Shown here: positions 1 through 64,000 of the stretch, piece after piece
Position numbering within the stretch: position 1 is the first letter of the stretch
Layout of the letters: every line of letters starts with the position of its first letter
Source of the DNA: Thermostichus vulcanus str. 'Rupite'
Lineage (GTDB): Bacteria; Cyanobacteriota; Cyanobacteriia; Thermostichales; Thermostichaceae
Assembly (NCBI RefSeq): GCF_022848905.1
Contig: NZ_JAFIRA010000010.1
Coordinates: 1-64,000 of the forward strand
Direction: 5' to 3'
Length of the DNA: 64,000 bases
The notes under the pieces: model-generated
What the model was told of the DNA's origin: nothing
What the model saw: the letters and a program-made list of their open reading frames with translations, nothing else
The model's database searches: none
Position numbers and translations under genes: made by a program

Positions 1-110
1 GTGGTGGTGACCCGTTTCATGGGGACTATTGTATGTACTATTTCTGTTGCTGAATAAATTCAGCCTGTGCGCTTATATCCCCCGGTTAGAAACCGGGGGC
101 TTTACGCTGC
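1..110. mobile_element. Possible right end of an IS200/IS605-type element
   Basis: No gene is seen here. The segment holds a perfect 9-bp stem with a 3-nt loop (79-87 pairs with 91-99; CCCCCGGTT/AACCGGGGG) followed by a T-rich tail, preceded by a TGTGCGCTTATAT stretch. Hairpins of this form near the end of a tnpB gene are typical of IS200/IS605 right ends in cyanobacteria. Any tnpB would lie to the left of the window, so this could equally be an ordinary intergenic hairpin or a terminator. Confidence 0.35.
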
Positions 111-203
111 TTTTCGTAAGGGATCCCAATAAGGGCGCCACTGGGGGGCGAAAACAGGCCAAAGCTGGATCCCGGGTCTGATACAATTGAGGGTCTGAGC
201 GCT

Positions 204-288
204 GGAGAGGTGGCCGAGTGGTCGAAGGCGCAGCACTGGAAATGCTGTGTGGGGCAACTCACCGTGGGTTCGAATCCCACCCTCTCCG
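204..288 (+). tRNA. tRNA-Ser (anticodon GGA)
   Basis: A class II tRNA cloverleaf. The acceptor stem GGAGAGG (204-210) pairs with CCTCTCC (281-287), with discriminator G288. The anticodon arm is CAGCA-CTGGAAA-TGCTG with anticodon GGA at 238-240, a long variable arm follows, and the T-arm contains GGTTCGAATCC. The encoded 3-prime CCA is absent, as is usual in cyanobacteria. It reads serine codons TCC and TCT. Confidence 0.97.
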
Positions 289-462
289 TTCTCCTCATGC
301 ACCTCGTCAGAACTGAGGTTACAAGTCGTTTGTGCCAAGGCGCCGCTGTCGCGAAGGGGAGTGGCCATCGTGGATCCCTGTGATTCCTTCTGGATTGCCA
401 CTATGATCTGCGAAGAATTCAACTGGGATCTTAAGGATGCTATCCTAGTTAAGCGCTGCTCT

Positions 463-534
463 GGCTCAGTAGCTCAGTGGTAGAGCAGGGGACTCATAAG
501 CCCTTGGTCGCGTGTTCAAATCACGCCTGAGCCA
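463..534 (+). tRNA. tRNA-Met (anticodon CAT)
   Basis: A cloverleaf whose acceptor stem GGCTCAG (463-469) pairs with CTGAGCC (527-533), with discriminator A534. The D-arm is AGCTCAGTGGTAGAGC, the anticodon loop is CTCATAA and the T-loop is GTTCAAATC. No CCA is encoded. The acceptor starts with a paired G, so it is not the formyl-Met initiator type. A CAT anticodon could also be tRNA-Ile2 modified with lysidine. The pair closing the anticodon loop looks like an A-G mismatch. Confidence 0.93.
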
Positions 535-1029
535 TCCCACTACAACCCCCGCATGGGTAGTGCTCCCAAGATAGGGAGGTTTTCCCTATTGGAGCCACTG
601 TTTGTTGCAGCGTTGTGACTGGATGTCGCTGCTTGGGGCTGGTTCGACCTCCAATCTAGTCCGTTGGCGCAGTCTGCCAAAGGCGTGATTTACATTCCCG
701 ATGAACCCTGTCTGAGTATCCAGCCCTATGTAGAGCAAGTGGTGCTGCCGACATTGGCAGATCCTAATGTCGGATGCTGGAACGGCTGCAACAGATGGGT
801 CTACTGATGGGAGTTTGTACCCTTTACCGATGGGCAGATGAGAGTACTGGCTTTGGTGGGTTTGTCGGTCTTCAATGTGGTAGGAAGAGGATGTTGGCTG
901 TGCAACCGAGAAGGTTAACTTGCCAGCGAGCGCATTCAGTCCCTCCGACATTCGCCCTTGCTCCTTATCTTCTGGCTTCCTCTTCTATGGGTTAGGGATC
1001 CCTACCCTCTCAGCGGATGTATTCTTCCT
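535..1029. other. Intergenic region with no convincing gene
   Basis: About 500 bases between the tRNA-Met and the 3-prime end of the CRISPR operon. Open frames of up to about 120 codons exist on both strands, but none has a recognisable motif, a good ribosome binding site or family resemblance. It may contain decayed coding sequence; I cannot identify a parent. Confidence 0.5.
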
Positions 1030-2340
1030 TCAGGGCTGCTCAAACAGAAAGTCCTGGGGAAACTGAGGGGACGAAGAGGACTTTTTGAAATTGAGTTCAG
1101 CAGCCAGCAGTTGCACACCCTCTCGAATAAAAGCCACCAGGGATCCCTGCATTTTTTGATAGTCACTTTGGGTGATGGGCTGAAATCCATGGGCAAATAA
1201 TGAGTGGTTTCGCACCTGGAGGGCATCTGCAATCAAGGACTGCCGTTCCTGGAACAATTTTCCCAAAGGATCCCCACCCAACTGGCTGAGTAACTCATAG
1301 CTTTTGCGCAGGGCGATCTCGATTTTGCCTTGGCGATTTTGATAATGGGTGCGCAGAGCTTCAGGCAGTCGCTGGGGATCCACATTTCCGGTCTCAATCT
1401 CATACTTTTGTTTGAGACGAACTTGAGCCAATAACTCTAATGCCCGATAAATCCGACCCACTGCATCATCAAATCGCTGTTGGGAGGCTCGCCGCTCAGC
1501 ATTGAGCAGGAGATCCTCGACAATCTCATAGCCATGACCTGGGGATCCCTGGGATCCATCAAACTCAGGATCAATCAGCCCCCGACTACTCATCACCCGC
1601 TTGAGAAATAGCCCCAACGGCTGGATCCATTTTTGTTTCATCAGAGGCTGTAGGTATGCCCACGCCTCCAGGTGATCAAAACGATCCCAGGCATCAAGAG
1701 CTAGGCAAAGAGATCGATGATTTCTAACTCGCCTGCTATCATCGGGCATCATTCCTTGCGCAACCACCAGATTTTCAAGCTCCACCAAAGCAGCAGGATA
1801 GTTATACTGAGCCACTAATGGGGGTACTTTTTGCTTTAATAGACGCTCTACCATCACAGGAGTAAGGCTGACCTGCATCGTCATTTCTCCTCTATTGACC
1901 CTAACTGTATCTGTGCGTTCTCCGGTGGTGAGAAATAATTTTGCCTCATAGTCTAATCCTGCTAATCCTAGGGCTAGAGACATGGTTTTTGTGCCGCCTG
2001 TATAATCAGCTTGCACAATGTTGCCGGGATCCTGCCTAATCTCAGCCATCTTTGCAGCAATCACTCGATAACACTCTGAAAGATCATCAAGACTTTCTAA
2101 GACGACGACATCTTGTTCTGGATCAAATCGCTCTCCTAGATTGGCTTGAGTTGGAATGTTGGGTAACCGTTCAATCACATCGGATCCCTTGTGAATCTCA
2201 CAGGGAGTACCTGAGCCTGTAACTTGAGACACGGTTGTGCTGGAGCAAACAAATATGACTCGTTCAGGATTGAGCTTTTTGATGGCAGTGATGATGGGAG
2301 GAGGGGATCCCCCTACGGTGACAAAGAGAACGGTTTTCAT
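1030..2340 (-). CDS. CRISPR-associated CARF-HEPN protein (TIGR02710-like)
   Basis: Likely a cyclic-oligoadenylate-activated ribonuclease of the type III response, 436 aa. The N-terminal Rossmann-like CARF domain begins MKTVLFVTVGGSPPP and carries the ligand-loop motif DYTGGTKTM around residue 120. The C-terminal part is helical and holds RNHSLFAHG (R377, H384), which fits the R-X4-6-H active site of HEPN RNases. The start is ATG at 2340, in an ATGA overlap with the stop of the Uma2 gene upstream, so the two are translationally coupled. It is the last gene of the type III operon. The TIGR02710 assignment is from remembered family features; the CARF and HEPN motifs are visible. Confidence 0.8.
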   Translation of the reverse strand: MKTVLFVTVGGSPPPIITAIKKLNPERVIFVCSSTTVSQVTGSGTPCEIHKGSDVIERLPNIPTQANLGERFDPEQDVVVLESLDDLSECYRVIAAKMAEIRQDPGNIVQADYTGGTKTMSLALGLAGLDYEAKLFLTTGERTDTVRVNRGEMTMQVSLTPVMVERLLKQKVPPLVAQYNYPAALVELENLVVAQGMMPDDSRRVRNHRSLCLALDAWDRFDHLEAWAYLQPLMKQKWIQPLGLFLKRVMSSRGLIDPEFDGSQGSPGHGYEIVEDLLLNAERRASQQRFDDAVGRIYRALELLAQVRLKQKYEIETGNVDPQRLPEALRTHYQNRQGKIEIALRKSYELLSQLGGDPLGKLFQERQSLIADALQVRNHSLFAHGFQPITQSDYQKMQGSLVAFIREGVQLLAAELNFKKSSSSPQFPQDFLFEQP

Positions 2341-2900
2341 AGAGACAAGGGCCACAGTTTTTCCAGAGAGCAAGTGAAATCGGGTAGCAAGGGGGAATCC
2401 AGAACATCCTGCCCCAGACAGGTTTTGATCAACACCAGGGATCCCTCCTGGCGGCGATAGATTTCGGCTTGTTTTTGCTGGGGATCCAGGATCCAGTATT
2501 CTTGCACCCCGCGACGGCTATAGAGTTTGAGCTTGATCTGGCGATCCCGGTTGGCATTACGGGATCCGGGGCTGATTACTTCAATCACCAATTCTGGGGC
2601 ACTGTGCAGTTTGCCATCTTCTTGCAGGGCGTTTTGTAGGCGACTATGACTGATCCAGACCACATCTGGGGCGACATCGTCATCTTCGGCAAAGATCAGT
2701 CCCGGTGCGGTGTTCGCTATGCCCAAGCCTGTTTTATCGCTCCATTCATTCAGAAATTGAGCAAGGCGGGTTGCAGCATATTGGTGTTGCCAACTGGATT
2801 GATGGGTCACATACAACTCTCCATCAATGACTTCATAGCGCTTGCCATCCTCCGGCATCAGGGCCAGATCCGAGGACGTAAAGCGGTGGGCAGCAATCAT
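2337..2900 (-). CDS. Uma2 family (DUF820) putative endonuclease
   Basis: 187 aa, with the Uma2 fold of the PD-(D/E)XK superfamily: N-terminal strand KRYEVIDGELYV, the core DVAPDVVWIS and PELVIEVISPGS, then the R...K.....YSRRGVQEYWILDP segment typical of the family. Cyanobacteria carry many Uma2 genes, most of unknown function. The ATG at 2900 is preferred over the in-frame TTG at 2912. It lies between two CARF genes and overlaps the downstream CARF-HEPN gene by 4 bp, so it is expressed with the CRISPR operon. Whether it is a functional Cas accessory or a passenger cannot be told from sequence. Confidence 0.85.
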   Translation of the reverse strand: MIAAHRFTSSDLALMPEDGKRYEVIDGELYVTHQSSWQHQYAATRLAQFLNEWSDKTGLGIANTAPGLIFAEDDDVAPDVVWISHSRLQNALQEDGKLHSAPELVIEVISPGSRNANRDRQIKLKLYSRRGVQEYWILDPQQKQAEIYRRQEGSLVLIKTCLGQDVLDSPLLPDFTCSLEKLWPLSL

Positions 2901-2925
2901 GGCGTACCTCAAGAGCTAGGGTTCT

Positions 2926-3834
2926 TTAGAGCAACCGACCCAGGCGCTCCCGCAACTCAGCGGCGGCTTGTTCCAGATGAGCGGGAGTATGCCCCGTAGT
3001 CTCCACCATAACCGCCATGTGGGTGTCTGTACTCTCATGGAGGTGGATCCACAAAATATGCCGCCCATCAGGAGTTTTGCGAGGGCAGGACTTGAGACCA
3101 TTTTTGGGGGCAGCGTAGGCTTGGGGGTCGTACCTGACCCGATCTACCCAGAGAGTTTCTTGCAGCAGTTTTTCCACTTTGGGCCAGATACGTGGGCGAT
3201 GGTGGGCGGTATTGGCTTGCACTTGAATGACCTCAGAGCGTTGGCGACCAGAATCGGGCAAATCAACCCGGATCACCCGCTGCTGAGACTCTGTTTTGCC
3301 TGACAAGTAGGGCAGGTACACCAAGGCATCGTACTGCTCATGGATATAGCAGACTGGGATCCCCAATTCATTGCCCACCAGAGCCATGATCATGCTCTGG
3401 GCTTTGAACCCTCCTGTTGCTGCAAAAGTAACCATTCCTTTGGCCTGCTCAACCCAATGTTTCAAGAGGTGAGCCATGCGTTCCAAAGAAGACCTCTGTT
3501 CATTTGAGTCGTAGTTGAGCCCAGGGAGGGGTACCAAAGAAACATCCTGCTGCCCCAACTCCTGCTCAAAATAAAGCTTGAGGATCTGGGCACATTCCAA
3601 CCCACTAGGGGTGTCGGAGTGCAACAATATCAAAACGTCTTGAGGAGTGGGATCCAGTCGCCAATAGGTATTGGTTTCAGCGCTGATCCGTTCCAGCTCA
3701 GCACTTTTCATCCAAGCGAGTGCTCGCTGGGGATCCCCGATCCTGTTTTGCCCAAGCCAGGGACGCTTGTTGTCGGATTCTGTGTCACGGTTGGTGAGGA
3801 GAGAGGTGCCCACGGTCATCATAATGGTTTGCAT
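2926..3834 (-). CDS. CRISPR-associated CARF protein (TIGR02619/APE2256-like)
   Basis: 302 aa. The N-terminus MQTIMMTVGTSLLTNRD and the motif VTFAATGGFKAQSMIMAL (about residues 135-152), followed by GIPVCYIHEQYDALVYLPYL, match the CARF architecture of the TIGR02619 group. These proteins bind cyclic oligoadenylate; some relatives are ring nucleases and others are sensors joined to an effector. No HEPN R-X4-6-H motif is evident in the C-terminal third, so a ring nuclease or regulatory role is more likely than RNase activity; that is inference. ATG start at 3834, 15 bp after the TRAM-fusion gene. Confidence 0.75.
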   Translation of the reverse strand: MQTIMMTVGTSLLTNRDTESDNKRPWLGQNRIGDPQRALAWMKSAELERISAETNTYWRLDPTPQDVLILLHSDTPSGLECAQILKLYFEQELGQQDVSLVPLPGLNYDSNEQRSSLERMAHLLKHWVEQAKGMVTFAATGGFKAQSMIMALVGNELGIPVCYIHEQYDALVYLPYLSGKTESQQRVIRVDLPDSGRQRSEVIQVQANTAHHRPRIWPKVEKLLQETLWVDRVRYDPQAYAAPKNGLKSCPRKTPDGRHILWIHLHESTDTHMAVMVETTGHTPAHLEQAAAELRERLGRLL

Positions 3835-3849
3835 GGATTCTCCTAAGGG

Positions 3850-4524
3850 TTAGAGCAAGCTAATCCTACGGATCCCGCCATCGTCCTTCAGGTCTGTAAT
3901 CGCCACTTGCACCACCTGACCCACAGACAGGGATCCTGCTCTTTTGGGTTCTTTTTGGGTAAGTCGAATGGTACCCAAGATCTCGTAGGTAACCCTGTTG
4001 CCATTGATATTAGCGACAGTGGCATCCAGTTTTTGGCCAACTCGAAACTGGGTGTTATCCCGGACTTCCGCAATTTCGGCGAGCCGTTGGGCTTGTTCTT
4101 CTACGGGGCGCTCTGAATCACTATTGAGCTGGGATCCCGGTGGTGGGGGTATTTCTCCGAGGGGCATACCTCCGTCTTTGTAGTAGCGCATGAGTCGAGC
4201 GGCCCAGCCCAAGATCTGCAGCATCTGGGCAGGGTTGTCCTTCAAGGATTCTAAGTAGTCCTTACAGATTTCTTCAATAGAGCGATAGTACCCTTCGGTT
4301 TGTTTGGTGCGGTGCAGGCGACGTTCTCGAACCAGTTCACTCATGAATTTGAAAAAGCGGGATCCCGCATCCGGGTGATGGGCAACGGATCGCAGATAAG
4401 CAGTCACTTTGCTCAGCTCATTGACATCCGTATTCGCCTTCACCAAGGTCATGGCGATGCTGTGAGCCAGATCCCAAGATTGGGGGCTCAGATCAACGGA
4501 TTCCAGTAGAGGGGTGTTGGCCAT
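3850..4524 (-). CDS. Small-subunit-like helical protein fused to a TRAM/OB-like domain
   Basis: 224 aa, not assignable to a named Cas family by eye. Residues 1-130 are helical and end in ILGWAARLMRYYKDG, which aligns with YLGYGARYLKYKRDG at the end of the 145-aa operon protein at 8636-9073, suggesting both are Cas11-type small subunits. A proline-rich linker follows, and residues 160-224 (VGQKLDATVANINGNRVTYE and on to ISLL) look like a beta-barrel TRAM or OB RNA-binding domain. The start is ATG at 4524 in a TGATG overlap with the upstream RAMP gene, which makes it a core operon member. Confidence 0.55.
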   Translation of the reverse strand: MANTPLLESVDLSPQSWDLAHSIAMTLVKANTDVNELSKVTAYLRSVAHHPDAGSRFFKFMSELVRERRLHRTKQTEGYYRSIEEICKDYLESLKDNPAQMLQILGWAARLMRYYKDGGMPLGEIPPPPGSQLNSDSERPVEEQAQRLAEIAEVRDNTQFRVGQKLDATVANINGNRVTYEILGTIRLTQKEPKRAGSLSVGQVVQVAITDLKDDGGIRRISLL

Positions 4525-5594
4525 CAATACACTCCAGACGGGGGTTTACGTAGAGCGGTGGGGTTCAAGATGGAGGAAAGTTGCTTTAGTTGCCCAGGCA
4601 GAATGTAGCCTTGGGTGGCTTTGATCTGTTTCTGGATGAAGGCTTTTAGGGTTTCGCCCTCCAGGATGTCCGATGCTGGGGCAACATAACTGCTGTAGCG
4701 GTCTTTGAGGTTAGCAGGCCGCTCAATTTTATCAATGGTGATTTGAATGGAACCTAAGCCCACTGGTTTACCGCCGCCCAGTTTGAGCAGCATTGGATGA
4801 TTTGGATCCTGACCCAAAACGGTGAGTAGGGTGCCCAATTCGGCAGATGTGAGATTTTTGAAATGGATTTGGGTTTTGAACACAGTCTTTTTGGCAGCTT
4901 GTTGCGTGGGGGTGCCCCCATTTCCCGCATCCAACGCCTCAGTTTGAGCATAGTAAAACTTTCGCCCGGCAGCTTTACCATTTTGGAAATAGGCGCGACG
5001 CTGATCAGGACGAGGGCGATAGAGGGCAGGCAGGGATCCCCCGCTGGATCCGGCACTGACAGCGATGGCATCGCTGAACTCGACTAGACCTTGCCAGTCT
5101 AAGGCACCAAATACACGACTGGCGGGACAGAGTTGCTCTTTTTTGCGGCAGGGATGTCTATCTGGGGGGATCTGAGATCGATATTTGTTGGTGATAACGG
5201 CGAGGGTACTGTTGGTGATGGCCTCATACATGGCCCGAATTGCACCTTTGAGGGAACTTCCCTGGATTTTCAGCTTTTGATCCGGTGTGGTTGTCATCGT
5301 TTTCAGGAGTGGGATCCCGCGCACTCCCACATCACTCCCTAAGGCCAAGAAACCTGTAGAAACATGAACCGCGGTCTGCACCGTCAAGGTGAGAAAAAGG
5401 GTGCCATGTAACCTGTCAGCATGGAACTTAGCATGCCCGGCTGGCCTTTCCAGTTTGGGAGACTCTTTGGGAAACGGAATCAGTTCATAAGGTTTGGAGG
5501 AAACTGATTGGCTTCCCATATTTTGATTCTGATTCGGCTGGAGAGTTGTTGGATGGTGAGTTTGATGGGGAAGTCCTCTAGGGCCTCGGGTCAT
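4524..5594 (-). CDS. Type III RAMP protein, Cas7-like, with a Cys/His cluster
   Basis: 356 aa RAMP subunit of the effector backbone. The beta1 strand HGTLFLTLTVQTAVHVSTG is followed by the glycine-rich IQGSSLKGAIRAMYEA motif of Csm3/Cas7 proteins, and KLGGGKPVGLGSIQI near residue 275 is the second RAMP glycine loop. Between them, RHPCRKKEQLCPASRVFGAL holds a Cys/His cluster of the kind that forms the zinc-binding part of Csm3-like proteins. The long N-terminal tail is rich in Q, N and P. ATG at 5594 lies 2 bp after the preceding stop. Confidence 0.8.
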   Translation of the reverse strand: MTRGPRGLPHQTHHPTTLQPNQNQNMGSQSVSSKPYELIPFPKESPKLERPAGHAKFHADRLHGTLFLTLTVQTAVHVSTGFLALGSDVGVRGIPLLKTMTTTPDQKLKIQGSSLKGAIRAMYEAITNSTLAVITNKYRSQIPPDRHPCRKKEQLCPASRVFGALDWQGLVEFSDAIAVSAGSSGGSLPALYRPRPDQRRAYFQNGKAAGRKFYYAQTEALDAGNGGTPTQQAAKKTVFKTQIHFKNLTSAELGTLLTVLGQDPNHPMLLKLGGGKPVGLGSIQITIDKIERPANLKDRYSSYVAPASDILEGETLKAFIQKQIKATQGYILPGQLKQLSSILNPTALRKPPSGVY

Positions 5595-5596
5595 AG

Positions 5597-6046
5597 CTAC
5601 CTCGGAATCAGTGCAATAAAGTGAACACGAGCAGTGACTGAATCGATAAAATATCGTTGACCTATCTCCAGCGCTTTGGAATAGTCAAAAGATTTGGGAA
5701 AACGAGTTTCCTGGTTTTGTGGGTTACCATAGAGATCGGCTTCGTAATCTTCATACCGCCACTCGCCTGAAAGGGGGGTAAAGGATGCTGCTGGACTTTG
5801 GGTGCCCAAATAGAGTAAATCCAAACCTCTTACAGTCTGCTTCCATCTCAGCTCCGCCTGAAGCGCAAACACTTGACCTTCTTGACAGGTGAAGTCATGC
5901 GGGATCCCAGACTGAATGCCGCTGACTTGGTGAGGCCAGCGCAAAAAGAAGTAGGTCGTTTCTGTATTGGGAAAGTGATGGTGAAGGATCCCAGCAATCT
6001 CAGAAGTATCTTTGAGTTTCAGCGAAGCAACGAAAGCCTGTCTCAT
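5597..6046 (-). CDS. Unrecognised effector-operon protein, possibly Csx19-like
   Basis: 149 aa, starting at ATG 6046 in an ATGA overlap with the preceding RAMP gene. A middle segment reads EGQVFALQAELRWKQTV followed by GLDLLYLG. The ELRW pattern recalls Csx19 (TIGR03984), a small protein of type III-D loci, but I cannot confirm the match without an HMM search. No nuclease or metal-binding motif is seen. Being coupled between two RAMP genes argues for a structural or assembly role in the complex. Confidence 0.5.
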   Translation of the reverse strand: MRQAFVASLKLKDTSEIAGILHHHFPNTETTYFFLRWPHQVSGIQSGIPHDFTCQEGQVFALQAELRWKQTVRGLDLLYLGTQSPAASFTPLSGEWRYEDYEADLYGNPQNQETRFPKSFDYSKALEIGQRYFIDSVTARVHFIALIPR

Positions 6047-7008
6047 GATGCTTTGGCCCCCTCTTGAAGTAGCTTGGCCCATGCTTTCACTGCCGTTGCC
6101 AACAGATGTTCAACTTTTGCCTCAGTTGACTGATTCCAGGTGAGTTTGGCTCCAAAGCCCAAGGGCATCAGTTCAGCCCCAACAGGCACGGCTTCACGAT
6201 CAGGTTTGGGAAATCCATATTTCTTCGCCTCATCCGCAGTCAGAAACTCCCCTACCCCCAACAGGGATCCCTTGGGCCAAGAGAGATTGGATCCCATCAG
6301 CTTAAGGGTGTCCTCGACAAGGCAACCTGGATACTCCACAACTGCCGACTCATACTGAACCTGGACTGTGCCCATGCCTCGTGATTTGGCAAAACCAATG
6401 CCAAACCATCCTTCATTGAGATCTCGCAAGACTAGACCAATTAAACCCAATTGCGCCAGGGTAAAGTTTTTGAGGTGAATTTTGGTTTGAAAGGAGCCTT
6501 CCACACACACCTGGTAGTTAAATGGCCCCACTGCTACCGAGCCAAAAACCCGATCAATAGCAACACCGTTGCGTTCTTCAAGTCTAAGAGGAGCCCCTGG
6601 TTTGGGATAGGCATCTTCGATGCGGATGCGGCTGGCAAGGGCCGTATTGCCAAACATTTGATCAGTAAACGAAGACAGAGCATAGACTCGGTGGGATTCC
6701 TGGATCTTTTCCAGCCATTGATTGGCTTTTTGATCCAAGGGATCGCTGGCCCAAAGCTTGAACTTATCTCCTTCAGGCCGCTGATCACTGCCCACCGTTC
6801 TGACAATTCGTTCGGCATGGGCACGGATGGCTCCTTTGAGGGAGCTGCCAGGGAAATAAACGGTTCTGCCGCCCCGATGATAGGTTTCCACAAACTCCAT
6901 ATCGGGTTTGGTGGGATCCGCTCCTTCTTTACCTGATTTAATCAGGACAGGGCCATCGGGCTTAAGGGTGAGGGTGAGGGTGCAGTGGTTCACGTAACGT
7001 TTGTGCAT
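6043..7008 (-). CDS. Type III RAMP protein, Csm3/Cas7-like
   Basis: 321 aa. It shows the Cas7 pattern: beta1 CTLTLTLKPDGPVLIKSG, then VYFPGSSLKGAIRAHAERI (about residues 50-68), VYALSSFTDQMFGNTALASR, and the late loop GFAKSRGMGTVQV. Aspartates D31/D36 (ADPTKPD) lie just before the GSSLKG loop, where Csm3 carries the aspartate that cuts target RNA, so it is a candidate slicing subunit. ATG at 7008 is chosen because the hydrophobic extension from the upstream in-frame start has no Cas7 resemblance. Confidence 0.82.
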   Translation of the reverse strand: MHKRYVNHCTLTLTLKPDGPVLIKSGKEGADPTKPDMEFVETYHRGGRTVYFPGSSLKGAIRAHAERIVRTVGSDQRPEGDKFKLWASDPLDQKANQWLEKIQESHRVYALSSFTDQMFGNTALASRIRIEDAYPKPGAPLRLEERNGVAIDRVFGSVAVGPFNYQVCVEGSFQTKIHLKNFTLAQLGLIGLVLRDLNEGWFGIGFAKSRGMGTVQVQYESAVVEYPGCLVEDTLKLMGSNLSWPKGSLLGVGEFLTADEAKKYGFPKPDREAVPVGAELMPLGFGAKLTWNQSTEAKVEHLLATAVKAWAKLLQEGAKAS

Positions 7009-7033
7009 TGTTTGAAATCCTCGAATAAGGGAA

Positions 7034-7663
7034 TTAGGCAGGGATGAGAGTTTGCAGCTGAATAGTGCATTGAGAGAAAACAAAGTTAACAGCAGCAAAT
7101 AGTTCGTCTAGCTGCTGGATAGTGTAAAACTCTCTATTCAAGATAAATTGATTATCTCTTAATTTTCCAAACTGCCAGGTTACACCGTTAGAAGTAATAC
7201 CATAAATAATAATTCTTTTAATTCTTTCGTTGTCATTGAGACGCTGAGCAGCAATCATTTCAGAAATGCACTGCCCCCAAGCTTGGTCAAAGTTATCTTT
7301 TTTTGCTTCAACCAATAGCAAATAAGGTTTATCGAAAACAACTCGGCCTAATGGTGAGCGACGAGCCAAAATATATTCGGGGAAACCCTGTAGATCCTGA
7401 TCATATGCTAGATAGCGATGGCTCCAAAGAATAAAATGCTCTCGATAAGTTTTCCATACTTCCTTGAAGATAGGATAGATAATATTTTCGCAAATAGCAA
7501 ACTCTGAGCTGTCAACAGCTCCATCTTTCATAACAATCTCAAGATCCTGTCGAAAAAACTCTGGGATAGAGAACGGCAGCTCTTCAAGAAAAATTTCCTC
7601 TCGATAAAAGATCTGAGAGGCTTTAATTGTTTCACCTACTGTTTTATAGTTTGTAAAGGCCAT
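7034..7663 (-). CDS. PD-(D/E)XK-like protein inserted in the effector operon
   Basis: 209 aa, clearly more AT-rich than its neighbours and without the GGATCC palindromes that pepper them. The motif FDKPYLLLVEAKKDNFDQAWGQ contains the E-x-K core of PD-(D/E)XK nucleases, with an aspartate upstream and an aligned QxxxE-like helix downstream. Proteins of this kind in cyanobacteria are usually annotated hypothetical or as type I restriction-like. It sits between two RAMP genes with short gaps (14 and 25 bp) and no overlaps, unlike most of the operon, which suggests later insertion. Nuclease activity is inferred only. Confidence 0.65.
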   Translation of the reverse strand: MAFTNYKTVGETIKASQIFYREEIFLEELPFSIPEFFRQDLEIVMKDGAVDSSEFAICENIIYPIFKEVWKTYREHFILWSHRYLAYDQDLQGFPEYILARRSPLGRVVFDKPYLLLVEAKKDNFDQAWGQCISEMIAAQRLNDNERIKRIIIYGITSNGVTWQFGKLRDNQFILNREFYTIQQLDELFAAVNFVFSQCTIQLQTLIPA

Positions 7664-7677
7664 CGGGATCCCTCCTT

Positions 7678-8529
7678 TTATGCACCAATGCTGGTCGGTT
7701 GAAGCTGGGAGGTTGTTCTTAATTTAGTAATGAGTGCCTCGACCCAGTCTTGACGGTAAGCCTGTGCCGTTTCTGGCGAAAGCGGTTGTCGGGATCCGCG
7801 CACCAACTCTTGTAAATAGCGGAGAAGGCGTTGGGGATCCCCTTCGGAGTCAAACCAATAGGTTTCCAAAATATCCAGTTGGACGACCCCCAATCCCCGT
7901 GAGCGCCCGCCCCCCAAAGGAATCTGCTCTGTCTCAAATTGGTGTAAGCCAATGGTGAATAAACCCAGTTCCCATTCTTGGGCATTTTCTACCACGGCAT
8001 GAAACTCAAACGGTGTGTTGGCGGGTACCACCTGAAAATCATAGAGCTTGCCATCTGAGGCTGTTTCCGTATCTCGGTCAATCGCTACTCCATCCCGCTC
8101 TTGATATTGTCCAAACCAAGCGCTTGGCACCACAGGCAGATCGCGAATTTGCACCTTGCCCGCCAACCAAGGGGAGCCGAAAACTTGCGACACCAGATCC
8201 GTAACCCCCAAGAGAGCTTCCGTTAAGGCAGCATCGTTATTCTTGTGATTTTGTTTGAGGTCATTGATAATCCTAAATTGCTCAGAACTGGTTAACTCAC
8301 TGGGATCCTTAGCCAAGCTTGGATCAATTCCCCGCAAGAAACTTTCCAAACGGGAACGCATGGCACCCTTGAAGCTGGAGCCGGGAATGATCGGGCGACC
8401 GACTGCATCTTTGAGAACGGGTAAATCCGAGCCGATGGGTTCGGTAGAACGTCCCGCTCCAATTCTTAGGGCGGTCACTGTGGTGAGGATCCCGGTGATT
8501 TCAAGTCGGTTTTTGAAGATATCAAACAT
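7678..8529 (-). CDS. csx7: Type III RAMP protein Csx7/Csm3-like (SSO1426 family)
   Basis: 283 aa. The N-terminus follows the SSO1426/Csx7 pattern closely: FKNRLEITGILTTVTALRIG, then IGSDLPVLKDAVGRPIIPGSSFKGAMRSRLE. D35 lies where Csm3 has its catalytic aspartate, and GGGRSRGLGVVQLDI near residue 225 is the C-terminal glycine loop. It is expected to be a repeating Cas7 backbone subunit that spaces and cuts target RNA every 6 nt. ATG at 8529. A 106-bp gap separates it from the upstream small-subunit gene. Confidence 0.85.
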   Translation of the reverse strand: MFDIFKNRLEITGILTTVTALRIGAGRSTEPIGSDLPVLKDAVGRPIIPGSSFKGAMRSRLESFLRGIDPSLAKDPSELTSSEQFRIINDLKQNHKNNDAALTEALLGVTDLVSQVFGSPWLAGKVQIRDLPVVPSAWFGQYQERDGVAIDRDTETASDGKLYDFQVVPANTPFEFHAVVENAQEWELGLFTIGLHQFETEQIPLGGGRSRGLGVVQLDILETYWFDSEGDPQRLLRYLQELVRGSRQPLSPETAQAYRQDWVEALITKLRTTSQLQPTSIGA

Positions 8530-8635
8530 GGCTCTTTCCTAAACTAAGACAGGCTGCTGCGTATAAGAAAGCAGGATCCCTAGGATTTTATTGATTGCGT
8601 TGATGGATTACTCCTTGGAGTCAATAGCAGGAATC

Positions 8636-9073
8636 TTAGGATTCCCCGTCGCGCTTGTACTTGAGATAGCGGGCACCATAGCCGAGGTATCGACGGATCA
8701 AATCCATCTTAATCTCGTTGGTTTTGGGGGATCCCTTAGCCACTTCGGCTTCTTTGGCAATGTCAATGGCTTTTTGATGAATCCAATGATCAATATCTTT
8801 GATGATGGATTCAGCCAGAGAATTTTTCCCCTTCCCCCATTTGTTATCTCGACCGACTTGATAGCGAAGAAAGTTCTTGATGACCTCTGGACTATCTGTG
8901 GAGGTTGCAACATGGAGTAAATTGCGGTACTGAGATTCCTCTAGATTTTTGAGATCCCTAAAATTATCCAGAGCAGTTTGGATTCTGGTAACCAGCTCAT
9001 CTTCTGCTAAGCGGATCCCACGTTGAATCTTAAGCTCCTGCTCAGAACTAACCTTGTCAGTTGTGATTGTCAT
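8636..9073 (-). CDS. Small helical effector subunit (Cas11-like)
   Basis: 145 aa, mostly charged helices, starting at ATG 9073 in an ATGA overlap with the csx10-like gene. The C-terminal YLGYGARYLKYKRDG resembles the end of the helical domain of the 3850-4524 protein. Size, helical nature, and a position beside the Csx10-like RAMP fit the Cas11 (Csm2/Cmr5-type) small subunit that stabilises the crRNA-target duplex. No family can be named from sequence alone. Confidence 0.6.
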   Translation of the reverse strand: MTITTDKVSSEQELKIQRGIRLAEDELVTRIQTALDNFRDLKNLEESQYRNLLHVATSTDSPEVIKNFLRYQVGRDNKWGKGKNSLAESIIKDIDHWIHQKAIDIAKEAEVAKGSPKTNEIKMDLIRRYLGYGARYLKYKRDGES

Positions 9074-10287
9074 ACCGCATTCTCCCAAAAATGAAGATGA
9101 AACTCGCTGCACACTTCAACTTGACCAAATCCTTCGCTGGTACGCTCACCAACGCCGATCTGCTCTAAGTCAGTCAGTGCAGGGATCCAGCGATCCAACT
9201 GAGTGGTACTGAAAAGAAACACACTCCCTGGGCTGGTGACCAGATCCACATCTTTGAACAATCCCCATGCAGCATTCCAACCAGAAACATAGTCGTAACT
9301 GCTGAAGGCAAGCTCCAGACAGAGGGATCCATCCTCAATACCCGTCTCTTCCTGCAGCATGGCAGGGCTAAGAACGGTGGTTCGCTGCCAGTTGTCTCGT
9401 AGGATGGCGCCGGACTGTAGGCCGATAGCGAAATACTGCCGGTCGGAGGGTAGTTTTGCGGAAGCAAAAATTTGCCAAGCTTGCCATCGCTCTTGAAGTT
9501 TTTTGTTAAAGGTTGTGAGGCGTTGAGGCAGGGAGGAGGGGGTGGAGGATTGAGGTTTGGCTTCAATCCTGACCCGTCCCAAGCCGCGGGATACACTTCC
9601 ACCCAAGCGGAGCAGATGGGCATTGGCTTGGATATATCTGGTTAGGGTTTCCGCCAGTTTGGCATCCCTAAGATAAATCTTGCCGTTAAAGGTTGTGGCC
9701 CGAATCGGTTGCTCCTTTCTGGGTTGACCTTCATTCATCACCTCCAAGCTATAGAGGATTTGGTCGGCAGCGGTGGCGCGGCGCCGGTTGATGCCGACAC
9801 GGGTGAGAAGGCGTTTGCCGGTTGAAGCCATTTCATACTGGGATCCCTTGGGCTGGTAAAACCCTCGGTAAGGCTCGACCCGTCCCCCGGATCCATCTGG
9901 CTCAGTCGGGTCAAAGGGGATCCCCAGCTTGTGGGAGCAGAAGCGGTCGATGAGGGTGTCAAAGATGCCCGTCTTATCCTTGCCTGAATCTTTGAACCCC
10001 GGATCATTTTTGGAACTCAGAGCCGTAGCAGGCAGAACCTTACTTTGGGATCCTGGATAGGCGTTGGTAAAAACGGCGGGCTGAGCCGCTGTGAACAGGG
10101 CCGCAAAATCTCCCTCCAGAGGAGCATGGGGATTGGCTTGAGCTTGGCTCAGGATCAAACCGGCTATTGCTCCGCGAATGACACTGCCAGGGATGTAGTC
10201 CTGGGCTTCGCTGATGGCTCCCCCTGGTTTTTGGCGACCAATGGCAAGGGGAGATTCCGCCGTAAGGGTGAGTTGGATAGTTTCCAT
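9070..10287 (-). CDS. csx10: Type III RAMP protein Csx10-like (Cas5-type)
   Basis: 405 aa. The N-terminus METIQLTLTAESPLAIGRQ, then SEAQDYIPGSVIRGAIAGLIL, is the Csx10 pattern (dYIPGsviRGAlA). A second glycine-rich segment, LRLGGSVSRGLGRVRIEAK, occurs near residue 240, and the C-terminal ~150 aa form a further domain. Csx10 is the marker RAMP of subtype III-D and is thought to hold the crRNA 5-prime handle as Cas5 does. ATG at 10287 overlaps the preceding TGA as TGATG. The upstream in-frame starts would lie inside the neighbouring gene. Confidence 0.78.
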   Translation of the reverse strand: METIQLTLTAESPLAIGRQKPGGAISEAQDYIPGSVIRGAIAGLILSQAQANPHAPLEGDFAALFTAAQPAVFTNAYPGSQSKVLPATALSSKNDPGFKDSGKDKTGIFDTLIDRFCSHKLGIPFDPTEPDGSGGRVEPYRGFYQPKGSQYEMASTGKRLLTRVGINRRRATAADQILYSLEVMNEGQPRKEQPIRATTFNGKIYLRDAKLAETLTRYIQANAHLLRLGGSVSRGLGRVRIEAKPQSSTPSSLPQRLTTFNKKLQERWQAWQIFASAKLPSDRQYFAIGLQSGAILRDNWQRTTVLSPAMLQEETGIEDGSLCLELAFSSYDYVSGWNAAWGLFKDVDLVTSPGSVFLFSTTQLDRWIPALTDLEQIGVGERTSEGFGQVEVCSEFHLHFWENAV

Positions 10288-11012
10288 CAGACCCATCCTC
10301 CTTGACCCAGTTGCGCCCAATCTTGCTCGGTCGGTTGCAGCGGAACCAGCGATTGGGGATCCCAAGTGAGCCAACCCAACCCCGCAGATTTACTCCCTCC
10401 CAAGGCATGAATGTGATGGAGCGCTGCAAGGATGAGGGCTTTGCCCCAGGATGGACAATCCGGCAACAGGTGCAGGGATCCCGTGAATTTCAGGGCTGTT
10501 GCGGGAGAGGTCTCGATGAAATAGAGCCGTTGATCTTCGGCGGTTTGGCGGCGACGGTTGAGGGTCACCCCAGGGCGCAGAGCCTCCTCATAGCCCTCTG
10601 GAGAAAGATCACACACCAGGTCATCCACCCAAAGGCGAGAGGGTAGGGTGGGGTTGCCAAAGATTTGACAAACCCAACAATGGGATCCCTCATATCCCGC
10701 AACCCGGTACTCCTCGCGCTCAAAACGACCCGGGATCCCTTCCCGTTTGGGGCACATCAGGTTGGGATCCGGAGATTGGCAAATGGCCCAGCCCAGCCCC
10801 CGCGCTAATTTTTCACATTCATGACGCAACCGTCCTTTCAGTTGGGATCCTGGGATCAACAGTCGGCCAAAGGCATCTTTGACGATGGGTTTGTCCGCCA
10901 GGGAGCCACTGGAGCCACCGGATCCCACCGAAAGCGCAGAGGAAAGGGTGGCGGTGAGGGAGACAGAGGCTGTGGTACGGCCCTGAAGGGGTAATTCTGC
11001 CAGTCGAATCAT
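10287..11012 (-). CDS. Type III RAMP protein, Cas7-like, with four-Cys cluster
   Basis: 241 aa. Beta1 SVSLTATLSSALSVGSGG, then DKPIVKDAFGRLLIPGSQLKG with D40 placed like the catalytic aspartate of Csm3, and a late loop GGSKSAGLGWLTWDP. Between them, ICQSPDPNLMCPKRE and GSHCWVCQIFGNP supply two Cys pairs that could bind zinc. It directly follows cas10 with an ATGA overlap, so it is probably the Cas7 copy nearest Cas10 in the complex; that placement is inference. Confidence 0.8.
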   Translation of the reverse strand: MIRLAELPLQGRTTASVSLTATLSSALSVGSGGSSGSLADKPIVKDAFGRLLIPGSQLKGRLRHECEKLARGLGWAICQSPDPNLMCPKREGIPGRFEREEYRVAGYEGSHCWVCQIFGNPTLPSRLWVDDLVCDLSPEGYEEALRPGVTLNRRRQTAEDQRLYFIETSPATALKFTGSLHLLPDCPSWGKALILAALHHIHALGGSKSAGLGWLTWDPQSLVPLQPTEQDWAQLGQGGWV

Positions 11013-13366
11013 GCCTCTCCCTCCACGGCTGCTAGAGCACCGACTTTTTGATCAGCACCCTCTACCTGTACAAACCCATAGAGATCCACCAGGTCTTGCC
11101 AAATCGTCTCGTAGACACTGGATGAACCTTCGGATCCCAGGTGCATCCAGGGGGGGAGGTAGCCATCATTGGTTTTGGCTTTGCACCAGGTTTGTTCAAA
11201 CGCTTCCACGAGGGGCTTACCTTTGGATCCCAAGCGGGTGCGGAAATAGAGGTAGTTGAGGGTGGCAGTCCGTTTGCCTTTTTCCAAAAAGCTGCGCATT
11301 TGGTAAAGTTGTGAACGAGGGAATCCAGAAACTTTAAGGGCTTGTACAGTTTTCAATAAGCCGTGGACTTCCTGTACAGTATAGGGAGCAGCATAGAGCT
11401 GAAGGGTGTGATTTCCTTTGGAAATCTCTAGGGCTTGCTGACGAAACTCCTTGATGCTGGAGGCAATCATCGTCACTGACTTGAGAGTGAGAAAATCAAG
11501 AGTTGCAACAGAAGAATCTGAATGAGCAGGCTTGAGTTTTTTGGAGTAGGTCTTAGCGGATTTACACAGTTGATCAGTGAGTTTTTGAGCATAGTAAATC
11601 GGAGTGTCTTCAGATGCGATCAAAACACCTGCTGAGCTGGATAGCTGACACAGCTTGGCGGATTGAGAGTCAGACCCATATGGTTGATAGCGTTGTTTGA
11701 TTGTCCCAGGAGACTGGGCAGCATAATCTTTGGACTTAGAGAGCAGTATTTGCTCAAATTGTTCACAAAACGTTGTGGCAATATCAAGCGCTTTGTGAGC
11801 GGGAACGATAACAAATACATCATCCCCTCCCACAGTTAAAATCTCAAAAGGATGAATCCATCGTCCGTTGCGCTCCTTACCGGTTTCGGAATCCTGCTGT
11901 AGGCTATGGATTTGATGAGCTTGCAAATGCTGAGCCAAGGCATGATAAACGGCTTTTTCGGTTGCTTCTGAAACATCCTGGCTAAATCTTTGATAGGCTT
12001 CTGGGGTTTTGATTTGTTTTTGGATATAGCCTCCCATGTTGTTGCCATCAGCATAGATATAGGCAACAAAGCCCTGGCAGCCGCTACTTGCATTGGCAAT
12101 CTCTCGCAAGGACTGTGCCTCGCCAATGGTATCGTGAGGATGGGCTTTTTCTTCATGGATTTTATAGTAGAGATCTTGATAAAACCGACCTTCAGAAGAG
12201 TCCAAAAAACGTGCGAAACGACTCACCCAACTTTCCACAAAACCGGGATCCCATTCGGGAAACTTGCGAAACCATCCTTGCTTGCCAGTTTCCATCCTTT
12301 TGGCTTGACGACCGACCAGGGCTTTGCGGGCAGTGGCTTCCGAAAGCCAAGGCTCACCGGGTAGCTCAGCTTTGGCAATGGCAGAACGACGGTCGGTGCT
12401 ATCCCGACGGATATAGGGATGGGTCTCAAAGAAGGCAGGATGGGCGCGGCTGGGGCGGTTAGGATCCGGGTTGCCGTTGCGGCGGTGGTTAAACTGGGCA
12501 GCCAGATGACCGACCAATTCGTTGAAATTTTTCCGGCTTTCAAACTCTTTTTGGCTTGCATTTTTGCCGTAATAGGCTTGCACCAGAGGATTGCTGTTGT
12601 TACGGGTGAGCCAATCCAGCCAGGGGGTCTCCTCAATCGGATCCCGCAGCAACCCGTAGCGCAACTCCAGTAACCGAAAGGTGGATCCCACAGCGCAGGC
12701 GTTGGCGGTGAGGGTTTCTTGGGTGTAGCGGCGCTCAATGGCATCGGCGAGATCATTGACCCAGGCTGCCGGACAAAAAGCAAGGATATTGCCACCGGTG
12801 GAATAAATGATCAGCTCCGGGATCAGGGCTGAGGCTAACCCCGGATAGTGTTGCTCGAGCCAAGCGTGGATCCCATGCTTCGGCTCAGGATCCTTCACAA
12901 ACCTTTTGAGGGCAGAACGACTGGTTTCATCCAAATCGGCCCAGCCTGCGTAGGTATCTTCGGGATCCCCAAAAAAGGCGGGTAAATCGATCAGGTTAAT
13001 GCGATCCAGAAGGGCGGAAGCGCCGCGGATCTCCGGTAGCTTGGCGGACTCGAAGACATACCCCTTGATCTTGGTGGCCCCACCGTACACCAGACCGATG
13101 CGGGTAGTCTGTTGCCAAACCTCTGGATAAAGAGCCTGAAGCTCCGCCGGTGTTTCTGGGAACTTACTGGGGTTTTGCTGCAACTGCTGGATCTGCTGAA
13201 CAAGGGCGGCTGATTCGGGCGGGATCCCGGACTGATCTCCAGAGCGCAGAGCCGTGAGCATTTGTTGCAGGCTGGCAGGGTTCTGGGAGGGAGCCTTGGT
13301 TTCCCCCCAAGCCAAGCACCAGCTTAAAGCAGTGGCGATCCGAGCAGTTGAGTTGGCGGTACTCAT
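11009..13366 (-). CDS. cas10: CRISPR type III Cas10 (Cmr2-like)
   Basis: 785 aa large subunit. The second palm domain carries the cyclase motif GGDD at residues 513-516 (within ILTVGGDDVFVIV), which makes cyclic oligoadenylate from ATP when target RNA is bound. The N-terminal part has the Cmr2-type stretch TKIKGYVFESAKLPEIRGAS near residue 135. No HD dyad of the DNase domain is visible near the N-terminus, as is usual in III-D. The ATG at 13366 is preferred over the in-frame TTG at 13453, which would add a 29-aa extension. It is the first gene of the minus-strand effector operon. Confidence 0.92.
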   Translation of the reverse strand: MSTANSTARIATALSWCLAWGETKAPSQNPASLQQMLTALRSGDQSGIPPESAALVQQIQQLQQNPSKFPETPAELQALYPEVWQQTTRIGLVYGGATKIKGYVFESAKLPEIRGASALLDRINLIDLPAFFGDPEDTYAGWADLDETSRSALKRFVKDPEPKHGIHAWLEQHYPGLASALIPELIIYSTGGNILAFCPAAWVNDLADAIERRYTQETLTANACAVGSTFRLLELRYGLLRDPIEETPWLDWLTRNNSNPLVQAYYGKNASQKEFESRKNFNELVGHLAAQFNHRRNGNPDPNRPSRAHPAFFETHPYIRRDSTDRRSAIAKAELPGEPWLSEATARKALVGRQAKRMETGKQGWFRKFPEWDPGFVESWVSRFARFLDSSEGRFYQDLYYKIHEEKAHPHDTIGEAQSLREIANASSGCQGFVAYIYADGNNMGGYIQKQIKTPEAYQRFSQDVSEATEKAVYHALAQHLQAHQIHSLQQDSETGKERNGRWIHPFEILTVGGDDVFVIVPAHKALDIATTFCEQFEQILLSKSKDYAAQSPGTIKQRYQPYGSDSQSAKLCQLSSSAGVLIASEDTPIYYAQKLTDQLCKSAKTYSKKLKPAHSDSSVATLDFLTLKSVTMIASSIKEFRQQALEISKGNHTLQLYAAPYTVQEVHGLLKTVQALKVSGFPRSQLYQMRSFLEKGKRTATLNYLYFRTRLGSKGKPLVEAFEQTWCKAKTNDGYLPPWMHLGSEGSSSVYETIWQDLVDLYGFVQVEGADQKVGALAAVEGEA

Positions 13367-13874
13367 GTTCTGTGCCTGGCAAGTTTCCTGAGGTGGGTCA
13401 AGGATTCTATGGATTGGGATAGCTTGGATGCGAAGGGCTACCTTACCGCTCAAGCTACTTTGGGCTTGCTTTTGAAAAAAATGAAAATAAGCCAGTCTCC
13501 TTTATCTTGAGTTCGATTCAGTGTCCAGCAGGCCGACCCTGTTTCAGAGAGTCAGCGACAGTTTTTTTCGACTATACACGAGTTCTGAGGCAGCCTACAG
13601 TCTCTGTTGCATAGAAGTTGATCCTTTATGAACTATAACAGGGGAAAAGCTGTAACCTGGCTTTCCACCTGCTGTACTGGAATCATTTTCTGAGTAGCAA
13701 AGTAACATAGACTGCCCATAATCGATTGGATTACAATTCAAGATTTTCTTTAGGTTGTTGTTCTCCCTTGGTCTTTTTAAGGGTAGGTTCTACTGGAAGG
13801 GATCCCTTCCAATTTCTTCTTGAAGGGGTGTACTGGCGAGATGGGCTAGGTTCTGAGAGGGTTAGGGGTTGGCC
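13367..13874. promoter_or_regulatory. Divergent intergenic region between cas10 and cas6
   Basis: About 500 bases without a credible gene, separating the leftward effector operon from rightward cas6, so both promoters should lie here. It is relatively AT-rich in its middle part. It contains the perfect 16-bp palindrome GGAAGGGATCCCTTCC at 13795-13810, an extended form of the resident GGGATCCC repeat. I cannot place -10/-35 boxes with confidence. Confidence 0.5.
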
Positions 13875-14999
13875 ATGGTCAGCGAGCTTTGTTTTTCGGA
13901 TCTGCCAGCCGAAGCAGGTCAGGGGTGGCCAAGGGGTGGAGAGATGGTGGGGATAACGCTGGAGGTTCAAGCTCTCCAGTCCTACAGCTTGGATCCGCAC
14001 TATGCGAAGGGATTGCATGCTTGGTTCTTAAGCCAAGTGGAGCAAACCCATCCGCGTCTGTCGGCCTATCTGCACGATGGAGAATCTGAGAAGCCCTTCA
14101 CCCTATCCCGGCTGATGGGGCCGTTCCGAGAACAGGGGGGGCGACAGGTCATCCCTCCCAATACCCCCTTCCAATGGTCAATCACTGGCCTCAATCCAGA
14201 GGTGGTGGACTGGCTGTGGGGATGGAGTCAACGGTTGCCTGCTTGGTTGGAACTAAGGGGATCCCCGCTGCAGATTCGGGGGTGGAAAGTTTTGTTTCCT
14301 CCACGAACCTATAGTCAACTGCTTGAACAGGCACCTTCTAGTGGGTCTTGCAGTCTTTCGTTTGTATCTCCGACCAGTTTCCGGCACCGAGGGCATCATC
14401 TCCCTTTGCCGGTTCCCAAAAACCTGTTTCACAGCTATCTTCGCCGTTGGAATGATTTTTCTGGCCTGCCGATTGAGGTGGATCTGTTTCTCGACTGGGT
14501 GGATAGGGAGGTCACCATCCAAAGATACCGCCTAGAATCTGTCAAAACCACGGCAGGTCGTCAGGGATCCGTGACAGGGTTCATTGGTTGTATTCAGTTG
14601 GCTGCGTCACCCCGCATGCCTGAGTTGCTGCGCCAACAGGTGCAAGCCCTACTTCAATTTGCCCCCTACTGCGGCACCGGCCACAAAACAACCTTTGGAC
14701 TGGGACAAACCCGCTTGGGTTGGCTAGCTGCTGAGCGGGTTTCTACGCCTAGAGCTTCTCAGGAGGAGCAGATAGCTGAACGAATCCAGGAGCTGAGCAC
14801 CCTATTTCTGTCTCAGCGCCAACGGCAAGGGGGATCCCGGGCAGAGAAGACGGCTTGGTTATGGGCAACGATTCTGGCCCGACGGGAGAGCGGAGAATCT
14901 CTGGAGGTGATTGCCAAGGATCTGGAGATGCCTTATGAGACCGTCAAGACCTATGCCAAGCTGGCGCGGCGAGCAACTAAGAATTATCAATCCGTCTAG
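13875..14999 (+). CDS. cas6: Cas6 pre-crRNA endoribonuclease with C-terminal HTH
   Basis: 374 aa from ATG 13875 (AGGGG lies a few bases upstream); an ATG at 13944 (MVGITLEVQ) is an alternative start. The N-terminal RAMP fold contains LDPHYAKGLHAWFLSQVEQTHPRLSAYLHD, with a His typical of Cas6 near its start. The C-terminal glycine-rich loop APYCGTGHKTTFGLGQTRLG is the Cas6 signature. After it, residues 310-374 form an extra helical region in which GESLEVIAKDLEMPYETVKTY reads as a sigma region-4-like helix-turn-helix. It runs toward the array and ends 50 bp before the first repeat. It probably cleaves each repeat at the base of its hairpin, leaving an 8-nt 5-prime handle. Confidence 0.88.
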   Translation: MVSELCFSDLPAEAGQGWPRGGEMVGITLEVQALQSYSLDPHYAKGLHAWFLSQVEQTHPRLSAYLHDGESEKPFTLSRLMGPFREQGGRQVIPPNTPFQWSITGLNPEVVDWLWGWSQRLPAWLELRGSPLQIRGWKVLFPPRTYSQLLEQAPSSGSCSLSFVSPTSFRHRGHHLPLPVPKNLFHSYLRRWNDFSGLPIEVDLFLDWVDREVTIQRYRLESVKTTAGRQGSVTGFIGCIQLAASPRMPELLRQQVQALLQFAPYCGTGHKTTFGLGQTRLGWLAAERVSTPRASQEEQIAERIQELSTLFLSQRQRQGGSRAEKTAWLWATILARRESGESLEVIAKDLEMPYETVKTYAKLARRATKNYQSV

Positions 15000-15049
15000 T
15001 GTCTCCTAGGCTGTACGACAACCAGATATTGACGAGTATTCAGTGTCAG

Positions 15050-18000
15050 GTTTCCGTCCCCTTGCGGGGAAAAGGTAGGGATTAACCACAGTCCCCGATA
15101 TGTGGCGGCGTATCGAGGGATTTTGTTTCCGTCCCCTTGCGGGGAAAAGGTAGGGATCAACGCAAGCGGCAGAGAAACTGCATCCCAACCCGGAAGGCTT
15201 GTTTCCGTCCCCTTGCGGGGAAAAGGTAGGGATCAACACAGATCTGCGGCCAGCCGCCTGTTAGGATGCCAACCCCAAGTTTCCGTCCCCTTGCGGGGAA
15301 AAGGTAGGGATCAACTGCCATGAATGGCGCTAATGGGGGACTTCCTGGCAACAAGTTGCGTTTCCGTCCCCTTGCGGGGAAAAGGTAGGGATCAACGCAG
15401 CCATCTGCAGATCGGTGCCCAAGTCTTCGCTCCTCAGTTTCCGTCCCCTTGCGGGGAAAAGGTAGGGATCAACCGGGAGATCTAGGTTACGGAAGCCTTC
15501 ACGGCTGCCCTTGGGAGTTTCCGTCCCCTTGCGGGGAAAAGGTAGGGATCAACTCCGTAATTCTACTAACCCGCTAATCAATAAAGCATAGTTTCCGTCC
15601 CCTTGCGGGGAAAAGGTAGGGATCAACGCTACGGCCGGGTATTCCCGGGCTGATGAGGAAACCTTTGTTTCCGTCCCCTTGCGGGGAAAAGGTAGGGATC
15701 AACCCTTGAATAAGCCTAATTCTTCAGGGAGGTTTTCCCCTTGTTTCCGTCCCCTTGCGGGGAAAAGGTAGGGATCAACATGGCTATATTCCGGGTCGCG
15801 CGATTTGGACCGATCATCGTTTCCGTCCCCTTGCGGGGAAAAGGTAGGGATCAACTTGAAACCCGTCGGGTTGCGCCGTGACTGTCATTCCCAGCGTTTC
15901 CGTCCCCTTGCGGGGAAAAGGTAGGGATCAACAAAGCCAAGCCAAAATCACTAAATATCTCGTAGATTGGGGAGTTTCCGTCCCCTTGCGGGGAAAAGGT
16001 AGGGATCAACTCTGGGGCAGGTTGCCAAGCGAGACCTAGGAAGGTACGTTTCCGTCCCCTTGCGGGGAAAAGGTAGGGATCAACGGCGAGAATATCCAGC
16101 TCACCCCTGAGCAGTTGGGGTTTCCGTCCCCTTGCGGGGAAAAGGTAGGGATCAACCTGCATTGGCTAAGGCCAAAAATATGCTCAAGCAGTCAGGTTTC
16201 CGTCCCCTTGCGGGGAAAAGGTAGGGATCAACGATTTTTCAAGTTTTGTCTACCAAGAAATAACTTATTGTTTCCGTCCCCTTGCGGGGAAAAGGTAGGG
16301 ATCAACTATTAGTCTCTGAACTCCGCAAAGCCCAACGGGCTGAGCGAGTTTCCGTCCCCTTGCGGGGAAAAGGTAGGGATCAACGGCTGGCTCCACCAGC
16401 CTACACAGGATCTAACCACCGCGGATCGTTTCCGTCCCCTTGCGGGGAAAAGGTAGGGATCAACGCTAAACAGCTTTGGGTCATCTCTCGGGCGTATCTA
16501 GTTTCCGTCCCCTTGCGGGGAAAAGGTAGGGATCAACTCGGACCAAAGTAAAGCAAGAAAACGAGGAAAACCTGAATGTTTCCGTCCCCTTGCGGGGAAA
16601 AGGTAGGGATCAACCATTGAGCGGGAGGAAAGCCAGAGCACAGTCCCTGTGCGTTTCCGTCCCCTTGCGGGGAAAAGGTAGGGATCAACGCTATGAGGCC
16701 GTCGGACTCGGTGTCAAAGCCATTGTCACGTTTCCGTCCCCTTGCGGGGAAAAGGTAGGGATCAACCACGTAACCGATGGAAACCGGTTTGTCCGTACCA
16801 TCTAGGGTTTCCGTCCCCTTGCGGGGAAAAGGTAGGGATCAACCCCAGGCGTCTTGCACGTTGATTTAGCAGATCCTGATTTGGTTTCCGTCCCCTTGCG
16901 GGGAAAAGGTAGGGATCAACAGAAGCACAGTTTGATTTGTTTAATACACGAGATGCAATTAAGTTTCCGTCCCCTTGCGGGGAAAAGGTAGGGATCAACG
17001 GTGTTATTCACTGAGATAGGCCCCGAGGGCCCATCCCAGTTTCCGTCCCCTTGCGGGGAAAAGGTAGGGATCAACTGGGGTTGTCGTTGGCCCCACACAT
17101 GAATTTAAACGTTTCCGTCCCCTTGCGGGGAAAAGGTAGGGATCAACCCAATATTGGCACGTGGGGTGACGAACCCCTTAAGGCGGGGCTAGAAGTTTCC
17201 GTCCCCTTGCGGGGAAAAGGTAGGGATCAACGAAGGCGGTTAAAGTCGCCAAAGCGGGGCTGAATGCCGTTTCCGTCCCCTTGCGGGGAAAAGGTAGGGA
17301 TCAACAAGATGACAACAACACAGGAAGTAATCAACCTGTTAAAAGTTTCCGTCCCCTTGCGGGGAAAAGGTAGGGATCAACATCAGTAAAAGCCTATGCT
17401 CATGTACCTACACAACAATCTAGTTTCCGTCCCCTTGCGGGGAAAAGGTAGGGATCAACGTAGGTGGGAATGTAAGAGGGAAAAGGGGTATGAAAATGTT
17501 TCCGTCCCCTTGCGGGGAAAAGGTAGGGATCAACGGCGGGGTACGGCCTGCTTCCTTGAGGTGCGCCTGCTGAGGTTTCCGTCCCCTTGCGGGGAAAAGG
17601 TAGGGATCAACAAGCTCACGACTAAGCCCACGGCTAAGCTCACGACTAAGTTTCCGTCCCCTTGCGGGGAAAAGGTAGGGATCAACTTGCGGCTGCCGTG
17701 GAGAAGCTCCAGGTCAACAAGCTGAGTTTCCGTCCCCTTGCGGGGAAAAGGTAGGGATCAACAACCGGCCACAAAGCCGACTACGAAACCGACCACAAGT
17801 TTCCGTCCCCTTGCGGGGAAAAGGTAGGGATCAACGTTGGGGTCGTAACCTCTACTGCGTCAACAGTAGGGGGTTTCCGTCCCCTTGCGGGGAAAAGGTA
17901 GGGATCAACCAACGCTGCTGCCAAACGACTTGCCCATGTTGCCTCTGCTGGTTTCCGTCCCCTTGCGGGGAAAAGGTAGGGATCAACCTCCGGTGCCAAA

Positions 18001-19595
18001 ATCTGGGACGCCGCCCCAATTAGAGAGTTTCCGTCCCCTTGCGGGGAAAAGGTAGGGATCAACCGCGTAGACTGCGGCTGCCGGTAGTGGCTACCGCAGT
18101 GTTTCCGTCCCCTTGCGGGGAAAAGGTAGGGATCAACGCTGAACGCTGAGAAGGCTGCCAAAACCGCTAAAGCGGGGTTTCCGTCCCCTTGCGGGGAAAA
18201 GGTAGGGATCAACAGGCTGTTCTTGGCTTCCGCCAAAGCAGCCTTGGCCGCTTCTGTTTCCGTCCCCTTGCGGGGAAAAGGTAGGGATCAACCCAGATAA
18301 TCCCTGTATTGTATTCACAGAGGTTTCTAACAGTTTCCGTCCCCTTGCGGGGAAAAGGTAGGGATCAACACCCAACCGCCCACTGCACTAATTTGGCGGG
18401 TAGCAACCCGTTTCCGTCCCCTTGCGGGGAAAAGGTAGGGATCAACAGTTATTGCAGAAATCCGCTAACCTGCGCAAGCAGGTGAAGTTTCCGTCCCCTT
18501 GCGGGGAAAAGGTAGGGATCAACCAGTCTGGGCACAGCCTGATCACAGTCCAGGTACAGTTATTAGTTTCCGTCCCCTTGCGGGGAAAAGGTAGGGATCA
18601 ACGAATTCAACGTGTTCCTCTAGGCGAGGGCGCGTTCGGGCGTTTCCGTCCCCTTGCGGGGAAAAGGTAGGGATCAACACCTGGGCAACGTCATGGTTCA
18701 CAGTGACGGAGTCACCGTGTTTCCGTCCCCTTGCGGGGAAAAGGTAGGGATCAACTTCATAATATTCTATACAACTTGAACACTAAAAGTCCCGTAGTTT
18801 CCGTCCCCTTGCGGGGAAAAGGTAGGGATCAACATGGAGCCCAACATCGACGGGTACCTAAACCTGAACGAGCTGTTTCCGTCCCCTTGCGGGGAAAAGG
18901 TAGGGATCAACAGAGCCTCCGGAAGGCAGCCAACCTGCGCAAGCAGGGTTTCCGTCCCCTTGCGGGGAAAAGGTAGGGATCAACACAAACAACATGATAC
19001 AGCACATCCAAACGATGTTAGGTTTCCGTCCCCTTGCGGGGAAAAGGTAGGGATCAACAGCTGGACTGTATGTCCGGCTATGTCGCCTTACTGTGGCGTT
19101 TCCGTCCCCTTGCGGGGAAAAGGTAGGGATCAACCGCTTTATCTCTACTTCATTGCGCTCACTAAGGTTGCACATGGGTTTCCGTCCCCTTGCGGGGAAA
19201 AGGTAGGGATCAACATGTAAAGGACTTCCTAGACCTGTGTGCGGCATGGGGAGCAATGTTTCCGTCCCCTTGCGGGGAAAAGGTAGGGATCAACAAGCAG
19301 GGCTAAATGCCCCGCTAGAAGCGGCTAAGGTCGGTTTCCGTCCCCTTGCGGGGAAAAGGTAGGGATCAACACGAAAATAGGCAGTTGGATAACCTGGGAT
19401 TCATATTCCCGGTTTCCGTCCCCTTGCGGGGAAAAGGTAGGGATCAACGCCCGTTTGGGTCCCACCTCAAAAGGTGGAAAGACGTTTCCGTCCCCTTGCG
19501 GGGAAAAGGTAGGGATCAACGTCGATGTTGGGCTCCATCGACAGTTGCACACCCAAGTGTTTCCGTCCCCTTGCGGGGAAAAGGTAGGGATCAAC
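15050..19595 (-). CRISPR. CRISPR array, 60 repeats of 37 bp, 59 spacers
   Basis: The 37-bp repeat reads GTTTCCGTCCCCTTGCGGGG followed by AAAAGGTAGGGATCAAC on the plus strand. I counted 60 copies with starts spaced 72-84 bp, giving 59 spacers of about 35-47 bp. Only the leftmost copy is visibly altered (GGGATTAAC in place of GGGATCAAC). On the minus strand the CCCC-GCAA-GGGG hairpin is followed by exactly 8 nt, ACGGAAAC, the form of a Cas6-generated 5-prime handle. The altered repeat at the left and cas2-cas1 at the right agree with leftward transcription and a leader right of 19595. Some spacers are related to each other (see findings). Confidence 0.97.
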
Positions 19596-19858
19596 CCTAC
19601 CTCTGGAAAAGCTTGAATTCATGAGGTTTTCAAGGTGCAATTGCGAGGCACCACGGAGGTTCTGAGATACGAAAGTTAACTTTGCTTCCATGGATTAGCC
19701 CCAAAGGTGGAAATTGCTTTCCTTGGTTCATTATTCCATAGTTTCTCATGGATTTAGTCGTGGCATGTGAATTTCTTCTTGAAATCTTCGCCCGAAGAGT
19801 CAAGGCTTTTAGTGCCTAACTGCGACAAATCCGGCACAAAACTTCACACTTTGCCCCG
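19596..19858 (-). promoter_or_regulatory. Probable CRISPR leader and array promoter region
   Basis: This 263-bp AT-rich stretch lies between the last perfect repeat and the end of cas2 and contains no gene. It is the expected leader if the array is transcribed leftward, because newest spacers enter next to the leader and cas1-cas2 adjoins it. Read on the minus strand, the TATGGAATAAT near 19724-19734 could serve as a -10 region; this is a weak guess. Confidence 0.6.
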
Positions 19859-20137
19859 TCAGAAGATCACGTAATCGGGAGGTTCATAGGGAGGAGGCCC
19901 ACCAAAAACCTTGGTCCGTTCCTTGGCAGTGGCATCTAGGGGATAAGCCCGCAAGCTGTCTTCCTCCAGGTTTAGCAATGGCAACCACAAGCGTTCCAAC
20001 TTTCCCTCCAGATCGGCAGTTTGCAACGGGCACTCAAACACAGAATATTGCACCCGTTGGCAGTATTGCTCCAACCGCTTAGCCAGCTTTTGTCGGCGCT
20101 TATCGTCGACTACGTCGTAACAAACCAACCACAGCAT
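19859..20137 (-). CDS. cas2: CRISPR-associated endonuclease Cas2
   Basis: 92 aa. The N-terminus MLWLVCYDVVDDKRRQKLAK has the ferredoxin-like first strand with the conserved Asp (D8), and RVQYSVFECPL is the usual second half of the fold. Cas2 dimers bridge two Cas1 dimers in the spacer-integration complex. The ATG at 20137 overlaps the cas1 TAA as TAATG, so cas1 and cas2 are coupled. Longer in-frame starts would run through cas1 and are rejected. Confidence 0.95.
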   Translation of the reverse strand: MLWLVCYDVVDDKRRQKLAKRLEQYCQRVQYSVFECPLQTADLEGKLERLWLPLLNLEEDSLRAYPLDATAKERTKVFGGPPPYEPPDYVIF

Positions 20138-21147
20138 TAGCGCAGCCCCATTGCTTCGTAATCCAGATCGCCACTGATTAGGCAACGGCTTAACCAGCGG
20201 GCTTGCTCCAGCACAATTTGACTCAGAGCTAAGCGGCGAGATTGAGGTGGATAGAACAACGGCTCCCGGAAGCGCCGTTCTAACTCCCCTAAGAACAGCT
20301 TCTTGGCTAGGGATCCCAGCCATATTCCCGTTCCATCCGGTGAGGGTTCAAAATCTTCTGGAGTGAGCAACTCCGCTTTGATCACCTGGATAACTGCCCA
20401 ATCCACCACCAGGGGTCGGAATTCCTCCATCATGTCCAGAACCAAGTTGGGACGATAGGGCAGATTGGCATGGAAAAAGCCGAGATAGGGATCCAACCCA
20501 GCCATCACCACTGCTGAGAAAACCCGTGCCAGCAATACTCCATAGCCCCAACTGAGGAGTGCATTAATGGGGTCGAGGGGAGGCTGTCGGTTACGGCCAG
20601 TGAACTTCCAGGCAGGGGGAAAGTAATGGCGCAAGGATTGGTAATAGGTGCGGGCACAAATGCCCTCAAGTCCCATCAATGTTTCCCGTTCTAAGGGCGG
20701 TACAGAGCGATCCAACTGCTGAAGGTAGGCAGCAATTACATCAATCCCCTCCTGCAAGGGGGCAATTCGGCCACGGGTAGCACGGTTGCGCAGTTGCAGA
20801 ATCGCCCGTTGGTTACGAATTTTGCCCCGGACGATTTTGCAAGCCCACTCCAACCCCCAAGGGGAATGAATCCTCTGGTATTGGGCCAGCCGAAGCTCCG
20901 GATAGGTGGAAAATGGCCCCTGCAAGCGCCCACGAAAGCTGCCATCAGCCCGCAGGAAAATGGTTTCAATACCCCGATCCAGTAACTCTGCCAAGGCCCC
21001 ACTGCTCACTTGGATCCCGGGCAGGATCACCACCAGCTCGATCTCAGAGAGCCGACAAAGCCGTTCTTGGTTACGCCAACGGATGAGCAGAGCCTGGTTT
21101 CGGCACTGGACAACCGTTCCAGGCTCCGTTAGGTAGAGGGTGGTCAT
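20137..21147 (-). CDS. cas1: CRISPR-associated integrase Cas1
   Basis: 336 aa, the normal length for Cas1. The metal-binding active site residues are visible: E161 in LMGLEGICARTYY, H226 in LGFFHANLPYR and E241/E242 in LDMMEEFRPLVVDW. It integrates spacers at the leader-proximal repeat with Cas2. The start is ATG 21147 (MTTLYLTEPG). It stands alone: there is no reverse transcriptase or Cas4 fusion, and no adjoining cas4. It serves the array at 15050-19595. Confidence 0.96.
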   Translation of the reverse strand: MTTLYLTEPGTVVQCRNQALLIRWRNQERLCRLSEIELVVILPGIQVSSGALAELLDRGIETIFLRADGSFRGRLQGPFSTYPELRLAQYQRIHSPWGLEWACKIVRGKIRNQRAILQLRNRATRGRIAPLQEGIDVIAAYLQQLDRSVPPLERETLMGLEGICARTYYQSLRHYFPPAWKFTGRNRQPPLDPINALLSWGYGVLLARVFSAVVMAGLDPYLGFFHANLPYRPNLVLDMMEEFRPLVVDWAVIQVIKAELLTPEDFEPSPDGTGIWLGSLAKKLFLGELERRFREPLFYPPQSRRLALSQIVLEQARWLSRCLISGDLDYEAMGLR

Positions 21148-21347
21148 GGGGGGGAGTCGGCTCCTTTCCAAGCGGTTACAGGCTTGGCTTAGGGTTGCTT
21201 TTCCAGCAAACCTGCAATTGGAAGTCCCCTCTTCTTACATCCGTTGCCTCCGTTGAACAGTCTCCTGCCGGGATCGCGAGGGCTTGAGCAATCCGGTAGC
21301 CTAGCCTATGGCTCTGGAACTAAGGTCTGAGTTTTTTCTGAAGTTGC

Positions 21348-22790
21348 TCAAGTGAGAGGAAGGGGAGGGAATCGATAAAACTGACATTCCACCTCTGCTT
21401 CTTGTCTCATTTGTTCTCGATAGGCCAGTGGGGCAATTACTTCCCCATTGGATCGCCAGTCCCGTAAACGCATGGTCAGGTTGGTATCTCCCACGCGCAC
21501 GTAGGCGCGGAAATAGCGATCGGTTTTGGGTCGATGCTGGAGAACTTGCAAAATGTATTCCTGCTCTTTGGGATCGGTTATCTCTTTTTTCACCAAAGCT
21601 GGGATCCGTTCATAGGCAATGGGCTTAAAAGTGGGATGTCGTTCTGTGTTATCGACATAACGGCGGGCAAAGTCTGGCGGGAATCGCAGGATGAGTAAAG
21701 CTTTAGGTAAATAAAAGTCGGATCCCCAAGCGGCCTCCCATTCCGTTTGGACATCTTCTGGGCTAGGGAGTTGATTCCGTTGTTTGAGGGCCATGAGTTC
21801 TGGAGGAATCATGGGATCCGACCAGGGAACAATCGACAAGAGCGGAGACTGGATCCGATCCAAGCGAAAATTGTACCAACCTATTTTTCTTGCTCCGGCT
21901 GGATGATGCAGTTCTGAGGAAGCTAGACTGGGTCGCTCGCCGAAGGCAGTTAGATACTTGGCGCGACGGGCGTAAAACAGGCAGACCGGATAGGTGAGGA
22001 TGGAACGGATCCCCTGTTGGCGGGTGGCGTAGTCAAAGCGAATCATCCCCGGTTCTGGGTTGGCCCAAAGGGTTTCAAGTTGGTTGTGATATTCATCCAC
22101 CTGTTCTTGTTGTTCGGGGGACAAAATATACTCAAACTGAACAAAGATCCGCTGCTGAAGCGCTTTATGTTTTCCCCAGATCTCACTTAACAGGATTTCT
22201 ACATTGGGATGGACAAAAGCAACATCATTGAGGATGTGATAAATCTTTTGCAGCTGATGATCAGACAAGGGAAGGGAGGCGGTTGATGGCAGGGGTTGGG
22301 GATGATCTCCTAGTGCTCGGCGGCGAAAGTTGGCTCGACTTGTGGAGTTGGCTTGAATCTGTTGGATCCAGCCCTGATCCTTGAGGAAGTCTAGTTCTTT
22401 GCGCAGGGTACGGTGGGTTTTTTGAAAGGGGCGGCTGAGCAGGAGGGTTTCCAGATCCGGGATTTCCGATTTCAAGGCAGCCAGCAGGTTGGGATCCGTC
22501 AACCAGAAGCTAAGGGGCCGCCGGCAAATACAACTGGCTTCTGGACAAGGTAGGGATGAAGGGATCCCTGAGTTGACCTCCGGATCTTGCTTGGGATGCC
22601 GGGGTGAGAACAGTTGATCCCGGATGTGGGCATAGCCAAAGGTTTCCGGTAGCTCTTGCCATTGTTGCTCGCCGTACAAACAATGCAGCAGCACCCATAG
22701 TCGCACGGCTCGCTCCAACCGCCCGGCCAGTTGCCCGCCTGCTAGCCAGCGCAGGATTTCGAGGGTTAAAGGCAGCTCAAACTGGCTCAT
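21348..22790 (-). CDS. WYL-domain CRISPR-associated regulator (TIGR03985-like)
   Basis: 480 aa, ATG start at 22790. Residues 125-160 (FQKTHRTLRKELDFLKDQGWIQ) look like a winged helix-turn-helix. The C-terminal half has the WYL pattern, with YPVCLFYARRAKYLTAFG followed by IGWYNFRLDRI. WYL proteins sense a ligand, often nucleic acid or a nucleotide, and several regulate CRISPR or phage-defence loci. The TIGR03985 family is a CRISPR-linked cyanobacterial group with this architecture; the name is from memory. It lies between cas1 and divergent csx3, so it may control either. Confidence 0.7.
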   Translation of the reverse strand: MSQFELPLTLEILRWLAGGQLAGRLERAVRLWVLLHCLYGEQQWQELPETFGYAHIRDQLFSPRHPKQDPEVNSGIPSSLPCPEASCICRRPLSFWLTDPNLLAALKSEIPDLETLLLSRPFQKTHRTLRKELDFLKDQGWIQQIQANSTSRANFRRRALGDHPQPLPSTASLPLSDHQLQKIYHILNDVAFVHPNVEILLSEIWGKHKALQQRIFVQFEYILSPEQQEQVDEYHNQLETLWANPEPGMIRFDYATRQQGIRSILTYPVCLFYARRAKYLTAFGERPSLASSELHHPAGARKIGWYNFRLDRIQSPLLSIVPWSDPMIPPELMALKQRNQLPSPEDVQTEWEAAWGSDFYLPKALLILRFPPDFARRYVDNTERHPTFKPIAYERIPALVKKEITDPKEQEYILQVLQHRPKTDRYFRAYVRVGDTNLTMRLRDWRSNGEVIAPLAYREQMRQEAEVECQFYRFPPLPLT

Positions 22791-22924
22791 TCTGGTTCAC
22801 GCTCCTAACCTGAGGAGAGAAATCTGCCGCTTGACCACCCGGATGCGGGTTGGAAAGCCCTGCTTCCAATTGTCTCCATACTGGGGGTGTTCTTTGATTT
22901 TTTCACTTTTTCCTTTTTCTACTT

Positions 22925-23962
22925 ATGTCTCCTATACGGCTTCATTTGCGTTTTGAACATTTGGATCATTCGGATAGAGGAGAACTCCATTTCCCTTGCA
23001 ATGTCTCCGGTACCCTGTTGGAAGGGGGATTATCGTTTCAAGTGATTGAGATTGAACTCACTCGACCGGATCGGTTGATGTTCCCCGTGGATTTACAAAC
23101 TCTGAAGCTGCCTGACCATCTGAATCCTCGGCTGGGGGTGGTTTTGACGGGGCGGGCTCCGATTTGGCTGTACGGTTGGCTGGTGCATGAATGTCATTTC
23201 ACCCGTTGGGTTGCCTGTTATGACCCCCGCCTGGGAGCGGTGGTGGTCTCTAGCCATAGCCCGGAAGTGCGGGTGGGGGAGATCATCCCTTGGATGGAGG
23301 GGAAATGGAAGCCACAGCAGCTGGCGGCTCTGGACAGGGATCCAAGGGATAGCAAGCCGACTGAGGAGGGGATCCCTGCACCCCCATCTGGGTTAGCAGC
23401 GGCGGTGATGGTGGCGGGGCCGCCAAATAGTGGCAAAAGCCGTCTTGCCCATGCCCTTTTCCATGCTCTGTTGCCGGAGTACCCCGGTATCTATCTGCAA
23501 CGTGCCCATTGGGATGGGGAAGGGAATTGGACTCTGGATTTACCACCGGAACAAGCCAAGGCTCTGAAGCAGCGGCACCGAGGCCGTTTAACCCCTGAGT
23601 TTTTTGGGTTTCATGCCCAGGCCATTCTCAATCTGCGGCGGCAAAAGAGCCTGGTGATTGTGGATGTGGGGGGTCAGGTGGATCCCCACAAGCAGCCGTT
23701 GCTGGAAGCCTGCTCCCATTATGTGCTGGTCAGCCGGGATCCAGAAGCCATTCCACCTTGGCGGGAGTTTTGTCAAGACCGAGGCAATTTGCGCGGTCTG
23801 GCCATTCTGCACACTTCCCCTCAGGGGCCTCTGCCTGTCGGCCATCAACCTGTTCGTTTCAGCGGGACGGAGTTCCCCTTGCAGCTGCACTGGATTCCTG
23901 GCACTGCTTTGCCCGAAGAACTGGTGCAAGCGGTGCGCCGCCTTATTCCCAGAATGAACTAG
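22925..23962 (+). CDS. csx3: Csx3 ring nuclease fused to a P-loop ATPase domain
   Basis: 345 aa, ATG at 22925. Residues 1-122 are a Csx3 domain: GRAPIWLYGWLVHECH (76-91) and DPRLGAVVVSSHS (100-112) match the conserved Csx3 core. Csx3 degrades cyclic tetra-adenylate and thereby shuts off type III immunity. Residues 160-345 are a P-loop domain with Walker A AGPPNSGKS (164-172) and a Walker B-like LVIVDVGG. Csx3-AAA fusions are known in cyanobacteria, but the ATPase role is not settled. It diverges from the WYL regulator, and its C-terminal part carries an SDR-like repeat in frame. Confidence 0.85.
   Translation: MSPIRLHLRFEHLDHSDRGELHFPCNVSGTLLEGGLSFQVIEIELTRPDRLMFPVDLQTLKLPDHLNPRLGVVLTGRAPIWLYGWLVHECHFTRWVACYDPRLGAVVVSSHSPEVRVGEIIPWMEGKWKPQQLAALDRDPRDSKPTEEGIPAPPSGLAAAVMVAGPPNSGKSRLAHALFHALLPEYPGIYLQRAHWDGEGNWTLDLPPEQAKALKQRHRGRLTPEFFGFHAQAILNLRRQKSLVIVDVGGQVDPHKQPLLEACSHYVLVSRDPEAIPPWREFCQDRGNLRGLAILHTSPQGPLPVGHQPVRFSGTEFPLQLHWIPGTALPEELVQAVRRLIPRMN
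23853..23876 (+). repeat. Dispersed repeat copy 1 (inside csx3)
   Basis: TTCGTTTCAGCGGGACGGAG plus TTCC. It resembles the copies at 23975, 25830 and 26443 and is translated in frame as RFSGTEF in Csx3. It is the most diverged of the four. Confidence 0.5.
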
Positions 23963-23974
23963 GTTTTGACCCTT

Positions 23975-23998
23975 GAGGATGCCGTCCCGCTAACGGGA
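23975..23998 (-). repeat. Dispersed repeat copy 2 (intergenic)
   Basis: On the minus strand this reads TCCCGTTAGCGGGACGGCAT then CCTC. It shares GTTAGCGGGACGG and the TCCTC end with the copy at 26443, and lies just after the csx3 stop codon next to a 16-bp GGGATCCC-centred palindrome. Confidence 0.6.
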
Positions 23999-24000
23999 AT

Positions 24001-24016
24001 GGAAGGGATCCCTTCC
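24001..24016. repeat. 16-bp perfect palindrome GGAAGGGATCCCTTCC
   Basis: The same 16-mer, also followed by AAT, occurs at 13795-13810 in the cas10-cas6 gap. It is an extended GGGATCCC palindrome able to form a hairpin on either strand. There is no T-run, so a terminator role is uncertain. Confidence 0.6.
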
Positions 24017-24188
24017 AATAGCCTCTACAACTGGGGGTGCAGAGGGTTTGAATCGACTTCCCATCGTAGGTATTCGGATATTGGGATTCAGGCCCGTTGC
24101 ACAGACGTTATGCAGGTTACACAGACGTTGTATGTCAACCCTACAGGAAGTGAAATAAACCCAATCTAAACCCTAGGAGAGTGGCGGT

Positions 24189-25343
24189 ATGAGAAGAGCG
24201 ATACAGTCCCATGAGGCCTGGATTTGGGGAGGATCCCTGGTATTAACGGTGCTGACGCGACAGATAGCCTTTGGGCTAGTGCCGCTGGCCCTGGCTCATG
24301 GGCGATGGCAACGGCAGCAATGGGAACAGCGACTGGTGGAGCACTCCAATCGCTGGGAACAACAGTGGGAACGGTGGCTGGTGGAGCACTCCAATCGCTG
24401 GGAACAACAGTGGCGAATTCAGCAACACCAGATCTTCCAGCGGGTTGAACAGCATCTTCAGTCGGTGCAGCCCACTCCTGCTCCCCTGGTCCATTCGCCG
24501 CAGCCGGCGGTGGATGCGCAGGTAACGCAGCTTTTGGCGGAGGTGGGATCCCTGGCGGAGCAGGTCAAGCAGCTCCAGGAACAACCCCGTTCTCATCTCT
24601 CTATACAGCAGCAGATGGCTCCGCTGGTGCAACGTCTTCACCTCTTGCAAGAGGATTGGCAGCGACTCAAACTCCAAGCTCTACCGCATCTGGAGGAGAC
24701 CCAGCAGCAGTTGCAGAAACAACTGAACCAAGTCCAATCCCAGATTGACAAGTTCCAGCAACAGCTGGAAAAGCTCCAGCAACAGCAGGCCGCTGTTTCG
24801 TCACAACCCTGCCAGGACTCCATCCCGCCAAGGCGAGCAGGGGTCGGGGTATTTATTGACGGAGCTAACCTGCATGCCAGTGCCCGCGACTTGGGGGTAT
24901 CCCTGGATTACGAATCGCTGATTCCACGTCTGTTGGGATCCTCAGCCAAGAGGGCGCAGATCCACTTCTACAGCGGATGGGATCCCAAAGATCCACAGCA
25001 AAAAGCCTTTCACGAGTACCTAGAGCAGCTAGGGTTCCATCTGCACCGGAAACCAGTGGTTCACTTCGCCAATGGAGGCAGCAAGGCCAACATGGATGGG
25101 GAAATGATCGTGGATATGTTGGTGAGTCGGTATGGGCGGGTGATTCTCCTCAGCGGAGACGGAGATTTTCTCCGAGCGCTCCAGCATTTGCAGTCCCAAG
25201 GGGTTCAGGTTGAGGTGGCGGCTTTTGGACAGCATACCCAGTGGGAGATGAGGCGCCAGTTTCCCTTTGTGGAGCTTTCCCGCATGCTGGACAGGGGGCG
25301 GGAGGTGATCCCTCTCCCGGCTAAGCAGGTCCCCTCTGCTTAA
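24189..25343 (+). CDS. Membrane-anchored coiled-coil protein with NYN ribonuclease domain
   Basis: 384 aa. Residues 12-36 form a hydrophobic segment that probably anchors the protein in the membrane. Residues 40-210 are a Gln-rich coiled coil that includes a 15-aa tandem repeat (LVEHSNRWEQQWERW). Residues 218-370 are a NYN/LabA-like PIN-fold domain with its acidic residues: D224 in VFIDGANLH, NMDGEMIVDML, and LLSGDGDFLRAL. NYN domains are metal-dependent RNases. It lies 226 bp downstream of csx3 in the same direction. A role in the CRISPR response is possible but not shown; cyanobacteria also have NYN proteins with other functions. Confidence 0.8.
   Translation: MRRAIQSHEAWIWGGSLVLTVLTRQIAFGLVPLALAHGRWQRQQWEQRLVEHSNRWEQQWERWLVEHSNRWEQQWRIQQHQIFQRVEQHLQSVQPTPAPLVHSPQPAVDAQVTQLLAEVGSLAEQVKQLQEQPRSHLSIQQQMAPLVQRLHLLQEDWQRLKLQALPHLEETQQQLQKQLNQVQSQIDKFQQQLEKLQQQQAAVSSQPCQDSIPPRRAGVGVFIDGANLHASARDLGVSLDYESLIPRLLGSSAKRAQIHFYSGWDPKDPQQKAFHEYLEQLGFHLHRKPVVHFANGGSKANMDGEMIVDMLVSRYGRVILLSGDGDFLRALQHLQSQGVQVEVAAFGQHTQWEMRRQFPFVELSRMLDRGREVIPLPAKQVPSA
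24333..24413 (+). repeat. 45-bp tandem repeat in the NYN protein gene
   Basis: A near-exact duplication with a 45-bp period (24333-24377, then 24378 to about 24413), encoding two copies of LVEHSNRWEQQW in the coiled coil. The near-identity at DNA level implies a recent duplication or active expansion. Confidence 0.85.
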
Positions 25344-25383
25344 TTAATAAATTTCTTGCTTGAAAGGACTAGGAGGACTAATC

Positions 25384-26157
25384 ATGTTGTCGAATGCTCA
25401 GGAGGGCCGTCAGGAGGGATCCCTTCAACCCGTTGCACCCGCGTTGCAAAGCAACAGCGCAACGCCGCCACGCTGCGGCCCCCGGTTTGCCCGAGCCCTG
25501 ACTTATGCTCACCAGCTGCACCACACCCAAGTCCGTAAGGGCAGTGGGATCCCCTACTTAAGTCATCTGCTGGCAGTCGCTGCCACCGCTCTGGAACATG
25601 GGGCAGATGAGGATGAGGCGATTGCCGCTTTGCTCCATGACAGCTTGGAGGATGGCCCCCGCAATACCGGGATCCCACGCTCTCAGATTGAGCAGCAGCT
25701 CTCGGATCAGTTTGGGGATAAGGTTTTACAGATTGTGTTGGGGTGTACTGACACCAATAGCGATTCCAGTGCCAAGGAACCGCAAGAGCAATGCTCCCCT
25801 GACGGAGAAGCAGAAACGCAGGGGGATCCGAGGACTACGTCCCGCTTACGCGAACAGGAGAGCTGGTGGGTGCGCAAAGAAGCCTATCTGCAGCATTTGG
25901 AGCAGTTGGTCAGGGAAGACGCTCACCCGTTGGCCAGCTCTATCCTGCTGGTGGCCAATGCAGACAAGCTGCACAATGCCCGTTCGATTTTGCGGGATTG
26001 GCAGCAACTGGGGGATGCGGTGTGGGAGCGCTTCAGCGCCGGTAAACAGGGATCCCTGTGGTACTACCGCCGTTTGGCTGAGATTTTCATGCAGCGACCT
26101 TCTCCCTTGGCTAGGGAATTGCAGCAGACGGTTCAGACTCTACTGCAGGCTGCTTAG
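25384..26157 (+). CDS. HD-domain hydrolase, SpoT-like small alarmone hydrolase type
   Basis: 257 aa. The start is ATG 25384, preceded by a good AGGAGG site at about 25369-25375. The HD domain has the RelA/SpoT hydrolase order: ARALTYAHQLH, then YLSHLLAVAATALEHGADEDEAIAALLHDSLEDG (His-Asp pair), and NADKLHNARSIL. This fits a Mn-dependent (p)ppGpp or related phosphohydrolase of the SAH/MESH1 type. No synthetase domain follows. An SDR-like repeat at 25830-25853 is read in frame in a low-complexity insertion between the HD motifs. Confidence 0.78.
   Translation: MLSNAQEGRQEGSLQPVAPALQSNSATPPRCGPRFARALTYAHQLHHTQVRKGSGIPYLSHLLAVAATALEHGADEDEAIAALLHDSLEDGPRNTGIPRSQIEQQLSDQFGDKVLQIVLGCTDTNSDSSAKEPQEQCSPDGEAETQGDPRTTSRLREQESWWVRKEAYLQHLEQLVREDAHPLASSILLVANADKLHNARSILRDWQQLGDAVWERFSAGKQGSLWYYRRLAEIFMQRPSPLARELQQTVQTLLQAA
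25830..25853 (-). repeat. Dispersed repeat copy 3 (inside the HD-domain gene)
   Basis: On the minus strand this reads TCGCGTAAGCGGGACGTAGT then CCTC, 22 of 24 positions identical to the copy at 26443-26466. It lies in frame in a poorly structured insertion of the HD protein. Confidence 0.7.
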
Positions 26158-26323
26158 GTTGCTTTGGGTTTCTAAATCATCCAAATCCAGAGCCTCTGGA
26201 TCCCAGGGTTTCGGTGAGCCTGGAAACTCAAGGGATCCGGCATCTGCTAAGGTGCATGGGGGTTGAGTTCTCCGGCACAAGCGTTATTGCTACGCAACGC
26301 TTTGCGAATGTGAGGTGATGTTC

Positions 26324-26530
26324 ATGTCTCCCGTGCTGTGGCAAGCGATTGGGTATGCCTGTGGGATTTCGCTGGGAATCCTGGTGTTAGCAGGCTTGGT
26401 GAATCTTCTCATGCGGCGCTTGGAGCAGCAGCCTGAATCCTCTCGCGTTAGCGGGACGGAGTCCTCATCCCTTGAAGCTCAATCCGCTCCAGAATCTTCC
26501 AACACATCTGAAGGATCCCAGTCGGCATGA
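26324..26530 (+). CDS. Small single-pass membrane protein
   Basis: 68 aa from ATG 26324, which has GAGGT seven bases upstream; ATG 26318 is an alternative. One hydrophobic segment (residues 8-25, YACGISLGILVLAGLVNLL) is followed by MRRLEQQPE and a Ser/Glu-rich tail. I do not recognise the family. The tail contains RVSGTESSS encoded by a dispersed repeat, so part of the protein may derive from repeat insertion. Its TGA overlaps the acylphosphatase ATG as ATGA. Confidence 0.6.
   Translation: MSPVLWQAIGYACGISLGILVLAGLVNLLMRRLEQQPESSRVSGTESSSLEAQSAPESSNTSEGSQSA
26443..26466 (+). repeat. Dispersed repeat copy 4 (inside the small membrane protein gene)
   Basis: TCGCGTTAGCGGGACGGAGT followed by CCTC. 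This is the clearest copy of a 24-bp repeat found four times between 23853 and 26466, three of them in coding frames. It fits the small dispersed repeat (SDR) type described in cyanobacteria. Confidence 0.7.
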
Positions 26531-26829
26531 GCGACAAGGTACGGGTTCATGTTTGGGTGCGGGGACGGGTACAGGGGGTGGGGTTTCGTGCCTACACTGA
26601 GGCGATGGCCCGCAAGGTAGGAGTGCAGGGGTGGGTGCGTAATTTGCGGGATGGGCGAGTAGAAGCGGTTTTTGAGGGATCCCCATCGGCAGTGGAGGCA
26701 ATGGTAGCCTGGTGTGAACAGGGTAGTCCTGGTTCTAAGGTGGAGTCCCTAGAGCGACGTTCGGAAGCACCTGAGGATCTAGAAGGCTTCCAGATTCGTC
26801 CCACACCACAAGAGCAAGAGGGGAGCTAA
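26527..26829 (+). CDS. acyP: Acylphosphatase
   Basis: 100 aa, the normal size. It shows the acylphosphatase signature: VRVHVWVRGRVQGVGFRAYTEAMA with the catalytic Arg in GFR, then GWVRNLRDGRVEAVFEG with the catalytic Asn. It hydrolyses acyl-phosphates such as carbamoyl-phosphate. The start at ATG 26527 overlaps the upstream stop by 4 bp. Confidence 0.95.
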   Translation: MSDKVRVHVWVRGRVQGVGFRAYTEAMARKVGVQGWVRNLRDGRVEAVFEGSPSAVEAMVAWCEQGSPGSKVESLERRSEAPEDLEGFQIRPTPQEQEGS

Positions 26830-26862
26830 ATTGCGCTTTCTTCCCTGTTAATTGGGCGAGCG

Positions 26863-26914
26863 AGAGATAAGCTTGTGACCTAAAAAACAGAGATAAGCTT
26901 ATGACCTAAAAAAC
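26863..26914 (+). repeat. Tandem 26-bp repeat upstream of the sensor kinase
   Basis: Two adjacent 26-bp copies (26863-26888 and 26889-26914) of AGAGATAAGCTTGTGACCTA plus AAAAAC, differing at one base (G/A). They lie 90-140 bp before the histidine kinase start and could be regulator binding sites or a recent slippage product. Confidence 0.8.
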
Positions 26915-27004
26915 ATCGCTCAGGATGAAAATGATACATACTATCAAGGGGTAGCTATCCCTCTCAACATTCTAATGCTGCTGGTGAAAACATAGGGGAT
27001 CCTG

Positions 27005-30000
27005 ATGCTGACTGGGTTTGATGCACTCCTAGAGAATGCCCCCATCGGGATCTTTCGTCTGGATTTGGAGGGGCGGTGTCTATTTGCGAACTCTAAGCTA
27101 GCGGAGATCTACGGATATCGTTCCACAGCGCAGCTGATTCGCCACCTAACGGATTTTGGGCATCGGTTTTATCTGCAAGCCTCCACCCGCAGCCAAACTT
27201 TGCAAGAACTGCTGCAAGCCAATCCACAACCTTCCCCATCCCCCCACGAGTTTCAAATCCGCAACAGACAAGGCCAAACCCTGTGGGTGCGAGAGCAGAT
27301 TTATGTGGTTCGAAGTAAAGCTGGAGATCCGCTTTGTTTTGAAGGGTATGTAGAGGATATTACGGCACAGAAAGAAACTGAACAAGCTCTTGCAGACAGC
27401 CAGGCCCGTTACCAAAGCCTGATTTGGGCTATTCCTGAGGTGTTGGTCATTCTCAGTCAAGACGGGGAATATCTAGAGCTGACCTATCCGCCAGAAAATG
27501 CCCACCTCACCTCGATTCCACTACAAGATTTTCAAGGTCAATCTGTACGGGATTTGTTTACACAAGACGTTGCTGATTTATTACAAAGGCTGATTGCTCG
27601 CTGTTTGGCCACTGGATCCCGACAAACTCTAGAATATCCCGTCACCACCCTCAATGGAGAACCCCGCCACCGAGAAATTCGCATGGTGCCCTACGGATCA
27701 GACCGTGTCCTAGGTTTGATCCGAGATATCACCGATCGCAAACAAATAGAGTTGGCGCTCTTAGAAAGTCAGCAGCGGTTTTGGGGCATTGTGGAGTCCT
27801 GTAACTTGGGCATTTCCCTGATTTCTCTGGAGGCGGAAGCCAAGCCGCACGGCATGAACCCAGCCCTCAGCGAGATTACGGGGTATTCTGCAGAGGAACT
27901 GAGAACTTTACCTCTAGAAGCCTATATCCCTGATCCAGCCGATGTCGAGACTCTGAAAATCTTTTGGCAGGAATTGGTCAACGGTCAGCGTAGCCACTAT
28001 GAACTAGAGCATCGCTGCATCCGAAAAGACAACCAAGTCATCTGGGTGAAGTCTCAGGTATATGTGGTCAAGGATGAGAATAAACAGCCGCTGTTCGCAG
28101 TTTCTTTCCTGGATGATATCAGCGATCGCAAACACATTAAGTCTGATCTCGAGAAAACCAAAAATCAACTGGAAGGCATCTTCAATTTCTGTGGGCAGGG
28201 AATTGCCCTGATGAACTTTGATCCCAATCCTCAGTACCTCAGTCTAAATCCAGCGATGGCGGAGATTACAGGATACAACGAGGAAGACTGGCTAAACTTA
28301 AAGATACAGGATTACACTCCTCATGCCGAAGATCAAGAGCGGGGACAAATCCTTTGGGAAGAGTTAATTTCTGGGTACATCAATAACTATGAATACGAAA
28401 AAATTATTCGACGCAAAGACGGCAAAGAAATTTGGGTTCATCTGCAGCTATTTGCAGTGCGATCTCAACAAGGGGATCCCCTGTTTATCTTGTCTTTTTT
28501 AGAAGATATCTCAGAGCGAAAAAAGGCAGAAATTCAATTGCGAAGCAGTCTGGAAGATTTGGCACGGAGTGAAGCCCGTTATCGTGCCCTGTATGAAGCA
28601 ATCCCCGATATGCTGTTACAAGTGGATCGGCAAGGGTTAATCTTGTCCTACAAGCCCCCACGCGGATTTTCCACGGTCTACGAGAGTGATTGCTACCTCA
28701 ATCGCTATGTTCGAGATCTTTTTCCAGAACACTGGACAGTCTATTTTAGCTCGTTGCTAGAGCAGGCGTTTCAAACGGGACAGGTTCAAGTAGTGGAATA
28801 TCCACTGCCTCAGCTTTCTCAGGGGAAGATACCGGAATACCGAGAAGCCCGTCTGCTGTCGTTTGGACCGGATGATGCCATTGTATTGGTGCGAGATATC
28901 ACCCTGCGTAAGCGGTTGGAAGCAATGCAACAGGCCCGTGAAGCTGAGTTACAAGCCCTGGTACAGAAACGGACGCAGGATCTGGAGCGCAGCTTAGAGT
29001 TCGAGTCAATCCTGCGTCGGCTCACCCATCAAATGCGCGAAACGCTGGATGAAAGCACTATTTTGCAGACGGTGGTGCAAGAGTTAGGTACTTTTTTAAG
29101 AGTAATCTTTTGTGATATAGGTCTTTACGATAAGCGCAGAACTTATTCACAGATCAGCTACGAATATACGACTCTGGAGACTCCTGGAATTGGCGATCGG
29201 ATCTGGATGCAAGACTTTCCCTTTATTTACGAGCAGCTGTGGCGAGGCTGGAGTTTTCAATTGTGCGACCTCGATCGAACTAGGGATCCCGAAATTTCTC
29301 CTCCGTACCTCACGAAGCTGGCTTGCCCAATTGCCGATGATCAGGGCATTCTTGGCGATCTGTGGTTAGCACGACCGATATCGGAAAGCTTTAGTGAATG
29401 GGAAATTCATTTGGTGCAGCAAATGGCAGCACAGTGTGCCATTGCCATCCGCCAAGCCAGACTTTACCTCAGCAGCCAAGCCCAGGTGACCGAGCTGAAA
29501 AAGCTCAATCAGCTGAAGGATAACTTTCTCGCTACGGTCTCTCATGAGCTGTGCACTCCCCTGACCAATATCAGTCTCTCCATCCGCATGCTAAAGTTGA
29601 GTGCCAGAACGGCTCCTCTGGATCCGAAGCAGGTTCATTACATCGAGGTATTGGAGCAGGAATGCGAACGGGAGATTTCCCTAATCAATGATTTTCTGGA
29701 ACTCCAGAAACTGGATAATCATGCCCCTAGACTCCGTCAAGAGCGACTGTACCTGCCTACGTACTTAGACCCCCTGATTCAGGAGTTTCGACAACACATG
29801 CAAAATCGGCAGCAAGACTTCCAAGTACATTGGGATCCCCGCTTGCCCTTTCTGCAAACGGATCCCCGCCTGTTGGAACGAGTGGTTAGGGAACTTCTCA
29901 CCAATGCCAGCAAATTTACCCCGGCAGGAGGGCAAATTTTCCTAGAAGCTCTTGCTCTGGATTCTGATGGATCTGATGAATTGGAATTGCGATTTACCAA

Positions 30001-30214
30001 TACGGGAGTTGAGATCCCGATTGAGCAGCAGGAATCTATCTTTGAGCGGTTTTATCGCATTTCGCAGCCGGATCCCTGGAAACACGGGGGGACAGGTCTG
30101 GGATTAGCCTTAGCCAGGGAGATCGCCAACCATCTGGGGGGGGCTTTGCGAGTGGAGAGTGCCACTCATCAGACTACCTTTATCCTCAGCTTGCCCATCA
30201 CGGGATCCTGTTGA
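27005..30214 (+). CDS. Multi-PAS GAF sensor histidine kinase
   Basis: 1069 aa, without transmembrane segments. Domain order: five PAS units (about residues 5-130, 130-253, 253-380, 380-510, 510-645), each ending in a VxDITxRK/EDIS-like PAC end; a coiled coil; a GAF domain (about 680-825); HisKA with phospho-acceptor H847 in ATVSHELCTPLTNI; and HATPase with N-box ELLTNASKFTPAGG and G2 GTGLGLALA. The usual G1 motif DxGxG reads NTGVEIP, so it is partly degenerate. The cytoplasmic PAS/GAF array suggests sensing of a small ligand, redox or light state. No response regulator gene is adjacent. Confidence 0.93.
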   Translation: MLTGFDALLENAPIGIFRLDLEGRCLFANSKLAEIYGYRSTAQLIRHLTDFGHRFYLQASTRSQTLQELLQANPQPSPSPHEFQIRNRQGQTLWVREQIYVVRSKAGDPLCFEGYVEDITAQKETEQALADSQARYQSLIWAIPEVLVILSQDGEYLELTYPPENAHLTSIPLQDFQGQSVRDLFTQDVADLLQRLIARCLATGSRQTLEYPVTTLNGEPRHREIRMVPYGSDRVLGLIRDITDRKQIELALLESQQRFWGIVESCNLGISLISLEAEAKPHGMNPALSEITGYSAEELRTLPLEAYIPDPADVETLKIFWQELVNGQRSHYELEHRCIRKDNQVIWVKSQVYVVKDENKQPLFAVSFLDDISDRKHIKSDLEKTKNQLEGIFNFCGQGIALMNFDPNPQYLSLNPAMAEITGYNEEDWLNLKIQDYTPHAEDQERGQILWEELISGYINNYEYEKIIRRKDGKEIWVHLQLFAVRSQQGDPLFILSFLEDISERKKAEIQLRSSLEDLARSEARYRALYEAIPDMLLQVDRQGLILSYKPPRGFSTVYESDCYLNRYVRDLFPEHWTVYFSSLLEQAFQTGQVQVVEYPLPQLSQGKIPEYREARLLSFGPDDAIVLVRDITLRKRLEAMQQAREAELQALVQKRTQDLERSLEFESILRRLTHQMRETLDESTILQTVVQELGTFLRVIFCDIGLYDKRRTYSQISYEYTTLETPGIGDRIWMQDFPFIYEQLWRGWSFQLCDLDRTRDPEISPPYLTKLACPIADDQGILGDLWLARPISESFSEWEIHLVQQMAAQCAIAIRQARLYLSSQAQVTELKKLNQLKDNFLATVSHELCTPLTNISLSIRMLKLSARTAPLDPKQVHYIEVLEQECEREISLINDFLELQKLDNHAPRLRQERLYLPTYLDPLIQEFRQHMQNRQQDFQVHWDPRLPFLQTDPRLLERVVRELLTNASKFTPAGGQIFLEALALDSDGSDELELRFTNTGVEIPIEQQESIFERFYRISQPDPWKHGGTGLGLALAREIANHLGGALRVESATHQTTFILSLPITGSC

Positions 30215-30299
30215 CGATCCTGTCGGGGTCACTTATGGTGAAATCTACCATATTAAGCGCCCACTGTTCTGGGAAAGGAGGTGGGTGCAGGGGGACGGG

Positions 30300-31973
30300 G
30301 TGAAAGTAGCACTGTTGCAACTGAACTATACCGTGGGGGATTTGAGCGGGAATGCTGAGCGGATCCGTCAGGCAGTGCAGGAAGTAGCGGCGGCAGGAGC
30401 TGAGTTGGCTGTTACCTCTGAGCTGGCGCTGCTGGGGTATCCCCCTCGAGATTTGTTACTTTACCCAGCCTTAATCCTCAAGGCCGACCAAATCCTGGAT
30501 CGTTTAGCTAAAGACTTAGCGGGAAGCATCCCGGTTGTGGTGGGATCCGTACTGCCCAACCCAATTCCCGCAGGTCGTCCTCTTTACAATGCAGCGGCTT
30601 GGCTGGAACAAGGTCAGATCCGCCATTGGTTCCAAAAATCCCTGCTACCCACCTACGATGTTTTTGACGAAGATCGCTATTTCGAACCGGGATCCCAATC
30701 CCAACCGTTTCCCTACCGGGGATACCGCTTGGGCTTCACCATTTGTGAGGATGTTTGGAACGACCGCGATTTTTGGCAACACCGTCGTTACCATCGGGAT
30801 CCGGTCGAACAGATGGCCCAATCGGGTGCTGATCTCCTGATTAACCTCTCGGCTTCCCCCTTTAGTCTGGGCAAACAAAAGCTGCGGGTGGAGATGCTGG
30901 GATCCCTGGCTCGCAAGCACGCTTTGCCGATCCTCTACGTGAACCAGGTGGGGGGCAATGATGACTTGATCTTTGATGGAGCCAGTTGTGCCCTGGATCG
31001 CTCAGGGCAAGTTGTGGCCCAGGCTGCTGCCTTTCAACCGGATCATCTCATCCTGGATTTGGCTGAACTCACCCAATCCCAGGGATCCCCCTCCATCGCG
31101 GCAATGCCCACTGGCTGGCCTGTGGAGCCGGAAGCCCAACTTTACGAAGCCTTGGTGCTGGGTACCCGCGACTATGTCAGCAAATGTGGATTTCAGTCGG
31201 TGCTGTTGGGGTTATCTGGGGGGATCGACTCCGCCGTTACGGCAGTCATTGCTGCTGCCGCCCTTGGGCCAGAACAGGTGTTGGGAGTGCTGATGCCTTC
31301 CCCCTACTCCAGCCCAGGCAGCCTAGAAGATGCCTATCAACTGGCCGAGAATCTGGGGATCCCCACCCTGAAGTTGCCAATTCAATCTGTGATGGATAGC
31401 TACCGCGACCTCTTGGCGGAGACCTTTGCCGGACTGCCCCCCGATATTACCGAAGAAAACCTGCAATCCCGCATTCGCGGCACAATCCTGATGGCATTGT
31501 CCAATAAGTTTCGGCGGCTGCTGCTCACCACCGGCAACAAATCGGAGCTGGCGGTGGGCTACTGCACCATCTACGGAGATATGTCCGGTGGACTGGCGGT
31601 GATTTCTGATGTGCCCAAAACCTGGGTTTATCGGCTGGCCCATTGGATCAACCGACAACAGGAGCGGATCCCACGCTCTACCTTAACCAAGCCCCCTTCC
31701 GCGGAGCTGCGGCCCGAGCAACAGGATAGCGATAGCCTACCCCCCTACGAGATTCTGGACGGGATCCTGCAGCGACACATCGAACAGCACCAATCAGGCC
31801 CGGAGTTGGTGGCGCAAGGGTATGATCCGGAGACGGTACAGCGGGTTTTGAGGTTGGTAGAAATCGCCGAGTTTAAGCGACACCAAGCCCCCCCTGGCTT
31901 ACGAATCACGGATCGGGCCTTTGGAACCGGCTGGCGCATGCCGATTGCCAAGCGCAGTGAGGGCATTCACTGA
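30300..31973 (+). CDS. nadE: Glutamine-dependent NAD+ synthetase
   Basis: 557 aa two-domain enzyme making NAD+ from deamido-NAD+. The N-terminal nitrilase-type glutaminase has its Glu-Lys-Cys triad visible in SELALLGYPPRDLLLY, FQKSLLPTYDVFDE and GFTICEDVWNDRD. The C-terminal synthetase has the ATP-pyrophosphatase loop LLGLSGGIDSAVTAV. The GTG at 30300 (VKVALLQLNY) is chosen: it aligns with the family start and follows a purine-rich AGGGGG. An ATG-led extension from 30159 would overlap the kinase gene. Confidence 0.95.
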   Translation: MKVALLQLNYTVGDLSGNAERIRQAVQEVAAAGAELAVTSELALLGYPPRDLLLYPALILKADQILDRLAKDLAGSIPVVVGSVLPNPIPAGRPLYNAAAWLEQGQIRHWFQKSLLPTYDVFDEDRYFEPGSQSQPFPYRGYRLGFTICEDVWNDRDFWQHRRYHRDPVEQMAQSGADLLINLSASPFSLGKQKLRVEMLGSLARKHALPILYVNQVGGNDDLIFDGASCALDRSGQVVAQAAAFQPDHLILDLAELTQSQGSPSIAAMPTGWPVEPEAQLYEALVLGTRDYVSKCGFQSVLLGLSGGIDSAVTAVIAAAALGPEQVLGVLMPSPYSSPGSLEDAYQLAENLGIPTLKLPIQSVMDSYRDLLAETFAGLPPDITEENLQSRIRGTILMALSNKFRRLLLTTGNKSELAVGYCTIYGDMSGGLAVISDVPKTWVYRLAHWINRQQERIPRSTLTKPPSAELRPEQQDSDSLPPYEILDGILQRHIEQHQSGPELVAQGYDPETVQRVLRLVEIAEFKRHQAPPGLRITDRAFGTGWRMPIAKRSEGIH

Positions 31974-32166
31974 CATCCTCCCAACACCGAATCAAAGATT
32001 ATGGCGTGGGATTCCCAATTCAACCCGTAAATTCTAGAGACGCACCAAAGGATGAAGGATCCCGTGTTTTTTTGAAATTCTCCATCGCAGCAGGAACAGA
32101 CATGATACAACTGCTAATCGAATGCTAATTGAACCAGTCACCCAACGTTCTGCTTGAGGAGGAGCT

Positions 32167-32385
32167 ATGGCGATTAAACGGGGAAGCTTAGTACGAGCCG
32201 TCCGCGAACACTTGGAAGGGAGCCTAGAAGCCCAAGCCAGTGATGCCTTCATCCCCAACTACGTCTTCGAGACCGCTGGAGAGGTGGTGGATATGAAAGA
32301 CGACTACCTGCAGATCAAGTTTGGTGTTGTCCCTACCCCCACCATTTGGCTGCGGGTAGATCAAGTGGAGGAGATTGGTGGCTGA
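32167..32385 (+). CDS. ndhO: NAD(P)H-quinone oxidoreductase subunit O
   Basis: 72 aa, the normal size. The sequence [26 protein letters not shown], then [22 protein letters not shown] and [13 protein letters not shown], is the NdhO pattern. NdhO is a small stromal-side subunit of cyanobacterial and plastid NDH-1, which runs cyclic electron flow and CO2 uptake. A GAGGAGG ribosome site lies directly upstream. This gene marks the organism as an oxygenic phototroph. Confidence 0.95.
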
Positions 32386-32442
32386 ATTAGGAGCATTCAC
32401 AGCTCCACATCTCCACAGCAATGGCTGGGTTGAGGTGGTTTG

Positions 32443-33309
32443 ATGGTTCCTCTGGCTCCTCCCACACGCGAACAACTGTTGCAGCGCCGCCGACTTCTCC
32501 GTCAGCAACGGCGTGGTCGGTTTTGGCAAGGGTCCTGGCGACTGACCAGTTCAATGGCTGTCCTGGCGGTGCTGGTGCTGGGGCTACGACAGCCCTACTG
32601 GCAGATCCGCCAGCCAGAACAGATCCAGGTAGAAGGTACCGATTGGGTGGATCCCGATTGGGTGCGCTCCCAGTTGCCGTTGCGCTATCCGCTCGATATT
32701 TGGCAGGTGCAACCTGTTGCTCTAGAAGAGGCCCTGCTCGGATCTCCGACTCAACCTTCTCCTATCAAAAGTGTTCAGGTGCGGCGACGGCTGCTGCCGG
32801 TAGGTGTGATCGTCCAGATTCGAGAACGACAACCAGTGGCGCGAGCGATGCGGGCCGATCAACTGGGTTTGGTGGATCTTGAAGGCAACTGGCTGGCCCT
32901 CAACTTTTTTCAGGATTTTCAAAAAAATAGTGCTCTTGGTAGTACTGCCGATCGTTCCACCCGTCCTCTGCCCCAGTTGGAATTACTGGGTTGGGAGAGC
33001 CATACCCCGGAGCAATGGGCGCTTTTGCTTAACACTCTGCAGCAGTCTCACATTCCGATCGAGGCGGTGGATTGGCAAGGGGGCGAGGGGATCACCTTGC
33101 GCACCGAGCTGGGGAATGTCTACCTAGGACCCATTTCCGACCGATTGGCGCTACAAATTCAAACCCTCAACCAAATGCGGGATCTGCGCCGTTACTGTGA
33201 CTGCACCCCTGAAGAAATTATCCACATTGATCTGACCAGTCCCACTGTCCCTACCTTGCAACTCACCCCTAGCGCCAGCCAAGAGCGTTGGCAGCTAGAG
33301 CTGCCCTAA
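32443..33309 (+). CDS. ftsQ: Cell division protein FtsQ (POTRA)
   Basis: 288 aa, a single-pass membrane protein. A basic N-terminus (LLQRRRLLRQQRRGRFWQG) precedes one transmembrane segment (about residues 36-50). A POTRA domain starts IRQPEQIQVEGTDWVDPDWVRSQLP, and an FtsQ-type beta domain contains VQIRERQPVARAM. It would link division proteins in the periplasm. ATG 32443 follows GAGGTGG. The short gap to the ABC ATPase gene suggests cotranscription without functional linkage. Confidence 0.85.
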   Translation: MVPLAPPTREQLLQRRRLLRQQRRGRFWQGSWRLTSSMAVLAVLVLGLRQPYWQIRQPEQIQVEGTDWVDPDWVRSQLPLRYPLDIWQVQPVALEEALLGSPTQPSPIKSVQVRRRLLPVGVIVQIRERQPVARAMRADQLGLVDLEGNWLALNFFQDFQKNSALGSTADRSTRPLPQLELLGWESHTPEQWALLLNTLQQSHIPIEAVDWQGGEGITLRTELGNVYLGPISDRLALQIQTLNQMRDLRRYCDCTPEEIIHIDLTSPTVPTLQLTPSASQERWQLELP

Positions 33310-33315
33310 ACCCCT

Positions 33316-34053
33316 ATGAACGTTCCGCCCCCCCCTGAAGTGGCAGTGGATGCCAAGCAGTTGTGGATGGCTTACCCCGGTCATCCACCCGTGTTGCAAG
33401 GGATCGATCTGCAGGTCAAGGTTGGGGAGCATCTGGGGGTGATTGGCCCGAATGGCGTGGGTAAGACTACCCTGTTCCTCACCCTCTGTGGTCTGTTGCC
33501 GATTCACTCTGGCCACGTGACCGTGTTGGGGCAGCCGCTTGTGCCAGGGGAGTTTCGCCCGGAAGTGGGGTTGGTGTTTCAGGATCCCAATGATCAACTG
33601 TTTGCCCCTACTGTTGCCGAAGATGTGGCCTTCGGATTGCGCAACTTGGGTGGTTCGGAACAGGAGATCGCCGCTGGCGTTCAGGCAGCGCTCCACCACA
33701 CCGGTACCCTACACTTGGCCGAGCGCCCTCCCCATCAGCTTTCGGGTGGTGAAAAACGCATGGTGGCGATTGCCGGGATCCTGGCAATGCGACCGCAACT
33801 GGTTCTTTACGATGAGCCGACCGCCAACTTGGATCTGCGAGCGCGACGGCGACTGATTCAGTTTCTGCACCACACTCCGCAAACGCTGCTGCTGGCTTCC
33901 CACGATCTGGAACTGGTTCTGGAGGTGTGCGACCGGGTGATTCTGCTGGATCAGGGCCGGATTTGGGCAGCGGGATCCCCAACCGCAGTGATGAGCAACC
34001 CGGATTTGATGGCAGCCCATGGCTTGGAGGTACCCCACTCCCTACGCCGTTAA
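33316..34053 (+). CDS. ABC transporter ATP-binding protein, CbiO-like
   Basis: 245 aa ATPase. Walker A GPNGVGKTT, Q-loop FQDPNDQLFAPTV, signature LSGGEKRM, Walker B LVLYDEPTANLD, and H-loop ASHD are all present. The VFQDPNDQLF-T-EDVAFGLRNLG pattern is characteristic of ECF/CbiO-type ATPases of cobalt, nickel or vitamin uptake. No membrane component is adjacent, so the substrate is unknown. Confidence 0.9.
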   Translation: MNVPPPPEVAVDAKQLWMAYPGHPPVLQGIDLQVKVGEHLGVIGPNGVGKTTLFLTLCGLLPIHSGHVTVLGQPLVPGEFRPEVGLVFQDPNDQLFAPTVAEDVAFGLRNLGGSEQEIAAGVQAALHHTGTLHLAERPPHQLSGGEKRMVAIAGILAMRPQLVLYDEPTANLDLRARRRLIQFLHHTPQTLLLASHDLELVLEVCDRVILLDQGRIWAAGSPTAVMSNPDLMAAHGLEVPHSLRR

Positions 34054-34627
34054 ACGGTCGGGATCAGGTGAGCCTATTGGTAACACAGCCCTTTGATGCT
34101 GGGTAGAGACCAGGAAATGTCGGCTTTCGAGCACAATGTTTGTGTCCCTGACCGATCATGAGCCAGTGCGCTTGGGAACGATGCCATACGAGATGCCCTG
34201 CGAAGGGACTCGCGAAAGAGCTGCAATGTCAAGAATTATTTTTTAATTGATAGTAATTTAGTCTCTCTTAATAAAAAGCTATCAAGCTAATTAAAAATAT
34301 TGATTTTTGTTCAGGATCAATTGGGGATATCATTTTGTTAAGTCGGAGAACCTTCCTCTGGGTCATCCTGATCGATTTTGTATGATCAGTTTTATGGGAG
34401 ATTGATGCAAGAAAGACATGGATTGTCTCTCAGAGTTAGTGCCTTTGCCCTCCTGGTGGTCGGTCGAGGTTTAGCCAAGATGGCCTTTTGAGCAAGGTTT
34501 GGGCAGAAATTCCGCTCTGACGAGATCGCATAAGCGAACCCAATAAGCGAGATAAATTTGCCTCATTGCTTGGTTTTGCGACGTTCAGGAACTCAATGTC
34601 CAAAAATGGAGAAAATGGAGAGTTGAT
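34054..34627. promoter_or_regulatory. Long AT-rich leader region upstream of the carboxysome operon
   Basis: 570 bp without a gene. The middle (about 34230-34320) is strongly AT-rich and holds the inverted repeat TTGATAG (34247-34253) / CTATCAA (34279-34285). TATGAT at 34381-34386 could be a -10 box. A GGAG ribosome site precedes ccmK at 34628. Carboxysome operons often respond to inorganic carbon through LysR regulators, so regulatory sites are expected here; none can be assigned. Confidence 0.45.
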
Positions 34628-34936
34628 ATGCCTATCGCAGTAGGAATGATCGAAACCCGCGGGTTTCCGGCAGTGGTGGAAGCTGCCGATGCCATGGTGA
34701 AGGCAGCTCGCGTTACCTTGGTGGGTTACGAAAAAATCGGCAGTGGCCGGGTCACGGTGATCGTGCGGGGTGATGTCTCGGAAGTGCAGGCTTCGGTGGC
34801 CGCTGGTTTGGAGTCGGCCAAGCGGGTGAGTGGTGGCGAGATTCTGTCTCACCACATCATTGCCCGTCCCCACGAAAACTTAGAGTTTGTCTTGCCCATT
34901 CGCTACACCGAAGCGGTCGAGCAGTTCCGTACCTAA
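34628..34936 (+). CDS. ccmK: Carboxysome shell hexamer protein CcmK (first copy)
   Basis: 102 aa BMC-domain protein: [53 protein letters not shown], given here only to recognise the family by its segments [10 protein letters not shown] and [11 protein letters not shown]. The hexamers tile the facets of the beta-carboxysome shell and their pores pass bicarbonate and RuBP. First gene of the ccm cluster, preceded by GGAG. It is nearly identical to the next copy up to residue 80. Confidence 0.97.
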
Positions 34937-35073
34937 GGGTTGGATGTCCTCAGGGATCCCTGGGGTGATGCAAACACTTGGTAACGGTAATACGGCAATG
35001 GGGCTAGGCTCCGCAGTTTTGGTGTTGAGTCCACATTCGCACCCTACCCTCGCATTTCAGCAAAGGAGTACAT

Positions 35074-35415
35074 ATGGCTATTGCAGTCGGCATGATTGAA
35101 ACCTTGGGCTTTCCCGCAGTGGTGGAGGCCGCCGATGCCATGGTGAAGGCAGCTCGTGTCACCTTGGTGGGCTACGAAAAAATCAGCAGTGGCCGGGTCA
35201 CGGTAATCGTGCGCGGTGATGTCTCGGAAGTGCAGGCTTCGGTGTCTGCCGGGATCGACTCTGTGAAGCGGGTCAATGGCGGTCAACTGCTCTCCTGGCA
35301 CATCATCGCCCGTCCCCACGAAAACTTGGAGTATGTTCTTCCGATTCGGTATACGGAAGATGTGGCCCAGTTCCGCGAAGGGGTAAATGCCATCCGTCCC
35401 TTCACCCGTCCCTGA
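35074..35415 (+). CDS. ccmK: Carboxysome shell hexamer protein CcmK (second copy)
   Basis: 113 aa, very similar to the first CcmK but with [16 protein letters not shown] in place of [16 protein letters not shown] and a longer C-terminal tail ending NAIRPFTRP. Paired ccmK genes (K1/K2 type) let facets vary in pore or assembly properties. An AAAGGAG site lies just before the ATG. Its stop overlaps the ccmL start as TGATG. Confidence 0.97.
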
Positions 35416-35714
35416 TGCGTATCGCCATCGTCCGGGGCACCGTCACCAGCACCCAGAAGGATCCCAGCCTGACGGGCGTTAAGTTTCTGTTGGTGCAGTA
35501 CGTCGATCTGCAGGGGCAGCCGCAACCGGACTACGCAGTGGCCGCCGATCCTGTGGGGGCCGGAACCGACGAGTGGGTACTGGTCAGCCAGGGCAGTGCT
35601 GCCCGCCAGCCGCAGGGGAATGAAGCTCGCCCTCTGGATGCGGTGGTCATGGCGATTATCGATACGGTTAGCGTCAGTGGGCGCTCCCTTTACAACAAGC
35701 GAGATCAGCGCTAG
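35415..35714 (+). CDS. ccmL: Carboxysome shell vertex pentamer CcmL
   Basis: 99 aa, EutN/CcmL fold: [19 protein letters not shown], then KFLLVQYVDLQG, VAADPVGAGTDEWVLVSQGSAAR and DAVVMAIIDTV. Pentamers close the twelve vertices of the shell. Translationally coupled to ccmK by a TGATG overlap. Confidence 0.97.
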   Translation: MRIAIVRGTVTSTQKDPSLTGVKFLLVQYVDLQGQPQPDYAVAADPVGAGTDEWVLVSQGSAARQPQGNEARPLDAVVMAIIDTVSVSGRSLYNKRDQR

Positions 35715-35782
35715 CCCCACTTTAACGATTTCCCACTTTTTTCGATTCACTTCCCCCAGATACGCTCTCGAGGCTCTTGGAT

Positions 35783-37759
35783 ATGCCTGTACGTACCTAT
35801 GCTGCGCCGCCGACCCCTTGGTCTCGTGAATTGGCGGAACCCGATATCGACCCCTCTGCTTATGTGCATTCCTTCTCCAATTTGATTGGGGATGTGCGGG
35901 TGGAAGCGCAGGTGCTGATTGCGCCGGGCACTTCCATCCGAGCTGACGAGGGATCCCCTTTTCACATTGGCGAGGGATCCAACGTTCAAGATGGGGTGGT
36001 GATCCATGGCCTCGAGCAGGGACGGGTTGTTGGGGAAGATGGCAAGCCCTACTCTGTCTGGATCGGGAAGAATACCTCCATCGCTCACATGTCCCTGATT
36101 CATGGGCCAGCCTATGTGGGTAATAACTGCTTTATCGGCTTTCGCTCGACAGTATTTAACGCCCGGGTCGGGGATGGCTGCATCGTTATGTTGCACTGTC
36201 TGATTCAGGATGTAGAAATCCCCCCTGGCAAATATGTGCCCTCCGGCTCGATCATCACCACCCAAGCAGAAGCCGACCGACTGCCCAATGTCCAGGACAG
36301 CGATGCCAAGTTTGCCCAGCATGTGATCGGTATTAACCAGGCGTTGCGGGAGGGTTACCAATGCAGCGAAAACCTGGTCTGTATTGCCCCGATCCGCAAC
36401 GAACTGCAATCGAGCACCCATAAAACGGCTACGGAGACTGCAACCATGACCTATTCCTCCCATCGCGCCAACGGCTGGAACGGCGGTGGATCCCATCTCA
36501 AGCCTGAGGTGGTGGAACAAATTCGCGCCCTATTGGCCCAGGGCTATCGAGTTGGCCTTGAATATGCCGATGCTCGCCGCTTCCGTACCTCCTCCTGGCA
36601 AAGTGAAAGCCCGATCACCAGTACCCGCGAAGCTGAGGTGATGCAGTCGTTGGGGGCAATTCTGGCCGAGCACCAGGGGGAATATGTGCGCCTGTTGGGG
36701 ATCGATCCGAAGGCCAAACGGCGGGTCTTGGAGCAGATTATCCAAACGCCCGATGGCCCTGCCCAAGTGGCTGGAGGATCAGCTCGGATCCCGTCAGCCC
36801 CTGGCGCAAGTGCTGCACCGGCTATCCCTTCCGGCGAGGGTCTAAACCTAGAAGATCAGATCCGATCCCTGTTGGCACAGGGGTATCGAGTCGGGCTAGA
36901 AGCCGCCGATGCCCGTCGTTACCGTACCTCCTCCTGGCAAACGTTGGGTAACCTGAGTGGCCAACCCCGCGAGATTCTCGCTGCCATCCAAGCCGCTCTA
37001 GCGGAGCACTCAGGGAAATATGTGCGGTTGCTGGGGATTGATCCCAAGGCCAAACGGCGGGTTCTGGAGCAGGTGATTCAAACCCCGCAAGGGCAGGTGA
37101 GTCACAGTTCTGCTGGTGGAGGCAAGGCTGCTGGGGCTGCGTCTGGAGGAAGGACCGCTGGGTTAGAGCTGGGGCTGCAGGAGGAAGTTCATCGTCTCTT
37201 GGCCCAGGGTTATCGCATCGGCTATGAATACGCGGATGAACGTCGCTTTAAGACCTCATCTTGGAAGAGTGGCCCCACCATTCGCGCCACCCGTGGGCCG
37301 GAGGTGCTGGCCAAGTTGACCGCAGCATTGGCGGAACACAGCGGCGAGTATGTGCGCCTGATTGGCATCGACCCCAAGGCCAAAAAACGGGTCTTTGAGA
37401 AGATTGTTCAAACACCCCACCGCTCGCCCTCGATGGCAGGATCCCCCTCCACCCCCATCGCCCCATCTTCTACCAGTGCCTCCACCCCCTCCTCCACCCG
37501 TCTTGATGCCGAAGTCTTGACACAGGTACAACAGCTACTCGGCCAAGGCTATCGCATCGGTACCGAACACGCGGATAAGCGTCGATTCCGCACCTCCTCT
37601 TGGCAAAGCTGTAGCCCCATCGAAGCAACCCAGATCCCTCAGGTGGTGGCGGCTCTAGAAGCCTGTCTAGAGGAGCATCGGGGCGAATATGTGCGCCTGT
37701 TGGGCATTGATCCCAAGGCCAAGCGGCGGGTGTTGGAGCAGATCATCCAAACCCCCTAA
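35783..37759 (+). CDS. ccmM: Carboxysome assembly protein CcmM with four SSUL repeats
   Basis: 658 aa. The N-terminal ~205 aa form a gamma-carbonic anhydrase-like left-handed beta helix, with His residues in [26 protein letters not shown]. It is followed by four RuBisCO small-subunit-like (SSUL) domains, each starting with a LLAQGYR-like helix and containing RRFRTSSW and [12 protein letters not shown], separated by Pro/Ser/Ala linkers. CcmM cross-links RuBisCO in the carboxysome core. ATG 35783 is preferred over the upstream TTG. An internal ATG at 36446 (residue 222), with GGAG a few bases before it, could yield a short SSUL-only form like CcmM35. Confidence 0.97.
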
Positions 37760-37809
37760 GGGATCCCTTCCGTAGTTAACCTGTTGGGCTTGAGCCCGAC
37801 CCCCTAGCG

Positions 37810-38475
37810 ATGAGGAGCATCTTGGCCTCTACTCTGCCAAATCTGTGGACGCTTATCGCCTTGCCCAGCCAAGTCAGCGAAACCCGCTATTTCGTCAGTG
37901 GTGAGGTGCATATCGAGCCTGGGGCGGGAATCGGGGCAGGAGTGCTGTTGCGAGCCAATCCCGGCTGTCGCATCCAGATTGGGCGGGGAGTCTGTATTGG
38001 CATGGGATCCATCCTGCATGCCCAGGGAGGAACCTTGATCATCGAGGCGGGGGCAACTTTGGGAACGGGAGTCTTGGTCATCGGGCAGGGCACCATTGGC
38101 AGCAATGCCTGTATCGGCTCCGAAACCACCCTTCTGAACTGCTCCATTCTCAAGCAACAGGTGATTCCTCCCGGCTCTTTAATTGGGGATCCCACCTATT
38201 CCGCAGCGGCAAACACCAGCGACTCTACCCAGGCAGAAGAACCTGCGCAGGCAGCAGTATCCCCAGAATCTGTGCCACCGCCACCCCCCGATTCTCCGGT
38301 GGCTAATGTAGAGAAGCAAACCCGTCGCTGGCAGGAATCCGCTCAGCAAGCTGAAGAAAAGCTCCGCCCCATGAAGCTCCGGAAACTGAACGGGATCCCG
38401 GGGCACTCGGAGCTGGATCGGCTCTTGGGCAAGATTTACCCCCATCGACAGGCGCTCTCCTCCAACGATAGCTAG
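37810..38475 (+). CDS. ccmN: Carboxysome assembly protein CcmN
   Basis: 221 aa. Hexapeptide-repeat beta helix in residues 30-130 (IEPGAGIGAGVLLRANPG, IGRGVCIGMGSILHA), a long Pro/Ser/Ala linker, and a C-terminal amphipathic helix ELDRLLGKIYPHRQALS that is the encapsulation peptide binding the CcmK shell. It bridges CcmM in the core to the shell. Confidence 0.95.
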   Translation: MRSILASTLPNLWTLIALPSQVSETRYFVSGEVHIEPGAGIGAGVLLRANPGCRIQIGRGVCIGMGSILHAQGGTLIIEAGATLGTGVLVIGQGTIGSNACIGSETTLLNCSILKQQVIPPGSLIGDPTYSAAANTSDSTQAEEPAQAAVSPESVPPPPPDSPVANVEKQTRRWQESAQQAEEKLRPMKLRKLNGIPGHSELDRLLGKIYPHRQALSSNDS

Positions 38476-38494
38476 ACTGGCATGAGTAAGTAGG

Positions 38495-39217
38495 ATGCCG
38501 ATGTCAACCTCTCTGGGCCTGATTCAGACACGCAGCTTCCCGGTGATCGTGCGCATTGCCGATGCCATGACCAAATCAGCCGGGGTGACTCTGATCGGCT
38601 TCGAGAAAACCTCCGGGGGCTACTGTACCGCGATCGTGCGGGGGGGCATTGCCGATGTGCGGATTGCCATCGAAGAGGGGATCGAGCTGGCCCGTCATTT
38701 CGACCAGGAGGAGCTCTCCAGTTTGGTGATCCCGCGTCCGCTGCCCAATTTGGAGGTGGTGCTGCCAATTAGCAACAAGCTTTCCCAACTGGCGCAAAAT
38801 CGCGGTTATAGCCGCCTCAGCAACTTGGCGGTGGGCCTGCTAGAAACACGGGGTTTCCCGGCCATGGTCGGGGCTGCCGATACGATGTTGAAAACCGCCG
38901 ATGTGCAACTGGCCGCCTATGAAACGATTGGGGATGGCCTTTGTACGGCAATTATACGGGGCACAGTAGCCAATGTGGCGATTGCCATCGATGCTGGCAT
39001 GTACGAAGCGGAGCGCATCGGAGAATTGCACGCGATTGCGGTGATTCCGCGCCCCCTCGACGAGCTGGAACAAGCCCTGCCTGTGGCCAGCTGTTTTGTG
39101 GCTCAGCCCGTCAGCTTGCCGGTGGCCATTCCCCAGGCCCAAGAACAAGAGGTTCAACGCAGCGATACAGCTGTGGAGCGGATCCCCGTTTATCTGGAAC
39201 CGCCTGAGACCCCCTGA
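38495..39217 (+). CDS. ccmO: Carboxysome shell tandem-BMC protein CcmO
   Basis: 240 aa with two BMC domains: residues 5-85 (LGLIQTRSFPVIVRIADAMTKSAG) and 105-190 (VGLLETRGFPAMVGAADTMLKTAD), forming a pseudohexameric trimer. CcmO is thought to sit at facet edges and is needed for shell closure. ATG 38495, with ATG 38501 as an alternative. The last recognisable gene of the ccm cluster. Confidence 0.95.
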   Translation: MPMSTSLGLIQTRSFPVIVRIADAMTKSAGVTLIGFEKTSGGYCTAIVRGGIADVRIAIEEGIELARHFDQEELSSLVIPRPLPNLEVVLPISNKLSQLAQNRGYSRLSNLAVGLLETRGFPAMVGAADTMLKTADVQLAAYETIGDGLCTAIIRGTVANVAIAIDAGMYEAERIGELHAIAVIPRPLDELEQALPVASCFVAQPVSLPVAIPQAQEQEVQRSDTAVERIPVYLEPPETP

Positions 39218-39337
39218 ATTTGCAAATAGACTGGTGTTGGGTATTTCCTCCCGCCCCTAAGCCCCAGTCTGACCCCCAAGAAAGAAACGGGATCCCCACC
39301 CAACAGCCGGACGGGAAAAGTGCTAGGGTAATTGAAG

Positions 39338-39430
39338 ACCTGGGTCCGTGCGGCTCCGACGCCCAAACCGTGTCAGGATCGGAAGGTAGCAGCACCACGG
39401 GATGCTTTGAGCAGGCGCGTCAACCCGGGT
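39338..39430 (+). ncRNA. ffs: Signal recognition particle 4.5S RNA
   Basis: Contains the SRP domain IV signature GTCAGGATCGGAAGGTAGCA (39372-39391), whose asymmetric loop and GGAA tetraloop bind Ffh. The flanks ACCTGGGT (39338-39345) and ACCCGGGT (39423-39430) pair to close a long hairpin of about 93 nt, the usual bacterial small SRP RNA. TAGGGTAAT just upstream could be the -10 region. The exact ends are estimated from pairing. Confidence 0.93.
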
Positions 39431-39528
39431 CGCCCATTATCACTCAGTCTCTCGCTGCGCTGGGTGAGTTGGTTTTTTATTCCGTTTTTTCTAAGTCCAT
39501 CCACCATTGCACTGGCAACACACCACGC

Positions 39529-39933
39529 ATGGCTGAGACAGACAATCCCATTGCCAATTTTGCCCAGAAAGCCTTCTATCTCGGCATGGGTTTGGCCGCT
39601 GTGGCGGCAGACAATGCTGCAAAAGTAGCAGGTAAGGCGGGCAGCCGTCTGTTTGAGTTGCGTAAGCAAGCCCAGGCCTTGTTGGATGAGTTGGTGGAGC
39701 GAGGAGCCATGAGCGCTGAAGAGGCGCGCGCATTTATGGACACCATGGCTGCCAATGCCAACCGCAAAGGGGAACCGGGACAAGGCAGTGGCCCTCGCAG
39801 GATCAGCATTGATGACATTGGCGACGAAGCCGATGAGGCTGGCACCGCCATCGAGCTTTCGGAAGCAGCCCGCCTACGACAGCAAATTGCAGAATTGCAG
39901 GCGGAGTTGGATCGCATCAAGGGCAAGTCTTGA
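39529..39933 (+). CDS. Phasin-like coiled-coil protein
   Basis: 134 aa from ATG 39529. Residues 5-65 (NFAQKAFYLGMGLAAVAADNAAK, then LFELRKQAQALLDELVERG) are an amphipathic region resembling the PHA granule-associated/phasin PF05597 group, followed by an EEARAFMDTMA helix, a polar linker and a C-terminal coiled coil (LRQQIAELQAELDRIKG). It may coat storage granules or membranes; the function is inferred from family resemblance only. Confidence 0.65.
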   Translation: MAETDNPIANFAQKAFYLGMGLAAVAADNAAKVAGKAGSRLFELRKQAQALLDELVERGAMSAEEARAFMDTMAANANRKGEPGQGSGPRRISIDDIGDEADEAGTAIELSEAARLRQQIAELQAELDRIKGKS

Positions 39934-40012
39934 GTCCAAGAGGTGACCAAGGTAGGGTTAGATTTATCTTCGGATCCCGCCGGATTGGCCAAGACTGGAT
40001 AGGGAAGAGGAA

Positions 40013-41320
40013 TCAGGGGGTTGGGATCAGGATTCCGTCCTTTGAGAGAAAGCGGGGGCTTAAGAAAGGCTGCAATGCCTTGGGAATGCGAATCGAGCCA
40101 TCCGGCAGCTGGTGATTTTCCAACAGAGCCGCCAACGATCTTCCCACCGCCAGCCCAGAACCATTCAGGGTATGGACAAACTGAGTTCCCTTTTGGCCGG
40201 TTTCTTTGCAGCGCAAATTGGCCCGTCGGGCCTGAAAATCCCAGCAATTGGAGCAACTGGAGATTTCGCGGTACTGATTTTGGGAGGGGAACCACACTTC
40301 CAGATCGAAGCAACGCGCTGCTGAAAATCCCAAGTCCCCCGTGCACAGCTCCACAACGCGGTAGGGCAACTCCAGCATCTGTAAAATGGCCTCGGCATCC
40401 TGTACCAGCTTCTCGTGCTCCACTTCCGATTGATCCGGGTGGGTCACCTTGACCATCTCCACCTTTTGGAACTGGTGCAACCGGATTAGGCCCTTGGTAT
40501 CGCGGCCATAGCTACCGGCCTCGCGGCGAAAGCAGGGGGTATAGGCACAGAAATAAAGGGGCAGTTGCTCGGCGGGAATCACTTCGTCCCGGTACAGGTT
40601 GGTGAGGGGAACTTCCGCCGTCGGGATCAACCAAAGATCATCCTCTGCACAGCGAAAGCTATCTTCGGCAAACTTGGGCAACTGCCCAGTTCCCTGCAGA
40701 GCAGCGCTGTTGACCAAAAAGGGGGGGATCACCTCGGTATAGCCGGCTTCAATATGGCGATCCAACATCATGGCAATCAAGGCCCGTTCCAGGGCTGCCC
40801 CCGCCCCGATCATGGCGACAAAGCGGCTTTGGGCTACCTTGACAGCACGACCGAAGTCCAGTAAACCCCATTTCTCAGCGATTTCATCATGGGGTAAGAC
40901 GCTATGGGTTGGCTTCAACTCATCTCCCCAGCAACGGATTTCCCGGTTTTCGCTTTCATCTTGGCCGATGGGCACGATGGGCAGGGGCAAATTGGGCAGC
41001 GTGAGCAATTGCAACTGAATCTGCTCCTCCAGCTGCCGTTCCTGCTGCTCCAGTTGAGCAATCTCAGCTTTGAGATCCACCCCCCGCTGCCGCAGGGCTG
41101 CCACCTCGGATCCCTGGGGATCCGCCCCTTGGCGGATGATCTCACCCACTTTTTTGCCGATGCTGTTACTTTCTGCTTGCAGGGATCCCCGCCGGGTTTC
41201 CAACTGTCGCCGTTGCCGATCCAAATTGAGGATCCCGTCCAGATCCACAGTTGCTCGCCGGTTTCGGAGAGCTTGGTGTACATATTCGGGGTGATCCCGC
41301 AGCAGCTTCAGATCCAGCAC
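40013..41320 (-). CDS. serS: Seryl-tRNA synthetase
   Basis: 435 aa, starting with GTG at 41320 ([12 protein letters not shown], the family N-terminus). The N-terminal ~105 aa form the antiparallel coiled-coil arm that grips tRNA-Ser. The class II catalytic core shows [15 protein letters not shown], motif 2 in [22 protein letters not shown], and motif 3 in [18 protein letters not shown]. It charges tRNA-Ser such as the one at 204-288. Confidence 0.97.
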
Positions 41321-41339
41321 AAAAATTGCCCATCTCTGC

Positions 41340-42383
<1,044 letters not shown>

Positions 42384-42444
42384 CTAGGATAACAGGATCC
42401 AAGGGATCCCTTGACAGAATCTCCAGATCTTCTCCAAACCTCCT

Positions 42445-43845
42445 CTAGACCGCTCCGTGGTGAACCGTTTTCACCCACTTCAGCCGTTTGGGCTGCACAC
42501 ACATCCGCGCCGTTGTAGCAATCATAACCGGGAGCCAGTGCAGCATGTAGACCAAACCCAGTGCGGTGCGCCACCACAGTTGTCGTCCTTGTAGGCCCTC
42601 CACTTGGCGTAGCCCGCGATAAAAGGCCACCGTCAAGCAGCCCATGACCAGGGCATTTAGGGGTAAAAGCACCGAGGAATGACCCGTGAACAACACCCAG
42701 AGGGTATCGGGCACCAGAGCCATCGGCAACAGGTACTGAGAAATGAAAAAGGCCCACAGATCCAGGGTTTTGGCCACCCCCATGCGGCGACTGAGGATCC
42801 CTGGCCAATAATCGAGGTAGCGTTGGTAGCCCCCTTCCGCCCAGCGGCAGCGTTGGTGCCAGAGGCTTTGCCAGGAGGTCACCCCTTCTTCGGCAATGGC
42901 TGGCTCCATCAGAAAGGCAATATCTACACCCGCCAAGTGCAGCTTGAAGGTTAAATCCAGGTCGTCGGTCAGGGTGCCTTCGTTCCAGCCCCCGCATTTT
43001 TCCAGCACATCCCGCCGTATCAGTTGGCCATTGCCCCGCAGCTCACCAATGCCTCTAACGGCTACCCGCTGTTGTTGCAAGTAACTGTCGGAGGCCATTT
43101 CCGCCACCTGCCCCCTTGTCCAAAAGTTGATCCCTGCGTTGCTGATAGCCTTGCGTACCTGTACCGCACCCACCGCGCGCCGACTGGCCCGTTGAGTTTG
43201 GGCAAACAATGGCAGGGTACGGGTGAGAAAATCCGACGGCACCACGGAGTCGGCATCGCACACCAAGAGGATCTCCGCTTGGGTGAAGGGCAGTACTTCA
43301 TTGAGAGCACCGGATTTCCCCCCACCGCGCCCCGGCTGCCGAGGGTAAACCCGCAGATGCGGGATCCGCGTTTGGGCTTCCCGCAGAATATCGGGGGTGG
43401 TGTCGCTGCTGTCGTCGTCAATGGCCCACAGTTCCAGGTGACTGGTGGGGTACTGAAGCTGAGCCAGGCTGTCGAGTAGGCGGGGGAGTACTGCACTTTC
43501 GTTCTTGGCCGGGATCAGCACAGCCACGCGGGGTAAGGCTGGCAACTTTGCCTCAGAGGACTCAGCTTCGGGATCCAGCTCTTGTTGGGGATCCCAGCTC
43601 AGGGGGGGTGGAGGGGCGGGCGGCTGCAGACGAAACAGTCGATTGATATGGATCACCATCAAGGTGGCGAGGCCAATGGTGAACCAGCGCGCCACTGGAA
43701 GCAGATGCATCAAGCTGACCAATCCCCACACCAGCACCAACACCAACAGGGCTTTGAGGCGACGGCGCTGGGCTGTTGTCAGGAGCCAGTCGGGGAGATG
43801 CAGATCCTCAAGGGGTTCAGGCTCTGACCAAACGAACTCAGACAT
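42445..43845 (-). CDS. mgdA: GT2 glycosyltransferase, MgdA-like glucosyldiacylglycerol synthase
   Basis: 466 aa with N-terminal membrane helices, a GT-A domain and 3-4 C-terminal helices. GT2 motifs: AIDDDSSDTTP, VCDADSVVPSDF, GTLTDDLDLTFKL and QRCRWAEGGYQRYLDYW (the QxxRW motif). The WAEGGYQRYLDYW and VGAVQVRKAI...ELRGNGQ segments resemble sll1377-type monoglucosyldiacylglycerol synthase, which makes GlcDG, the precursor of MGDG in thylakoids. A different processive GT2 role cannot be excluded. ATG at 43845. Confidence 0.72.
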   Translation of the reverse strand: MSEFVWSEPEPLEDLHLPDWLLTTAQRRRLKALLVLVLVWGLVSLMHLLPVARWFTIGLATLMVIHINRLFRLQPPAPPPPLSWDPQQELDPEAESSEAKLPALPRVAVLIPAKNESAVLPRLLDSLAQLQYPTSHLELWAIDDDSSDTTPDILREAQTRIPHLRVYPRQPGRGGGKSGALNEVLPFTQAEILLVCDADSVVPSDFLTRTLPLFAQTQRASRRAVGAVQVRKAISNAGINFWTRGQVAEMASDSYLQQQRVAVRGIGELRGNGQLIRRDVLEKCGGWNEGTLTDDLDLTFKLHLAGVDIAFLMEPAIAEEGVTSWQSLWHQRCRWAEGGYQRYLDYWPGILSRRMGVAKTLDLWAFFISQYLLPMALVPDTLWVLFTGHSSVLLPLNALVMGCLTVAFYRGLRQVEGLQGRQLWWRTALGLVYMLHWLPVMIATTARMCVQPKRLKWVKTVHHGAV

Positions 43846-44000
43846 GGGGATCCATCTCGTGGGTGAACAACTTTGCCCAGCCCCGACTGTCTAACTCAGG
43901 CAGGCGAAGGCTGTTACTTATTGTCACCTATTGTTTCCACAGGCTAAGCAGGAATGGCAAATTTTGGATCCCTGCGGGAATTGTGAGGTGGGTATAGCGC

Positions 44001-44462
44001 TTATGGGTTCCCCCGAATCTCTTTGATCACCCCATCTTCGAGGAGGATTTCCACCTGCATTTTTTGAATGAGATTATCCCCCTGCTGCACCCGGAAGAAA
44101 CTCTCCACATTGCCCTGCAGCACCTCTTGGTTGAGTTCCAGCGTGCCCAGTTGGTTGACCTGTTGCAGGAGTTGATTTTTTTGATCGAGGAGCTTAATTT
44201 TTTGCTCGTTCACTCGGCTTTTCACCGCCTCCACCTGCTGGAGGACTTGCGGGCTGTTCGGATTGGGACTTTGCTTTTCCAGTTCGGCGATCGCCCGCTT
44301 GCCTTGAAACTCCAGTTGCTGCATTTGAGCATCGGTGGCCTGGATTTGCCGTTGCAGTTGCTCCTGCATCTCGCTTTTCCAGAGGGAGGTAACCACCACC
44401 TTGATGGGAATGTTGCGCTTCAGAAGTAACTGGGTACTATTGCCGTTGTTGTTTTCTTCCAT
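44001..44462 (-). CDS. YlqD-like coiled-coil protein
   Basis: 153 aa from ATG 44462 (MEENNNGN). Residues 13-30 (QLLLKRNIPIKVVVTSLWK) form an N-terminal strand region, then a long coiled coil (EMQEQLQRQIQATDAQMQQLE), and a C-terminal beta part ending QVEILLEDGVIKEIRG. This order is that of PF11068 (YlqD), a family of unknown function found in cyanobacteria and Firmicutes. Confidence 0.75.
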   Translation of the reverse strand: MEENNNGNSTQLLLKRNIPIKVVVTSLWKSEMQEQLQRQIQATDAQMQQLEFQGKRAIAELEKQSPNPNSPQVLQQVEAVKSRVNEQKIKLLDQKNQLLQQVNQLGTLELNQEVLQGNVESFFRVQQGDNLIQKMQVEILLEDGVIKEIRGNP

Positions 44463-44742
44463 AAAACCTAATCCAGGCAGACTGTCAACCAAATCAGGGA
44501 ACCCAGCTCACACAGAACGGTTCCCTCAGGACTTCCGAGCTCAAAGAAGGGGGTTTGGCACACCACACACTTCCCCGCCGCGACGGAGAATCCGCTTACT
44601 CATCCTATCGGCTCGGATCCCTGGGGTAAAGTCTCTCGCCGCCGGGAAAAGGCAATTTTGGTTAAGGATCTTGAAGGTCAACGGCGTGCTCCGGCCCAGA
44701 TTCAGCTAGCGTGAAAGACGGTGTTCTTTTTTTGCAGTAGCC

Positions 44743-45729
44743 ATGAGCGAATCGGCCTTGACCACCTCTGAACCCTCTTCTTTGGCCACTGAACCGGTAC
44801 GAATCGCCTCCCGTAAAAGCGAGTTGGCTTTGGTGCAAACCCATTGGGTGATGGGGCAGTTGCAGGAACACCACCCTGGCCTGATCCTCGAGCTCAACAC
44901 CCTCTCCACCCAAGGAGACATCATTCTCGATGTGGCACTGGCTAAGATTGGCGACAAGGGCCTGTTCACCAAAGAGTTGGAGGTGGGTCTTTTAAATGGC
45001 AGCAGTGATTTGGCGGTGCATAGCCTTAAGGATCTCCCCACCCGTCTGCCAGAAGGTCTGATGTTGGGGGCAATCACACGGCGGGAGGATCCTCTGGATG
45101 CTTTGGTGGTGCACGAGCGGTTTCGGGACTATCAACTCTCCACGTTGCCGGAAGGAACGGTGATTGGAACCTCTTCACTGCGGCGGTTAGCGCAGTTGCG
45201 CCACAACTTTCCCCATCTGCAATTCAAAGATGTGCGGGGCAATCTGAATACCCGTTTGGCCAAGTTGGATAACGGGGATTACGATGGGCTGATTTTGGCA
45301 GTGGCAGGTCTGAAACGGCTGGGCAAGGAGGATCGCATTCATCAGGTGTTGGATCCCAGCGTCTCTTTGTATGCTGTTGGTCAGGGATCCCTGGGGATCG
45401 AGTGCCGGCAGGGGGATGGGCGGATTCTCGGTTTGATTCAACCTTTGGCGGATGCAGAGGCAACGGCCCGCTGTTTGGCGGAACGGGCCCTCTTGCGAGC
45501 CTTGGAGGGAGGATGCCAGGTGCCGATTGGAGTTCATAGCCACGTGCAAGGAGATGAACTGCACCTGACGGGCATGGTGGCGCAATTGGATGGTCAACGG
45601 TTAATCCGGGATAGCCAAACGGGATCCGTGGCGGATGCAGAGGGGATCGGTATAGCTCTGGCGCACAAGCTGAAACAGCAGGGAGCGGACGAAATTTTGC
45701 AAGCGATTTTTGCCCAAGCTCGTGGCTAA
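44743..45729 (+). CDS. hemC: Porphobilinogen deaminase
   Basis: 328 aa. It polymerises four porphobilinogens to hydroxymethylbilane for chlorophyll, haem and bilins. Motifs: [67 protein letters not shown], and [14 protein letters not shown], in which the Cys carries the dipyrromethane cofactor. ATG at 44743. Confidence 0.98.
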
Positions 45730-45821
45730 TTGCACTGCTGTTCAGCGCTGTTGAGCAAGGAAAGCAAAAGATGGGTTGAGAGATACGCTCCAAACCCAGC
45801 TCACTGCCCTGAAGTTCACCC

Positions 45822-46613
45822 CTAGGCGCTGTTGGGATGGGGCTGTTGTTCGACGACCTGCAGAACCCGTTGCAACACCTCTTGGTAACCTGCCACGGGA
45901 TCCCCCAGATCAAACCGGAAGAGATCCTTATCCAGTACCCTTGGCGCTGAGTCATCTCCTGCCGCTAGGTCCCAAAGGCGGCAGGTGTCGGGGCTAATCT
46001 CATCCGCCAACAGGATTTCTCCCTCGGCATCGCAACCAAATTCCAGCTTGAAATCAACTAACTCCAGTTGACAGGCCCGCCAAAAGGTTTGTAAGTGTCC
46101 GTTGATGGTCAAAGCCAGGGATCCCACCTGTTCCACTTGAGAGGGGGTAGCCAACTTTAACAAACGAATGTGGTCCTGGGTTACCAAGGGATCCCCGAGG
46201 GCATCGTTTTTGTAGTAAAACTCCAGCAAGGGGGGGTCGATGGGCAGCCCCCGCTCTAATCCCAGTCGTTTGCACAGACTACCCGCCGTCCGGTTCCGCA
46301 CCACCACTTCCAGCGGCAAAATCGTAACGGCCTTCACCTGCATTTCAGTGGGACTGGGTTGGGCAAGAAAATGGTTAGGGATCCCCTGCTGGGCAAGGTA
46401 GCGGAAAAGATGGCTGGATACGGTGCAGTTGACCTCCCCTTTGCCCGCAATGGATCCCCGTTTTTCGGCGTTAAAGGCTGTGGCATCGTCTTTGTACTGG
46501 CAAAGATACACCTGCGGATCGGCGGTGCGGTACACCCGCTTGGCTTTGCCCTCATAGAGCAGCTCCTGAGGTGCGCCAGGAAAAGGTGAAGGGGAGGGAG
46601 AAGAAGAGGGCAT
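45822..46613 (-). CDS. purC: SAICAR synthase
   Basis: 263 aa. It ligates CAIR with aspartate in purine synthesis. Motifs: LLYEGKAKRVYRT, DDATAFNAEKRGSI, EVVVRNRTAGSLCKRLG, LVDFKLEFG and LADEISPDTCRLWD. The ATG at 46613 is preferred; a Ser/Pro-rich tail of 12 aa precedes the conserved region. Longer in-frame extensions overlap the sugar transferase gene upstream and lack resemblance. Confidence 0.97.
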   Translation of the reverse strand: MPSSSPSPSPFPGAPQELLYEGKAKRVYRTADPQVYLCQYKDDATAFNAEKRGSIAGKGEVNCTVSSHLFRYLAQQGIPNHFLAQPSPTEMQVKAVTILPLEVVVRNRTAGSLCKRLGLERGLPIDPPLLEFYYKNDALGDPLVTQDHIRLLKLATPSQVEQVGSLALTINGHLQTFWRACQLELVDFKLEFGCDAEGEILLADEISPDTCRLWDLAAGDDSAPRVLDKDLFRFDLGDPVAGYQEVLQRVLQVVEQQPHPNSA

Positions 46614-46669
46614 GGGGGCTTTGTGCTGAAGTTCTAGTGAAGTTCTGGGGTGAATTGGTGGAGGTTTTT

Positions 46670-48133
46670 TTAATACCCAGTTAGTTGTCCTCGCATCCCT
46701 TGCCAGAGGGTGATGGCGAGGATGCGCAGATCCAACCACAACGACCAGTTTTGCACGTAGTACAGATCGTATTGGGTACGGCGGGCAATGCTGGTATCAC
46801 CCCGTAGGCCATGGATTTGCGCCCAGCCGGTCAGACCCGTTTTCACCAGGTGCCGATCCAGGTATTTGGGGATCTCCTGGCTAAACTGCTGCACAAAGTA
46901 GGGACGCTCTGGGCGTGGCCCCACTAAGCTCATTTCCCCCTTCAACACATTCCACAGTTGTGGCAACTCATCCAAATTAGCCCGTCGCAAAAAGGCTCCA
47001 ATTGCGGTTCGCCGCGGATCCCCCGGACGGGTCCAGCCAGGTTGGGCGGATCCCTCGGCATCCACGCGCATGGTGCGGAATTTGGCAATCCAAAAGGACT
47101 GGCCATCCAGGCTCACCCGCTCCTGGAAATAGAAAATCGGGCCAGGACTACTCCAGGCTACCAAAGCGGCAATCCCCAAAAAAACAGGGCTGAGGCACAT
47201 CAACCCCACTAGGGATCCCACCACATCCACCGCTCGTTTAATCCAGCGATTGTGGGCATAGCGCAGCGGTGGCTCCCGTAAGGTCAGCAACGGGATCCCG
47301 TCTAAAGATTGCAAACTCAGGTTCACCGTCAAAAAGGCGAGAATATCCGGTACCAGACGCACCTGTACCGACAAGGCTTGCAAACTGAGCAACAGCGGCG
47401 CTGTAGCCAAATCCGGTTGCCCAAACCACACCTCCTGCACTTCCGGGTGGATTTGTAGATAGGCGATTAAATGGCCGGGATCCAACCGTTCAAGAATTGA
47501 CCAGGAAGACTCCGGTTGAAGCAGGGGAGCTTGAACCGCATGCCCATCCTGAGGACGGGAACTTTCCCCAGAGATAGCCGGCTCCGCTACAGCCCAAGCC
47601 ACGATCTCAAAGCCCAGGTGCGGGGTGCGCCCCAACCGCTCCAATACATCTGCCAAAACCGACTGGGATCCCACCCAAATTACCTGCCGCCGTCCATAGC
47701 CCCGAGACAATAACTGGCCCATGCCCAGGCGCAGTCCCGCCCGCGTCAGAGTCATCCCCAGCAAGGCCATCACTCCGGCATAGCCCAGCACCAGCCGCGA
47801 CAAAGACACCGAGCGAATGAAAAAAGCCCCTGCCAGGATCAGGCCGAAGGTACACCCCAACCCCACCAGCAAACTGACCCATTCCTCAAAGTGAGACAAA
47901 CGTTTGGGTTCGGTATACCCCCCCAGACCGGCCTGAACACCCCAGTAGCTGAAAATGGTCAACAACCCCAAGCCTGCGTATAAATCCCAAGGCAAGAGCT
48001 GATGGGGCGAAAGACTGCGTAGCCAGTAGCCCACCCCAAACGCTAGCCAAATACAGAGGCCATCCCCCAAACAGGCTAGGGGTACCCACAACTGTTGCAA
48101 ATCCCACTTGGCTTGCTGGCCCCGTTCTGCCAA
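46670..48133 (-). CDS. Polyprenyl glycosylphosphotransferase (exopolysaccharide initiating enzyme)
   Basis: 487 aa. Five hydrophobic helices in the first ~150 aa are followed by a nucleotide-binding-like domain (VIWVGSQSVLADVLERL) and a C-terminal bacterial sugar transferase domain: FYFQERVSLDGQSFWIAKFRTM, NLDELPQLWNVLKGEMSLVGPRPE. It would load the first sugar phosphate onto undecaprenyl phosphate at the membrane. No ATG is near the conserved start; TTG 48133 (LAERGQQ) is chosen because GGGAGGAG lies 7 bases upstream. Confidence 0.88.
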   Translation of the reverse strand: MAERGQQAKWDLQQLWVPLACLGDGLCIWLAFGVGYWLRSLSPHQLLPWDLYAGLGLLTIFSYWGVQAGLGGYTEPKRLSHFEEWVSLLVGLGCTFGLILAGAFFIRSVSLSRLVLGYAGVMALLGMTLTRAGLRLGMGQLLSRGYGRRQVIWVGSQSVLADVLERLGRTPHLGFEIVAWAVAEPAISGESSRPQDGHAVQAPLLQPESSWSILERLDPGHLIAYLQIHPEVQEVWFGQPDLATAPLLLSLQALSVQVRLVPDILAFLTVNLSLQSLDGIPLLTLREPPLRYAHNRWIKRAVDVVGSLVGLMCLSPVFLGIAALVAWSSPGPIFYFQERVSLDGQSFWIAKFRTMRVDAEGSAQPGWTRPGDPRRTAIGAFLRRANLDELPQLWNVLKGEMSLVGPRPERPYFVQQFSQEIPKYLDRHLVKTGLTGWAQIHGLRGDTSIARRTQYDLYYVQNWSLWLDLRILAITLWQGMRGQLTGY

Positions 48134-48368
48134 GGATGCTCTCCTCCCGGTCAAAAACTGCAAACCATCTTACCGTCTCGATTTCATCTAGAGCAGAAGA
48201 TGAGGGTGCTCCCCAGGACGCGGCACGCCATCGGGTTACAACCCTGCCCAATCCTGACCCCAGAAGCGGACAATCAACTGGGATCCCTGCCTCGTAACAG
48301 AGCAGATCCCGATGGCCCGATGAGTTGAATGAACAAATGAACAAATTGAACATGGAGGACATTGACCC

Positions 48369-49142
48369 ATGCACCCCATCTGGATTGGATCCCTGGGTAG
48401 CCTGATCGCCGGCTTAGCCACAGGGTTAGGGGCTTTGCCAGCCCTGTTTGTTCCCTCTATCTCTGACCGAGCCCAAGGGATCCTACTGGGGTTTGGGGGT
48501 GGGGTGATGTTGGCCGCCACATCCTTCTCTTTGTTGGTGCCGGGGACGGAAGCCGCTCTGGAGTTGGGGTATTCCCGGTTCATGGCTGCTTTGATCATGG
48601 TGGCGGGTATGTTGATCGGGGCCTTGTTCCTGGAAAGTGCCCACCGATTCTTTCCCCACGAGCACTTTTTCAAGGGAGTAGAAGGGGAGAACCGTGCCCA
48701 TCTAAAACGCATCTGGCTATTCATCATTGCCATTACGCTGCACAACTTTCCGGAAGGCTTGGCGGTGGGGGTGGGATTTGCCACAGGGCAGATTACTGCA
48801 GGGTTGGCTCTAGCGATTGGGATCGGACTACAAAACATCCCGGAGGGCTTGGTGGTGGCCTTGTCATTGGTAGCCCAGGGGTATCGGCGGTTGTTTGCTT
48901 TTCGGGTGGCGCTCCTCACGGGTTTGGTGGAGCCGGTCGGTGGACTGATTGGGGCTACAGTGGTGTCGTTGGCGCAGCCTTTGTTGCCGTGGGGGATGGC
49001 TTTTGCGGCAGGGGCCATGCTGTTTGTCATTTCGGATGAGATTATCCCCGAGTCCCATCGGCAGGGGATAGAACGGGAGGCCACCTTTGGAGTCCTCAGC
49101 GGGTTTGTGGTGATGCTGCTGCTGGATACTGCACTGGGTTAA
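48369..49142 (+). CDS. ZIP family metal transporter
   Basis: 257 aa with eight predicted membrane helices. The metal-binding motifs HNFPEGLAVGVG (TM4) and QNIPEGLVVALSL (TM5) define the ZIP/ZupT family. A short His/Glu-containing loop (FFPHEHFFKGVEGENRAH) lies between TM3 and TM4. It probably takes up zinc or other divalent metals. ATG at 48369. Confidence 0.92.
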   Translation: MHPIWIGSLGSLIAGLATGLGALPALFVPSISDRAQGILLGFGGGVMLAATSFSLLVPGTEAALELGYSRFMAALIMVAGMLIGALFLESAHRFFPHEHFFKGVEGENRAHLKRIWLFIIAITLHNFPEGLAVGVGFATGQITAGLALAIGIGLQNIPEGLVVALSLVAQGYRRLFAFRVALLTGLVEPVGGLIGATVVSLAQPLLPWGMAFAAGAMLFVISDEIIPESHRQGIEREATFGVLSGFVVMLLLDTALG

Positions 49143-49165
49143 GCGCTGAGTTAAAGGGGGATCCG

Positions 49166-49933
49166 ATGTTAAGCAATGAACCCTTTTTGTGGCGGGGCGC
49201 TGAGGGGGGGGATCACGCCTGTTTGCTGCTGCATGGGTTAGGGGGCGGCATCTACGAGTTGCAGTGGTTGGCGGAACGATTGTTGGGGTTGGGCCTGACG
49301 GTCCAGGGCTTCAACTATCCCGGCCACGACCAGCCTGCTCCGCGGATGCCTCGCTCCCGTTGGACGGAATGGTACGGGCGGGTTTTGGAGCATTACTTGG
49401 CTTTGCAGCAGGAGTATCGACAGGTTTCAGTGGTGGGATTTTCAACAGGGTGCCCTCTGGCTCTGCATCTGGCTTTTGCCCATCCCTTGCACAAGCTGGT
49501 GTTGCTTTCCCCTTTTTTTGCCATCCGCCACCAGTGGTACTACGGGTTGCGTCCGGAGCAGTACCTGAACAGCATCGGGCGGTTGCTGGAGGATGTCCCT
49601 CGCCTTCAACTACCGATTCGGGATGGGGATGTGCGAGCCTTTGCCGAAAAAGCTGCCTATTTCCAGAGTTTTAATCTGCCCTCGGTGCGCAGTGCTCTCG
49701 AGCTGATCGAGCGGGTGAGAGGAGAGGTGGCTCACATCCGAGTGCCCACCCTGATCCTGCAATCTCGTCAAGATACGGTGGTGGATCCCGAACAGGCGGA
49801 GTGGCTCTATCGGGAGCTGGGATCCGCACAGAAAGTCCTGCACTGGCTGCAACGCTCCGATCACATTCTTTCTCTGGATGTGGAGCGGGAGGAGGTCTTT
49901 GCCCGAGTTGGCCAGTTCTTGGGGGATCCCTAG
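49166..49933 (+). CDS. Alpha/beta hydrolase, carboxylesterase Est30-like
   Basis: 255 aa. Oxyanion region LLLHGLGGG, nucleophile elbow GFSTGCPLAL (Ser), acid in LQSRQDTVVDPEQ and His in QRSDHILSLD complete a catalytic triad. It resembles monoacylglycerol lipase or Est30 esterases; the substrate is unknown. ATG 49166 follows GGGGGATCC. It starts 23 bp after the ZIP gene and may be cotranscribed. Confidence 0.88.
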   Translation: MLSNEPFLWRGAEGGDHACLLLHGLGGGIYELQWLAERLLGLGLTVQGFNYPGHDQPAPRMPRSRWTEWYGRVLEHYLALQQEYRQVSVVGFSTGCPLALHLAFAHPLHKLVLLSPFFAIRHQWYYGLRPEQYLNSIGRLLEDVPRLQLPIRDGDVRAFAEKAAYFQSFNLPSVRSALELIERVRGEVAHIRVPTLILQSRQDTVVDPEQAEWLYRELGSAQKVLHWLQRSDHILSLDVEREEVFARVGQFLGDP

Positions 49934-50034
49934 AACCCCGCCCCAGGCTCACTCTCGGAATTAACCCTATTCCCAGGTTTTTATTAAGCAACGTGAAGTA
50001 AGATTGTGGAGACAAAACGCGGGAGAGCAGGAGG

Positions 50035-50397
50035 ATGTGGAAAAAGCTGCGGGGGGGCTTCTTACTGGTTTTGGGATTTATGTTGTCGCCCCTCTCCTGG
50101 TGGAATGATTTGTTTTTCAACCTGCCGATTGCCTACGGGTTTGGCTATCTCTGTGGCTTGTGGCAGCCTGAGTGGATCTTGGGAGGAACCCTCGTCGGGT
50201 ACTGGCTCTCCAACTTGGTTGGCATTGTCATGATGCAGTTTGGCGCTACGGATGTTGTGGAAACAGGTGAGAAACCTCGCAACATAAAACGAGATCTCCT
50301 AATCGGCCTAGCTTCTTCTACCGCCTACACGTTGGTGATCGTGGGATTGGTGCAATTCCATATAGTCGATATCAGTGCTATCTTCCCCATCTCCTAA
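50035..50397 (+). CDS. Hypothetical membrane protein
   Basis: 120 aa with about three hydrophobic segments (residues 8-24, 32-72 and 95-115). The motif SWWNDLFFNLPIAYGFGYL resembles a conserved bacterial family of small inner-membrane proteins of unknown function. AGGAGG directly precedes ATG 50035. The next gene begins right after its stop. Confidence 0.65.
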   Translation: MWKKLRGGFLLVLGFMLSPLSWWNDLFFNLPIAYGFGYLCGLWQPEWILGGTLVGYWLSNLVGIVMMQFGATDVVETGEKPRNIKRDLLIGLASSTAYTLVIVGLVQFHIVDISAIFPIS

Positions 50398-50454
50398 ATG
50401 GGCTTGGAGGAGTGTCGGGATCCCTGTTTCTTGTTTTGTTGGCCAAACAACTTT

Positions 50455-51141
50455 ATGTCCGTCGCGGTTTTCTGGAAAACTTTAGTCGAAGGGATCATCG
50501 CTTTTGTCGCCACTCACATTGACGACTTTCTCCTGCTTGCCTTGTTATTTGCCCAGGTTCAGATCCAACCGAACTGGAAACCCTGGCACGTCTGGCTTGG
50601 TGGCTACATTGGCCTCATCGGTCTGATTGGCATCAGTCTGTTGGGCTATTTCGGCGGACTGTTGTTGCCCCCACCTGTGATTGGGTTGCTGGGATTGATC
50701 CCGATTGCTGTCGGTTGCTGGAAACTGTGGCGACCCGGAAATGAAGAAGAAGCTATTGAAAAGGAGCTGGAAGAACTCCAGGAACATCCGCCTAGAAAGA
50801 GATGGCTGTTCTCTTTGCCTTTCATCTCCCCGCCTGTGCTCATGTCAGTGACTTTGACCTTTGCTAACGGAGGGGATAATATCAGCCTCTATGTTCCCTT
50901 GTTTGCCAGTAGCACTCCACCACAATTGCTTTTGTTTTTTGTGATTTTCGTTCTCATGAAAGGGCTGTGGTTTGCTATCGCCCAAAGATTGTCTTTACAG
51001 CCAGTTGTAGTTAAGGTGTTAACAGAGCAGGGAGAACATTGGGTGCCTTGGATTCTCATTGGATTGGGAATTTGGATTCTAGTTGAAAATGAAACCTGGC
51101 GATGGTTTGTGTCCTACCTTGTGAATGGGATCCTGGGTTGA
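50455..51141 (+). CDS. CadD-like cadmium resistance/efflux membrane protein
   Basis: 228 aa from ATG 50455; ATG 50398 directly after the previous stop is an alternative that adds a Cys-rich 19-aa extension. It has five to six membrane helices. The N-terminal VATHIDDFLLLALLFAQ and later TFANGGDNISLYVPLFA repeat the paired DD/GGDN motifs of PF03596 (CadD). Family members confer cadmium tolerance in Gram-positives; the cyanobacterial substrate is unknown. Confidence 0.78.
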   Translation: MSVAVFWKTLVEGIIAFVATHIDDFLLLALLFAQVQIQPNWKPWHVWLGGYIGLIGLIGISLLGYFGGLLLPPPVIGLLGLIPIAVGCWKLWRPGNEEEAIEKELEELQEHPPRKRWLFSLPFISPPVLMSVTLTFANGGDNISLYVPLFASSTPPQLLLFFVIFVLMKGLWFAIAQRLSLQPVVVKVLTEQGEHWVPWILIGLGIWILVENETWRWFVSYLVNGILG

Positions 51142-51199
51142 ACCACTCCTCCTGCATCCAGTTCACCTTAACCAGACGGTTGCAAGACAACCCCAAAAC

Positions 51200-51466
51200 T
51201 CAGTCGTTGTGTCGCTCAGGATAGGGATCCCATTCCGACTCTTCATGGCGATGTTCTCGTTCCCAGCGATGAACCCAGTCCCAGATGCGGTAGTGCTGGT
51301 CGGCGTTGAGTTGAGTGGGATCCTGCCCCAACGTAGCAGCCTCTTCCGGAGTGAGGAGAGCAGCCAGGCTGCCGATCTCCACCAAATGGCGACGTTCTTC
51401 GGCGGTGGTGTGGGCCTGGTGCAATCGTCGAATCAGCCGACGAACAGAAAGCGTTTCTTGACTCAT
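51200..51466 (-). CDS. Hypothetical small acidic protein
   Basis: 88 aa from ATG 51466. Helical and charged: SVRRLIRRLHQAHTTAEERRHLVE, then LLTPEEAATLGQDPTQLNADQHYRIWDWVHRWERE. I recognise no family. Codon use matches the neighbours, and the frame is complete between convergent cadD-like and the murB end, so it is probably real. Confidence 0.55.
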   Translation of the reverse strand: MSQETLSVRRLIRRLHQAHTTAEERRHLVEIGSLAALLTPEEAATLGQDPTQLNADQHYRIWDWVHRWEREHRHEESEWDPYPERHND

Positions 51467-51585
51467 AAGCCAATCCCAAACTGGGGGTAGAGGGTACACC
51501 TATCGGGGTCAGGAAGGGGCAAAGTTATCTTCTCATGCTGTAAAAACTTCAACCGTATCAAGCGAGCCCAGTCCTCATGGCCAAC

Positions 51586-52560
51586 TCAAGAGGGAATGTC
51601 AAATTGCCCCAAGATGCGTACCTCTGGCTCTAACAACAGAGACCATTGTTGACACACTTTTTCCTGAGCCAACTGGATTAAATGGTGAATATCGCTGGCG
51701 GTCGCTTGATCACAATTCAGGATGAAATTGGCATGCCGCTCTGAAATTTGGGCTCCGCCAATCCGGTAGCCCTTCAGCCCCACCTGCTCGATCAGCCAGC
51801 CCGCCGGGTAAGTCTCGGGGTTACGAAAGACACTACCACAGCTGGGCAAATGATAAGGCTGCGAATTCAGGCGTTGGTTAAGGTTGCGCTGGGTTTCCAA
51901 CTGCACCTGAGCGGGATCCCCACCTGGGATCAACTGCAGTGTTGCCCCTGTTACTGTCCAGGCCGATTCCTGCAAGCGAGAGCGGCGATAGCCAAACTGG
52001 AGATCTTCAGGATCTAGGCGATAGAGTTCCTGCTCCTCATCCAAAATCTGCGCTTCTACCAGCACATCCGACAAAGCAAAGGCATGAGCGCCGGCATTCA
52101 TCACTACGGCTCCCCCCACCGTACCCGGGATCCCAATCGCCCATTCCAATCCTCGCCACCCCTGCTTCGCCGCCACCCGCGACAAATTGACCAACGGTTC
52201 TCCGGCAGCAGCCCAAATCCGCCCACCCTCCAACAGTTGGATCCCGCGCATGCGCCGGGTATTGACCACCAGCCCCGATAAGCCCGCATCGCTAATCAAC
52301 AGGTTGCTCCCTGCTCCCAAGAGGGTGACTGGAATCCCTTCCGCCCGTGCCCAACCCAAGCACTGCCGCAGCTCTAAGTCTGTGCGGGGTTCGCAATACC
52401 ACTCTGCTTTGCCCCCGACTCGAAAGGTGGTCAAAGGAGCCAACAGGATCCCTGACTGAATCAATCCAGAAAGGCCGACAGAAGCTGGGGTTGAGGCAGA
52501 AACTGGGCGGTCGGACACACAGGAGCTATCCCGCAGGATCATCACCGGAGCCGTAGTCAT
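51586..52560 (-). CDS. murB: UDP-N-acetylenolpyruvoylglucosamine reductase
   Basis: 324 aa. It reduces UDP-GlcNAc-enolpyruvate to UDP-MurNAc with FAD and NADPH. Motifs: LAPLTTFRVGGKAEWYCEP, LGAGSNLLISDAGLSGLVV, GIPGTVGGAVVMNAGAHA, SCGSVFRNP with the proton-donor Ser, and ISERHANFILN. ATG 52560 overlaps the murC stop as ATGA. Confidence 0.97.
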   Translation of the reverse strand: MTTAPVMILRDSSCVSDRPVSASTPASVGLSGLIQSGILLAPLTTFRVGGKAEWYCEPRTDLELRQCLGWARAEGIPVTLLGAGSNLLISDAGLSGLVVNTRRMRGIQLLEGGRIWAAAGEPLVNLSRVAAKQGWRGLEWAIGIPGTVGGAVVMNAGAHAFALSDVLVEAQILDEEQELYRLDPEDLQFGYRRSRLQESAWTVTGATLQLIPGGDPAQVQLETQRNLNQRLNSQPYHLPSCGSVFRNPETYPAGWLIEQVGLKGYRIGGAQISERHANFILNCDQATASDIHHLIQLAQEKVCQQWSLLLEPEVRILGQFDIPS

Positions 52561-54077
52561 GATGCCAACACCTCAGAAGCACCCATCTCGCTGACCGAAT
52601 CTTCTGCTTGCCTAGCTGAGTCTGGTTCAGGATCCGCTAGGGGCAGCTGCTCAGCCTGAGCAGCGTATGCCCGCATCGTAGCCGCTATCTGCTGATTCAG
52701 ATCACCTGCGCCCAGAAAAGTCACCAGATCTCCAGGTTGCAAAACAGACCGTAACACCTCCGGCAACTGCTGCAGAGAACCCACATAGCGGACGTGGGGG
52801 TGATACTCAGACACCGCCACCGCCAGGCGCAAGCTGTCGGAACGCAACGGCGGCGACTCCCCCGCTCCATAGGTGGGCACGATCAACACCACATCCGCAT
52901 CCCCAAAACAGCGGGCAAAATCCTGAAACAACCTGGCCAAACGGCTGTGGCGATGGGGTTGAAACACTGCCACCACTCGGCGTTGCTGGAGCCGGGCTGC
53001 ACGCAGGGTAGCCTGAATTTCACTGGGGTGATGAGCATAATCATCCACAAAAGTCACCCCACCCACTTCCCCTTTCCGCTCAAAGCGGCGATGCGCCCCC
53101 TGAAATTGAGATAGGGCTGAGGCAATCACCCCGAACCCCAAACCCAACTGGCGACCCACCGCAATGGCAGCCAACGCATTGCTCAGGTTATGGGATCCCA
53201 ACACCTGTAAGCGCAGCTGACCCAGCCGGGATCCCCCTTCCCAAATTTCGGCTGAGGTGGAATCCCCGGCATAAACAATCTGACGGGCTTGGTAGAGGGC
53301 TTGGGGGTGCTCCTGTAGGCTATAGCCCACATCCACCGACAGATGAGCCGCTACATTTGGGCAATCCAGAGACGCAACCAAAGTTTGACTTTGCTGCCCA
53401 TACTGTTGAAAGGCCCGAATCACTTGATCCAAGTCGGTGTAATGATCCGGGTGATCCAGCTCAATGTTGGTGATCACCCCCACCTTGGGGTGTAACCGCA
53501 CCAGCGATCCATCCGATTCATCCACTTCTGCCACCAGATACTCCCCCTGGCCGAGGCGAGCATTGCCCTCCCAGGCATCCACCTCCCCGCCAATAATGAG
53601 GGTGGGATCCCAACCCGCCGAGAGCAACACATAGCCAATCATGCTGCTGGTGGTGGTTTTGCCGTGGGTGCCCGCCACACCAATACTGGGGCGATGGTTA
53701 AACAGGGCCGCCAACAAATCGGCTCGGTGCCAAATCGCTAAGCCTTTTCCCAAAGCAGCCGCCAATTCCGGGTTGCCAGGGCGAATGGCGCTGGAATAGA
53801 TCACCTGCGGATCCCCGATCAGCCCCTCTGGGGTATGACCCTGGACAAAACGAACCCCCAAAGCTTCCAGTCGGCGGGTACGACCATTGGCAGCAATATC
53901 CGAACCGGAAACCCGAAACCCCTGCTTGGCCAGAATGTAGGCCAGTGCCGACATGCCCACCCCACCAATGCCGACAAAATGATAGGTGGCAATTAATGGA
54001 TCTAAGCTGAGGGGTAAAGTCTGAGACTGAACCGAGACTGACGTGACGGGATCCTCCCCCCCAAGCGTTTCTAGCAT
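52557..54077 (-). CDS. murC: UDP-N-acetylmuramate-L-alanine ligase
   Basis: 506 aa Mur ligase. The N-terminal Rossmann loop is FVGIGGVGMSALAYILA, the ATP loop GVAGTHGKTTTSSMIGYV, with DESDGSLVRLHPKVGVITNIELDHPDHYTD and the C-terminal DDYAHHPSEIQATLRAAR. It adds L-Ala to UDP-MurNAc, the next step after MurB, with which it forms a coupled murC-murB pair. ATG at 54077. Confidence 0.98.
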   Translation of the reverse strand: MLETLGGEDPVTSVSVQSQTLPLSLDPLIATYHFVGIGGVGMSALAYILAKQGFRVSGSDIAANGRTRRLEALGVRFVQGHTPEGLIGDPQVIYSSAIRPGNPELAAALGKGLAIWHRADLLAALFNHRPSIGVAGTHGKTTTSSMIGYVLLSAGWDPTLIIGGEVDAWEGNARLGQGEYLVAEVDESDGSLVRLHPKVGVITNIELDHPDHYTDLDQVIRAFQQYGQQSQTLVASLDCPNVAAHLSVDVGYSLQEHPQALYQARQIVYAGDSTSAEIWEGGSRLGQLRLQVLGSHNLSNALAAIAVGRQLGLGFGVIASALSQFQGAHRRFERKGEVGGVTFVDDYAHHPSEIQATLRAARLQQRRVVAVFQPHRHSRLARLFQDFARCFGDADVVLIVPTYGAGESPPLRSDSLRLAVAVSEYHPHVRYVGSLQQLPEVLRSVLQPGDLVTFLGAGDLNQQIAATMRAYAAQAEQLPLADPEPDSARQAEDSVSEMGASEVLAS

Positions 54078-54247
54078 TGCAACCCTACCTCACTCCTCAA
54101 AGATCACCACACCCTAAAAATCGGCACCCGTAGCCCAGGTCCCGAACAGGCCACATCATACCAGGAATCCCCTAGGGGGAGGTAGTTCGCGCTTCACAGG
54201 GGAATGGATCTGTTTGGGCAATCCATATATTTCTAGGGTCAGTATCC

Positions 54248-57202
54248 CTAGGATCCCTCAATGGGGGCAAAGCCCTGGCGCTGGATATTTTCGGTGAGGG
54301 TGCGGGGTTCCAAAAATTGCAGCAGGTAATCAGGGCCACCGGCTTTGGATCCCACGCCAGAGAGCTTAAAGCCGCCAAAGGGTTGCCGTTCCACCAAGGC
54401 CCCTGTGATGTCGCGGTTGATGTAGAGATTGCCGACGGCAAAGTCTTGACGGGCTTGTTCGATGTGGGAGGGGGTGCGACTGTAAAGACCGCCGGTGAGA
54501 GCATAGGGGGTAGCATTAGCCATTTCTAGGGCTGTGGAAAAGTTTGGAACACGCAAAATGGCCAGCACAGGGCCGAATAACTCCCGCTGCGCCAGATCCG
54601 ATTGGGGATCCACTTGGCTAAACAAGGTGGGGCCGACAAAATAGCCCCGTTCCGGCACTGGCAAACTCAACTCCAGATGGGCATAGGATTGGGCGGATTG
54701 AATGGCTTGCTGTAGACGGGCTTGCGCCTCCCCATCGATCACCGGGCCCACCTGGGTACTGGGGTGAGCGGGATCCCCGATGTTTAAGGACTGGGTAGCC
54801 TCGATCAGCCGTCCCAGAAACAGATCGTGAATCGGCTCGAGCAGGATCACCCGCGAACAGGCGGAACATTTTTGGCCGCTATAGCCAAAGGCCGAGTTAA
54901 TCACCCCTTTCACCGCCTGATCTAGGTCAGCACTTTCGTCCACGATGATGGCGTTTTTGCCCCCCATCTCGGCGATCACCCGTTTGATGTGCTGTTGGCC
55001 GGGGGCGAGCTGTGCCGCTTGAGCCAGGATCTGGCAGCCCACCGCCTGGGATCCGGTGAAGGCAATCAAATGGACGCGGGGATCTTTAACCAACAGGGGG
55101 CCAATTGCTTCCCCGACTCCCGGTAGAAACTGGAACACCCCTGCCGGGATCCCGGCTTCCGAGAGGGCGGTGAGGATAAACCCTGCCAATTTGGCTGCGA
55201 TCACAGAAGACTGTTCTGCCGGTTTGAGCAGCACACAGTTGCCGGTCACCAAAGCAGCCACTGTCATGCCACAGGCGATGGAAAGGGGGAAGTTCCAGGG
55301 GGCGATCACAACAGCCAAGCCCCGCGGTTGATAGTGGTAGCGATTGGTTTCACCAGGGACATGGCGCTCTTGACCCCGCTCAAGGGTCTCCATCTGCTGA
55401 GCGTAGTAGCGGCAAAAGTCGATCGCTTCTGAGATCTCCCCATCCGCTTGGGGAATCGGTTTGCCCACCTCTAGCACCATCCAGGCAGCCAGTTCCGCCC
55501 GTTGGTCTGCGATTTGCTCCGCCACCCGCCGCAGGATCCCAGCTCTGACGGAGACAGGGGTGCGCTTCCAGAGGGGAAAGCAGGCTTGAGCCGCAGCAAG
55601 GGCTTCTTCGACTTGCTCCGGACTGGTCAACCCAATTTCTCCCACCACCTGTTCAGGATTGGCGGGGTTCAGGGAAGGAATTGCCTGTGGGGTTGCTTGA
55701 TATTGCCCGGCGATCCAGGGTTGCACTTTCTGGCCCAGTTGGGTTTGAACTTTTTGCAGGGCTTGGAAAAATGGATCCCGTTGGCTGGGCTGACTAAAGT
55801 CGCTATCTGCAGCTGCTGGGAAAGAAAGAGGTGCAGCCTGAAAAACGGATGCGGCGTCGAAGGCAGGGGGGGCCAGCAATTGCTCGGCCTCATAACCCTG
55901 AACGCTCTGACGCAAGAAGGAACTATTGGCAGTATTCTCCAACAGACGCCGGATCAGATAGGCCATGCCAGGGAGCAAAGCCCCGTAAGGGCAATACACC
56001 CGCACCCGATGCCCCGTCTGCACCAAGGCTTTGGCCAGTTTGTCCGCCATGCCGTAGAGCACCTGCATCTCAAAGGCTGGCTTCGGTACCCCCAAGGCTT
56101 CCGCAATGGCAATGGCCTTGGCTTGAGACCGCACGTTGTGGCTACCGATGGCAGCATAAAGATGGGTGTGATGCTCTAACAAAAGCTGGGTGAGGCGCTC
56201 AAAGTTGGCATCGGTGGCTGCTTTGTCGTTGTAAACCGGCTGCGGCCAGTGCTTTTGTGCCGCCAGGATGGTTTCTTGATCCCAGTAGGCTCCCTTCACC
56301 AATCGCACCGTCACTGGGGATCCCCGTTCCTGGGCCCAGCTGATCAGGTTCTGTAAATCGGTATAGCTATCCCGCAGGTAGGCTTGCAGTGTCAAGCCAA
56401 CATCGGTGCGGTTTCTGAATTCCGGCTCCAGCAACAGCTCCTGCAAAATGGAGAGGGTGAGGGACTTGTAGCGGTACTGCTCCATGTCGAAATGGATCCC
56501 TACCCCCAACTCTGCGGCTCGGCGCAGCAACGGCCGGATCCGTTCCCCTACCCTGGCTTTGGCTCCCACAGGATCAAAGGGGTCGAACTGGGAATAGAAG
56601 GCAGTCAGTTTGACGGAAACCTGAGGCTGCGGCTGGGGCTGCGGCCAAGTTTTGACGGCGGTTGCCAAATGCTCCATCACCTGCAGGTAGCGCTCCAAAT
56701 AGGACTGGGCCTCCGCTTCGGTGATGACGGCTTCTCCCAGCAGATCCACCGTGAAGGTCATGCCCTGCCGATGCAACTGTTCCAAGGTTTTGCTCACCTG
56801 CTTCAGGGTTTCCCCGGCGATGTAGCGGTGGGCCAGAGCTTCTACGGCAGTGGTCAGGGTGCTGGCGGCCAACTGTCCGGGCAGGGAGTCGGGATCGGCA
56901 AAGTTGAGCAGGTTCTTCAACAGACTGGGTAACTCCACCGCCGCATCTGAGAGATACTCCTGCAGATGACGGGCCACTTCTGTTTTGCTTTTCAGGCTGG
57001 GCAACACATCGATGAGGCGAAACAACTGTGCCCGCAGATGGGGGCTTTCCATCGCCCAGGCCAGCAGTCGATCATCCCACCGCAGTTGATCGCGCCATTG
57101 GGCCAGCAGGGACTTGCCTTCTCCCCTGACTGCCGCCAGCAAGGATTGGGCAATCGTTTGGGTTTGGGCTTCGTAAGCGGGGAGGGTAGCTTGGACAACC
57201 AT
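54248..57202 (-). CDS. putA: Bifunctional proline dehydrogenase / P5C dehydrogenase
   Basis: 984 aa. Residues 1-450 are the FAD-dependent proline dehydrogenase barrel (DMEQYRYKSLTLSIL, VRLVKGAYWDQE, YCPYGALLPGMAYLIRRLLENTAN). Residues 500-970 are the aldehyde dehydrogenase: VIAPWNFPLSIACGM, AEMGGKNAIIVDESAD, and GYSGQKCSACSR with the catalytic Cys. It oxidises proline to glutamate with intermediate channelling. There is no N-terminal ribbon-helix-helix, so it lacks the repressor function of E. coli PutA. ATG at 57202. Confidence 0.97.
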   Translation of the reverse strand: MVVQATLPAYEAQTQTIAQSLLAAVRGEGKSLLAQWRDQLRWDDRLLAWAMESPHLRAQLFRLIDVLPSLKSKTEVARHLQEYLSDAAVELPSLLKNLLNFADPDSLPGQLAASTLTTAVEALAHRYIAGETLKQVSKTLEQLHRQGMTFTVDLLGEAVITEAEAQSYLERYLQVMEHLATAVKTWPQPQPQPQVSVKLTAFYSQFDPFDPVGAKARVGERIRPLLRRAAELGVGIHFDMEQYRYKSLTLSILQELLLEPEFRNRTDVGLTLQAYLRDSYTDLQNLISWAQERGSPVTVRLVKGAYWDQETILAAQKHWPQPVYNDKAATDANFERLTQLLLEHHTHLYAAIGSHNVRSQAKAIAIAEALGVPKPAFEMQVLYGMADKLAKALVQTGHRVRVYCPYGALLPGMAYLIRRLLENTANSSFLRQSVQGYEAEQLLAPPAFDAASVFQAAPLSFPAAADSDFSQPSQRDPFFQALQKVQTQLGQKVQPWIAGQYQATPQAIPSLNPANPEQVVGEIGLTSPEQVEEALAAAQACFPLWKRTPVSVRAGILRRVAEQIADQRAELAAWMVLEVGKPIPQADGEISEAIDFCRYYAQQMETLERGQERHVPGETNRYHYQPRGLAVVIAPWNFPLSIACGMTVAALVTGNCVLLKPAEQSSVIAAKLAGFILTALSEAGIPAGVFQFLPGVGEAIGPLLVKDPRVHLIAFTGSQAVGCQILAQAAQLAPGQQHIKRVIAEMGGKNAIIVDESADLDQAVKGVINSAFGYSGQKCSACSRVILLEPIHDLFLGRLIEATQSLNIGDPAHPSTQVGPVIDGEAQARLQQAIQSAQSYAHLELSLPVPERGYFVGPTLFSQVDPQSDLAQRELFGPVLAILRVPNFSTALEMANATPYALTGGLYSRTPSHIEQARQDFAVGNLYINRDITGALVERQPFGGFKLSGVGSKAGGPDYLLQFLEPRTLTENIQRQGFAPIEGS

Positions 57203-57550
57203 AATTACTGGGCAATAACTGGGCGAGCAGGGATCCCCTTATGCTGTCACAGGCAGGAGCGGGATCTGGGTAACTTTTGAGAAGATAATGCTTTTGTGAG
57301 GGCTAATGCAGAAGTGCCTTCACCGAACTTAACTCCTAAGAGCGCGAGAACATAAATCCCGCGCTGTACCTGAAAGGTCTTCGCCTAGCGTGCCGTAGGC
57401 ATAGCGTCGGGATACAAAGCCCTACGGGCCGTGCGTAGCAAGACGGAGTCTCGCCGCTTGCTGTAGCAGTGGGGTATGCGCTTCGCGCAGGCTGAGCCAA
57501 CGATACCCCCGAAGCAAGCATTTACCACCGCACTCTAGTTGTGGTAAACT
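57203..57550 (+). mobile_element. Left flank of the tnpB element
   Basis: 348 bp without a gene. It is crowded with short inverted motifs (TGCCGTAGGCATAGCG, CCTACGGGCCGTGCGTAGC, GCGCTTCGCGCAGGC). The block at 57357-57413 begins TCCCGCGCTGTAC and ends GCGTCGGGA, the same two words that bracket the right end at 58811-58866. This suggests the element's left terminal structure. The exact boundary and target site are not determined. Confidence 0.5.
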
Positions 57551-58825
57551 ATGGCTATGCTGACCCTGAACTACACCTACCGAATCTATCCAGATGCCGC
57601 GCAGCAGACTCAACTGCTGGAGTGGCTTGAGATATGTAGAAGCGTGTATAACTACGCTTTGCGCGAACTCAAAGACTGGATTGCTTCGCGTAAGTGTCCG
57701 CTAGACCGATGCTCGTTGGAAAGGGAATACATCATTCCCGCCGACGAGCCGTTCCCGTCTTATCACCGTCAGCAAAACAACCTGCCCAAAGCTAAGAAGC
57801 AATTCCCGCATTTGGGTAAGGTGCATTCCCAGGTTTTGCAAACTACGATTCGTAGACTGCACGATACCTGGGAAGCGTTTCAGAAACGGGGGCATGGGTT
57901 CCCACGATTCAAAAAGTTTGGTCAATTCAAGTCCTTTGTGTTTCCCCAGTTCAAGAACAACCCTATCAACGGCTCTACTGTCAAGTTGCCAAAGATAGGG
58001 GAAGTGCCCATCAACCTGCATCGCCCTATCCCTGACGGGTTTAAGGTGAAGCAGGTGCGAGTGGTGTCTAGGGTGCGGGGTACACAGTGGTACGTGGTGG
58101 TGACAATTGAATCGCCGGTGTCGGTTCCTGACATTCCAATTCATGGTCGTGCCATCGGCATTGACCTCGGATTGGAGCGATTCTTGACGGTTTCGGATGG
58201 CAGCTTCCAGGAGCGCCCCAAGTTTTTCAGGTCGATGCACCGCAAGCTGAAATTGCTGCAACGCAGAGCGGCACGAAAACAGAAGGGGTCGCAAAACTGG
58301 GAGAAAGCCCAAACGAAAGTGGCTAGGATGCACCACCGGATTGCTAACCGTCGCAAAGATTTTCATCTGAAGACGGCTCATAAGCTGTGTGACCAAGCGC
58401 AGACCATTTTCGCCGAAGACCTCAATGTCAAAGGGTTGGCGCGAGGGATACTGCGGAAAGGTTGTGTTGATGCTGCCTTTGGACAATTTCTTTCTCTGAC
58501 AGAATGGGTGTGCTGGAAACGCGGGGTGTACTTTGCCAAGGTTGACCCCAACGGCACCAGTCAAACCTGCCCATCCTGCTTTGCCACTGTGCATAAAGGC
58601 TTGGAAGTCAGAGAGCATCATTGTCCTGAGTGTGGGTATCGCACCCATCGGGATCATGCTGCCGCCGAGATGGTGTTGCGTCGTGGACTAGAGAACGTAG
58701 TAGCCCAGGGACTCTGGGGAAGGGAAACCGCCTGTCAAGTCGGTCTGTCGGGGGTCTATGACCTAGATAAGTGGCGTGGGGCAGGAATACCCAATCGCGA
58801 GGTTGGGAAGCCCGCGCTGTACTAG
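57551..58825 (+). CDS. tnpB: TnpB RNA-guided nuclease (IS200/IS605-type OrfB)
   Basis: 424 aa. The RuvC-like catalytic triad is complete: D205 in AIGIDLGLERF, E289 in IFAEDLNVKGLAR, and D368 in THRDHAAAEMVLRRG. A zinc finger is present (QTCPSC and HHCPECGYRTHRDH). The N-terminal helix-turn-helix region begins LNYTYRIYPDAAQQTQLLEWLE. TnpB proteins are guided by an omega RNA made from the element's right end. No tnpA is in the window, so mobility would need help in trans. The reading frame ends within the right-end structured segment. GGATCC palindromes are absent here, consistent with recent arrival. Confidence 0.95.
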   Translation: MAMLTLNYTYRIYPDAAQQTQLLEWLEICRSVYNYALRELKDWIASRKCPLDRCSLEREYIIPADEPFPSYHRQQNNLPKAKKQFPHLGKVHSQVLQTTIRRLHDTWEAFQKRGHGFPRFKKFGQFKSFVFPQFKNNPINGSTVKLPKIGEVPINLHRPIPDGFKVKQVRVVSRVRGTQWYVVVTIESPVSVPDIPIHGRAIGIDLGLERFLTVSDGSFQERPKFFRSMHRKLKLLQRRAARKQKGSQNWEKAQTKVARMHHRIANRRKDFHLKTAHKLCDQAQTIFAEDLNVKGLARGILRKGCVDAAFGQFLSLTEWVCWKRGVYFAKVDPNGTSQTCPSCFATVHKGLEVREHHCPECGYRTHRDHAAAEMVLRRGLENVVAQGLWGRETACQVGLSGVYDLDKWRGAGIPNREVGKPALY

Positions 58826-58866
58826 CGCTCCGCGCCGCTAGCGCGAACGTAGAGTCAGCGTCGGGA
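58811..58866 (+). mobile_element. Right-end structured segment of the tnpB element (omega RNA end candidate)
   Basis: It starts CCCGCGCTGTACTAGCG, overlapping the last codons of tnpB, and ends GCGTCGGGA just before GGATGTCACTC. An internal CTAGCGC/GCGCTAG-like hairpin (around 58822-58846) and the outer CCCG/CGGG pairing give a stem-loop structure. In IS200/IS605 elements the right end is the scaffold end of the omega RNA, with the guide lying just beyond. Confidence 0.5.
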
Positions 58867-58914
58867 GGATGTCACTCACAAGCCGGTGGGTCGGGGTATC
58901 AGAGGTTATTTATT

Positions 58915-59574
58915 ATGCAAGCGTTTGTTGCAGGAGCTACCGGGGAAACTGGGCGGCGCATTGTGCAAGAGTTGGTCAGCCGCGGGATCCGGGTACGGGC
59001 GCTGGTCCGCAGTCGGGAGCTGGCCGCTCAAGTTTTGCCTCCAGAAGCCGAGATTGTCGTGGGGGATGTGCTGGATCCGGCCACTCTGAAGACAGGCATG
59101 GAGGGGTGTACGGTGGTGTTCTGCGCAACCGGGGCGCGGCCTAGCTGGGATCCGCTACAGCCTTACCGGGTTGATTATGAGGGCACTAAGAATTTGGTGA
59201 ATGTGGCCAAAGCCCAAGGGATCCAACACTTTGTTTTGGTGTCTTCCTTGTGTGTGTCGCAATTCTTTCACCCGCTCAATTTGTTTTGGCTGATCTTGGT
59301 CTGGAAAAAGCAGGCGGAACAATACCTACAAAAAAGTGGCCTGACTTACACGATTGTGCGACCAGGGGGCTTGAAAAATCAGGACAACGAAGATGGCATT
59401 GTTCTATCCAAAGCCGATACCCTCTTTGAGGGCAGCATTCCTCGTACCAAGGTAGCCCAAGTGGCTGTAGAAAGCTTGTTCCAACCCGCAGCCCAAAATC
59501 AGATCGTCGAGATTGTAGCCAAACCGGACGTTGCCAAACAAGACTGGAGCACTCTGTTTGCTTCGCTGGCCTGA
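58915..59574 (+). CDS. NAD(P)-binding SDR/NmrA-like oxidoreductase
   Basis: 219 aa from ATG 58915 (MQAFVAGATGETGRRIVQELV). Glycine-rich dinucleotide loop GATGETG, then VRALVRS suggesting NADP preference, VDYEGTKNLVNVAKAQGI, FVLVSSLCVS and LTYTIVRPGGLKNQ. An atypical SDR lacking an obvious YxxxK, like the Tic62/Ycf39-related group in phototrophs. The substrate is unknown. Longer in-frame starts would read through the tnpB right end and are rejected. Confidence 0.85.
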   Translation: MQAFVAGATGETGRRIVQELVSRGIRVRALVRSRELAAQVLPPEAEIVVGDVLDPATLKTGMEGCTVVFCATGARPSWDPLQPYRVDYEGTKNLVNVAKAQGIQHFVLVSSLCVSQFFHPLNLFWLILVWKKQAEQYLQKSGLTYTIVRPGGLKNQDNEDGIVLSKADTLFEGSIPRTKVAQVAVESLFQPAAQNQIVEIVAKPDVAKQDWSTLFASLA

Positions 59575-59708
59575 AAGTGTTACTTGCGATTAACTGAGAA
59601 AGGATCCCTGGGTTACAGAGCCTATGTCATCACGAATTAAGTGGCCATCTTCATAAATGAGTCAGTCTGCTACATCCAAAACTCCTCCCCAAGTTGAACT
59701 TGAAATGA

Positions 59709-59754
59709 ACTAAACGGTTCAGTAATAGCTAAGCACTAAACCGATTAGTTTAGT
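59709..59754. promoter_or_regulatory. Candidate TetR operator pair
   Basis: ACTAAACGGTTCAGT (59709-59723) is a near-palindrome, and ACTAAACCGATTAGTTTAGT (59735-59754) is a perfect 7-bp inverted repeat with a 6-bp spacer. A related half-site, AACCGTTTAG, lies at 60257-60266 before the TetR gene at 60372. Shared half-sites near a TetR gene are what an operator pair would look like; binding is inferred. Confidence 0.5.
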
Positions 59755-59866
59755 CTGTCAAGAGCGGGCTCCCAGACAGCGCTATCCCCCACCAAATCCA
59801 CAACCAGGATCGGATCCCGAGGGATCCCTGCTCAGCAGTACAGTCTGGAGAAGATCACAGAAGGAG

Positions 59867-59898
59867 GGTGATCCCTATCAAGGGGTGATCCGTATCAG
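59867..59898. promoter_or_regulatory. Direct repeat of a TGAT-N4-ATCA palindrome
   Basis: GGGTGATCCCTATCA (59867-59881) and GGGTGATCCGTATCA (59884-59898) differ at one base, are spaced 17 bp apart, and each is a TGAT-N4-ATCA dyad. They lie 55-90 bp upstream of the small peptide gene, a good position for a regulator site. Confidence 0.5.
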
Positions 59899-59953
59899 AG
59901 AACAGATAGGGAAAGACCCATAGGATGGGGTCATCTTGTTTAGGAGCCCCACA

Positions 59954-60160
59954 ATGTCTGCCCAGGATCCCTGCGCTTACTCGCATAGCCTGAATGAAGC
60001 TGATGCCCTCAGCGATGACCAGCTTGAAGCAATCTCGGGTGGAATCATCATCGTCGGTGGGGTAACCGGTGCGTTCTCTAACCCTCTCGCCAACGTTGCC
60101 CTCAATCCTCAGCCCTTGCCGCCTCGCTTCTTCCGACTGTTCAATATTTTCTATCTCTGA
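59954..60160 (+). CDS. Small peptide with double-glycine-type leader (putative RiPP precursor)
   Basis: 68 aa from ATG 59954 with TAGGAG upstream. Residues 1-30 (ending ALSDDQLEAISGG) have the LSxxELxxIxGG form of double-glycine leader peptides that are cut by C39-peptidase transporters. The rest is hydrophobic and Pro-rich, with GGVTGAFSNPLANVALNPQP then LPPRFFRLF. No modification enzyme or transporter is adjacent, so the product is uncertain. A TetR gene follows in the same direction. Confidence 0.6.
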   Translation: MSAQDPCAYSHSLNEADALSDDQLEAISGGIIIVGGVTGAFSNPLANVALNPQPLPPRFFRLFNIFYL

Positions 60161-60256
60161 GGTTCTGCTGAGGGAAGCTTAGGTTGCTGGGATCCCGCTC
60201 CACTAGACTAGGACTACCATCCCTTGCTGTACTCTATGCTTCCCCTATGCCTTGTC

Positions 60257-60266
60257 AACCGTTTAG
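60257..60266. promoter_or_regulatory. Operator-like half-site upstream of tetR
   Basis: AACCGTTTAG is the complement of CTAAACGGTT at 59710-59719. It lies about 105 bp before the TetR start and may belong to the same regulon. Confidence 0.35.
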
Positions 60267-60371
60267 ATCCGTCATCTCCATCAGCTTGCAACTGTGCTTG
60301 GGATCCCATCTTTTTCGCAGTCTTTAGCGCCTTGCTTTGACCTTTTATTGACTTCTATTGAGCTATAAACG

Positions 60372-61007
60372 ATGTCTACTTCCACTTTGACCAAAGAAGA
60401 AGCCATTCTCCGGGGAGCGCTCCAAGAGTTCTTGGAACATGGCTATGCAGGCACCAGCATGGATAAAGTGGCCAGTTCAGCAGGTGTTTCTAAAGCAACT
60501 GTTTACAGCCACTTTCAAGATAAAGAACATCTTTTTATTGCCTTAATTGACCAGTTCACCGAGCAAAGAATGGCCGTTTTTTTGGGGCTAAGTCAGGACA
60601 GCATCTCGGAAAATCAATTCCAAGAGGCAAATAGTACACATGAACTCAAGACCGGATTAAAACAAATTGCCCTAAGCATGATCCATGAAGTTTCTGAAGA
60701 TGAGTTTATTCTTCCCTTCATGCGACTTTTGGTGGCAGAGTCGGGACGTTTTCCAAACTTGGGTAAAACCTTTCTGACCCACATGGAGCTGCGTGGATTG
60801 AACGTGATCTCGGAGTACCTAAGCTCTTATCCCCACCTGAAACTGAAAGATCCAGAGGCCGTCGCGCGAATCTTTGTCGGCTCGTTGGTGCACTACATGA
60901 TTGTGCAGGAAATGTTGCACGGCAAAGAGGTGATCCCGATGGAGCCAGAACGCTTGGTGGATAGCTTGGTGGATTTGGTGGTGACACAAGCGGAAAATAA
61001 AAAATAA
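60372..61007 (+). CDS. TetR/AcrR family transcriptional regulator
   Basis: 211 aa. The N-terminal HTH reads ILRGALQEFLEHGYAGTSMD, then KVASSAGVSKATVYSHFQDKEHLF, the standard TetR pattern. The C-terminal ~140 aa form a helical ligand domain resembling the AcrR C-terminal group (FMRLLVAESGRFPNLGKTFL). It probably represses itself and the small peptide gene or the SDR gene. ATG at 60372. Confidence 0.93.
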   Translation: MSTSTLTKEEAILRGALQEFLEHGYAGTSMDKVASSAGVSKATVYSHFQDKEHLFIALIDQFTEQRMAVFLGLSQDSISENQFQEANSTHELKTGLKQIALSMIHEVSEDEFILPFMRLLVAESGRFPNLGKTFLTHMELRGLNVISEYLSSYPHLKLKDPEAVARIFVGSLVHYMIVQEMLHGKEVIPMEPERLVDSLVDLVVTQAENKK

Positions 61008-61129
61008 TACGTTCGCCGGGGCCCACTAAATTCTAAGTAACCTAAGTAACCATAGTCCAACGCGCTAGCGTGCTCTGGGTGCAAAGGGCTGTACCCTAGA
61101 AGGTGTTCTTGAGTGAGTTCGTGCAAGCA

Positions 61130-62461
61130 ATGGCTCAGCCTGCCCTGCGTATTGTGATCGTGCGTCATGGTGAGAGCACCTTTAACCTAGAAAGTCGCAT
61201 TCAAGGCCGGTCGGATCTCTCTCGCCTCACCCCAACAGGAGAATCACAGGCGCAGTGTGTGGCCAAGGCTCTGGCCGGGATCCCATTCAATCAAGCCTTT
61301 TGTAGCCCCCTAACTCGTGCTCTCGATACAGCTCGCATCATCTTAAAAGACCGGGAAGGGATCCCTCTAACGGTGACGGAGCAACTGCGGGAAATCGACC
61401 TCACCGCTTGGGAAGGGCTGACCTTTGCGGAGGTGAAAGAGAAATACCCCGACGACCATCACCTCTGGCGGCAACACCCCGAGAATTTGGAGCTAGAAGG
61501 GCGCTTCCCGGTGCGGGATCTGTGGCAGCAGGCGCGAGACTTTTGGCAAACCCTAGCGCAAGGGATCCCTGATCAAGAGGAGCTGATCAATATTCTTGTG
61601 GTAGGGCACAGCGGCATCAACCGCGCCCTGATTAGCACCGCTGCTGGTCTGGAACCTCACTACTACCATCGCCTTGGGCAAGACAACTGCGCCATCAGCA
61701 TTCTCAATTTTCCCCAGGGGATCTCCTTCTCGCCGCAACTGGAATCCCTCAACATCACCGCCCACCTCGGCCAAGCGATACCCAAACGCAAGCAGGGGAT
61801 GCGCATTTTGCTGGTACGCCACGGGGAAACCCAATGGAATCGGGAACAACGCTTTCAGGGGCGGCGGGATATTCCCCTCAACGCCACAGGAGAAGAACAA
61901 GCTGCCAAAGTGGCAGAGTTCCTGGCAAATCAGCCACTGCAGCTGGCTTTTTCCAGTCCTCTCAAGCGCCCTTGGGCCACCGCCGATGCCATTTGTAATA
62001 GCCATAGCAACCTGATTTTGCGCCCCATTCCCGACCTGCAGGAGATTAGCCATGGGGATTGGGAGGGCAAGCTACAAAGTGAAATCGAAGCGGAATATCC
62101 GGGGGAGCTGGAACAGTGGCAACGGGATCCCGCCAGTGTGCAAATGCCGAATGGGGAAAACCTCTACCAGGTGTGGGAACGGACTCGCCTAGCTTGGCAA
62201 GATATTTTGGCCACCACGGAGGCTCAGTTTCCGCAGGGGACAGCGGTTGTTGTTGCTCACGATGCCATTAACAAGGCCGCCATCTGTCAGTTGTTCGATC
62301 TGTCCCCACGGGCTTTTTGGACGTTCAAGCAGGGCAATGGCGCTGTTACGGTGATCGATTACCCAGAAGGCAAGGATGGGGCGCCGGTCTTAAGGGTGCT
62401 GAATGTCACCACACACTTGTCCGGCCAGATTCTGGACTGTACGGCAGCAGGGGCACTGTAA
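61130..62461 (+). CDS. Two-domain histidine phosphatase (PGAM superfamily)
   Basis: 443 aa with two complete histidine-phosphatase domains: RHGESTFNLESRIQGRSD (residues 13-30) with GHSGINRALI, and RHGETQWNREQRFQGRRD (about 233-250) with AHDAINKAAI. Each has its phospho-acceptor RHG and a second His. Tandem PGAM proteins of this kind occur in cyanobacteria; the substrate may be a sugar phosphate or a cobalamin/phosphoserine-type phosphoester. ATG 61130 is chosen over an upstream TTG. Confidence 0.88.
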   Translation: MAQPALRIVIVRHGESTFNLESRIQGRSDLSRLTPTGESQAQCVAKALAGIPFNQAFCSPLTRALDTARIILKDREGIPLTVTEQLREIDLTAWEGLTFAEVKEKYPDDHHLWRQHPENLELEGRFPVRDLWQQARDFWQTLAQGIPDQEELINILVVGHSGINRALISTAAGLEPHYYHRLGQDNCAISILNFPQGISFSPQLESLNITAHLGQAIPKRKQGMRILLVRHGETQWNREQRFQGRRDIPLNATGEEQAAKVAEFLANQPLQLAFSSPLKRPWATADAICNSHSNLILRPIPDLQEISHGDWEGKLQSEIEAEYPGELEQWQRDPASVQMPNGENLYQVWERTRLAWQDILATTEAQFPQGTAVVVAHDAINKAAICQLFDLSPRAFWTFKQGNGAVTVIDYPEGKDGAPVLRVLNVTTHLSGQILDCTAAGAL

Positions 62462-62466
62462 AACAG

Positions 62467-63783
62467 ATGAGGCTGTCCTTCCCCTCGCGGGTGCGATTGC
62501 AGGGGGTACGTCTACTGGATCCCCTCCGGGGCTGGGATCAAAGAACGGATGTCTGGATAGAAGAGGGGCAGATTCGGGCTATGGATGCGCCGCGCTGGCG
62601 CGAAGGGATCCCGGAACCCTTTGATCTCCCCGCCGATCTACCGGTTCTGGACGCTTCCGGTTGGGTGATGGGGCCGGGATTGGTGGATTTGTATGCCCAC
62701 AGTGGTGAGCCGGGGCATGAAAGCCGTGAAACCCTAACCTCTCTGGCAGCAGCAGCTTTGGCCGGGGGCTTTACTCGCGTGGGGATCCTGCCCACCACCG
62801 ATCCTGTGTTGGACAGTGCCGAGCAACTGGGGCGCTATACTCGTCAGGATGGGGATCCCTACTGGTTACCTTGGGCGGCGCTGACGTTGGGGGCAAAAGG
62901 AGAACAACCCAGTGAATGGGCGGAACTGCTGCAAGCAGGGGCCACGGGTTTAACCGAAGATCAGCCGTTGCGTTCCTTGGTTCTGCTGCGGCGGGCTCTC
63001 GAGTATTTGCGGATCTGGAATAAGCCCTTGATGCTTTGGCCTTGGGATCCCGGTTTGGCCGGGTCGGGCAGCCTGTACGAAGGGGTTTGGGCCTTGCGAT
63101 TGGGGCTAAAGGGGATCCCTGCCAGTGCTGAAACCGCTGCTTTGGCCCGGATTTTGGAGGTGATCCGGAGCGAATCGGTTACAACCCCCGTTCATTTCAT
63201 GCGCATTAGCCAGGCTCGTAGCCTCCAGCTGATCCAGCAAGCGCAACAGGAAGGATGGCCGGTTACCGCCAGCACCACTTGGATGCACCTTCTCCTGGAT
63301 GAACAGGCGGTTCTGGAGCAGGATTACAACCCCAACCTGCACCTGCTGCCCCCCTTGCCCACGGCCTCTGATCGCCAAGCCCTGATCGACGGGATCCGCG
63401 CCGGCACCCTGGCCATTGCCACCGATCACCGCCCCTACACCTACGAAGAAAAAACCGTACCCTTTGCCGATGCGCCAGTGGGTGCCATTGGCCTGGAACT
63501 GGCTCTGCCCCTGCTCTGGCACAATCTGGTGGAGAGGGGATCCCTGACGGCCTTGCAACTGTGGGCCGCCCTCAGCCTCCATCCGGCCCGTTGTCTGGGT
63601 TGGGATCCCCTTCCGCTTCAACCCGGCTCTGCTACCGATTGGGTGATTTTTGATCCCAGCTCCACCTGGATGGTCTCCGCTTCCACCCTCAAGTCGGGAT
63701 CCCTGGCCACCCCCTGGTTGGGGAAACCAATTCAGGGCAGGGTTCTCCACACCCACGTGGGAACAGCTCAACCAACCGGTTAG
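62467..63783 (+). CDS. pyrC: Dihydroorotase-like amidohydrolase
   Basis: 438 aa. It has the DHOase architecture (GPGLVDLYAHSGEPGHESRETL, AALAGGFTRVGILPTTDPV, IATDHRPYTYEEK). The first metal-binding motif normally reads DxHxHxR; here it is DLYAHSG, so the first His is Tyr and the Arg is Gly. DHRPY replaces DHAPH. This suggests a structural or altered-function paralogue, although cyanobacterial enzymes annotated PyrC often share this form. ATG 62467 lies 6 bp after the phosphatase gene. Confidence 0.75.
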   Translation: MRLSFPSRVRLQGVRLLDPLRGWDQRTDVWIEEGQIRAMDAPRWREGIPEPFDLPADLPVLDASGWVMGPGLVDLYAHSGEPGHESRETLTSLAAAALAGGFTRVGILPTTDPVLDSAEQLGRYTRQDGDPYWLPWAALTLGAKGEQPSEWAELLQAGATGLTEDQPLRSLVLLRRALEYLRIWNKPLMLWPWDPGLAGSGSLYEGVWALRLGLKGIPASAETAALARILEVIRSESVTTPVHFMRISQARSLQLIQQAQQEGWPVTASTTWMHLLLDEQAVLEQDYNPNLHLLPPLPTASDRQALIDGIRAGTLAIATDHRPYTYEEKTVPFADAPVGAIGLELALPLLWHNLVERGSLTALQLWAALSLHPARCLGWDPLPLQPGSATDWVIFDPSSTWMVSASTLKSGSLATPWLGKPIQGRVLHTHVGTAQPTG

Positions 63784-64000
63784 CTAGCCCCAGATCCTGA
63801 GGAAGTGCTCAAGGAGGTGCTGAGGATTTCCTGGGCCATTGCTTCGGCACGCCGTACACACTCTCCTAGAGCCACTCCATCCAAATAATTGGCACAAACG
63901 GATAGTCCTGGGGTTTGGCGGGCAAGACTCTCCTGGAGCTGGGCAATCCGCTGCCGATGGCCGAGGGTATACTGAGGGATCGCTTGTGGCCACAGCCGTT
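63780..64000 (-). CDS. Protoporphyrinogen oxidase, C-terminal part (partial at window edge)
   Basis: The last 72 or so codons of a gene that enters from the right. It reads WPQAIPQYTLGHRQRIAQL, then GLSVCANYLDGVALGECVRR, ending GSGAS and TAA at 63780-63782. AIPQYTLGH and NYLDGVALG...R are the C-terminal FAD-binding signature of HemY/HemG-type oxygen-dependent protoporphyrinogen oxidase. It converges on the dihydroorotase-like gene with a 4-bp overlap of stops. The start and the N-terminal FAD domain lie outside the window. Confidence 0.88.
   Translation of the reverse strand, partial: RLWPQAIPQYTLGHRQRIAQLQESLARQTPGLSVCANYLDGVALGECVRRAEAMAQEILSTSLSTSSGSGAS

What the first reader, a model, noticed from the sequence alone, without database searches (positions are those of the whole stretch)
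18834..19558. Two spacers from overlapping positions on opposite strands of one target
The first 18 nt of spacer 18834-18874 (ATGGAGCCCAACATCGAC) are the exact complement of the first 18 nt of spacer 19521-19558 (GTCGATGTTGGGCTCCAT). Joined, they give a 61-nt stretch of one invader gene with an open frame reading MEPNIDGYLNLNEL after LGVQLS. The same spot was therefore sampled twice, once per strand. For an RNA-targeting system only one orientation would match the mRNA, so spacer choice seems not to be strand selective, or both strands are transcribed.
Basis: seen in the sequence. Interest (0 to 1): 0.72.

Follow-up and report, generated by a model that had tools for sequence, protein, structure and literature searches.

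The report
Opposite-strand overlapping CRISPR spacer pair
A hot-spring cyanobacterium stored the same short piece of an unknown invader gene twice in its immune memory, once from each DNA strand; this is what type III CRISPR systems are already known to do, with a modest hint that stem-loop-forming pieces are stored more often than expected.

Summary
Spacers 18834-18874 and 19521-19558 share 18 nt as exact reverse complements, flush with both spacer starts (about 1e-7 such overlaps expected by chance). They lie in a 60-repeat type III-D array of a thermophilic cyanobacterium closely related to Synechococcus JA-3-3Ab and JA-2-3B'a. Because the leader and cas1-cas2 lie on the right and the transcribed repeat ends GGAAAC, crRNAs come from the minus strand. 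The older spacer (tenth from the leader) then yields a crRNA antisense to the inferred mRNA, so it should work; the newest, leader-proximal spacer yields a sense crRNA, so it should not. This fits published type III behaviour: acquisition from both strands, then selection for mRNA-complementary spacers. Nine of nine other orientable spacers point the functional way. No target was found in any collection searched, so contiguity in one genome is inferred. The genome has no detectable reverse transcriptase, so RNA capture is unlikely. By-product: spacers here are enriched in stem-loops (41% with stems of 5 bp or more, versus 14% in the same genome's III-B array and 22% in sampled phage DNA), echoing a laboratory-described hairpin preference of type III adaptation.

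The parts
15050..19595 (-). CRISPR array, 60 repeats of 37 nt, 59 spacers; inferred transcription on the minus strand (leader right)
   Evidence: left-most repeat 15050-15086 degenerate (GATTAAC); Rfam CRISPR-DR57
18834..18874 (+). spacer 49 (10th from leader): mRNA-sense on + strand, so its crRNA is antisense to the inferred mRNA
19521..19558 (-). spacer 58 (leader-proximal, newest): opposite orientation, crRNA in mRNA sense
18834..18851 (+). 18-nt overlap shared with the reverse complement of 19521-19538; loop, right arm and part of left arm of a stem-loop
   Evidence: stem seen
19596..19858 (-). leader region; the ~55 nt next to the array are conserved with relative G001
19859..20137 (-). 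cas2
   Evidence: PF09827 and TIGR01573, residues 63-154 of the ORF
20137..21171 (-). cas1, no reverse-transcriptase domain
   Evidence: PF01867 and TIGR00287
13869..14999 (+). cas6 with C-terminal HTH
   Evidence: PF10040, PADLOC Cas6 and HTH
11009..13453 (-). cas10 with GGDD motif
   Evidence: PADLOC Cas10; GGDD found
9070..10374 (-). csx10 (Cas5 of III-D)
   Evidence: PADLOC PDLC01024 E=7e-143
4524..8529 (-). Csm3-like Cas7 genes at 4524-5594, 6043-7098 and 7678-8529 (a fourth at 10287-11012) plus a PD-(D/E)xK protein at 7034-7663
1030..3834 (-). Csx1 (CARF-HEPN, 1030-2373) and a CARF7 protein (2926-3834)
18447..18486 (+). spacer 44, shares AACCTGCGCAAGCAGG and the peptide (K)xANLRKQ with spacer 50 (18912-18947), same strand

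Best explanation
The two spacers were taken, in two separate events, from overlapping positions and opposite strands of one invader gene by the RT-free Cas1-Cas2 module of a type III-D system. Acquisition captures double-stranded or hairpin DNA and inserts it in either orientation. Only spacers whose crRNA (transcribed from the minus strand) is complementary to mRNA protect, so selection later enriches those. Spacer 49 is such a retained functional spacer; spacer 58, the newest, is a fresh insertion in the non-productive orientation. The shared spot is a small stem-loop, which type III adaptation is reported to favour. Shown: the overlap, signs of array polarity, absence of a detectable RT, best coding frame, stem-loop excess. 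Inferred: one contiguous target, order of events, non-function of spacer 58.
For: Exact flush 18-nt overlap. Codon model favours spacer 49 sense by 8.2 for the joined 61 nt, with the best frames of both spacers falling on one frame. Array polarity: degenerate repeat at left, cas2-cas1 at right, conserved right flank. III-D gene content. No RVT_1 in the 99.99% complete genome. III-D spacers 44, 50, 55, 56 here and 29, 41 (G001) and 5, 16, 17 (G005) in relatives all read in the plus sense by homologous translated partners. Literature: RT-less type III in Thermus takes spacers from both strands and strand bias arises by selection; an opposite-strand spacer does not protect (PMC7515739).
Against: No protospacer was found in 2.9 million viral contigs by exact or codon-degenerate patterns, in phage records, plasmids (hits there are repeat-like) or 390 class genomes. 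Contiguity and coding sense are therefore model-based. The coding model classifies only 77% of test 39-mers correctly, and its array-wide estimate does not exclude 50:50. crRNA direction was not measured.
Confidence: 0.8

Rival explanations
1. Type III priming: interference by the older spacer 49 generated DNA ends at its own target, and Cas1-Cas2 captured the adjacent opposite-strand piece as spacer 58.
For: The newest spacer overlaps the protospacer of an older, apparently functional one. Whether type III priming exists is listed as an open question (PMC9048733).
Against: One overlap among 59 spacers needs no special cause: with a target pool of 50-100 kb, 1-2 overlapping pairs are expected. 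No cluster of further new spacers around the spot was found.
Confidence: 0.07
2. The target carries the 18 nt twice as a long inverted repeat, and both spacers came from the same strand at two places.
For: The overlap spans an inverted repeat (GTCGATG...CATCGAC), and stem-loops are common in this array.
Against: The best coding frames of the two spacers join into one open frame. The 18-mer itself is not palindromic.
Confidence: 0.07
3. Spacers come from RNA or from both strands of an RNA virus through a reverse transcriptase.
For: RNA capture would explain stem-loop-rich spacers and both orientations; RT-linked type III systems are known.
Against: Cas1 has no RT domain and no RVT_1 match exists in the genome. 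The published hairpin preference occurs in RT-free systems (PMC9048733).
Confidence: 0.03
4. Chance 18-nt identity between unrelated spacers.
For: None beyond the short length of the match.
Against: About 1e-7 expected; maximum 13 in 200 shuffled sets.
Confidence: 0.01

Closest known systems
RT-less type III spacer acquisition in Thermus thermophilus (Artamonova 2020, PMC7515739)
   Same: Cas1-Cas2 without RT; unselected spacers come from both strands; protective ones are mRNA-complementary
   Different: Subtype and host differ; here the evidence is a natural array with an unknown target, not infection sequencing
Hairpin-preferring type III-A adaptation (Zhang 2021 and Aviram 2022 as summarised in PMC9048733)
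   Same: Excess of stem-loop sequences among spacers in a type III array
   Different: III-D in a cyanobacterium, natural spacers, modest effect, and seen in only some arrays
Synechococcus OS-A / OS-B' 'Type I' repeat CRISPRs (Heidelberg 2009, PMC2612747)
   Same: Same 37-nt repeat; relatives G001 and G005 carry it at the coordinates listed there
   Different: Different species, longer array, different spacers; a text search of that paper for 'strand' and 'hairpin' found nothing

Membership tests
CRISPR-Cas type III-D | Cas10 large subunit | tested here: met
   11009-13453, PADLOC Cas10 E=3e-62, GGDD at residue ~541
CRISPR-Cas type III-D | Csx10-type Cas5 | tested here: met
   9070-10374, E=7e-143 to Csx10 model
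CRISPR-Cas type III-D | several Csm3-like Cas7 subunits | tested here: met
   four ORFs match Csm3 / Cas7 III-D models
CRISPR-Cas type III-D | array with adjacent Cas6, Cas1, Cas2 | tested here: met
RT-Cas1 type III systems | reverse transcriptase fused to or near Cas1 | tested here: not met
   no RVT_1 hit in the genome; Cas1 domain only
strand-unselective type III acquisition | spacers from both strands of one target | tested here: inconclusive
   one opposite-strand pair, target genome not found
strand-unselective type III acquisition | enrichment of mRNA-complementary spacers after selection | tested here: inconclusive
   9 of 9 homologous-partner spacers in the functional sense; model 0.66, CI 0.47-0.83
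hairpin-preferring type III adaptation | stem-loop enrichment over shuffles and over phage DNA | tested here: inconclusive
   window array met (z 5.3; 41% vs 22% in phage DNA, p=0.001); G005 III-D not significant; G000 III-B absent; G005 'Type II' repeat arrays exceed shuffles (z 4.8) but not phage DNA
hairpin-preferring type III adaptation | preference lies in acquisition, not in the invader's sequence | not testable with these tools
   needs the target genomes, which were not found

The most novel reading that the evidence does not exclude
The III-D adaptation module of these hot-spring cyanobacteria selects DNA stem-loops, so opposite-strand pairs such as 49/58 mark hairpin hot spots; natural arrays then carry a readable signature of hairpin-directed acquisition, which I did not find reported for III-D.
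Probability: 0.3. Interest if true: 0.55.

Novelty: new member of a known kind. Interest (0 to 1): 0.33.

Why it matters
As a single pair it only illustrates that type III memory can hold both orientations of one site, including a probably useless one at the newest position. The wider stem-loop excess, if it holds in more III-D arrays with known targets, would show that a preference measured in laboratory type III-A systems also shapes arrays in nature, and would give a target-free way to detect that preference.

Tried and rejected
Self-targeting or prophage source: none in the genome or in 59 relatives beyond weak 20-32-nt matches. Virus source: eight viral-contig scans with the 18-mer, codon-degenerate peptides of 49/58 and other recurrent spacer motifs, all empty; phages, plasmids and 390 class genomes gave nothing usable. 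RNA source via RT: rejected, no RT found. Stem-loop excess as exclusive to III-D: rejected, because G005 'Type II' repeat arrays also exceed shuffles (z 4.8) and phage DNA itself has a mild excess. Position bias of the stem within the spacer: not significant (KS p=0.16). Twelve-nt reverse matches among III-B spacers are internal, not flush with spacer ends, and look like chance. A genome-collection scan with Cas1 for more arrays of this kind gave only two further close relatives.

Full report
Observation. The array at 15050-19595 has 60 copies of a 37-nt repeat and 59 spacers. Their first 18 nt are exact reverse complements. It is the longest match of either orientation between any two spacers, against 8-13 in 200 shuffled sets, and about 1.3e-7 flush overlaps of that length are expected by chance. 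The joined sequence is 61 nt.

System. The locus is type III-D: Cas10 with GGDD, Csx10, four Csm3-like Cas7, Csx1 and a CARF7 protein, Cas6 with an HTH tail, Cas1 and Cas2, plus Csx3 and TIGR03985 genes nearby. The same genome carries a III-B and a I-C locus with their own arrays. No reverse transcriptase family match exists in the genome. Relatives in the genus carry the identical repeat. Two of them have the array coordinates published for Synechococcus OS-A and OS-B' (JA-3-3Ab and JA-2-3B'a).

Direction. The left-most repeat is degenerate, cas2-cas1 are on the right, and the first ~55 nt of the right flank are conserved in a relative that also has cas1-cas2 on that side. The repeat read on the minus strand ends GACGGAAAC, resembling the usual 5' handle (own knowledge). 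So crRNAs are taken to be minus-strand and spacer 58 the newest. This step is inferred, not measured.

Which spacer fits the mRNA. Four of six frames of the joined sequence are open. The model is right for 77% of test 39-mers, so this is good but not conclusive. Under it, the crRNA of spacer 49 is antisense to the mRNA and that of spacer 58 is sense.

The rest of the array. Spacers that have homologous partners by translation show their own reading direction through synonymous changes, for example RQLDNLGFIFP/KKLDNLGFIFP, IRETGWE, SENQDPKGESLRV/SEGADPQGESPRI and LQKSANLRKQ/LRKAANLRKQ. Nine III-D spacers in three genomes all read in the plus sense, that is, with an mRNA-antisense crRNA (pairs scoring 40 or more). 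With 49 and 58 the count is 10 to 1 (p=0.012), although that pair was chosen because it disagrees. The codon-model estimate for this array is 0.66 (0.47-0.83).

Comparison with experiment. In Thermus, an RT-less type III system takes spacers from both strands when unselected, protective spacers are strand biased by selection, and a spacer against the opposite strand gave no protection (PMC7515739). A freshly inserted non-productive spacer 58 next to retained productive ones fits this without any new mechanism. Overlap by itself is also unremarkable: 59 spacers from a 50-100 kb target pool should give 1-2 overlapping pairs.

Stem-loops. The overlap spans GTCGATG-GAGCCCAA-CATCGAC, and other recurrent or overlapping spacers also sit on stem-loops (44/50 on CCTGC-GCAA-GCAGG; adjacent spacers in relative L045 on AAGGAGTGCCT-ACCTC-AGGCACTCCTT). 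Across the array the mean longest stem is 4.29 against 3.70 in dinucleotide shuffles (z 5.3), and 41% of spacers have stems of 5 bp or more. Relatives' III-D arrays give z 4.2 and 1.4. The III-B array of the same genome gives 0.2 and I-C 0.8, host DNA -0.5. Sampled phage DNA has a mild excess of its own (20-23% with 5 bp or more), which the window array still exceeds (p=0.001). The 'Type II' repeat arrays of G005 also exceed shuffles (z 4.8) but not phage DNA. A preference of type III adaptation for ssDNA hairpins has been described in III-A systems (PMC9048733; the primary paper was not held). The natural-array signal here agrees with it, but invader composition is not excluded.

Limits. No target sequence was found anywhere searched, so contiguity, gene identity and mRNA direction are inferred. 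The stem-loop test was prompted by the data of one array; G001 and G005 serve as partial replication, G001 positive and G005 not significant.

Noticed in passing
L042:12891-14889 (relative G001): The III-D cas1 of this relative is split by an inserted ORF of about 410 aa that looks by eye like a TnpB-type transposon protein, so its own adaptation may be off.
   Followed up: partly
L045 spacers 8/9 (array 6062-7247): Two adjacent spacers overlap by 13 nt on the same strand and together form a terminator-like stem-loop.
   Followed up: partly
window 19371-19411 and L050 III-B spacer 27: A III-D and a III-B spacer of the same genome target homologous sequence encoding LDNLGFIFP, so both systems met related invaders.
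   Followed up: partly
L042/L043/L045 spacers with GGCGAAAGCC: Three spacers from two genomes hit the same conserved coding stem-loop (D-P-x-G-E-S-x-R); two start at the same position.
   Followed up: partly
window 21348-22790: 480-aa TIGR03985 CRISPR-associated protein of unknown role next to cas1.
   Followed up: no
window 22925-23962: Csx3 ring-nuclease domain within a 345-aa protein, longer than the domain alone.
   Followed up: no
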